Shown piece after piece: positions 1 through 37,176 of a stretch of DNA of 37,176 nt. The DNA is taken from the NCBI GenBank assembly GCA_004124465.1, contig SCKS01000002.1, positions 1 to 37,176 on the forward strand. Direction: 5' to 3'. The position numbers and the translations under genes were made by a program. The stretch is from Fidelibacterota bacterium. Lineage in GTDB: Bacteria; Fidelibacterota; Marinisomatia; Marinisomatales; S15-B10. A model generated the notes under the pieces. It was not told where the DNA came from. It saw nothing but the letters and a program-made list of their open reading frames with translations, and ran no database searches. Each line of letters begins with the position of its first letter. The first letter of the stretch is position 1.

Positions 1-116
1 TTCGAAAACCCGCTCAGGAAAGTAAAATCGAGATAGATTGCCGCACAAAGCCAGATCAGCGCCAAAATAAAATGAGCGATTAGATAGAGATTATACATCA
101 TTCCGCTTTCAACCAT
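1..116 (-). CDS. Membrane protein of unknown family, N-terminal fragment cut by the window edge
   Basis: The first 38 or so residues of a minus-strand gene that runs off the window. After a short polar start (MVESGMMYN) comes a hydrophobic stretch of about 20 residues (LYLIAHFILALIWLCAAIYL) that looks like a first transmembrane helix. The ATG at 116 has a good AAGGA seven bases upstream. A second ATG at 101 overlaps the stop of the HAD gene in an ATGA arrangement and could also be used. Either way the gene is translationally coupled to the HAD phosphatase upstream. Too little is present to name a family. Confidence 0.5.
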   Translation of the reverse strand, partial: MVESGMMYNLYLIAHFILALIWLCAAIYLDFTFLSGFS

Positions 117-799
117 AATATTATCCTTTCTGTTTCCTCCAGTGAATCGACCAACCATGTAGGGTTCGCGTTTTCAATTGCGACCCGGCTCTCAGGCCGC
201 CTGCAGACAATGAGAGAGCGGACACCGTTGACTCGTGCCGCGATAGCGTCCTGAGCCGTATCTCCCACCAGAACCATCCTGTTGTGAGTGTATGATTCAC
301 CAAACGCTTCTAACGCCGCTTCTTCGGCCACCAACACCAGCTCTTCCCTATTTCGTGCATCATCGCCAAAAACCCCAAACTCGAAACTGTCCCAAAGTCC
401 GAAGCGTTTCAGCTTGATCTCCGCTGCTTTTCGGACATTGCCCGAAAGAAGCCCTGATTGCCACCCCTCCTTTTTACAAGCCTCCAAAAGGCTCACAGCA
501 TCATCATAAACATACGCATCTTCATGATCGTTAAAAAGTTTCTCCAAACGATCTGGGTAATTGGAAAGTATTGTCTCTATTGTGTCTGATAGAGAACCAT
601 CTGTATAGTTAAGCCGTTCCAGGGCTGTTTCCAAGATGATGGGATCTGTATAACCAGCAACATCGTCCACCTGAAGTTCCGGAGATGCATTCGCCACCTC
701 TTTCACCATCTTGTCCAAAAGTTTTCGTGCCACCGTTCCAGGATGTACAAGTGTGCCATCAATATCAAATAGTATAAGCTGTTTGGTTCTGTTGTGCAC
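98..799 (-). CDS. HAD-superfamily hydrolase, phosphoglycolate-phosphatase-like
   Basis: A 233-residue phosphatase of the haloacid dehalogenase superfamily, probably soluble. Motif I is DIDGT (residues 12-16), with the nucleophile and acid/base aspartates in place. Motif II is the serine in LLSGN near residue 120. Motif IV is the GDT..D block near residue 185. The usual motif III lysine is not obvious; an arginine in DDARNREEL sits where it would be expected. The helical cap between motifs I and II fits subclass I, as in phosphoglycolate phosphatases, but the substrate cannot be read. The start is a GTG at 799 with no clear ribosome site. The gene is last but one in the minus-strand run and its end overlaps the next membrane gene. 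Confidence 0.8.
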   Translation of the reverse strand: MHNRTKQLILFDIDGTLVHPGTVARKLLDKMVKEVANASPELQVDDVAGYTDPIILETALERLNYTDGSLSDTIETILSNYPDRLEKLFNDHEDAYVYDDAVSLLEACKKEGWQSGLLSGNVRKAAEIKLKRFGLWDSFEFGVFGDDARNREELVLVAEEAALEAFGESYTHNRMVLVGDTAQDAIAARVNGVRSLIVCRRPESRVAIENANPTWLVDSLEETERIILWLKAE

Positions 800-806
800 A
801 ATCAGG

Positions 807-908
807 TTACAATACAGCCCGGACTGAAAAAAACACAGTGCGCAAGAATGTCACAAAAAGTTGCCTTATCCACTTCACTGAGATGGAAAACCTTAAGAAG
901 TCCATCAT
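807..908 (-). CDS. Possible 33-residue basic, hydrophobic small protein
   Basis: A short ORF fills the gap between plsC and the HAD gene. Its ATG at 908 overlaps the plsC stop codon as ATGA, the same coupling used by real genes here, and it ends in TAA at 807-809, eight bases before the HAD start. The product begins MMDFLRFSIS, has seven Lys/Arg residues and alternating hydrophobic runs (FVTFL, VFFSV), so it could lie along a membrane. No family is recognised. It may be chance; the coupled start and the exact filling of the gap are the only support. Confidence 0.25.
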   Translation of the reverse strand: MMDFLRFSISVKWIRQLFVTFLRTVFFSVRAVL

Positions 909-1768
909 GTCGTCGTCCCTTCTTCTGACGTATCTTCTTTATCCAACAACCGTAGCATTTCACTACGGGTTAAGGATTGAAGCCCTTCGATGGTGTTATC
1001 CTTATAATCTTCGTACAAAATAAAATCTCCAACATCAATAGTGATAATTCCCGGTCGGATGCGCCAGTCAGTTTTTCGCTTGATCTCGAACGATCCTTTG
1101 AAAACGGCGAGCAGAATATCGGCCTTTGCCCCAAAGGCCAGGTGAAACGGCCCTTTTTTAAACGGTTTCAACTCACCTGTTTCCGTACGTGTTCCTTCCG
1201 GTGCTATGAAAACGCATATGCCTGCTTCAAGCTTCTGCCGGGCCAGTTTCACAGCTTCCATCGCCTCACTGGTGTTTCGCCTCATTAACGGGATAATGCC
1301 GTAACGTTTCAGCATAAGTCCCCAAAGAGGCAATTTAAACTGATAAGCTGCACCTAAAGCTGTCACTTGTCGAAAAGTGAGGCAAGCCATAAGAAACACA
1401 TCAAATAGCGATTCATGATTAATAACGAGCAGATAAGCTTTTTCCCGTTTCAGTTTTTCTTTTCCCCTTAAGCGGACAATGACGCCAAAGCTCAGGAGCA
1501 TCAATCTCCCGTAAAAACGAAGGGTCCGATGTACACGTTTGGGATGAAAAAGAAAGACCAGAGGTGTGAGTGTAAGAACAGTAAAAACAAATGTGAAAAA
1601 GCCTATAGGATAAAAAATAAATGAAAGAATTGTATGGCGGAAATCGAGAGGAGCAACTGTCTCATATTCTGTTTTCTCATCGTGGAACTCGGTCGTCCTA
1701 AGTATTTTGCCAGCGGCAATGGCAAACAACACCAGGACAGCAGCAACAATCCAAATCCACCAGCTCAT
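905..1768 (-). CDS. plsC: 1-acyl-sn-glycerol-3-phosphate acyltransferase
   Basis: Transfers an acyl chain to lysophosphatidic acid to make phosphatidic acid at the inner membrane. The 287-residue protein has an N-terminal membrane helix (about residues 3-19), a second hydrophobic segment (about 46-74), then the acyltransferase domain. The catalytic NHESLFD motif is at 117-123 (His118, Asp123), the glycerophosphate-binding EGTR at 191-194, and KPFKKGPF follows at 201-208. The N-terminal region of roughly 75 residues before the catalytic domain is longer than in the smallest PlsC proteins. A GAGGGG ribosome site lies about nine bases before the ATG at 1768. It sits downstream of mutY on the same strand. 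Assignment to the PlsC family is firm; acyl-chain preference is unknown. Confidence 0.9.
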   Translation of the reverse strand: MSWWIWIVAAVLVLFAIAAGKILRTTEFHDEKTEYETVAPLDFRHTILSFIFYPIGFFTFVFTVLTLTPLVFLFHPKRVHRTLRFYGRLMLLSFGVIVRLRGKEKLKREKAYLLVINHESLFDVFLMACLTFRQVTALGAAYQFKLPLWGLMLKRYGIIPLMRRNTSEAMEAVKLARQKLEAGICVFIAPEGTRTETGELKPFKKGPFHLAFGAKADILLAVFKGSFEIKRKTDWRIRPGIITIDVGDFILYEDYKDNTIEGLQSLTRSEMLRLLDKEDTSEEGTTT

Positions 1769-1828
1769 AGTGATTACCCCTCTATTTTTCCCAATTTTCT
1801 TATAAGCTGGGTCAAATCATGTATCAGA

Positions 1829-2902
1829 TCACTCATGATCAGTCCATGTTTGAGATTCAAGTATTTGGAACAATTTGTGATTTGCACCGGGAAAAGCAAA
1901 TTGAGATCGCTCCTCTGGTTGGATCCAACGATGTTTGTCAAAAGCACCATTGTCTTTCAGTGGCTTGGACAGTTTACAGTGATAAAGGTGCAACGTGATA
2001 GAGAAGTGCGTGTATGCGTGATCAACAGCACCTACTTTGTTGCCGGGTTCAACAATTAACCCTGTTTCCTCTCGGATCTCCCGGACGAGAGTATTGTCCA
2101 ACGCCTCACCGTTTTCTACTTTACCTCCGGGAAACTCCCACAGACCACCCAAAAGTCCTGCATCTGGTCTCTTTTGAATGAGAAACTTGCCATCATTCCA
2201 GATGATTCCGGCCACAATTGTTTTGTGTGGCCGTTCTTTCTTTTTAGGAATATTGGGATACACAGCAGGATTCCCTTCAGCTTTTGCCTTACAGAAAGAT
2301 TCTACAGGACATTCAAAACAGCGGGGCTCATTCCGTCGGCAAATCTGACTCCCCAATTCCATCATGGCTTGATTGAAATCACCAGGGCGATCCTGATTAA
2401 GCCATTTATCCAGTTTTTCTTCGAAGAGAGCTGTCCCTTTTTCGACTATTTCACTAAATGCCAATAGACGAGCCATGACGCGCTTCACATTTCCGTCAAT
2501 GACGGAGTAAGGTTGATGAAATGCGATAGACAACACAGCGGCTGCAGTGTACTCCCCCACCCCCGGAAAACTAAGAAACGTCTCCCATTCAGCTGGTACT
2601 TTTCCACCGTGCTTGGAAGCGACAATTTTACATGCCTTGTGGAAATTCCGGCAACGTGAATAGTAACCGAGACCTTCCCAGAACTTGAGCAGTTCATCCT
2701 GAGTGGCCAACGCTACTGACTCAATGGAAGGAAATCGTTCCACCCATTTTATGTAATATGGTATCACTGTCTCAACTTGTGTCTGTTGTAACATCACTTC
2801 TGAGAGCCAGATTTTGTAAGGGTCCTCTTCTCCCCGCCACGGCAAATCCCTCCGGGCCTTGTCATACCACTGTAGAAGGAGCGATGAAAAACGACTGGGC
2901 AT
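1829..2902 (-). CDS. mutY: Adenine DNA glycosylase MutY with an intact C-terminal Nudix box
   Basis: Removes adenine mispaired with 8-oxoguanine. Residues 1-210 form the HhH-GPD glycosylase with an iron-sulfur cluster: catalytic Glu35 in SEVMLQQTQ, the helix-hairpin-helix FPGVGEYTA (112-120), catalytic Asp136 in VIDGNV, and cluster cysteines at 188, 195, 198 and 204 (C-x6-C-x2-C-x5-C). Residues 225-357 form the C-terminal 8-oxoG-recognition domain, which is Nudix-like. Most MutY proteins have lost the Nudix catalytic residues, but this one keeps a full box (Gly260, Glu266, R274-E-I, Glu278-Glu279, Gly281) inside a MutT-like WEFPGGK context. A Tyr-Thr-His (297-299) occupies the place of the FSH loop that reads 8-oxoG. 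It starts at ATG 2902, directly after the MarR gene. Confidence 0.95.
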   Translation of the reverse strand: MPSRFSSLLLQWYDKARRDLPWRGEEDPYKIWLSEVMLQQTQVETVIPYYIKWVERFPSIESVALATQDELLKFWEGLGYYSRCRNFHKACKIVASKHGGKVPAEWETFLSFPGVGEYTAAAVLSIAFHQPYSVIDGNVKRVMARLLAFSEIVEKGTALFEEKLDKWLNQDRPGDFNQAMMELGSQICRRNEPRCFECPVESFCKAKAEGNPAVYPNIPKKKERPHKTIVAGIIWNDGKFLIQKRPDAGLLGGLWEFPGGKVENGEALDNTLVREIREETGLIVEPGNKVGAVDHAYTHFSITLHLYHCKLSKPLKDNGAFDKHRWIQPEERSQFAFPGANHKLFQILESQTWTDHE

Positions 2903-2925
2903 CCTTGTAACCTACAAATTATAGA

Positions 2926-3351
2926 TCAGCTCGTTCTCAACAGCTCTTTTGAAAGACTCCACAGGAGCGACTCCAAAGATCCCTTCACTAGTTCCCGCTT
3001 CTCAGATGGCAGATCGTCAAGAATTCGACTACCAAGATTTTCAATACGCGCCTCAAACCGGGACATGACAGCCTGGCCTTCTTCCGTAAGAAATACATTA
3101 ACAAGCCGCCTGTCATCCTCATCTTTTTTCCTGAATGCCAAATTGTGTTTTTCCAAGTTGTCCATCAGTCGTGTCAGTGTGCTGTTATCTATACCCAGCT
3201 TGCCGGCAAGTCTGCTCATGTGTATGCCGTCATCGGGGACGGATGAAAGGATGAAACATTGGGCCAGGGTTTCTCCCTGCCCGCACACATCCCGGCGGTG
3301 GAGAGCATTTAGGGAAAGGGCAAGTTCATTCAGCAGTTCGCCGAAATCCAT
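2926..3351 (-). CDS. MarR-family transcriptional regulator
   Basis: A 141-residue winged-helix DNA-binding regulator. The recognition region is about residues 44-67 (MSRLAGKLGIDNSTLTRLM), followed by the typical MarR wing DEDDRRLVNVFLTEEG at 77-92. Dimerisation helices lie at both ends. Cys23 and Cys32 lie before the recognition region and could sense oxidants, as in OhrR/MosR-type members, but this is a guess. A perfect 15-base palindrome begins two bases upstream of the ATG, which suggests self-repression. No ribosome site is visible upstream, because that space is the palindrome. Its likely targets are itself and the downstream mutY-plsC genes. Confidence 0.9.
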   Translation of the reverse strand: MDFGELLNELALSLNALHRRDVCGQGETLAQCFILSSVPDDGIHMSRLAGKLGIDNSTLTRLMDNLEKHNLAFRKKDEDDRRLVNVFLTEEGQAVMSRFEARIENLGSRILDDLPSEKRELVKGSLESLLWSLSKELLRTS

Positions 3352-3352
3352 G

Positions 3353-3367
3353 ATTGTAAGTTACAAT
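3353..3367. promoter_or_regulatory. Perfect palindrome, probable MarR operator
   Basis: ATTGTAA-G-TTACAAT: two perfect 7-base arms around one central base, located between the methyltransferase stop and the marR start and ending two bases before the ATG. MarR proteins bind such 15-20 bp dyads as dimers and often repress their own gene. The position would block the promoter or the translation start. No second copy was noticed elsewhere in the window by eye. Confidence 0.6.
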
Positions 3368-3400
3368 TAACTATCTATTAGCGAAACTCTCAACTCAAAT

Positions 3401-4309
3401 TCACAAGAGGGCATTGAGTGCCCTTGTGTGTTCCGGACCGGAGCCGCAACAAGAACCGACAATTCTAGCTCCTGCGGTGATCGCTGCTCTCATGGCTTCG
3501 GTAAACTCTTCTACAGAGAAATATTCCTCAATGGTGCCATCCGGAGAGGGCATGGACTTCCCAAGGTTTGGATAGAGCCCTACAGGCAAATTCGTTGTAG
3601 TGGAAAGAACTTCCACAGCTTTAACTGCATCAGGTAAGCGAGAGCAGTTGACAAGTATTGCTGAAGCGTCTTCACCAGATACCATGGATGCCGTTTCGGT
3701 CAGTGAACTGTTGTCAAGCAGATGTTCCGGATCCCTGATTATGAAACTCACCCATTTTGGTATATCATGTGATGATACGGCTTGCAAGGCACACCGGGCT
3801 TCATCGAGCCGACCCATGGTTTCAATGAGTAGAAAATCAACGCCATCTTCAACAAGCCAGTTTCCCAGTTCCTGGAACTCTTCCAAGGCTGCGTTTTCGC
3901 CAGGAAAGAGATCAGGAAGGTAACAGTCTTCTAAAGGAGCCACGGACCCAGCCACAAATTGAGCCTGTCCGGCAGCTTTGCGAGCAACTTCTACAGCTGT
4001 TCTGCACACCTCACGGGCCCGCCGTGTCGCCTCTTTTAAATCGTTGGACACCTTCCGAAATGTTCTGGTGGTTGTCCTGAAGGTGTTGGTAGTAACAACA
4101 TCTGCACCGGCATGTAGGTATTCAGCGTGGATTTCCTCAACAGTGGAAGGACAATTCTCCAATATAGCCGCTGACCAGAGAGGCAACCCCACATCCACAT
4201 TTCTCATTAGCAACTGTGTCCCCATAGCACCGTCAAGTAATAGGGGCGATCCCGTACCAAGCCGATCGGTAATATCTGAATTGCCTTTTTCTACAGCCAT
4301 AGTAATCAT
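3401..4309 (-). CDS. Homocysteine S-methyltransferase family protein
   Basis: A 302-residue zinc-dependent methyltransferase of the BHMT/MmuM/MetH-N-terminal family, which transfers a methyl group to homocysteine to make methionine. The N-terminal LLDGAMGTQL (24-33) and TTNTFRT (73-79) are family hallmarks. The three zinc cysteines are present as Cys222 (LVNCSR) and Cys287-Cys288 (GSCCG). Only the homocysteine-binding barrel is here: there is no pterin or B12 domain, so S-methylmethionine or betaine may be the donor rather than methyl-folate. It starts at ATG 4309, with a second in-frame ATG nine bases later. It lies between csaA and marR in the minus-strand run. Confidence 0.85.
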   Translation of the reverse strand: MITMAVEKGNSDITDRLGTGSPLLLDGAMGTQLLMRNVDVGLPLWSAAILENCPSTVEEIHAEYLHAGADVVTTNTFRTTTRTFRKVSNDLKEATRRAREVCRTAVEVARKAAGQAQFVAGSVAPLEDCYLPDLFPGENAALEEFQELGNWLVEDGVDFLLIETMGRLDEARCALQAVSSHDIPKWVSFIIRDPEHLLDNSSLTETASMVSGEDASAILVNCSRLPDAVKAVEVLSTTTNLPVGLYPNLGKSMPSPDGTIEEYFSVEEFTEAMRAAITAGARIVGSCCGSGPEHTRALNALL

Positions 4310-4324
4310 ATCAGATCAAACGAG

Positions 4325-4660
4325 TTAAGAGATACGCGTCCCTTCAGGGACATCATCATCAAGCTTAAGAAGGACCACCGGTTCACCTTCTGGGCAGGCA
4401 CCCAAGATCAGAACTTCGGATTTAAATCCGGCCACTTTCAAGGGCGGCAAGTTCGCAACACACAAAACCTTTCTGCCCAAAAGATCTTCTTTGGAATAAA
4501 GATCAGTGATTTGAGCACTGGACTGCTTTTTCCCAAGAGGCCCAAGATCCACAATAATCTTATACGCTGATGTTTTTGCCTCAGGAAAATCATCCGCCGA
4601 AAGAATACGGCCCACCCGTATATCCAGAGCTTTAAAGTCAGAAACAGTTATCATACTCAC
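4325..4660 (-). CDS. csaA: tRNA-binding OB-fold protein, CsaA type
   Basis: A 111-residue stand-alone EMAPII/Trbp111-type OB fold, which binds the corner of tRNA as a dimer and in Bacillus has been described as a chaperone-like protein. The start DFKALDIRVGRI, the central KQSSAQITDLY and the block GRKVLCVANLPPLKVAGF..SEVLILGA are typical of CsaA, and the length matches. The same domain is found at the C-terminus of some MetRS enzymes, but no synthetase is fused here. It starts three bases after the PAP2 stop codon, so the two are coupled. Confidence 0.9.
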   Translation of the reverse strand: MSMITVSDFKALDIRVGRILSADDFPEAKTSAYKIIVDLGPLGKKQSSAQITDLYSKEDLLGRKVLCVANLPPLKVAGFKSEVLILGACPEGEPVVLLKLDDDVPEGTRIS

Positions 4661-4663
4661 TTT

Positions 4664-5377
4664 TCAATGAATGGGGATAACCAACCGCACCATAATAGGT
4701 CGGCTATGCCTTTCTGGAACCAATCTTGAAGAATCATCATTGTTAGCAGTTCGGTAGGCTGCGGCAAATCCCCGCCCCACAATGGTACCAAGAGCAGCTC
4801 CGGCTATAACGTCCGTCAGCCAGTGCTCATTATCGTGGATGCGGTGAACGCCTACCAACCCCGCAATCAGATAAGCCGGCGCGCCGGCTTTTTCACCATA
4901 AAGCTCATCAACAACAGCTGCCACCGCAAAACTTCCTGATGTGTGACCGGATGGGAATGACCGCCTGTTCTCACCGTTGGGGCGCAATCTACCTGTAGCT
5001 TTTTTTATAACGATGGTAGTCATCATAGTAACACCTATGGCTGATGAAGAAAAAAGCAACCGATCCATTTTTTCATCCCGCGTACCGGATTTCAGCATAG
5101 CCAGCCCTAGCAGTGCCGGATATGCCCACCTACCTCCGTAAAGATCAAGCTGGTGAGAAAGTGTATTGGACATGAGGCCGTGTTTCTGGCTGTATCGCTG
5201 TATGTCATCATCGTAATTACGCAGCGCAAAGATCGAAACAGCAGCGGTGCCGAGCAGGGTCAGATTCTGAGAAGATGTGAATGCCTCGGTTATACCATCC
5301 ATGAGATAATCAGAAGTGTTTAGTTTCGCCGACAGAACAGTCGTACAAAAAACAAACCATAACACTGCTTTTCTCAA
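4664..5377 (-). CDS. PAP2-type phosphatase with a signal peptide
   Basis: An exported or membrane-associated acid phosphatase of the PAP2 family. With the TTG start at 5377 the protein is 237 residues and begins with a signal-like segment (two basic residues, then a hydrophobic run ending near LSA). The three PAP2 motifs are present: K-x6-RP at 125-133, PSGH at 142-145 and R-x5-H-x3-D at 179-189, though the usual serine before that arginine is a histidine. The start is chosen because GAGG lies nine bases upstream and because it gives a clean signal peptide; a longer version from a TTG at 5455 has no ribosome site and adds a charged leader. The substrate could be a lipid phosphate such as undecaprenyl pyrophosphate or phosphatidic acid. 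Confidence 0.85.
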   Translation of the reverse strand: MRKAVLWFVFCTTVLSAKLNTSDYLMDGITEAFTSSQNLTLLGTAAVSIFALRNYDDDIQRYSQKHGLMSNTLSHQLDLYGGRWAYPALLGLAMLKSGTRDEKMDRLLFSSSAIGVTMMTTIVIKKATGRLRPNGENRRSFPSGHTSGSFAVAAVVDELYGEKAGAPAYLIAGLVGVHRIHDNEHWLTDVIAGAALGTIVGRGFAAAYRTANNDDSSRLVPERHSRPIMVRLVIPIH

Positions 5378-5480
5378 TGTCTTTTTCCTCGTGGCGACTT
5401 TTTCAACAGGTCCATGAGTGAGGGCGTTTCGGAGGTCACGTCCATTGGGAAGCAAATTTACGTGAAACAGGAAAGAGGTA

Positions 5481-6086
5481 TCAGCTGATTTCCAGTTTCA
5501 GACTTTCAAAATCTTTCACGAATTGCCCGTGGGATCGATAGTGGATCACCGTCATTCCCATCTTTTCAGCTATTGCCACATTTTCTATGCTGTCATCCAC
5601 AAACAAACTTTCAGATACATCGGCATCTGCTACTTTCAACATGGCATTGAAAAAACGTTCATCCGGCTTTCGTGCCCCTACCTCAAATGAATAGACGGCG
5701 CCGGCGAAACCGTCCATCTTGGTTCTCACACCGCCGAGATTAATGTGGTGTTGATTGGTGTTTGAGGCGAGCCAGACAGGAATTCTTTTCGACAGCTTCT
5801 GAGCATAGTAGAAAGTTTCTGTTATATCACCCAGCATGCTCCGCCAACAATCAAAGAACTCTATCTGAGTAAGTTTTTTCTCAGACGAAATATTCGCCAT
5901 GACGCTGGAAAAGAATTGTTCATCCGTCAGTTTCCCCTTTTCGTAGTCGTCATGCACTGCCCCGGACAAGGCCGACACCATTACGGCAGTTTCCACACCG
6001 ATGGTACGGGTAAGCTGGGAAACAACATCTTCGGGATAAATATTCAGGATTACATTCCCGATATCAAAAAAGAGAGTCCTGATCAT
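5481..6086 (-). CDS. HAD-superfamily phosphatase, YihX-like
   Basis: A 201-residue subclass-IA HAD phosphatase. Motif I is FFDIGNVI with nucleophile Asp8; the G in place of the second Asp matches the YihX group (glucose-1-phosphate phosphatase), as does the Val after Asn. Motif II is LASNTN, motif III the lysine in GARKPDERF, and motif IV FVDDSIENV. The ATG at 6086 is chosen because the catalytic motif follows at once. An upstream extension to 6182 would read through the end of the peptidase gene in another frame and lacks family character. The gene therefore starts 48 bases after the peptidase stop. The substrate is unproven. Confidence 0.85.
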   Translation of the reverse strand: MIRTLFFDIGNVILNIYPEDVVSQLTRTIGVETAVMVSALSGAVHDDYEKGKLTDEQFFSSVMANISSEKKLTQIEFFDCWRSMLGDITETFYYAQKLSKRIPVWLASNTNQHHINLGGVRTKMDGFAGAVYSFEVGARKPDERFFNAMLKVADADVSESLFVDDSIENVAIAEKMGMTVIHYRSHGQFVKDFESLKLEIS

Positions 6087-6133
6087 TGGGGGTTTAAACT
6101 GTCCGAGAACAAGGGGGATGCTGGCAGCACCTC

Positions 6134-7213
6134 TCAGCTCAACACCAGCAAATCCTTGGGTGTCTGGTTGAGTATTTCGCACCCATCCTTCTGGATGAGT
6201 ACATCATCTTCGATCCTTACTCCGCCAAACTCAGGTATATAAATCCCTGGTTCGATAGTCATGAGATAGTTCTCATATACTGAATCTTTACTTAACTGAG
6301 AAAAACGGGGGTTGGTATGAATCTCCAGTCCCAAGCCGTGCCCTGTTCCGTGATCAAAATATTCACCGTAGCCTTTCTCGTTGATGTGGTCACGGCATGC
6401 ATCGTCTACCTCTTTGCACGCCACCCCATCTCTGGCTGCTTCACAACCCAGTCGCTGTGACTCCTGAACGGTTTCATAGATTTCCCGGTGCTTGTCCGTC
6501 ACTTCTTTAACCACAACAGTCCGGGTCATGTCAGCGTGATATCCGTCATATTTTGCCCCAAAATCGAGAACCACAAAATCACCGGCCTGAATTTCCCGAT
6601 CACCCGGGCGGGCGTGAGGAAGAGCTGAGTTCGGACCTGCCGCTATGATGGAATCGAAGGCGTCCGCTTCAGCTCCCAGCATTTTATACGTATAAGAAAT
6701 CTTAGCGGCAATCTCTTTCTCCATAACGCCCGGACGGATCTCAGGAACAATTTGATCAAAAGTCTGATCTGTGATTTCAACAGCCGTTCGCGTGGCGCGG
6801 ATCTCAGACTCATCCTTAACCATGGCAATTCGTTCAACAATTTCGCTGGTAGCTGTCCAGTCACACTCTGGAAAAGTGAGCCTTAATTTTTCCATGTCAC
6901 TGACACTTACATGGTCCCCTTCAAAAGCAAATTTTTGCTTTCCTTTGAAAACATTATGCTTATGAAGAATCTGAATATGCGGGTCGCTACCGATGAGGAT
7001 CTCCATTCCCTTCACTTGCTGTTTTGACTGAGTGTCGTATCGGCCGTCTGAAACAAACCAGGTCGCATCTTCCAGAATGAGGCAACTTCCGGCTGAACCT
7101 GTAAAACCTGACAGATACCTGACATTGGTAATGTAGGTAACGTACATCCCATCAAGCTCTTCCTCAGCGAGACGGGATCTCAGTTTTTTAACCCGGGATT
7201 CGGTAAGAGACAA
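6134..7213 (-). CDS. pepP: Xaa-Pro aminopeptidase (M24B)
   Basis: A cytoplasmic metallopeptidase that removes an N-terminal residue next to proline. Residues 1-130 are the creatinase/prolidase-type N-terminal domain and 135-350 the pita-bread catalytic domain. All five metal ligands can be seen: Asp217, Asp228, His292 (GTGHGLGLEIH), Glu321 (EPGIYIP) and Glu335 (RIEDDVL). His200 (LPH) is the usual substrate-side histidine. At 359 residues it is the short form common in Gram-positives and Bacteroidetes. The start is TTG at 7213, directly after the TGA of the TPR gene, with GGGAG seven bases upstream; this supports the unusual start. Confidence 0.92.
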   Translation of the reverse strand: MSLTESRVKKLRSRLAEEELDGMYVTYITNVRYLSGFTGSAGSCLILEDATWFVSDGRYDTQSKQQVKGMEILIGSDPHIQILHKHNVFKGKQKFAFEGDHVSVSDMEKLRLTFPECDWTATSEIVERIAMVKDESEIRATRTAVEITDQTFDQIVPEIRPGVMEKEIAAKISYTYKMLGAEADAFDSIIAAGPNSALPHARPGDREIQAGDFVVLDFGAKYDGYHADMTRTVVVKEVTDKHREIYETVQESQRLGCEAARDGVACKEVDDACRDHINEKGYGEYFDHGTGHGLGLEIHTNPRFSQLSKDSVYENYLMTIEPGIYIPEFGGVRIEDDVLIQKDGCEILNQTPKDLLVLS

Positions 7214-7969
7214 TCAGGCGCTCCCACTGGACTTGAGAAGATCCATGATTATTTTCTTCTCCTTCGCAATGCGTTTTTTGTCCACGCCCTGTTTACTGGA
7301 CATTTTGGCTAGCACTTCCAGCGCCTGCTCATAGAGCTTTTGACTTTTCAGCACCGCCACCAGTGTGAAGGTAGCCAGTTTGGGGGAAACTTCCAGTTCA
7401 GACAATGCCACCGCCTCGGCTGTTGCCGGCTTTTTTCTCATCGCCCGTTTTTTCGGTGGAGATTTTTTGGCCACCTGTTTTCTTTGCAGTGTTTTTTTTA
7501 TGCGCTTCTTTGGCTTTGGTTTGATGGCTTTTGCCGCCTGCTGTTTTTTCCGGGGCTTTCGCGATCTTTTCTTTTTCAGTTTTCCTATCGCTTGAAGTGC
7601 CCGTTTATTGCCGGGATCCATTTCCAGAATAGCGTTGTAACACTTCATCAGGATCGCTTGAGACCGTTTGAGGCCTGATTGAACTTCAGCCAGTAGGAGA
7701 TAGGCATTGAAGAAACTGGGGTCAAGCTCAATAATCTTTTTCAAGCAAAGTTCGGCATGTTTCAAATCTTTCCTGGCCATATGGACGCGTGCCTGAAGAA
7801 AAAGTCCCGGCAAAGAATCTTTGTCATGACTAAGCCCTATTTCACAGACTTGGGCGGCCCGATCCAGATCTTCGCTCAGCAGATAGTGCTCAGACAAAAC
7901 AGGAAACAGGGTGGTGTCGAAATTATCGGCGAAATAGAATTCCAGATGTTCAAGGTTGGTTAAATCCAC
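7214..7969 (-). CDS. TPR protein with a very basic linker
   Basis: A 251-residue protein in three parts. Residues 20-130 contain about three tetratricopeptide-like helical pairs (for example DLDRAAQVCEIGL, DLKHAELCLKKIIELDP). Residues 130-180 form a histone-tail-like linker with about 28 Lys/Arg in 51 positions, rich in KPKKR and AKK runs. Residues 195-250 add another helical pair (LYEQALEVLAKM). No signal peptide or membrane helix is present. The basic linker suggests contact with RNA, DNA or a membrane surface, but no function can be named. It starts with GTG at 7969 and abuts the B12 subunit gene upstream and the peptidase gene downstream. Confidence 0.75.
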   Translation of the reverse strand: MDLTNLEHLEFYFADNFDTTLFPVLSEHYLLSEDLDRAAQVCEIGLSHDKDSLPGLFLQARVHMARKDLKHAELCLKKIIELDPSFFNAYLLLAEVQSGLKRSQAILMKCYNAILEMDPGNKRALQAIGKLKKKRSRKPRKKQQAAKAIKPKPKKRIKKTLQRKQVAKKSPPKKRAMRKKPATAEAVALSELEVSPKLATFTLVAVLKSQKLYEQALEVLAKMSSKQGVDKKRIAKEKKIIMDLLKSSGSA

Positions 7970-7977
7970 AGCTTATT

Positions 7978-8388
7978 TCACTCCTTCCAGCGATTTGTTT
8001 GTACCCAATGGGTAATGTAGTCAATAGTCTCCTGAATCGGTGTACCTGGACCAAAAAGTTTCCCTACACCTTGTTTAGATAGCTCTCCCATATCTTTTTC
8101 AGGAATGATCCCGCCACCGGTAATCAAAACGTCATCCATACCATCCTCCGTCATCAGTTCTTTTACTCTCGGAAAGATGGTCATGTGGGCACCAGAAAGA
8201 ATGGAAAGCGCAATGACATCCGCATCTTCCTGCAGTGCCGCATTAACAATCATCTCAGGCGTTTGCCTCAGACCCAAATAGATAACTTCCATGCCAGCAT
8301 CTCGGTAGGCCCTGGCCAACACCTTAACACCCCGGTCATGTCCATCAAGACCGGGCTTAGCCATCACTATACGTATCTTTCTTTCCAC
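7978..8388 (-). CDS. B12-binding small subunit, methylmalonyl-CoA mutase type
   Basis: A 136-residue stand-alone cobalamin-binding domain, matching the C-terminal domain or small subunit of methylmalonyl-CoA mutase. The cobalt-ligating motif is DGHDRG (residues 15-20, His17 as axial ligand), followed by the SILSGAH loop and the GGG loop with IIPEKD that hold the nucleotide tail. The mutase catalyses (R)-methylmalonyl-CoA to succinyl-CoA isomerisation, but the large catalytic subunit is not in the window and must be elsewhere. It could instead serve isobutyryl-CoA or ethylmalonyl-CoA mutase. It starts with GTG at 8388 and is the first gene of the long minus-strand run, divergent from the amidase. 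Confidence 0.88.
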
Positions 8389-8556
8389 GGAACCGATAAA
8401 GTCTAAAAAAAGTTCAGATCATTCTAACCTGAGGGCAATTTCGCAACGTCTCCACAAAATCAGAAGCGAAATTACCAGCACCCCTTTCTGTTAATGTGCT
8501 CAAAAAATGGCCTTGGAGATGGTATTAATAGATGATTTAAAAAAAACGTACTGCAC

Positions 8557-8586
8557 TTTGCAGATTGTTTTCTCTCTGAATAAATT
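8557..8586 (+). promoter_or_regulatory. Promoter for the amidase operon
   Basis: TTGCAG (8558-8563), a 17-base spacer, then TAAATT (8581-8586). Read as the Bacteroidetes pattern it is TTTG (8557-8560), 20 bases, TAAATT. Both readings put the transcript start at about 8593, the GTG of the amidase, so the messenger may have no leader. The rest of the 8389-8592 gap is AT-rich and holds only a weak inverted repeat (AGCAC...GTGCT near 8478-8501). Confidence 0.45.
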
Positions 8587-8592
8587 CTTCCT

Positions 8593-10083
8593 GTGATCCG
8601 AGGTAAGCTAATCTTCACGTTAGGCGTGATGCTGGCGGGCGTATTGAGCGCAAGCACTGTATCCGTCTATTACCCCAACGATCCCGACAAGCGGGAGTCC
8701 ATCAAGACCTTTGATACGGGTAACACAACCTATATTTCCGGCGCAGATTTTGTGCGTGTGCTCGATGCCGGTATCTTTAGCAATGTAGCAAGAGGAAAGA
8801 TTGTCATTTACTTCGGAGGTCACAGGATCAAAGTCTCCGCCCACAGCAGTTTCGTTGTGATCGATGATCATGTTTACCAGATGCCGTCCTACGCCCTTTC
8901 CGATGGTTCGGACATTTATCTCCCTATGCGGCCGTTCATAGCCATCCTCCACCGCCACGCCGCACCGGGAGTCAGTTATGACACCGGCCTCAACAGTGTG
9001 GTGGTTGAGCTCATTACTCACAATATCAAAGATTTGAGTATTGAGGAAAAAGCCAACGGAACTGTCATCCGCCTAGCGTCAACTCGCCAGTTTGAGGATG
9101 GCTCACTTACCGGCTGGTCAGCGCAAAACAGATGGTTTTATCTCACTGTATCAGGCGGCATTGCCGATTCCGTCGCACTTCGGAAGGCAAAGTTGGGCGG
9201 TGTCGTCCGAGGTATAACCGTTGATCAGACAGGTCGTTCAGTTCAAGTTGCGTTTCAGCTTAGAACTGAAATCGAGAACTTTGAAATCTATCAAAATAAT
9301 GCTCCCAACGAGATTGTGCTGACCCTGAGAACTCCCTTAAGCTACAGTGCCGAAAAGATCAAAAAACTGAGAGACGCCTGGTACATTGACACAATTGTCA
9401 TAGATGCAGGGCACGGCGGAAAAGACCCCGGAACCACGGGCAAGTATGGCTTGAGAGAAAAATTCGTCACACTTGATATTGCCAAACGCCTTGGGAAACT
9501 CATTGAAAAAAATACAAATGCAAAAGTAGTCTACACCAGAGACGAGGACGTATTTATTCCTCTTTGGAAGCGGACCAAGGTCGCCAATGAAAGCAACGGC
9601 AAGCTCTTTATCAGTATCCATGCAAATGCCAATCCTAACAGGCGTATAAAAGGATTTGAAACATTTATTCTGAGGCCAGGAAAAACAGCTGACGCTGTGG
9701 AAGTAGCTGAGCGCGAAAACAGTGCAATAAAACTTGAGGAAGAAGCATCCCGGTATGATCACTTGACGGAAGACAGCTTTATCATTGCTTCTCTGATGCA
9801 AAATGCCTTCATGAAAGAGAGTGAAGACCTGGCCGCCATGGTTCAATCTGAATTGCGGAAGAGTATTCCTTCACCCGATCGAGGTGTCAAACAGGCTGGA
9901 TTTTATGTTCTTATTGGAGCTTCAATGCCTCACGCCTATCTGGAAGTTGGTTTCCTTTCAAATCCTCTTGAAGAAAAGCAACTCCGCAAGCCCGGTTATC
10001 GCCAAAGTATCGCACAAGCCGCCTTCAAAGGCCTCCGCAGCTTCAAGGACAAATATGAGCGCGTCTTGGCTGACGAAAGCTAG
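8593..10083 (+). CDS. N-acetylmuramoyl-L-alanine amidase with AMIN-like domain
   Basis: A periplasmic zinc amidase that cuts the bond between muramic acid and the stem peptide, used for cell separation and wall remodelling. The 496-residue protein has a signal peptide (1-20), a copper-amine-oxidase-like/AMIN-like region (about 38-245) for septal or wall targeting, and an Amidase_3 domain (265-490). Zinc ligands are His274 (DAGHGG), Glu289 and His343 (SIHANA); the catalytic glutamate is Glu451 (LEVGFLSN). The GTG start at 8593 gives the signal peptide directly but has no Shine-Dalgarno. It heads the plus-strand run through dtd. Confidence 0.9.
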   Translation: MIRGKLIFTLGVMLAGVLSASTVSVYYPNDPDKRESIKTFDTGNTTYISGADFVRVLDAGIFSNVARGKIVIYFGGHRIKVSAHSSFVVIDDHVYQMPSYALSDGSDIYLPMRPFIAILHRHAAPGVSYDTGLNSVVVELITHNIKDLSIEEKANGTVIRLASTRQFEDGSLTGWSAQNRWFYLTVSGGIADSVALRKAKLGGVVRGITVDQTGRSVQVAFQLRTEIENFEIYQNNAPNEIVLTLRTPLSYSAEKIKKLRDAWYIDTIVIDAGHGGKDPGTTGKYGLREKFVTLDIAKRLGKLIEKNTNAKVVYTRDEDVFIPLWKRTKVANESNGKLFISIHANANPNRRIKGFETFILRPGKTADAVEVAERENSAIKLEEEASRYDHLTEDSFIIASLMQNAFMKESEDLAAMVQSELRKSIPSPDRGVKQAGFYVLIGASMPHAYLEVGFLSNPLEEKQLRKPGYRQSIAQAAFKGLRSFKDKYERVLADES

Positions 10084-10118
10084 GCCCTATTCAGGCGTCT
10101 CGTCACCCAAACTCCTCC

Positions 10119-11393
10119 TTGTCTTCCCTCGATAAAGCGACATTAGACTATCTCTATTCTCTGCGGCGCAGGGGAATCAAGATAGGGCTCCACCGTACAG
10201 AGATTTTGCTGAAGCGGTGTGGAAATCCTCATCATGGCCTCCCTGTCATTCATATTGCAGGAACCAACGGAAAAGGGTCCACTGCCGCCATGGCCGCTTC
10301 CATTCTCAGAGCAACGGGTCGGAAAGTGGGGCTCTACACATCTCCTCACTTGGTGAGGTTCAATGAAAGAATTCGGGTCGGAGGAATCCCCATCCCCGAT
10401 GAGTGGATTGTATCATTCCTGAAAAAATATCGTGTTGAGATTGACACCCTCGGCTCCACCTTCTTTGAAACCACTACCGCCATAATGTTTAGCTACTTCG
10501 CTGATGAGGCGGTTGATATTGCGGTGGTAGAAGTTGGCATGGGCGGCCGGCTCGATTCCAGTAACGTTTCGGAATCTGTTGTTTCGGTACTTACTCCCAT
10601 AGATTTTGACCATATGGAATTTCTCGGTGGTGATCTCCCATCTATTGCCAAGGAAAAGTGCGGAATATTAAAAAGGGACGTGCCGGTGGTGACGGCTCCT
10701 CAACGCAAGCAAGTGATGTCTGTCATCAAATCATCCTCAAAAGAAAAGGGGTGTCCTCTCTTTTTGATATCAGAGGTGTGTCCAGTCACCGAAGATGTTC
10801 AAAAAATCGACGGTAGTCGTTTCGCCGTCGGCGAAACATCAATAGATCTCCCTCTGTTTGGCAAACATCAGGTGATAAATGCACAGACCGCCATAGCGGC
10901 GTGTAGCCTCTTTGATCCCAAGATCGGCGATGATGTTGTAAAAACAGGACTGACAAAAGTTGTATGGCCAGGGAGACTTCAAAAACTGAGTGGTAATCCA
11001 TTAGCTTATTATGATGTGGGACATAACCCTCACGGTATAAGCGCCGCAGTCCGATCTCTGAGAGAGATTTTCCCCAAAGCTAATTTTGGCGCAGTTTGCG
11101 GATTCAAGAAAAATAAGGACCTCGACAGCATCACAACTGTGCTTAAACAATATTTCAATCAGATCATTACTGTTCAACCGAGCCACGCCGAATTTCACTC
11201 TGCCGAAACAGTAGCTTCTTTTTTGAAAAAAGTGGGTATTCCTGCTGAAGCATGTCAATCTGTTACTGAAGGTCTTAAGCGGTGCAAAGCGGGAAATGAG
11301 AGCGTGGACCTGTGGTTAATTTTCGGTACACACTTTATAGCGGAGGATGTATTCAGCTTTTTTCATTTTCCCTTTGACAAAGGCGAGATTTAG
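10119..11393 (+). CDS. folC: Folylpolyglutamate synthase / dihydrofolate synthase
   Basis: A cytoplasmic Mur-ligase-family enzyme that adds glutamate to dihydropteroate and to folates. The ATP loop is GTNGKGST (48-55), followed by VEVGMGGRLDSSN, the T-P-I-D-F-DHMEFLG block and IAKEKCGI, all FolC hallmarks. The C-terminal DVGHNPHG is the Mur-ligase C-domain motif. The 424-residue length is normal. The start at 10119 is a TTG without a clear ribosome site; no closer ATG or GTG gives the full N-terminus. It lies 35 bases after the amidase. Confidence 0.93.
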   Translation: MSSLDKATLDYLYSLRRRGIKIGLHRTEILLKRCGNPHHGLPVIHIAGTNGKGSTAAMAASILRATGRKVGLYTSPHLVRFNERIRVGGIPIPDEWIVSFLKKYRVEIDTLGSTFFETTTAIMFSYFADEAVDIAVVEVGMGGRLDSSNVSESVVSVLTPIDFDHMEFLGGDLPSIAKEKCGILKRDVPVVTAPQRKQVMSVIKSSSKEKGCPLFLISEVCPVTEDVQKIDGSRFAVGETSIDLPLFGKHQVINAQTAIAACSLFDPKIGDDVVKTGLTKVVWPGRLQKLSGNPLAYYDVGHNPHGISAAVRSLREIFPKANFGAVCGFKKNKDLDSITTVLKQYFNQIITVQPSHAEFHSAETVASFLKKVGIPAEACQSVTEGLKRCKAGNESVDLWLIFGTHFIAEDVFSFFHFPFDKGEI

Positions 11394-11491
11394 TCTAAAT
11401 TGAATTAGAGGCTGCCTTTTTTAAGGTCTTTATAACTGCCTGATTCATAGAATTCCAGTAACTCTAACAATTAATTAACGATTTTATTCCC

Positions 11492-12739
11492 ATGGATGTA
11501 ACACAGTTACAGGGCCAGAAGATCAAGGACTTAACCAAGCTCGCTCAAGAGATGGAAGTCCCCGGTTATTCCGGTCTGAAAAAACAGGAATTGATCATGC
11601 GCATTCTCGAGACCAGTGCCGAGAAAGAGGGGAAACTGTTTGCTTCCGGTGTTCTCGAAGTGATGCAGGAGGGGTACGGTTTCTTGCGATCGCAGGATTA
11701 TAATTACCTCCCGGGGCCAGATGACATTTACGTCTCCCCTTCCCAGATAAAAAGGTTCAATCTCCGCACAGGTCATCTGGTGGCTGGACAGATACGCCCT
11801 CCCAAGGATAACGAACGTTTCTACGCCCTACTTAAAGTTGAAACGGTGAACGGCGAGGGACCGGATCAGGTCAAAAAAGCCATTCTGTTTGACAACCTCA
11901 CACCGCTCTACCCTGAGGAGCGAATAAAGCTTGCAGGGCAGCCGAAAGGATTTTCTATGCGGATACTTGATCTCATGTCACCTATCGGCAAAGGTCAGAG
12001 AGGACTAATTGTCGCCCAACCAAAGACAGGTAAAACAATTCTTCTACAAAAAATTGCCAATACAACGCTTGAGAACCATCCTGAAGTTAAGATTATTGTG
12101 CTGCTCATTGCGGAGCGGCCGGAAGAAGTGACAGATATGGAGAGAAGCGTTGATGCAGAAGTGGTAAGCTCCACTTTTGATGAACCGCCAGAACGGCACG
12201 TTCAAGTGGCGGACATGGCTTTGGAAAAGGCCAAACGGATGGTAGAGTACGGCCATGATGTGATGATACTTCTTGACAGTATCACCCGCCTCGGCCGTGC
12301 ACACAATGCGGTAATCCCTCACAGCGGAAAAATCCTTTCAGGTGGTGTAGATGCCAATGCGCTTCATCGTCCCAGGCGCCTCTTCGGAGCGGCCCGGAAC
12401 ACCGAAGAAGGAGGAAGCCTCACAATTATTGCAACAGCACTCATTGATACGGGCAGTAGAATGGATGATGTCATTTTTGAAGAGTTTAAGGGTACCGGTA
12501 ATATGGAACTCGTTCTAGACCGCCGCCTCAGTGACCGTCGCCTGTTCCCCTCCTTTGACCTTATACGTTCAGGGACACGGAAAGAAGAACTGTTACTTTC
12601 CAAAAAAGAACTTTCAAGAGTTTGGATTCTTAGAAAGATTTTAAATGACATGACACCCATAGAAGCAATGGAGTTTCTCCTTGATAGAATGAAGCGGACA
12701 GGAAATAATGAAGAATTTTTGGATACGATGAATAATTAA
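11492..12739 (+). CDS. rho: Transcription termination factor Rho
   Basis: The hexameric RNA helicase that ends transcription at rut sites. Residues 1-45 are the Rho N-terminal helical domain ([20 protein letters not shown]), 48-120 the cold-shock-like RNA-binding domain with the RNP-like GYGFLR (61-66), and 125-415 the RecA-like motor. The Walker A loop is AQPKTGKT (175-182), Walker B is ILLDSITR, and the Q-loop ([14 protein letters not shown]) and R-loop (FKGTGNMEL) are complete. At 415 residues it lacks the large N-terminal insertion found in many Bacteroidetes and Actinobacteria. The 98-base gap upstream (11394-11491) shows no clear promoter or hairpin terminator. A Cas6-like gene starts seven bases after its stop. 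Confidence 0.98.
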
Positions 12740-12746
12740 TCAATGT

Positions 12747-13649
12747 TTGTCTGTATACCGTCTTGTGTCTAAGGATCAATCTTATATAAAGTCAGTCGTA
12801 GTTCGCCTCTCCACCGATAAACCTGTTAGAAAAACGTCTTATCAGGTTAAGGGCGTTCTCATGAAAGAATTTTCGGATAATCCCATCATCCCTTTTATCA
12901 ACGGCTCTTACCGCAATAACTATCTGTATCCCCGAGTCCAAGTTAAGATACTCAATGAACAGATTTATCTCATTGGAATCAAGGAAGGTGTGGAGCCCAT
13001 TGAGTCCATTGCTGAAAAACTGGACATTATGAACTTCGGCAATATCACTTTCAAGGTCGAGGATGTGGTCACTGAAGTGAGCGATGATGGTTTGGGATCA
13101 ACCGATAAGACAATCCAGTACAAATTTCTCACTCCGTGGATCGCCCTCAACCAGATTAATCTGAAACGCTATAAAGCGTTAACAGACAAAGATCGCTTAA
13201 TACTGCTAAGACGTCTGCTGAGTCAGAATATCGCTTTCGTTGGAAAGGAGGTCGGTCTCGCTCTAGAAGAAAGAATTTTCGTAGATCTCAATCTGGAATC
13301 ACTCCAGGCCAACTTGATGGATGAAGGAAAAATGGGCTGTTTTAACGGTGAATTCAGAACCAACTTTATTTTGCCAAACTTTATCGGCTTGGGGAACGGA
13401 ATCACCAAGGGTTACGGTGTGCTCTTCAGTCAATTCAATTCGGCGGACTTTTCCTCTGAAGAAACAGAACTGACAAACAGCCAGTCTGACAATCAAGAAG
13501 CAGTGGGAGAATTGCCCGAAGGTTGGGAGGATGAAGCCATTGATCCGAATGACATCCCTCGAAGTAAGCGGCTCAAGAACACCGAAAAAGAGCAAGAGGC
13601 AAACGATCCTAATTTCAACACTGCCAAATATCACTCCAAAACGCATTGA
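12747..13649 (+). CDS. Orphan Cas6b-like RAMP protein without catalytic histidine
   Basis: A 300-residue protein whose layout matches Cas6b-type CRISPR RNA endonucleases as I recall them. The N-terminal half (15-115) has KGVLMKEFSDNP, YPRVQVKI (61-68) and LIGIKEG (75-81). The C-terminal half (125-228) begins LTPWIALN, and ends NFxLP-like with the glycine-rich loop GLGNGITKGYG (214-224), the RAMP RNA-binding signature. Residues 232-300 are an acidic, low-complexity tail. Cas6 enzymes normally use histidine; here the only histidines are 295 and 300 in the tail, so cleavage by the usual route is unlikely. No CRISPR repeats or cas genes are nearby. The TTG start lies seven bases after rho, suggesting one transcript. 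Function unknown; an RNA-binding role is inferred. Confidence 0.6.
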   Translation: MSVYRLVSKDQSYIKSVVVRLSTDKPVRKTSYQVKGVLMKEFSDNPIIPFINGSYRNNYLYPRVQVKILNEQIYLIGIKEGVEPIESIAEKLDIMNFGNITFKVEDVVTEVSDDGLGSTDKTIQYKFLTPWIALNQINLKRYKALTDKDRLILLRRLLSQNIAFVGKEVGLALEERIFVDLNLESLQANLMDEGKMGCFNGEFRTNFILPNFIGLGNGITKGYGVLFSQFNSADFSSEETELTNSQSDNQEAVGELPEGWEDEAIDPNDIPRSKRLKNTEKEQEANDPNFNTAKYHSKTH

Positions 13650-13664
13650 TCTCGGGTAATCATT

Positions 13665-14849
13665 ATGATTGCTGAAAGAGTCCAGCGGATCCAGCCGTCT
13701 TTCACTTTGGAGATGACAGCGCGGGCCGCTGATTTAAGGAATAACGGTGTAGATGTAATTGACCTTGGCGTCGGGGAACCCGATTTCAACACACCTGAAA
13801 ATATCCGCCAGGCGGCCATCCGCGCCATGGCTGACGGTCATACAAAGTACACACCCGGAAGAGGAACACTTGAACTTCGCGAAGCGATATGTAAAAAACT
13901 GGAGCGCGACAATAATCTGGATTATACCCCAGATCAGATCATTGTTTCAAACGGTGCCAAGCATTCCCTCAGCACTCTCTGTCAGGCTGTATTAAACCCG
14001 GGAGATGAAGTCATTGTCTTTGCACCTTACTGGGTTTCTTTTCCTGAATTTATCCGGCTGGCAGATGGAGAACCTGTCATTGTAAAAACTATAACCGAGG
14101 ACAATTTTTCTCCTGACTGGAATGATCTTGAATCAAAAGTTACACCTAAGATTTCCGCAATAATTATTAACTCGCCTTCCAATCCGACGGGAGCAGTCTG
14201 GGGCAAAGAGACAGTTACAAAACTTCTTAAACTTGCCGCCAAACACGATTGGCTGGTGATCTCTGACGAATGCTACGAACGCCTCGTATATGATGCACCC
14301 TTCACAAGCACAGAGGCCCTAAATGAAGTAGGAGCCAATGTGGTAACGATTCAGAGTTTATCCAAGACTTACGCCATGACTGGATGGCGGATCGGATACG
14401 CGGCCGGAGATGCTGCAATCGTCAGCGCTATGGCAAAAATCCAGGGGCAGGCGACATCTTGCCCCAACTCAATTGCACAAAAAGCGGCCGTGGAGGCACT
14501 CACCGGTGATCAGACTGAAGTTGAAACCATGCGCAATATCTTTGCGGAACGTCGGGATGCAATGATTCACCGCCTCAAAACTGTTCCCAACTTTTCCTGC
14601 ACCAAACCGGGGGGCGCATTCTATGCATTCCCCAATGTGAGTCACTACATCGGCTTAACCGCTCATGGGAAGATAATCGACAGTTCTTTTGCCTTCAGTG
14701 ATTATATTTTAGATTGTGCCAAGATGGTGACTATAGCCGGTTCCGGCTTCGGATTAGAGGGCTACATTAGGCTCTCATACGCCACCGACGAGGCAATTTT
14801 TTTGGAAGGCATCAACAAGCTTGAAAAAGCGTTAAGTGATCTAAATTAG
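13665..14849 (+). CDS. Pyridoxal-phosphate aminotransferase, aspartate aminotransferase type Ib
   Basis: A class-I aminotransferase that probably exchanges the amino group between aspartate and 2-oxoglutarate. The PLP lysine is Lys234 (SLSKTYAMTGWR); Asn173 (SPSNPTG), Asp201 and Tyr204 (SDECYE), Arg242 and the C-terminal substrate Arg369 (YIRLSYA) complete the active site. The 394-residue length, FNTPENIRQA and KYTPGRGTLELR match the Thermus/Bacillus subgroup, some members of which also use prephenate. The ATG at 13665 lies 15 bases after the Cas6-like stop. Family assignment is firm, substrate less so. Confidence 0.92.
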   Translation: MIAERVQRIQPSFTLEMTARAADLRNNGVDVIDLGVGEPDFNTPENIRQAAIRAMADGHTKYTPGRGTLELREAICKKLERDNNLDYTPDQIIVSNGAKHSLSTLCQAVLNPGDEVIVFAPYWVSFPEFIRLADGEPVIVKTITEDNFSPDWNDLESKVTPKISAIIINSPSNPTGAVWGKETVTKLLKLAAKHDWLVISDECYERLVYDAPFTSTEALNEVGANVVTIQSLSKTYAMTGWRIGYAAGDAAIVSAMAKIQGQATSCPNSIAQKAAVEALTGDQTEVETMRNIFAERRDAMIHRLKTVPNFSCTKPGGAFYAFPNVSHYIGLTAHGKIIDSSFAFSDYILDCAKMVTIAGSGFGLEGYIRLSYATDEAIFLEGINKLEKALSDLN

Positions 14850-14858
14850 AGGAATAAA

Positions 14859-15077
14859 ATGAAAACTGGGATTCATCCTGAATATACGCTCGGTACAGTG
14901 ACCTGCGCATGTGGAAACAAGTTCCAAGTGCGAAGTACCGTGGGCGATATGCGAGTGGAAATCTGCTCCGCATGCCACCCATTTTTCTCCGGTCAGCAAA
15001 AACTGGTTGACACCGCCGGCCGTATCGAAAAATTCAAAAAGAAATATGGAAAGCTGAACGCCAAAGGCGAACAGTAA
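14859..15077 (+). CDS. rpmE: Ribosomal protein bL31, zinc form
   Basis: A 72-residue component of the large ribosomal subunit that bridges to the small one. It starts MKTGIHPEY and carries four cysteines, C16-A-C18 and C36-S-A-C39, so it is the zinc-holding form. HPFFSGQQK and the C-terminal [14 protein letters not shown] are typical. The ATG has a good GAGGAA site five bases upstream. It is followed by a strong hairpin with a T-run before prfA. The rpmE-prfA-prmC order is widespread in bacteria. Confidence 0.97.
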
Positions 15078-15089
15078 CCAAACAAACAC

Positions 15090-15137
15090 AACGGTTTCTA
15101 GCGTCATCGGATAGAGATGGCCGGGGACCGTTTTTTT
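15090..15137 (+). terminator. Hairpin terminator between rpmE and prfA
   Basis: The outer stem pairs AACGGTTTC (15090-15098) with GGGACCGTT (15124-15132), with two wobble pairs. An inner stem pairs GTCATC (15103-15108) with GATGGC (15116-15121), and T-residues run to 15137. This is a convincing intrinsic terminator for the transcript ending at rpmE. It lies 16 bases before the prfA start, so prfA needs read-through or its own start, and the hairpin could also act as an attenuator. Confidence 0.7.
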
Positions 15138-15153
15138 ATGCCCGAGAACTTCT

Positions 15154-16224
15154 ATGAAAGATAAAGTCAAACAGATCATTGAAAAATACGAAGCTGTTAC
15201 TGAACAGCTAGCTAAACCTGAAATTGCGTCTGATCCGGATAGATACCGCGAACTGGCGAAAGAACATCACGACCTAAACCCTGTAGCCAAAAAAGGGAGC
15301 GAGTATATCAATATAACGGATCAAATTGATGAAGATGAAGCTGTTCTGAAAGGTGACGATGAAGAGCTGAAAGAACTGGTTCAAGAGGAGATTGAAGGAT
15401 TAAGAGACGAAGCCCTGAAGCTGGAAGAGGAACTAAAGGTCCTTCTGCTACCTAAAGATCCACTGGATGAAAAAAATACCATCATGGAGATCCGGGCTGG
15501 AACGGGCGGTGAAGAAGCAGCCCTTTTTGCTGCTGACCTTTATCGCATGTATGGCCATTTTGCGGAGCAAAACGGATGGGACATCAAACTGATTGCGGCA
15601 AATGTAACGGGAAACGGCGGCTACAAAGAGGTGATCTGCGCCTTCAAAGGTGACACTATTTTCGGTAAACTGAAATATGAGGGGGGCGTACATCGGGTGC
15701 AGCGTGTTCCCGCAACAGAGGGCAGCGGGCGCATCCACACATCTGCCGCTACTGTCGCCGTCCTGCCGGAAGCTGATGAGGTCGATATTAAAATCAATCC
15801 ACAAGACTTGCGTATCGACACCTTTCGGGCGTCAGGAGCGGGTGGCCAGCATGTGAATAAGACAGAGTCAGCTATCAGGATTACTCACATTCCCACCGAT
15901 ACAGTAGTCACCTGTCAGGATGAAAAATCTCAGCACAAAAATCGTGTGGCGGCAATGAAAGTTTTAAGATCCCGTCTTCTGGCTCGTGAGCGGGAAAAAC
16001 AGCAGTCAGAGCGAGCGGAGGCAAGAAAAACCATGGTGTCCACAGGAGATCGGAGTGCAAAGATCCGAACTTACAATTTTCCTCAGGGGCGGGTGACAGA
16101 TCACCGCATAGAATTGACCCTTTACAAACTTGAGGAGATTATGAACGGTGACCTCACCGAGCTCATCGAACAACTGAAAATTGCTGATCAGTTAGAGCAG
16201 TTAAAAGCGGAAAATCTCAGTTGA
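15154..16224 (+). CDS. prfA: Peptide chain release factor 1
   Basis: Reads UAA and UAG stop codons and triggers release of the finished protein. The codon-recognition tripeptide is Pro-Ala-Thr (186-188, VPATE), diagnostic for RF1 rather than RF2, and the catalytic GGQ is at 230-232 in [15 protein letters not shown]. An N-terminal coiled coil spans about 1-95. The 356-residue length is normal. It ends overlapping the TTG start of prmC, whose product methylates the GGQ glutamine. Confidence 0.97.
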
Positions 16225-17111
16225 CAAACCTGCCTCTACCCGCCACTGTTCAGGAAAATTTCACAGTGCAACGGGTTTTGGAAGAAAGTGTAAGATTGCT
16301 GACTGATGCAAGAACTGATGCACCGAAAGCTCAGGCGGAATGGCTCCTCCTCTCCCTCCTCAAACTTTCCAGATCTCAGCTCCACCTGGAAGCAGATCAC
16401 CGCTGTCTCACCCACCAACAAAAAAAAGTCTTTAGAGACTGGCTGAGACGTTCTGCTGCCGGTGAACCGGTTCAGTATATAACAGGTGAAACGGAATTTT
16501 TTGGTCTACCGTTCACTCTTACCGGGGATGTCCTTATACCGCGGCCCGAAACAGAGCGACTGGTTGAAATTGCAATTAATGAAGCAAATGAAAGCAAAGA
16601 ATTTTCCGTATTGGACATAGGTACTGGTTGCGGCTCTATTGCCGTCAGTCTCGCCTGCTCACTTAAAGAAATTTCTGTCACAGCAACTGACAATAACCGA
16701 AATGCCCTGAAGGTAGCACAACTGAACGCTAAGAAAAACGGCGTCGCTTCAAGGATTCAGTTCATCGATCATGACATTTTGAACGATGAGGTAGAAAATT
16801 GTTTTGATATCATCGTCAGCAATCCGCCTTACGTGCCGCTGAAAGAATATAAAGCACTTCAGGATAATGTCCGGTGTTTTGAACCGAGAGAGGCATTGAC
16901 AGAAGACGCTGACGGTCTAACTTTCTACAGAAGCTTTGCCGCCAAAGGGAAAAACTGGCTCCGGGAAGGCGGAATGATGATTTTGGAGGTGGGCTGTGGT
17001 AAACACCCATTACACGCCAAGGAACTATTTGAGTCAGCAGGGTGGACTGAGGTTGAGCTTTCTAATGACTACAACGGGGATCCGAGAGTGCTGAAAGCAA
17101 AGAGGCCATGA
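16221..17111 (+). CDS. prmC: Release-factor glutamine methyltransferase
   Basis: Methylates the glutamine of the GGQ motif in RF1 and RF2 using S-adenosylmethionine. The 296-residue protein has the N-terminal helical bundle (1-90), the PRPETE motif (108-113), the SAM loop [14 protein letters not shown] (132-145) and the catalytic NPPY (201-204). The TTG start at 16221 overlaps the prfA TGA as TTGA, a coupled arrangement; no better start is seen. Its last bases overlap the ubiA-like ATG at 17108. Confidence 0.95.
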
Positions 17112-17941
17112 AGAGCGTCTTGGCCACATTGAGGCTCTTCAGGCCCGTAAACCTTTTGCTTGGTGCAATGATGGTCACAGTTACGGCGGCGCTGGTTGAC
17201 GCTCTGAACCAGACCGATCTTCTCATGAAAGGAATTTTTGTAGTAATGTCTTTCACAGCCGCAGCTAACGCATTTAATGATTATCGCGATCTGGAAACTG
17301 ATAAAATCAACAGAACGAACAGGCCGTTACCAAGAGGTGACCTTGCCCCAGAAACTGCATTGATACTCTCCATCCTGCTTTTCATGATAGGTGCGGGGAT
17401 CTCATTTACAATAAACACAGGAGCTTTTATCCTTGCCGCAGTTGTGGCCCTTCCACTCATGGTGGTCTACAGCTTATGGCTGAAAGGGACAATTTTGATT
17501 GGAAACATGATTGTAGCTGTAATCATTGGATTGTCATTTGTGTTTGCGGGAGCGCTGTTTGGTGAATTGGACCGGATGATAATGCCATCACTACTGGCAT
17601 TTGGGTTTACAATGGTCCGAGAATTCATCAAAGATATGGCTGATGCGGATGGAGACCGTGCAGCAGGGTTCATCACTTTTCCTGTTAAGTTCGGAATGGA
17701 AAAATCGGTAAGGATCGCCATTTTTTTGACGGTTCTTCTCATGGCACTTTTAGTCGCTCCGTATTTAATGAACATCTACAGTGAAAAATATCTTGTGGCG
17801 GCACTTCTGGGAATTGGTATTCCACTCTCATATATCATAAGTTTGCTCGTGAGATCTCCCTCCTCAAACAACTGTCATACCGCTTCGCAGATACTGAAAG
17901 CCTCTGTTTTTCTTGGTTTGCTGGCCGTTTATCTCGGCTGA
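17108..17941 (+). CDS. UbiA-family prenyltransferase, geranylgeranylglyceryl-phosphate transferase-like
   Basis: An integral-membrane prenyltransferase with about eight hydrophobic segments in 277 residues. The two aspartate-rich motifs are NDYRDLETD (57-65) with the following INRTNRPLPRG, and D-x2-D-x3-D at 176-183 (KDMADADGD). The block around the first motif and GFITFPVKFG after the second resemble archaeal digeranylgeranylglyceryl phosphate synthases more than UbiA or MenA of quinone synthesis. The acceptor could be a glyceryl phosphate, a quinone ring or a tetrapyrrole; no companion gene here decides. It overlaps prmC and is followed four bases on by dnaE. Confidence 0.82.
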   Translation: MKSVLATLRLFRPVNLLLGAMMVTVTAALVDALNQTDLLMKGIFVVMSFTAAANAFNDYRDLETDKINRTNRPLPRGDLAPETALILSILLFMIGAGISFTINTGAFILAAVVALPLMVVYSLWLKGTILIGNMIVAVIIGLSFVFAGALFGELDRMIMPSLLAFGFTMVREFIKDMADADGDRAAGFITFPVKFGMEKSVRIAIFLTVLLMALLVAPYLMNIYSEKYLVAALLGIGIPLSYIISLLVRSPSSNNCHTASQILKASVFLGLLAVYLG

Positions 17942-17945
17942 GGCC

Positions 17946-20900
17946 ATGGCTTCAGAATTCATACATCTCCACAACCATACAGATTACAGCCTTCTTGATG
18001 GTGCTCAGAAAATACCCACACTATTAGATACAGTTACCGATCTGGGTATGGATGCCGTTGGCGTCACAGAACACGGCAATATGTTTTCCGCTGTCGCTTT
18101 TTACAAAGCAGCAAAAAAAGCAGGCGTCAACCCGATTATCGGCTGTGAAGCGTACGTAGCACAGGGTGACCGTTTTGACAAAACACCCAAACGGGACGGC
18201 GGATGGGGAAATAACCATCTTGTTCTTCTGGCACAAAACTACACCGGTTACAAGAACCTCATGAAGCTCACAACAGCAGGCTATCTTGAAGGATTTTACT
18301 ACAGACCCAGAGTTGACAAAAATCTCCTAAGAGAATACAGCGAAGGGATTATTTGTCTCTCAGCGTGTTTGAAGGGAGAGATACAAGAGTACGCCGTCAA
18401 GGATGATCTGGATGGTGCCAAAAGGACTGCTCTAGAATATGCGGAAATCTTTCCCGGGAGGTTTTATCTGGAACTGCAGAATCACAGCATTCCGGAAGAA
18501 GAAGTCTCCCGAACCGTTGTTAGTAACTTGGCGCAAGAACTGAGCATTCCGCTGGTTGCCACCAACGACTGCCATTACGCACTGAAGGAGCACTGGGAAG
18601 CACACGACATCATGTTTTGCCTAGGAACAGGCAAAGAACGGAATGATCCCAATCGCCTGCGATACGCCACGCCAGAATTCTTCTTTAAATCTCAGGATGA
18701 GATGTGGAAGCTATTCAAAGATTATCCTGGAGCACTGGAAAACACTCGATTGATTGCCGATTCATGCGATCTGGAGTTACCGCTGGGGGAATACCTCTTG
18801 CCCACATTTCCAATACCTGAAGACGCTGGAGCAACCACGCCCGACGATTTCCTCTCACTCTCATGCCAACAAGGACTGAAAAATCTCTATCCGTCAGTCA
18901 CTCCTGAACTCAAATCTCGCCTTGACTATGAACTAGACGTTATCCAAAAAATGGATTTTGCCGGTTATTTTCTTATCGTTATGGATTTTGTCAAATATGC
19001 CAAGGATAACAACATTCCTGTGGGTCCCGGACGGGGTTCTGTGGCGGGAAGTCTGGTAGCTTATTGCCTCGGTATCACTACCATTGACCCCATAAAATAC
19101 AATCTGCTTTTTGAGCGATTCCTCAATCCCGAACGGATTTCCATGCCTGACATTGACATCGATTTTTGTTACGAGCGACGGTCCCATGTCATCGATTATA
19201 TCAAGGAGCGATATGGTGAAGATTCGGTAACTCAAATTATAACGTTCGGCAAATTGAAAGCCCGCCAGGTTGTCCGTGATGTAGGGCGTGTACTGGGAAT
19301 GAACTTGGGCGAGGTTGACAAAATAGCCAAATCCATCCCTGCCGGCCCCGGTATTTCTCTGGACTCAGCCCTAGAGATTAGTAGCGATCTTCAGAAACAT
19401 GCTGAAAAAGACGAGCAACACAAAGATCTGATCAATTATTCAAAAACACTGGAAGGAATGAATCGCCATGTGTCAACTCACGCCGCTGGGGTGGTGATAG
19501 CGCCGGGCGATCTCACCGATTATATCCCCCTATACAAATCACCGCAAGGCGACATTACCTCCCAGTATGACATGAAAGACCTAGAAGATTTAGGGCTTTT
19601 AAAAATGGACTTCCTCGGCTTGAGGAACCTCACAGTCATCGATCAGACAATAGCTCTTCTTAAAGAAAAAGGAATCAAACTTAATATTGAAAAGTTGCCC
19701 CTCGATGATGAAGCTGTGTATAAACTGTTTTCCAAGGGCAAGACCGTCGGCGTGTTTCAATTTGAATCCGCGGGCATGAGGGAATACCTGAAAAAATTGA
19801 AGCCAACATCAATTCAGGATCTCATTGCCATGAACGCTCTATACCGCCCCGGCCCCATGGAAAACATTGGCGAATTCATCAAACGAAAACACGGCAAAAA
19901 GAAAATCAAATACATTCATCCCGATCTGGAATCGATTCTTAAAGAGACTTACGGAATTATCGTTTATCAGGAACAGGTGATGCAGATTGCTAATAGCATC
20001 GCAGGTTTTTCACTGGCACAAGCGGATTTAATGCGCCGGGCCATGGGTAAGAAACAAAAGAAACTCATGGAAAGCCAAAAAGAGGACTTCATTAAAGGAG
20101 CAACTGATCAAGGTACGGATAAAAAAAAGGCGAAGGAAATCTATGATCTAATTGAGAAGTTTGCTCAATATGGTTTCAATAAAAGTCACAGTACCGCCTA
20201 CGCCTACATCGCCTACCAGACAGCCTATCTGAAAGCGCATCACTCTGCCGAATTTATGGCGGCAAACCTAACCAGTGAAATGACTAGCACAACTCGTGTA
20301 GTGACTCTCTTAAATGAATGTCAGAAGCTAAAAATCACCATCCATCCACCTGATGTAAACGAATCAGACATCAACTTCAAGGCTCTGGATGAAAAAACTA
20401 TCTCTTTCGGATTGAATGCTATAAAAAATGTCGGCTCAAAAGCTCTCAAGAATATTCTCTCCGCAAAAAATGAACAAGAACAGTTCACAACTCTGTACGA
20501 CTTTTGTGAACATCTCGACTTAAGGCTTGTTAACAAAAAGGTCCTTGAAAGTCTAGTGGCTTCCGGCGCTATGGATTCACTGGAGGGGAATCGAGCACAA
20601 CAATATGTTGCAGTCGAATCAGCGCTTAAGTTCGCCCAGCAGATGCAGGCTAACGCTGATGATAATCAATTTTCAATTTTTGGGGGTGAGACATCAGAAT
20701 CTCAGATAATTGCAAAACCCACTCTCCCAGACGTATCTGATTGGAGTGAGACTGAAAAGCTAAAGCGTGAGAAAGAGTTGATGGGCTTTTATCTCACAGG
20801 CCATCCACTGCTTGAATATTCTGATATCCTAGAGAATTATTCGAATTACGACTTTTCAGATGCTTCTGACGATACTGAGATAGAGCAGATCCGGGTTGGT

Positions 20901-21383
20901 GGAATCATACGGGACATTCGTCATCACTTTGACAAAAAAAATCGGCAGATGGCTTTCTTTAATCTAGAATGCCTGGGGGGTTCTGTTGATGTACTTGTTT
21001 TTCACGAAACATTTACAAATTATAGACAGTTCATAAGTGACGACGGTCTCATTTTCATCAAAGGTCGCCCGACCTCACGCCTGTCTGATGATACACCAAA
21101 AATGATTGCTGAATCCATTGAATCACTTGATGAAGTTCAGGGAAGAAATCCGTCCACAGTCAATATTGTAGTAGAGGTTGATAAAATGAAAGAAGAGGAT
21201 GTGAATGCCCTCTACCGGTTAACCAAGGGGCACGCCGGTAATTCACCCATTTTTTTTCACCTCTACGAGGACGAGGGAAACGGAAAAAAGTTTTACGCCA
21301 AAACTGTTAAGGTCACACCGGATGAAGCATTTATCGGAAAGCTCAAGGGGCTTTATGGCGATGAGAACGTCTGGGTGGAGTGA
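17946..21383 (+). CDS. dnaE: DNA polymerase III alpha subunit
   Basis: The replicative polymerase, 1145 residues. Order: PHP domain (1-280), palm with [10 protein letters not shown] and catalytic Asp402 and Asp404 (PDIDIDF) and Asp555 (KMDFLGLRN), fingers, helix-hairpin-helix region and a C-terminal OB fold (from about 980). The PHP domain keeps many possible metal ligands (His7, His9, His43, Glu68, His91, and NDCHY later), unlike the degenerate E. coli domain; Asp is replaced by Glu42 in TEHGN. The ATG at 17946 is chosen because [13 protein letters not shown] follows, as in other DnaE proteins; an upstream in-frame GTG-like/ATG extension from 17913 lies inside the UbiA gene. It overlaps dtd by four bases. 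Confidence 0.97.
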
Positions 21384-21829
21384 TGATTGCTTTGCTCCAA
21401 CGTGTATCGGAAGCAAAAGTCACCGTCGACAATAAAATCGCTGGAGAGATCGGTCCGGGGCTTCTCATTTTTCTTGGTGTTTTTCAGAACGATGCCCAGG
21501 AAGATATAAAATTTCTAACGAACAAGATCGTTCATCTTCGCATTTTCGATGATGATGCTGGAAAAATGAATAGATCGCTTCTGGATGTTGAGGGCGCCGT
21601 TTTAGTGGTGAGCCAGTTCACGCTGTGTGCCGACACCAAAAAAGGACGGAGGCCAAGCTTCATTAAAGCGGCTCAGCCGGAGCTGGGAGAAAAATTTTAT
21701 AACAGTTTTATTCAGGATCTCAAAGAAAGAGGTATTTCTGTTGCAACAGGGATTTTCGGTGCCATGATGGACGTACACCTTGTCAACGATGGCCCTGTGA
21801 CCTTTGTGTTGGATAGCAAATCAGTTTGA
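21380..21829 (+). CDS. dtd: D-aminoacyl-tRNA deacylase
   Basis: Removes D-amino acids (and glycine from mischarged tRNA) to protect translation. The 149-residue length and both signature motifs are typical: [17 protein letters not shown] and the cross-subunit NDGPVTF near the C-terminus. The GTG at 21380 overlaps the dnaE stop; the ATG one codon later (21383) is an equally good start. It is the last gene of the plus-strand run, and no hairpin terminator is evident after it. Confidence 0.95.
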
Positions 21830-21839
21830 TGTCCGGCTG

Positions 21840-21991
21840 ATTTAGAGGAGGCAAGAGATTCATTAATCTTGGTACAGCATTTGGTCTATTATTGGGTATA
21901 GGGCTCATTTCCACCTGCTGATTCCGAACTCCGCCGTGAGGTTTTATCTGCCCTTAATCAGATTGGTACACTCATAAGAGTTCGAGGATAG
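21840..21991 (+). pseudogene. Possible relic of a MotA/MotB-like proton-channel gene pair
   Basis: In the 215-base gene-free stretch after dtd, an AGAGGAGG ribosome site (21844-21851) is followed by an ATT codon and 19 codons reading INLGTAFGLLLGIGLISTC before a TGA. This strongly resembles the first helix of MotA-type proton channels. Overlapping in the next frame, 21920-21991 reads DSELRREVLSALNQIGTLI then VRG and stop, which resembles the start of a MotB/OmpA-like domain. This is consistent with a decayed, deleted gene or gene pair. The match is by eye and short, so it may be chance. Confidence 0.3.
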
Positions 21992-22044
21992 TCAGCATTT
22001 GGGGGAAATCTATCTAGATGCCTTCGTGACGATGGAAAAAGTCA

Positions 22045-22404
22045 TTATCGCTTCTCCTTCTCCACCACCTTGAAGACTTTCTCTCCCGGCTTTGCCATCC
22101 TGTGGCGCTCCCGTGCAAGCCGCTCAATATAATCCAGATCATTTTCGAGTTTGTCCTTCTCGCCAATCAATTCCTCCTGTTCTGCACGCAGACTGTCGAT
22201 ATCCTCCATTAGGTGAGTTTTCTCTCTTTTGATTGTATAAAGCCGGTACACTCCGTGATCACCAAAGAAAAAGATGATCACCAGAATTAGAGCTCCCAGA
22301 ATGAGAATTTTAGGAAGAAGATTCTTGCTCGGTGATGGGACACCAATCCGCCGGACGGATCGGCGACGGCGCTTAGAAAAGAGTCCCCGCCTTTTTCGTG
22401 CCAT
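22045..22404 (-). CDS. FtsB/DivIC-type septum formation protein
   Basis: A 119-residue single-pass membrane protein of the division complex (FtsB/DivIC). The N-terminal cytoplasmic segment is extremely basic (3-19 has about 12 Arg/Lys). A membrane helix follows at about 30-48, then a coiled coil (about 57-95, for example DSLRAEQEELIGEKDKLEND) and the ARERHRMAKPGEKVF ending typical of the family. It starts four bases after enolase, the same eno-ftsB order seen in many bacteria. Confidence 0.9.
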   Translation of the reverse strand: MARKRRGLFSKRRRRSVRRIGVPSPSKNLLPKILILGALILVIIFFFGDHGVYRLYTIKREKTHLMEDIDSLRAEQEELIGEKDKLENDLDYIERLARERHRMAKPGEKVFKVVEKEKR

Positions 22405-22408
22405 CTTT

Positions 22409-23707
22409 CTACCCTACTTCGGAAGAATGTCCCAGTACTTCCATGCCAGGAAAGGTGGCTGAATTGCCAAGTATCTCCTCTATCCGAAGCAGCTGATTAT
22501 ACTTACAGATACGGTCAGTCCGGGAAGCTGAACCCGTCTTTATCTGGCCCATCCCCATGGCTACAGCGAAATCAGCAATGGTGGTATCCTCAGTCTCACC
22601 AGATCGGTGAGACACCACGGCCGCCATGCCGTTCTCTCGCGCCAGTTTCATAGTCTCCACAGTTTCTGTTACACTGCCCACCTGATTCAGTTTTATGAGA
22701 ATGGCATTCATGGCGGATAAATCGATGGCCTTTTTCAGGCGTGTCATGTTTGTGACGGTAAGATCATCTCCAACGATCTGGACTTTTTTCCCAAGTGCTT
22801 TGTGAAGCTCCGTCCATCCTTCCCAGTCATCTTCTGACAGCCCATCCTCAAGGGAAACAATAGGGTACTTCTGAATCAGTGTGCTATAGAATTCTATCAA
22901 TTCGCCACTTGTCAGCTCTCTCTCTTCTGAATCGAGGCGGTAAATATTGCGGTTGGCCTCATACAGCTCCGAAGCGGCTACATCAAGCGCAAGATAGATT
23001 TCCTTTCCTACTTCGTAGCCCGCTTTGGAGATGGCCTCCAAAATAACTTCGATGGCCTCTTCATTTGAACGGAGGTTCGGAGCAAATCCCCCTTCGTCCC
23101 CCACGGATGTATTAAGATCCCTTTCCCCAAGAACCGATTTGAGATGATGAAAAGTCTCGGTTCCCATCTGGAGTGCCTCTGAAAAGCTGGAGGCACCGAT
23201 CGGAAAAACCATGAATTCTTGAATGTCTACATTGTTATCGGCATGGCTACCACCATTCAGGATATTCATCATTGGAATGGGAAGAAGGGTTGATTCTCCA
23301 TTGGAAAGATAACTAAAGAGTGGCAATCCCTTGTGAGCGGCCGCAGCGTGGGCCACCGCCAAGGAGACACCCAAAACGGCATTCGCACCCACCTCTCCTT
23401 TGTTTTCTGTCCCGTCGCATGAGATGAGAAGTTCATCCACACCTCGCTGATTGAGAGCATCTTGGCCAGTCACTGCCGGGCCTAGTATCCCTGTCACATT
23501 TTGGACAGCCTTCTGTACACCCTTCCCGAGATAAAAAGCTTTATCCCCATCTCGAAGTTCCACTGCTTCGTGACTCCCGGTGGAGGCACCCGATGGTACA
23601 GCCGCACGACCGAAACTGCCGCTCGAAAGTAAAACGTCAACTTCAACGGTGGGATTACCACGGGAATCGAGAATCTGTCTTGCCTTGACTTGCGAAATGC
23701 TACTCAT
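22409..23707 (-). CDS. eno: Enolase
   Basis: Converts 2-phosphoglycerate to phosphoenolpyruvate in glycolysis. The 432-residue length and motifs are standard: [17 protein letters not shown] at the N-terminus, the flexible loops SGASTG and [16 protein letters not shown], the magnesium and base region [18 protein letters not shown] and SHRSGETED. The ATG at 23707 has AAAGGA close upstream. It is transcribed divergently from the glycan cluster and followed at once by the FtsB-like gene. Confidence 0.98.
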
Positions 23708-23744
23708 TTCCTTTTACAACCTTCTAGTTTGCCAAAACCTACCC

Positions 23745-23752
23745 CAAAAATA
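23745..23752 (-). promoter_or_regulatory. Possible enolase promoter -7 box
   Basis: On the minus strand the sequence TATTTTTG fits the Bacteroidetes -7 element TAnnTTTG exactly and lies about 38 bases before the enolase ATG. The expected -33 element upstream is poor (no TTTG at the right distance), so the call is weak. Confidence 0.25.
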
Positions 23753-23801
23753 GCACTTTCTCGTTCCACAGACATCTGGAAAAATCGATGATGCTGAGGA
23801 A

Positions 23802-23831
23802 GGGAGTTGGTTGTCCGAATAACGATCTCCC
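23802..23831. repeat. Imperfect dyad over the glycan-cluster promoter
   Basis: GGGAG (23802-23806) and CTCCC (23827-23831) form the outer arms, and GTT / AAC (23810-23812, 23821-23823) a matching inner step. The dyad covers the -35 region and most of the spacer of the promoter described next, so it could be an operator. The arms are short and chance is possible. Confidence 0.3.
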
Positions 23832-23839
23832 TGTATATT
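23811..23839 (+). promoter_or_regulatory. Promoter for the glycan cluster
   Basis: TTGTCC (23811-23816), a 17-base spacer, then TATATT (23834-23839). In the Bacteroidetes reading it is TTG, 20 bases, TATATTCG. Transcription would begin near 23847, leaving a leader of about 75 bases before the flippase GTG. It is the best promoter-like sequence in the enolase-flippase divergent gap (23708-23920). Confidence 0.5.
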
Positions 23840-23920
23840 CGCCATCTGGAACTACCTGCAACAGGAAAACGTATCAGACCAACCCACTGAAGATAGAGGA
23901 TCTCGCTTCTTAAAACTCAC

Positions 23921-25384
23921 GTGACACCGCCCCTCAGACAACTCACTCGGCAAACTTTGGTCTACGGCGCCGGCAATGTGCTGACCAGACTTGTCACTTT
24001 TCTCCTGTTACCTCTCTTTACTAATGTGCTTACTCCCGGGGAGTACGGTCTCGCCACTCTTCTCTACGTTTTTCTCGGCTTTATGAATATTGTCTATCAC
24101 TACGGGTTAGACACCGCGTTTATGCGTTACTATAATGAGGCCGACGGCCCAGACGCCCAGCGATCACTCTTTTCAACAGCGCTCTGGCTCAGTCTGGGGA
24201 CAAGTTGCGTGCTGTCATTTCTGATTTTGTCAGGCTCATCCGGCCTGTCATCCCTCCTGTTGGGGGGCGGTCAATATACTCATCTTTTTAAGCTGGCGGC
24301 CGGAATCCTCCTTCTGGATGCCATCAGCCATGTCCCCTTTGCCCTTCTGAGATTGGAGGGTAGGGCCACTCTTTTCGTCTCAATCAAGCTGATGAATGTG
24401 ATCACCACCCTTGGGATGAATATATATCTCGTAGTGATGAAAGGGATGGGACTTGACGGTATTTTCCTGAGCGTTGCCGCGGCTTCGGCAGTGACTACCT
24501 TTTCCGTTTTGTCTGCAACGGCCGGATCTTTGCAATTTGCTTTTAATAGCAGTAGTGTCAGCTCCCTCTTAAAATTTGGTCTCCCTTTTTTGCCTGCGGG
24601 CCTCGCTTCCATCGCTATGGAGTCCATAGACCGATATATTCTTGCCAGCCTCACTGATGCCGCTACAGTAGGTATCTACACCGCCGGCTACAAGCTGGGA
24701 ATCTTTATGCTTCTCATCACAACCGCATTTCAGTATGCCTGGCAGCCTTTCTTTCTGAAAGCCGGTAATAATCCCGAATCCAAAACGCTTTTCGCCCGTG
24801 TCTTTAGCTACTTTATGGTGATTGCCCTATTTGTCTGGACAGTGATCACACTCTTTATATCTGAGATTGTCCGGCTGAATGTGGCTGGAGTATCACTCAT
24901 CGGTCCCGCTTTTGTGGAGGCGCAGTCTATTGTCCCCATTATTCTCATGGCCTATGTTTTTCAGGGGGCTTATCTAAACTTTCTTCCCGGAATCTATTTT
25001 GAGGAAAAGACAAAATACATTGCCGTTATTACCGGTCTCAGTGCGGCCGTAAATATAGGAGTAAACTTCGCCCTCATCCCAATCTATGGTATAGCAGGTG
25101 CCGCCTACGCCACACTGGCGGGTCACGGCACCATGGCTGTCACAACCTATTTTACCTCAAAAAAACTGTTCCCCGTCCTTTACGACTGGTTCAAACTGTT
25201 AAGAACGGTTACCGCTGTGGTCATTGCCCTGGGAACAGCTCACTTTTTCGATTACACGCTCCTCGGGCGGATTGCAGGTGCCTCAGCTTTCACAGGTGCC
25301 CTTTTTATGCTGAAAGTGATAACTCCCGGTGAAGTGAGTAAAATCATCTCAGTTTTCCAGCCACCTTCAAAAGATACAAACTGA
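23921..25384 (+). CDS. Polysaccharide flippase, Wzx/MOP family
   Basis: A 487-residue membrane protein with about 12-14 hydrophobic helices, of the kind that moves lipid-linked glycans across the inner membrane. The start TRQTLVYGAGNVLTRLVTFL and then LLPLFTNVLTPGEYGLATL is characteristic of the MOP flippases (polysaccharide_synt family), as are the IDRYILASLTDAATVGIYTAGYK stretch and the second-half repeat. The start is GTG at 23921 without a clear ribosome site. It opens a run of glycan genes and is followed directly by a glycosyltransferase whose ATG comes right after its TGA. Confidence 0.9.
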   Translation: MTPPLRQLTRQTLVYGAGNVLTRLVTFLLLPLFTNVLTPGEYGLATLLYVFLGFMNIVYHYGLDTAFMRYYNEADGPDAQRSLFSTALWLSLGTSCVLSFLILSGSSGLSSLLLGGGQYTHLFKLAAGILLLDAISHVPFALLRLEGRATLFVSIKLMNVITTLGMNIYLVVMKGMGLDGIFLSVAAASAVTTFSVLSATAGSLQFAFNSSSVSSLLKFGLPFLPAGLASIAMESIDRYILASLTDAATVGIYTAGYKLGIFMLLITTAFQYAWQPFFLKAGNNPESKTLFARVFSYFMVIALFVWTVITLFISEIVRLNVAGVSLIGPAFVEAQSIVPIILMAYVFQGAYLNFLPGIYFEEKTKYIAVITGLSAAVNIGVNFALIPIYGIAGAAYATLAGHGTMAVTTYFTSKKLFPVLYDWFKLLRTVTAVVIALGTAHFFDYTLLGRIAGASAFTGALFMLKVITPGEVSKIISVFQPPSKDTN

Positions 25385-26371
25385 ATGACCAGCCCCAATC
25401 CTAAGGTTCTCCTCTTTTCCACACAGAAACAGTCATTTATTGAAGATGACGTCAGGTTGTTGGAAGAATTCAGCGACGTGAAATGGATCTGTGCCCACGG
25501 TCTCTTCACCGCAGTACGCATTAAGTGGTCCATGCTGTTTAGCGATGTAGGAATTGCGTGGTTTGCATCTGTTTACAGCGCTATTCTGGTTTTCACGGCA
25601 CGGTTCTTGCGTAAGACATCCATCATTATTGTGGGCGGTGCCGACCTCATTACAGATTCACATCTCGGATATGGTCTTCTTCTGTCACCCTGGAAGCGGC
25701 CTTTCATCCGGTATGCCTTGAGAAGGGCTACACATGTTCTTCCCACTTCGGAATATTTGAGACGGGCAGCCTTGGAGGTGGGAGAGTATGAAGGTGACAA
25801 TTTGTCAACTGTACCGCCCGGTCTCGATAGTAACTTTTGGCAACCTGGGGGCCAAAAAGAAAATATAGTCTTGACTGTGGCCAAATGCACCACAAAGGAC
25901 CGTATCCAAATCAAGGGAGTTGATCTGCTGCTTCAGGTAGCAGAAAAGATGAGCGAAACCTCTTTTCAGCTCATCGGAGTTGAGGAGAATTTTCTCTCCA
26001 AAAACAGCTTCTTCGTTCCAAAAAATGTTGTTGTCTCTCCTTCTATGTCGCAACAGAAGCTACTCAGTTATTACCAGCGGAGTGCTGTATACTGCCAGTT
26101 GAGCAGGGTAGAATCCTTTGGCATTGCTACGGCTGAAGCCATGCTGTGTGGATGCATCCCCGTAGTCACCGATGTGGGTGGTTTGTCGGAGACTATAGGT
26201 GACATCGGCCACACTGTCCCTCCGGAAAATGTCGGTGCCGCTTCGGAGGCCATTCACAAAGCTTTGAAGGAAGCAAATAGTTCCAGTGGTGAAAAATGTC
26301 GAAACCGTGCCGCCGAAAAATTCACTGTGGAACAGAGAAAGGAATCTTTTAAAGCAATGGTGTTTTCTTGA
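25385..26371 (+). CDS. Glycosyltransferase family 4-type
   Basis: A 328-residue GT-B fold transferase, likely adding a sugar to the envelope glycan at the cytoplasmic face. The C-terminal nucleotide-sugar domain shows LSRVESFGIATAEAMLCG, with the E-x7-E pair, and PVVTDVGGLSETIG, typical of GT4. The N-terminal half has SIIIVGGAD and an S-E-Y-x-R-x-A acceptor-side block, with an amphipathic arginine-rich stretch that could touch the membrane. The protein is slightly short for the family. It starts on the base after the flippase stop and overlaps the second flippase. Confidence 0.88.
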   Translation: MTSPNPKVLLFSTQKQSFIEDDVRLLEEFSDVKWICAHGLFTAVRIKWSMLFSDVGIAWFASVYSAILVFTARFLRKTSIIIVGGADLITDSHLGYGLLLSPWKRPFIRYALRRATHVLPTSEYLRRAALEVGEYEGDNLSTVPPGLDSNFWQPGGQKENIVLTVAKCTTKDRIQIKGVDLLLQVAEKMSETSFQLIGVEENFLSKNSFFVPKNVVVSPSMSQQKLLSYYQRSAVYCQLSRVESFGIATAEAMLCGCIPVVTDVGGLSETIGDIGHTVPPENVGAASEAIHKALKEANSSSGEKCRNRAAEKFTVEQRKESFKAMVFS

Positions 26372-27762
26372 ACCGAATGGGATCGAATATTCTTTCTCTC
26401 ACAGGCGCGGATGCCGCAAGTCGATTCCTCGGTTTTTTCGCCGTAGCCTATCTAGCGAGAACCGTGGGCCCAGAGGGAATGGGACTCCTAGCAGCCGGGA
26501 TGGGAATATTGACATGGGGTACCATCCTAGCCGAGGCAGGCTTGCCAACACTGGGCACAAGAACGGTAGCAACTTCAAACGCTGCATCCATGAATCTTGT
26601 ACACAGGTTTTTTACTACACGTTTGGTTCTTTCTCTGGGGGTACTCATTTTATTCGCTCCTATTCTTTTTTTTACGCTGGATACACTACGGCTACGCAAC
26701 ATCACTCTTATCTATCTTTTAGCACTTTTGCCATCAGCCCTTGTTCTGGAGTGGGTCTTTCAAGGATTGAGAAAAATGACCATCCTTGCTACAGGTAGAA
26801 TCGTGGCGGCGGTGAGTTATCTCTTTTGGGTACTTATGTTTGTGAGGAGTGAATCATCCATTATTTGGATCCCGGTGGGATGGGTAGCCAGTGTTGTGGC
26901 TCAAAGCATCTATCTCTGGAAACAGTACGGTGGCGTAAATGAAACTGAATCGACAGATGTCCCTCCGGCATTAAACCTCATCAAAACAGCTTTCCCTCTC
27001 GCTGTGGCTGGACTAGTGGCACAGGTTATCACTCATTTCCCGGTCGTCTATCTGGGCATAACCGATCCCCATGAAGGTGGTCTTTTCAGTGTTGCTTACC
27101 GGGTCATTGTATTACTTCTGGTGGTGGACCGGGTGTTCTACACAATCTTTTTCCCTTCAATTACAAGATATCTGAAGATCGGTGGAGAAGACCTCTTCAC
27201 ACATTTCAACCGAACCCTGAAACTGGTGACGCCAGTTACTCTCTATATAGCCATCATAGCAATAATAGGGAGTCAACAAATCTTACCCGCCGTTTTCGGC
27301 AGTGAATTCAACCAATCAGCCCTCATTTTCCAGATATTGGCCCTCTATTTTGTCTGCTCCGTCATCAACAGTGTATTTACTTTCACACTGATTGGTGCCA
27401 AAAAAGAGAAGATTTATCTTAACTCTATTCTTCTGGGCGGAGCGGGCTTCTTTGGTATCATGCTACTTCCAGGGCCAGTGCCATCATCACACTTTGCTGC
27501 CATGGGTTTGGTTCTCTTTCAAGTCATCTCCCTCCTTGTGATGATGCGGGAAGTGCAAACCTTTATTTCTTTTTCTGTTGCCAGGTCTCTTCTATTGCCC
27601 ATTGTTGCCGGCGGCGTTCTCATGGGGGTCTTTTCGCTCACTTACCCCTTATCACCTCTGCTTACATTTCTTGCTTCTTTGGTAATAACACCGGTTGTTC
27701 TTTATAAATCGGTCGGAATTACATCAGAAGAAAAATCATACTACATTAAATCAATCTCATGA
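26368..27762 (+). CDS. Second polysaccharide flippase, Wzx/MOP family
   Basis: A 464-residue membrane protein of the same superfamily as the gene at 23921 but clearly divergent in sequence. SLTGADAASRFLGFFAVAYLARTVGPEGMGLLAAGMGIL at the start is a typical Wzx/RfbX first helix pair (read here in part). The TTG at 26368 overlaps the glycosyltransferase stop; an ATG at 26377 is an alternative. Two flippases in one cluster imply two different lipid-linked substrates, or one that works as a regulator or helper. Confidence 0.88.
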   Translation: MNRMGSNILSLTGADAASRFLGFFAVAYLARTVGPEGMGLLAAGMGILTWGTILAEAGLPTLGTRTVATSNAASMNLVHRFFTTRLVLSLGVLILFAPILFFTLDTLRLRNITLIYLLALLPSALVLEWVFQGLRKMTILATGRIVAAVSYLFWVLMFVRSESSIIWIPVGWVASVVAQSIYLWKQYGGVNETESTDVPPALNLIKTAFPLAVAGLVAQVITHFPVVYLGITDPHEGGLFSVAYRVIVLLLVVDRVFYTIFFPSITRYLKIGGEDLFTHFNRTLKLVTPVTLYIAIIAIIGSQQILPAVFGSEFNQSALIFQILALYFVCSVINSVFTFTLIGAKKEKIYLNSILLGGAGFFGIMLLPGPVPSSHFAAMGLVLFQVISLLVMMREVQTFISFSVARSLLLPIVAGGVLMGVFSLTYPLSPLLTFLASLVITPVVLYKSVGITSEEKSYYIKSIS

Positions 27763-29312
27763 GACTCTCTGTCGGAATTACACACCTCACACCAGCCTGG
27801 AAAATTCTACTGGAGCAGATCGCACCCCCTTGTGAAGAACTCAACAGCACAATCGACTGGTCGACTGAAAACTATGGATGTATCATTGTCTCTTCCACCG
27901 TCAGCGTTTCGGTGAAGGAAAAGCTTAAGCATTATCTGACTGATGGTGGTTCACTATTGTTGGAAACTGAGGCTGCTAAACAGATACTTGGAACCAATAG
28001 CGAACCTGCATTTGTGGATTATATCGATACTACCAATGATTCACTTTTCAGCTCTGTGGCATCTGGATCTGTTGGGCGAAAACTGAACCTCCCTTCCAAG
28101 GCTACACAGCTCAAGGAGAGGCACGGGAGATATTTGGTTGAGGAGACCGCTGTTGGCAAAGGCTACGTTATAATACTTCCCGGCGGAATGATAGATTCTA
28201 TATTATCATGGGGCTGCACCCGAAGAAGTTTTCCCTCCCATGGGCCTTTGCTCCCCTCTGAACGGGTGGCCAAAGTGTCCAAGCGGACCATCCGAGATAT
28301 TGTTAACCGATCGTTACAAGAATTGTTCTGGCGACGGGATCTCCCTTTCGTATCCCTCTCTCCTTTTCCAGATGGAGAAGATTTGCTATTCAGTTTTCGT
28401 GTTGATACCGACTTCGCCTCACAGAAAGCAGTTGAAACACTTTATGAGCTATGTAAAAAACATGACGTCCCCGCCACCTGGTTCGTTGAGACAGGTAGTT
28501 GCCAAGAATGGGTTGATCGGTACGGCAAGATGGAAGGTCACGAAATTGGCCTGCATTGCTTCAAACACAGGACCTTCAATAACTATACCAAAAATGAGCT
28601 GGATATGCGAACAGGAACATCCATTCTTCGAAAAAATGGCATCACTCCCAGAGGCTACGCCGGGCCATTCGGCGAATGGAACACAACTCTGGCAAAAGCT
28701 CTAGAGCACCGCGGTTTCGAATATTCTTCAGAATTTGCCTTGGACTATGACAATCTCCCTTTCTATCCTTTCCTAGGTGAACGGTCATCATTTGTTATGC
28801 AAATTCCCATCCATCCCATCTCCACCGGCACGTTGCGTAACGCCCGCCATTCAACAGAAGAAATGAAAAATTACTTTGAGATAATTATGGAAGATCACCT
28901 CGCAGACCGGTTGCCGCTATTCATTTATGATCACCCCGCCAATCCTGATCACGAAACTCTGGATTGGCTTTTCCAGACAGTTAAGGATAGAAAAATACCC
29001 GCTATGACCATGGGTCAATATGCAGATTGGTGGAAAATCCGCACAGAAACTCATTGGTCAGCACGACTGGAAAACGGGCGTCTCCAACTCTCTAGCAGTA
29101 ACTTGGGTGATTCTGTGAAGATCGAGGTTTTTCAATCAGATGGACGTCACACAATTGCTGAAAAGAACAGCGATCTCGAATTGAGCAAAACAGCCTGGCG
29201 CACGACAGAGGCAAAAACAAACAGACAGCCACACATATCTATTCTACATCGATTGAATCGTAAGATGATTTTCAACGATATTCTCCACACTTACTGGAAG
29301 TACAAATTGTGA
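27759..29312 (+). CDS. Two-domain polysaccharide deacetylase family protein
   Basis: A 517-residue protein with no signal peptide. Residues 1-185 form an alpha/beta domain (VGITHLTPAWKILL, CIIVSSTVS, DGGSLLLET, GYVIILPGG) that looks like a glutamine-amidotransferase or ThuA-like fold. Residues 215-430 are a NodB/CE4-like deacetylase: FRVDTDFAS with the metal aspartates, EIGLHCFKH with the metal histidines and GPFGEWN. A C-terminal segment follows (about 440-517) with no recognised motif. It probably removes acetyl groups from a glycan precursor in the cytoplasm, or has adopted another role. Overlaps on both sides (ATGA, GTGA) tie it to the cluster. Confidence 0.82.
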   Translation: MRLSVGITHLTPAWKILLEQIAPPCEELNSTIDWSTENYGCIIVSSTVSVSVKEKLKHYLTDGGSLLLETEAAKQILGTNSEPAFVDYIDTTNDSLFSSVASGSVGRKLNLPSKATQLKERHGRYLVEETAVGKGYVIILPGGMIDSILSWGCTRRSFPSHGPLLPSERVAKVSKRTIRDIVNRSLQELFWRRDLPFVSLSPFPDGEDLLFSFRVDTDFASQKAVETLYELCKKHDVPATWFVETGSCQEWVDRYGKMEGHEIGLHCFKHRTFNNYTKNELDMRTGTSILRKNGITPRGYAGPFGEWNTTLAKALEHRGFEYSSEFALDYDNLPFYPFLGERSSFVMQIPIHPISTGTLRNARHSTEEMKNYFEIIMEDHLADRLPLFIYDHPANPDHETLDWLFQTVKDRKIPAMTMGQYADWWKIRTETHWSARLENGRLQLSSSNLGDSVKIEVFQSDGRHTIAEKNSDLELSKTAWRTTEAKTNRQPHISILHRLNRKMIFNDILHTYWKYKL

Positions 29313-30346
29313 AAATCACCCTCGCCAGCTACCATACCGTTAACATGAAACACGGTGGGCCCCGCACTCAGATTCTGCAGACAAAGCAACATCTTGAGGG
29401 GCTGGGTCATCAGGTAAAACTTCATGAAACATGGGACGGGAAACCGGATCTGGAGTCGTCAGATCTTTTCCATCTTTTCGCCTCCAACTTCGCTGTCTAT
29501 GATCTGGCCCGGTTTCTCCATTCTGAAGAGATGCCTTTTGTTACCAGTCCTATTTTTTTTACACGGCGCTCCCCCGGGGTGATCCGATGGGTCCTTAGGG
29601 CAGACACTCTTATGAGAAAACTGGCACCCGGCCTTTGGTCCGACTACGGGTTCACACGAGACATCTGTCGCTGGTCGGCGGCAGTCCTTCCCAACACTGA
29701 ATCTGAGCGATCTCTAATCATTGATGGGCTGGGTATCTCAGTCGAGAAGATAGAGGTGATCCCCAACGGGGTGGAAGAGCGGTTTCTTTATGGTGATCCT
29801 GAGCCGTTTGTAAAGAAGTACGGAGTTCAGGATTTCATTCTGAATGTGGGTCACATTGGTGTAGAGCGAAAGAATACCCTTTCCCTTATTCGCGCTCTAG
29901 AAACAATTGATCACCCGGCTGTCATCATCGGAAAAGTGACTGATACTGAAGAAGGACAAGCTTGCCTGGCGGAAGCAGGAAAAAACAATAATTTGATTAT
30001 CATCAAAGGGCTCGATCACGATTCTGACCTTTTGGCATCGGCCTATGCTGCGGCAAAGGTGTTCGCTCTCCCAGCCCGGTATGAAACACCAGGCATCGCC
30101 GCTCTAGAGGCAGCACTGGCAGGGGCAAACATTATAATCACCCCTCATGGCGGCACTCATGATTATTTTCAGGAGATGGCTATCTATGTAGATCCTTACT
30201 CTGTCAATGATATCAGAGCGGGGCTGGAAAAGGCCCTAAATGCACCGCCAAATGACAAACTGAAAAAACATGTCCAACGCAACTTTCTTTGGCAGCGTGT
30301 GGCTGAAATGTCGGTTAATATGTATCAGTCCGTTCTAAGTCAGTAG
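29309..30346 (+). CDS. Glycosyltransferase family 4
   Basis: A 345-residue GT-B transferase. The N-terminal NMKHGGPRTQILQTKQHLEG is the usual GT4 acceptor-domain glycine loop, and LPNTESERSLI with VIPNGVEERF links to the C-terminal domain. There ARYETPGIAALEAALAG carries the E-x7-E motif and ITPHGGTHDYF follows. The GTG start at 29309 overlaps the deacetylase stop. It likely adds one sugar to the repeat unit. Confidence 0.92.
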   Translation: MKITLASYHTVNMKHGGPRTQILQTKQHLEGLGHQVKLHETWDGKPDLESSDLFHLFASNFAVYDLARFLHSEEMPFVTSPIFFTRRSPGVIRWVLRADTLMRKLAPGLWSDYGFTRDICRWSAAVLPNTESERSLIIDGLGISVEKIEVIPNGVEERFLYGDPEPFVKKYGVQDFILNVGHIGVERKNTLSLIRALETIDHPAVIIGKVTDTEEGQACLAEAGKNNNLIIIKGLDHDSDLLASAYAAAKVFALPARYETPGIAALEAALAGANIIITPHGGTHDYFQEMAIYVDPYSVNDIRAGLEKALNAPPNDKLKKHVQRNFLWQRVAEMSVNMYQSVLSQ

Positions 30347-30365
30347 TGTACCATCTCATCAGTTA

Positions 30366-31283
30366 ATGAAAGTTTCCGTCATTGTCTCTGCTTACAATGC
30401 TGCCGATATCCTAGGCACAACCCTCCCTCCCCTCCTTAGTCAGGACTACAGTTCAGAGAAACTTCAGATCATTGTTGTAAACGATGCTTCAACAGATGGG
30501 ACAGCCGCTCTACTCGCTTCTCCCAAATGGACGGACAGATGCGAGATTATTCACCATGAAACAAACCTGGGCCGTTGCGCCACACGAAATTCTGGTCTTC
30601 ACGCCGCCACTGGTGACCTGGTCATATTTATCGATTGCGACATTGAGGTAGGGAATGATTTTGTTTCACGCCATGTTGAACGACACTCCGACCCGCAGGT
30701 GACAGGTCTGTTGTCTAATCTTCAGCCTGCTATTTCCCCTTTGCGGCAAAAGTATCATCGCTATCTCTTTCACGGCCGCCGGGGTGCGAAAACCGTTGGC
30801 GGAGAAACGCCTCTTCCTTACCGATATTTCATCCTCACCGCAACATCCATACAGCGATCAGCACTGGAGGAAACAGGAGAATTCAAGAAAGAACTGACGG
30901 GCTACGGCATCGATCTTCACTACGCCTACCGCCTTTGGAAGAACTTTCCTGAAAATCTTTTCTACGAGCCCGATATTATTGTGAAACAGCACAAACTTAA
31001 AACTTTTCCTCTAGCCTTATCTGACTTTGGTAACTACGGCGCTTCCAATCTCCCCATTATATTGGATGAATTTCCTGAACTAGGAAGGAATATGGGCATC
31101 GATTTTGTAAACGGATCAAATAGTTTAAAGCGTTGCGCTGGAGCCTTGCTATTTAACCCTTTAACCCGGGGAGTGGGACGGCTATTAAAAGCCCTTTTCC
31201 CGTCCCCCATTTGCAATCCTTTCATCCGGTACTTAATGGTTGACGCTGTTGTGACAGGATACAGGCTTACTTTGAAATCATAA
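30366..31283 (+). CDS. Glycosyltransferase family 2
   Basis: A 305-residue GT-A transferase. The nucleotide-binding VSVIVSAYNAADIL is at the N-terminus, followed by VVNDASTDGT and the metal-binding D-C-D (FIDCDIEVG) near residue 94. ATSIQRSALEETGEFKKELTGYG resembles the acceptor-side ED-like region. The C-terminal 40 residues are hydrophobic and may associate with the membrane. The ATG at 30366 is 19 bases after the previous gene. It is the last clear glycan gene before ppx. Confidence 0.9.
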   Translation: MKVSVIVSAYNAADILGTTLPPLLSQDYSSEKLQIIVVNDASTDGTAALLASPKWTDRCEIIHHETNLGRCATRNSGLHAATGDLVIFIDCDIEVGNDFVSRHVERHSDPQVTGLLSNLQPAISPLRQKYHRYLFHGRRGAKTVGGETPLPYRYFILTATSIQRSALEETGEFKKELTGYGIDLHYAYRLWKNFPENLFYEPDIIVKQHKLKTFPLALSDFGNYGASNLPIILDEFPELGRNMGIDFVNGSNSLKRCAGALLFNPLTRGVGRLLKALFPSPICNPFIRYLMVDAVVTGYRLTLKS

Positions 31284-31298
31284 TGGGCCATTCCTCTC

Positions 31299-32213
31299 AT
31301 GAAAATCGCCTCTCTTGATCTCGGCACCAATTCACTCATATTGGTTGTGGCAGAGTGGGATGGAACTACGTTTACGCCGCTTTTTGAGGATGTCCAAGTG
31401 GTTCGGCTGGGCCAGGGTCTTGCAAAACGGGGTTCTCTCCACCCAAAGGCCAAAAGGCGTTGTTTGAAAGAGCTCCGAAATTTCTCAGAAAAAATAGATC
31501 AGTTTGAGGTAAAAAATGTTTTAGCGGCGGGGACTGCCGCCCTCAGAAACGCTGGCGACGGAGCTAAGTTTGTACAAGAAATTGAAGATCAGTTAGGGTT
31601 TCGTTTCAAGATCATTTCAGGAGATGAGGAGGCGAGCCTCACTTTCAAAGCAATTCAGCGTGAGTTTTCTGACCTAGCCCAACAGTTCATCATGATCGAT
31701 ATTGGCGGCGGAAGTAGTGAACTGGTGGTTGGCGATGGGGACAGAATATTATCGAAAACCAGCCTTGAAGTGGGTACAGTTTCTTTCACGGAACGGTTTA
31801 TTCAGCATGATCCACCCACCACTGAAGAGCTCAATGCAGCTTCGTCATCTATTGCTGAACTGATGGATTATTTTTCCGTCAGTCCTTCCTCAAGCATGGC
31901 TGTCGGTGTGGCAGGAACGGTAACAACATTAAAGGCGGTGGACGTGGAGATGGATGAATATGACCCATCCGCTGTCCATCGAAGTCAATTGAATAAAGAC
32001 GATGTTGTGCGTCTTGGTAACCTTTTCAGAAGCATGCCCACGAAAGAACGGATAAAATTAAAAGGGCTCCCACCGAAGCGTGCTGACATAATCCCCATGG
32101 GCGCCACTATATTGGAGACCTTCATGGAGGAATTAAACTTGGAATCGATCTATGTTAGTGATCGAGGATTAAGGTGGGGATTACTTTATGACTGGATTGA
32201 GAAGAACGATTGA
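31299..32213 (+). CDS. Ppx/GppA-family phosphatase, single-domain
   Basis: A 304-residue member of the exopolyphosphatase / guanosine-pentaphosphatase family. The ASKHA phosphate loops are DLGTNSLILVV (7-17) and IDIGGGSSELVVG, with TAALRNAGDG and GVAGTVTTL also typical. The C-terminal HD-like domain of E. coli Ppx is absent, as in short bacterial forms. It may cut polyphosphate or pppGpp; the sequence does not decide. It follows the GT2 gene by 15 bases and converges with the rhomboid gene, leaving only three bases between stop codons. Confidence 0.9.
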   Translation: MKIASLDLGTNSLILVVAEWDGTTFTPLFEDVQVVRLGQGLAKRGSLHPKAKRRCLKELRNFSEKIDQFEVKNVLAAGTAALRNAGDGAKFVQEIEDQLGFRFKIISGDEEASLTFKAIQREFSDLAQQFIMIDIGGGSSELVVGDGDRILSKTSLEVGTVSFTERFIQHDPPTTEELNAASSSIAELMDYFSVSPSSSMAVGVAGTVTTLKAVDVEMDEYDPSAVHRSQLNKDDVVRLGNLFRSMPTKERIKLKGLPPKRADIIPMGATILETFMEELNLESIYVSDRGLRWGLLYDWIEKND

Positions 32214-32216
32214 CAA

Positions 32217-33050
32217 TCAGTTTCGATCTTCACCCTTGGCAAGCTTCTGGCTCGCTTCGTAGAGAAACTTTTTCTCTTTTTCCAAGAGACCATCGTACCC
32301 GATTTCATTGATCTTGTCCAGTAGTTTATCCACTTCCAGACGCAAATCTTCATCCTGTCGTCGCTTCTTCCTAATGTAGCGCTTCCGGATACCGTTCTTC
32401 TTCTGCATCAGTATATTCTTCAACATATCCAACTGCACGTTCGACCTCAAATAGGAAAAACCAATGATCATGCCGGACAAGTGCGTTAAATGACTCACAT
32501 TGGATGCACTAGTACCCAGTGATGAAAAGAAAGCAAGGCCACCGATAAATATGACAAAATACTTTACCCTTACGGGAATAAAAAAGTAGAGATAAACATA
32601 TCTGTTGGGAAAGATAAGACCGTAAGCAAGCAATATCCCGTAGACAGCACCGCTTGCACCCACAACCGGGACAGGCGAATTGAGACTGAATAATACTGTC
32701 ACGAGCCCCGAGCCCACACCAGTAATGAAGTAGTATTTTAGAAATTCTTTACGCCCCCACAGTGTCTCCAGTTCTGAACCAAACATCCAAAGTACAAACA
32801 TGTTGATGAGAACATGCCAGATTCCTCCGTGGAAAAAAAGGTAAGTGAACGGTTGCCAGATCATTAGCTGAGACCAGGTATTCTTGGGAACTATGCCGAA
32901 AAGTTGAAAAAGGATTCGCTCTTGACCCGAAATGGTTTGAAGCACAAAAATGACGAAATTGATGGATACCAGCAACTTGATGGCATCTGTGAAGAGCCTT
33001 GGACCGAAATAATTGCCCCGGGAAAAACTACTCTGGTACTGGTACCGCAT
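32217..33050 (-). CDS. Rhomboid-family intramembrane serine protease
   Basis: A 277-residue membrane protease that cuts transmembrane substrates within the bilayer. About six helices hold the dyad Ser133 (GASGAVYG) and His190 (HLTHLSG). The family's H-x3-N (HVLIN, 79-83) and the WGR-x-EF segment (98-103) are present. A basic, soluble C-terminal tail of about 75 residues (KKRRQDEDL, then an amphipathic helix) follows the membrane domain. The ATG at 33050 overlaps the end of the esterase gene by 23 bases, so they are co-transcribed. The substrate is unknown. Confidence 0.92.
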   Translation of the reverse strand: MRYQYQSSFSRGNYFGPRLFTDAIKLLVSINFVIFVLQTISGQERILFQLFGIVPKNTWSQLMIWQPFTYLFFHGGIWHVLINMFVLWMFGSELETLWGRKEFLKYYFITGVGSGLVTVLFSLNSPVPVVGASGAVYGILLAYGLIFPNRYVYLYFFIPVRVKYFVIFIGGLAFFSSLGTSASNVSHLTHLSGMIIGFSYLRSNVQLDMLKNILMQKKNGIRKRYIRKKRRQDEDLRLEVDKLLDKINEIGYDGLLEKEKKFLYEASQKLAKGEDRN

Positions 33051-33816
33051 CTGTTAAAACTTTTGAATGATCTTGTACAAATTGCAAGGTGGCATCCCAC
33101 ACAGCTTCCTTATCACAGTCGTACATGAGCATATGTGAGGAACGTTTGAATGTGATGAACTGTTTATCTTCAGAACCGATAGCGTCGTAGACTCGGGGGC
33201 CGTTCTCGTAGGGCGCAGAAATGTCCTCAGTGGAATGCATGACTATAGCCGGGGTCATCACTTTATGAAGTTGATGGCGTATTCTGAAGGTCAATTTCAG
33301 AACTTCTCGTCCCGCTTTCAGAGGATAAACAGAATAACCAAACGTTGGTAACTGTACATCATTGGTTGTTTTAAAACGTTTGACTTCGTACTCCTTAAAA
33401 TGGCACATAATAGGTGAAAAATACACCTTTCTCGTTTTGAATTTGAACATGGCAGGCGCCATGATGATCAAACCGGGAACATTCCTAGTTAAGGCAAGAT
33501 GAAAGGCCAGCGTACACCCCATACTGAAACCAATAATGAACACTTTCTGAAATTCGCTGGTAAGTTGATCATAACCTTTTTCAACAGCATCTATCCAGTC
33601 GTGATAGGATTTTGAATTACAGTCCTCTACAGATGTTCCATGTCCCGGGAGTAGTTCACCCACTGTGGTGAAACCGTTGGACGCAAGGAACTTGCCAATA
33701 TCATGCATTTCGAACGTGCTTCCTGTATAACCGTGAATGATATAACACGCCGAGTCACTGACTCCATCATACCTGAAAGGCTCAGATGAAATTCTCGATG
33801 TCAACAGATCGTTCAT
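33028..33816 (-). CDS. Alpha/beta hydrolase, carboxylesterase / monoacylglycerol-lipase-like
   Basis: A 262-residue serine hydrolase. The oxyanion-side HGYTGS (28-33) and LLPGHGTS (55-62) match the Est30-type carboxylesterases. The triad is Ser98 (GFSMG), Asp198 (STEDISAP) and His228 (RSSHML). It likely cleaves short-chain esters or acylglycerols in the cytoplasm. The ATG overlaps the recO stop by four bases. Confidence 0.88.
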   Translation of the reverse strand: MNDLLTSRISSEPFRYDGVSDSACYIIHGYTGSTFEMHDIGKFLASNGFTTVGELLPGHGTSVEDCNSKSYHDWIDAVEKGYDQLTSEFQKVFIIGFSMGCTLAFHLALTRNVPGLIIMAPAMFKFKTRKVYFSPIMCHFKEYEVKRFKTTNDVQLPTFGYSVYPLKAGREVLKLTFRIRHQLHKVMTPAIVMHSTEDISAPYENGPRVYDAIGSEDKQFITFKRSSHMLMYDCDKEAVWDATLQFVQDHSKVLTDAVPVPE

Positions 33817-34562
33817 GCCAGAATACTCTCCATAACCCGTAGAGAGCGGACCTCGCTTAGCCCTTCTACGTGGAAACTGAAATATTGTTGCAGAAAGCCA
33901 CCCACCTCCCGTCTCTCTGCTGCTCCAAAACTAATATCACCCACATTATCAAGACTTCCATTCTTCAACGCTTTCAGAACCGCTACTGACTGTTGAGACA
34001 GTTGCATTCCGGTTCCGACGCTACAGTTCCCACACAACAGTTCACCGTATCCCAAAGAGAAGAATGCGCTCTCCATTGAACCCTGGCAATGGGGACAGTT
34101 GGAAAGGTGCGGCCGAAAACCGAGCAATGAAAGAAGCTTCATTTCGAAAAACCAGAAAAGTCTGTTGAGATGCCCTTCACTTTTGTCCATGGCTTCAAGG
34201 ACATCTTCTGTAAAATGGAACAGTTCAGCGTGAGGTTCTTCACCGGTAACTGTCCGGTCCACCAACTCCACAACGGCAAAGCCGTAACTGAGTTTTTTTA
34301 CATCATGCTTTAAAGAGAGTAAAGGCTGGCTAAACTCTGCCTTGGAAAAAATCTGAAGCTGCCGTTTTGGATTGTAGTAAAAATTGAGAGAGAGACAGTT
34401 CATGGGCTCCAGGTAACCACTCTGAAGAGTCTTTGAAGTCTTGATCCCCTTAGCAATGATAGAGAGTTTCCCGAAATCGCGGGTATAGCACCGGGCAATT
34501 TTGCTGGTGTCTCCATAGGGGAAACTCTTCAGGACGATTGCGAGAGTAGATTCAAGCGCCAT
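33813..34562 (-). CDS. recO: DNA repair protein RecO
   Basis: A 249-residue recombination mediator that helps load RecA on SSB-coated DNA. The N-terminal OB fold carries STLAIVLKSFPYGDTSKIARCYTRDFGKL (here cited in part), the middle is helical, and the C-terminal zinc site has Cys156, Cys159, Cys177 and Cys180 (CPHC...CGNC). Length is normal. It starts nine bases after the proS stop. Confidence 0.93.
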   Translation of the reverse strand: MALESTLAIVLKSFPYGDTSKIARCYTRDFGKLSIIAKGIKTSKTLQSGYLEPMNCLSLNFYYNPKRQLQIFSKAEFSQPLLSLKHDVKKLSYGFAVVELVDRTVTGEEPHAELFHFTEDVLEAMDKSEGHLNRLFWFFEMKLLSLLGFRPHLSNCPHCQGSMESAFFSLGYGELLCGNCSVGTGMQLSQQSVAVLKALKNGSLDNVGDISFGAAERREVGGFLQQYFSFHVEGLSEVRSLRVMESILA

Positions 34563-34571
34563 CTCCTTAAA

Positions 34572-36047
34572 TCAGTATGCCTTACCGAACACAACCTGAT
34601 ATTTTGCCGGTTTTCCGCTGTAAACACAGCTAAGGTCATCAACTTGTTGCTCGAATGGAATGCACCGAATAGTAGCCTTGGTCTCTTCCTGAATGGCCGC
34701 TTCTGTTTTGGGATCCCCATCCCAGCCACACTTCACAAATCCCGATTTCTCTTCAATGATGGATTTGAATTCATCATATGACTCTACTGTAAGGGTGTGC
34801 TCATCACGGAATGTTTTTGCCTGATTGTAGAGCGATTTTTGAATTTCATCCAGCAATCGTAAAATTTCTTCTCCTAACTTATCTTTAGGAACTGAAACCT
34901 TTTCCCCGCTGTCACGTCTCACCAGTGTCACCACATTTTGTTCCATGTCGCGGCTGCCCACTTCAAGCCGTACCGGCACCCCTTTCATCTCCCACTCATT
35001 GAACTTGAAACCGGGTGTAACACCATCACGGTCATCAACGTAACACCTAATACCTTCCGCCTTGACTGCTTCAAGCGTCCCGGTGAGATATTCCAAGACG
35101 GAGTTCACATCTTCCGCATTCTTGCCGATGGGAACTACCACCACCTGGTGCGGTGCAATGCGAGGCGGCAGACGTAACCCCTTATCATCGCCATGGACCA
35201 TGGCGATGGCTCCAATGAGACGTGTGGAAACGCCCCAACTTGTGGCATAAACATGTTCTTCGCGATTATCTTCTGTCTGAAATGTGACATCGAAAGCTTT
35301 GGCAAAATTTTGCCCGAGGTTATGTGAAGTCCCGGCTTGGAGTGCCCGGCAATCGCTCATCATCGCTTCGATGCAGTAAGTGTGTTCTGCACCGGCAAAT
35401 TTTTCTGCATCTGTTTTCAGCCCTGTAAAGACAGGTATGGCCATGACGTCCTCCGCCACTTCACGGTAAATCTCCAGAATCTTCTTCGCCTCTTCTTCAG
35501 CTTCTTCAGCTGTAGCGTGAGCGGTATGTCCTTCCTGCCAGAGGAATTCAGTTGTCCTAAGAAAGAGTCGTGTTCTCATCTCCCACCGAACCACATTGAC
35601 CCACTGGTTAATCAGAAGCGGAAGATCACGATAAGACTGAATCCACTTCTTGTACATTGCCCAGATGACCGTTTCGGAAGTAGGCCGAACGACAACTTCT
35701 TCCTCCAAAGCCGACTCTGGATCCACTACAAGGCCGTCCCCATCAGGATTAGCCATGAGGCGGTGATGAGTAACCACAGCACATTCTTTTGCAAAACCAG
35801 CCACATGTTCCGCTTCCTTACTTAGAAATGATTTAGGTATGAATAATGGGAAGTAAGCATTCACATGACCTGTGGCTTTAAATCGATTGTCAAAGGCACT
35901 CTTCACCGATTCCCAGAGAGAAAAACCGTAAGGCCGGATGACCATAGTCCCTTTTACCGGACCGTAGTCCGCCAGCTGCGCCTTGGTGATTACATCCGTG
36001 TACCACCGGCCATAATCTTCACTCTTTGCTGTTACACCTTTAGACAT
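34572..36047 (-). CDS. proS: Proline-tRNA ligase, archaeal/eukaryotic type
   Basis: Charges tRNA-Pro. The 491-residue protein is the archaeal/eukaryotic form: no insertion (editing) domain, RPYGFSLWESVKSAFDNRFK and RPTSETVIWAMYKKW as class II motifs 1 and 2, VHGDDKGLRLPPRIAPHQVVV leading into the anticodon domain, and a C-terminal tyrosine (FGKAY). The C-terminal zinc site is degenerate: only one cysteine of each expected pair remains (KCGWDG, RCIP, SCVYSGKP), a pattern I associate with Bacteroidetes. The region 36048-36112 upstream holds a small hairpin (CGATAA/TTATCG) that may end the ltaE transcript. Confidence 0.95.
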   Translation of the reverse strand: MSKGVTAKSEDYGRWYTDVITKAQLADYGPVKGTMVIRPYGFSLWESVKSAFDNRFKATGHVNAYFPLFIPKSFLSKEAEHVAGFAKECAVVTHHRLMANPDGDGLVVDPESALEEEVVVRPTSETVIWAMYKKWIQSYRDLPLLINQWVNVVRWEMRTRLFLRTTEFLWQEGHTAHATAEEAEEEAKKILEIYREVAEDVMAIPVFTGLKTDAEKFAGAEHTYCIEAMMSDCRALQAGTSHNLGQNFAKAFDVTFQTEDNREEHVYATSWGVSTRLIGAIAMVHGDDKGLRLPPRIAPHQVVVVPIGKNAEDVNSVLEYLTGTLEAVKAEGIRCYVDDRDGVTPGFKFNEWEMKGVPVRLEVGSRDMEQNVVTLVRRDSGEKVSVPKDKLGEEILRLLDEIQKSLYNQAKTFRDEHTLTVESYDEFKSIIEEKSGFVKCGWDGDPKTEAAIQEETKATIRCIPFEQQVDDLSCVYSGKPAKYQVVFGKAY

Positions 36048-36081
36048 CTGAATCTCATATTAGAACGGTGAGAATATACTT

Positions 36082-36099
36082 CGATAAGGAGGATTATCG
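36082..36099 (-). terminator. Small hairpin after threonine aldolase
   Basis: CGATAA and TTATCG form a perfect six-base stem around a six-base loop, 14 bases after the ltaE stop and 35 before the proS start. No run of T follows on the minus strand, so it is at best a weak terminator or an mRNA-stability element. Confidence 0.2.
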
Positions 36100-36112
36100 G
36101 AAAGCCAGCCTG

Positions 36113-37153
36113 TCAGGTTGACGCAAAGTAAGAAGAAAATTCTTTTATCGCCTTTTCAATTCCGTCACCATCCACGCCTCTATTGGCCACCATCCTGATA
36201 CGGGCCGGCCCCACGGCGAAAAACTGCACACCTCTCTCACCCATTGCTGTTACCACTTCATCCTGGGTTTTGTTGTCATCCGTGAGCTCGGCATAAACAA
36301 TATTGGTTTTGACATGATTAAGATCAACGGAAAGGCCGTCAATTTCAGAAATTCCTTCGGCAAGACGACGGGCATTAGCGTGATCATCCTCCAACCTGTC
36401 CACCATCTCATCCAGCGCAACAAGTCCCGATACGGCGAGAATTCCCGCCTGCCGCATACCACCACCAAGACCTTTTCGAAGTCGCCTTGCTTTGGCAATA
36501 AACTGAGCGGAACTGCAAATCACCGAACCGACGGGACAAGACAGGCCCTTTGATAAACAGAATGATACTGAATCGACATTTTCTGTCAGTGATTTAACAG
36601 TAGTGTCCAAGGCCACAGCTGCGTTAAAAATTCGGGCGCCATCTATATGAATTGGAAGACCGTGTTCTTTGGCAATCTTGGCAACGGCGTCAATGTAATC
36701 CTTGCTGATAGGAGCACCATAACAGACATTGTGGCTGTTCTCAAGACCAATGAGCTGCGTCTTTGGGAAATGTACATTGTCCGGTCTGATAGCTCCTTTT
36801 ATTTCGTCCAGATCAATAGTACCGTCATCGTGATTATTAAGGATCCGCGGGTGAACACCCCCGAAGGCCGCAATACCGCCAGCTTCATACATGTAGGTGT
36901 GGGCCTTGTCACCAAGAATCACTTCCGTTCCTCTATCGCAATGAGTCAGTACCGAGACCAGATTTGCCATGGTTCCACTGGGAACAAGGAGTGCTTTCTC
37001 CTTACCGAAAATACCCGCTGCTTTTTCCTCAAGTGCATTTACGGTCGGATCTTCTTCAAACACATCGTCTCCCAATTCAGCCACAGCCATAGCTTGTCGC
37101 ATTGACTCGGTGGGAAGTGTTACTGTGTCGCTGCGGAGATCAACTATTTCCAT
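36113..37153 (-). CDS. ltaE: Low-specificity L-threonine aldolase
   Basis: A PLP enzyme that splits threonine or allo-threonine to glycine and acetaldehyde. The 346-residue sequence begins VDLRSDTVTLP and carries VPSGTMANL, the ring-stacking His84-region (KAHTY), IHIDGARIFNAA with Asp171 and Arg174, and the PLP lysine Lys202 in CLSKGLSCPVGS. The ATG has AAGGTGA eight bases upstream. It is the first complete gene of the minus-strand run ending with the rhomboid. Confidence 0.93.
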   Translation of the reverse strand: MEIVDLRSDTVTLPTESMRQAMAVAELGDDVFEEDPTVNALEEKAAGIFGKEKALLVPSGTMANLVSVLTHCDRGTEVILGDKAHTYMYEAGGIAAFGGVHPRILNNHDDGTIDLDEIKGAIRPDNVHFPKTQLIGLENSHNVCYGAPISKDYIDAVAKIAKEHGLPIHIDGARIFNAAVALDTTVKSLTENVDSVSFCLSKGLSCPVGSVICSSAQFIAKARRLRKGLGGGMRQAGILAVSGLVALDEMVDRLEDDHANARRLAEGISEIDGLSVDLNHVKTNIVYAELTDDNKTQDEVVTAMGERGVQFFAVGPARIRMVANRGVDGDGIEKAIKEFSSYFAST

Positions 37154-37176
37154 AAATATTTCACCTTGTCTGGAAA

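Follow-up and report, generated by a model that had tools for sequence, protein, structure and literature searches.

The window, a stretch of 37,176 nucleotides, carries the gene for the transcription termination factor Rho (415 aa) at positions 11492-12739 of the plus strand, an open reading frame (ORF) that shares 71-73% identity with rho on named contigs of Neomarinimicrobiota and KSB1. A Cas6b-like gene follows on the same strand, and behind it stands a gene for an aspartate-type aminotransferase (13665-14849, plus strand), which is the usual downstream neighbor but lies outside the conserved rho-gene pair. The stretch from 13665 to 21383 encodes this aminotransferase, prfA, prmC, ubiA, and dnaE, as judged from their sequence and conserved order. 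The Cas6b-like frame lies at 12747-13649, where a sequence-only reading of this DNA had placed it, and is open from a TTG at 12747, 7 nt past the rho stop. In the column of residue 7, rho-linked Cas6b-like proteins have ATG in 46 of 81 cases and GTG in 8 of 81, and the window has GTG. This suggests that the start is probably GTG 12765, 25 nt past the rho stop, rather than TTG 12747, giving a protein of 294 aa (12765-13649, plus strand). Thus, the spacing of seven bases after rho that had been described applies to the TTG-opened frame but not to the probable start. No plus-strand terminator-like site was found between rho and the Cas6b-like gene.

The window contains no CRISPR-like array and no tandem or dispersed repeats, and no cas gene was detected by a Pfam scan of 20 other ORFs up to position 33816, in keeping with the earlier description of a gene without CRISPR surroundings. 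A search for Rfam RNAs in the window likewise returned none. Positions 23921-31283 hold a polysaccharide biosynthesis cluster with two flippase-like proteins, three glycosyltransferases, and a polysaccharide deacetylase-like protein. At a related locus (L165, genome G144), the aminotransferase behind the gene, at 997-1386, matches residues 1-44 and 306-394 only and has an internally deleted or misassembled look.

Profile, fold, and tree all identify the product of the ORF at 12747-13649 as a true Cas6b homologue. Of the 300 residues of the ORF, 14-105 match Cas6b_N (12786-13061, plus strand; PF17955, E 7e-12) and 118-226 match Cas6b_C (13098-13424, plus strand; PF17262, E 8.7e-28); both Pfam halves exceed their curated cutoffs (97.3 and 45.8 bits versus 39.4 and 25). 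The protein is 28% identical to Methanococcus maripaludis Cas6b of PDB entry 4z7k (phmmer E 2.2e-26). Its AlphaFold model (pLDDT 85.9, pTM 0.83, and pLDDT above 90 in the core) has a predicted tandem ferredoxin fold, and the best Foldseek matches, by many orders of magnitude, are the Cas6b structures 4z7k and 4z7l (E 1.9e-18, TM 0.81 by target length). The proposal of a Cas6b-type RAMP with both halves is therefore borne out by profile and by the suggested check with AlphaFold and Foldseek, which pointed to no other family. The glycine-rich loop GLGNGITKGYG (residues 214-224; 13386-13418, plus strand) is intact, as had been noted, and its glycines G216, G222, and G224 are present in all 81 rho-linked sequences. 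R56, R63, K67, Y125, W131, N161, and N206 are, together with the loop glycines, near-invariant in these sequences. A search of IMG/VR confirmed no viral homologues.

What the protein lacks is the catalytic HNH segment, the site of which is occupied by IIPFING (residues 47-53; 12885-12905, plus strand) in an alignment with CRISPR-type Cas6b and 4z7k. The two catalytic histidines of M. maripaludis Cas6b are presumably H38 and H40 in the numbering of 4z7k. The second of these is absent from 81 of 81 rho-linked sequences but present in 8 of 10 CRISPR-type Cas6b proteins, and the position of the first is mostly proline in the 81 rho-linked sequences. The sequence here is LIHNHxENGxxRYxYPxIQFK in CRISPR-type Cas6b from this phylum and IVPM-LDGxYRxxFLYPRVQVK in the rho-linked proteins from the order of the window, and the segment is one to two residues shorter than the CRISPR-type in every rho-linked member. 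The only histidines of the window protein are 296 and 300, which agrees with the observation that none precedes residue 295. The catalytic histidines are thus lost throughout the rho-linked clade, and no member with conserved histidines beside CRISPR was found in it. Two histidines have been implicated in catalysis by M. maripaludis Cas6b (PMC3652601). Loss of histidine is nevertheless not proof that cleavage is lost, because the Sulfolobus enzyme SsoCas6, whose active site has no histidine, cleaves with the help of lysines and an arginine (PMC3652601).

Beyond the loop, the protein ends in a C-terminal tail (residues 227-300; 13425-13646, plus strand) that is specific to the window's order, as a comparison of 81 tails shows. 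Long tails of about 72-164 residues past the loop occur in this order only, and in other classes the tail is short or absent. The tail has low pLDDT except for one motif, the GWEDEAIDPNDIPRSKR region (residues 251-270; 13497-13556, plus strand), which is predicted to be ordered, with a pLDDT of about 90 in the window protein and about 91 in the equivalent stretch of the homologue at locus L016. Its parts are, in order, FNPxxF adjoining the core, IDxxDVPKP (pLDDT about 90 in two different proteins), a variable linker that is acidic in the window's genus and mostly basic otherwise, VLSEEFDIEE in many members, and the end N[FY]N[ST]xxYHxKxH; the linker and the end are predicted to be disordered. 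FN-S/T-xx-Y-H-x-K-x-H ends nearly all tails of the order, in the window as FNTAKYHSKTH (residues 290-300; 13614-13646, plus strand), which contains both histidines. The acidic character ascribed to residues 232-300 holds within the window's genus (17 D/E versus 9 K/R/H), but in most of the order the tail is net basic. In close pairs the tail is under weaker constraint than the core (by dN/dS), and its make-up resembles a series of short binding motifs. Besides the Cas6b-like gene, the YHxKxH end has one match in genome G003 and two in G034, which may be due to chance.

The rho-linked gene is a phylum-wide feature and not a local oddity, and is larger in extent than first claimed. A protein search found a Cas6b-like homologue in 52 of 61 relatives. 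The phylum is taken to be Neomarinimicrobiota because its rho resembles that of the named contigs L032 and L033, which also carry the pair. Within a sample of 199 genomes of the phylum, the Cas6b_C profile has matches in 101; 91 matches lie on the strand of rho and begin 331-755 nt after it ends, an offset measured to the C-terminal domain, and six more adjoin a rho fragment, bringing the carriers to 97 of 199. Cas1 is present in 12 of the 97 carriers and absent from 85, including genomes more than 95% complete. It was found neither in the window's own assembly (77% complete) nor in six sampled members of the family, and no CRISPR array was found in the rho loci that were read. The proposed survey of adjacency in relatives thus places the gene directly after rho in nearly half of the phylum's sampled genomes, most of them without Cas1. 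Ten CRISPR-type Cas6b matches lie away from rho in ten genomes; six are on a contig with Cas1, and an array is present in the fetched stretch for four of the ten. Genomes with CRISPR often encode a separate HNH-type Cas6b within that locus. At 8700-9383 of locus L150 (G021:C12), next to Cas1 and an array of 18 units, there is a highly diverged Cas6-like protein that lacks the HNH segment seen in the other CRISPR-type copies.

No such pair turned up outside this phylum in the loci and genomes searched. Among the 80 best rho loci, some with short flanks, only L032 and L033 carry the gene, and both belong to Neomarinimicrobiota. Twenty other genomes yielded two Cas6b matches of CRISPR-type score with no rho nearby, of which the complete one keeps FHNH. 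No rho-Cas6b pair was found in 39 genomes from the phylum of a Calditrichota locus, and the sister phyla KSB1 and Ignavibacteriota were represented by few genomes.

Several lines of evidence indicate that the gene has descended with rho. All rho-linked sequences fall on one side of a branch with 99/97 support, with the CRISPR-type Cas6b proteins opposite. Distances among the Cas6b-like proteins correlate with those among the Rho proteins (r 0.735), and none of 2000 permutations was as high (permuted maximum, 0.19). The two trees have 21 of 40 splits in common, deep ones included, which argues against transfer. Values of dN/dS in close pairs are 0.02-0.20, as expected of a gene under purifying selection. 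When the rho tree is rooted with other phyla, the carrier family f19 branches first and eight changes are needed, so that one early gain and about seven losses are probably involved and the gene probably predates the radiation of the phylum; separate gains in place of one early gain remain formally conceivable. In lineages that lack the gene, the aminotransferase comes immediately after rho (f15, f16, and several other families) or other genes take that place (f22, f23, f25, f27, and f28).

The association with rho is more stable than that with the other neighbors. In wide loci (Cas6b_C matches minus the CRISPR-type ones), the rho-gene junction is kept in 40 of 40 cases, a figure that owing to this choice of loci describes the rho-linked clade, while the folC-rho junction is broken in 10 of 36 (kept in 26) and the gene-aminotransferase junction in 11 of 38 (kept in 27), counts in which breaks that occur in relatives cannot be taken as independent. 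Family f23 has other genes in place of both outer neighbors, with ubiA-dnaE downstream. The inner junction thus outlasts both outer ones, which suggests that rho and the gene form a conserved unit and upholds the stable setting that had been proposed, here across the phylum. No member of the rho-linked clade was found away from rho in the 199 genomes. The reverse does not hold: rho is common without the gene and persists after its loss, so Rho appears not to need the Cas6b-like protein, and at the thresholds used no Rho position separates carriers from noncarriers. Rho evolves relatively fast in the loss lineages f15 and f16 but not in three other testable loss lineages; the raised rate is limited to two small-genome lineages and is confounded. 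The stable adjacency could largely reflect plain vertical inheritance.

Some side observations concern Rho and RNase E/G. At loci L220-L228 (f15) and in f16, Rho evolves at an unusually high rate compared with the aminotransferase next to it. Some families without rho-linked Cas6b have a second, diverged Rho-like gene (G071:C15:904-1986, 48% identical), and second rho matches were also seen in G066, G082, G091, and G099, some of which may be split genes of draft genomes. Co-occurrence with RNase E/G is nearly universal and therefore uninformative. RNase E/G (e.g., G000:C85:6635-7441) is short across the phylum, with frames mostly of about 500-560 aa, which leave no room for a long scaffold tail.

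Homology to Cas6b, loss of the HNH segment, rho-like descent, purifying selection, and stability of the junction together give strong support to a CRISPR-independent exaptation, and we regard domestication of Cas6b beside rho as very probable. The descendant now appears to be an ordinary cellular RNA-binding protein. For its role, the best explanation is one that we favor only tentatively: an ancestral Cas6b would have settled permanently behind rho ahead of the phylum's diversification and would have become a CRISPR-independent RNA binder with little or no cleavage, serving as an accessory of Rho-dependent termination. The protein would be made with Rho from one transcript, would bind RNA with the two ferredoxin folds and the glycine-rich loop that it has kept, and may have a substrate in common with Rho, namely nascent, untranslated RNA. 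It could guide Rho, shield RNA from Rho, or cap RNA ends, and the flexible tail found in the window's order, with its conserved end, may recruit a partner. A stronger version, in which the processing enzyme became a dedicated Rho partner in the phylum's ancestor and would represent a new class of termination factor or antiterminator, reading RNA through a catalytically dead Cas6 fold, is conceivable but doubtful.

Of the readings considered, a non-cleaving RNA binder that works with Rho ranks first, before both an RNA binder independent of Rho and a nuclease with a rebuilt site. In the former, the protein would act elsewhere (e.g., on the ribosome or mRNA stability) and adjacency would be inherited gene order. 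Order alone could persist, as both genes are vertical, and seven loss lineages have rho but not the gene; however, the outer junctions were broken several times and the inner one never, and the lack of any clade member away from rho also speaks against this reading, which is rather doubtful. That the protein is still an RNA endonuclease, acting through a rebuilt site of basic and tyrosine residues (or of tail histidines in one order) on a cellular RNA, possibly one from Rho-dependent termination, is unlikely. The nearly invariant K/R35, R56, R63, and K67 adjoin the lost HNH segment, the window's order conserves two histidines in the tail, and the histidine-less crenarchaeal Cas6 that cuts through lysines and an arginine provides a precedent (PMC3652601). 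However, the active-site segment is shortened in every member, the tail histidines are missing in other classes and lie within a predicted-disordered stretch, and searches around the gene gave neither a conserved RNA nor a repeat that could serve as its target.

Two further possibilities carry little weight. Cas6 proteins bind RNA specifically, and the genes are adjacent and probably cotranscribed, so that the protein might bind the rho-gene transcript and set the level of Rho; this autoregulation is quite improbable, as the Rfam search of the window gave no conserved RNA element and streamlined lineages keep rho without the gene. The least credible reading, to which we give hardly any weight, is that of a regular CRISPR-type Cas6b that serves, in trans, arrays at other genomic sites. 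In some cases Cas6 is indeed provided in trans (PMC12669027), and 12 carriers do have Cas1, but the other 85 do not, although some are more than 95% complete, the catalytic HNH is gone from all rho-linked sequences, and genomes with CRISPR often hold an HNH-type Cas6b of their own.

Among known systems, the rho-linked protein resembles M. maripaludis Cas6b (4z7k/4z7l; PF17955 and PF17262) in its two RAMP/ferredoxin halves and glycine-rich loop but differs in lacking the HNH segment, in lying off CRISPR loci and fixed beside rho, in vertical descent with losses, and in its order-specific disordered tail. With SsoCas6 (PDB 4ill/4ilm; PMC3652601) it shares the Cas6 fold and the lack of an active-site histidine, but SsoCas6 is a working crRNA endonuclease of CRISPR-bearing cells and matches the predicted fold much less well (4ill, E 8.5e-6). 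CRISPR components have been reused outside adaptive immunity, and the exapted modules described in the excerpts of PMC8730458 and PMC12669027 are effector modules or mobile-element systems, with no mention there of a stand-alone Cas6 with a core transcription gene across a phylum. Searches of open-access papers turned up no account of a Cas6 that is orphan, exapted, or linked to rho. NusG, Rof/YaeO, and Psu are regulators or cofactors of Rho; the likeness proposed here, from genomic association, is in the level of action, Rho-dependent termination, and to our knowledge none of them has a Cas6 fold.

If the proposed history is true, one protein of CRISPR RNA processing would have been taken into core cell biology at an early date and passed on vertically since then, in a phylum mostly without CRISPR. 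It would make two questions open to direct test, that of Cas6 as a non-cleaving cellular RNA binder and that of lineage-specific RNA-binding partners of Rho. A Cas6 match in these genomes should accordingly not be counted as a CRISPR system.
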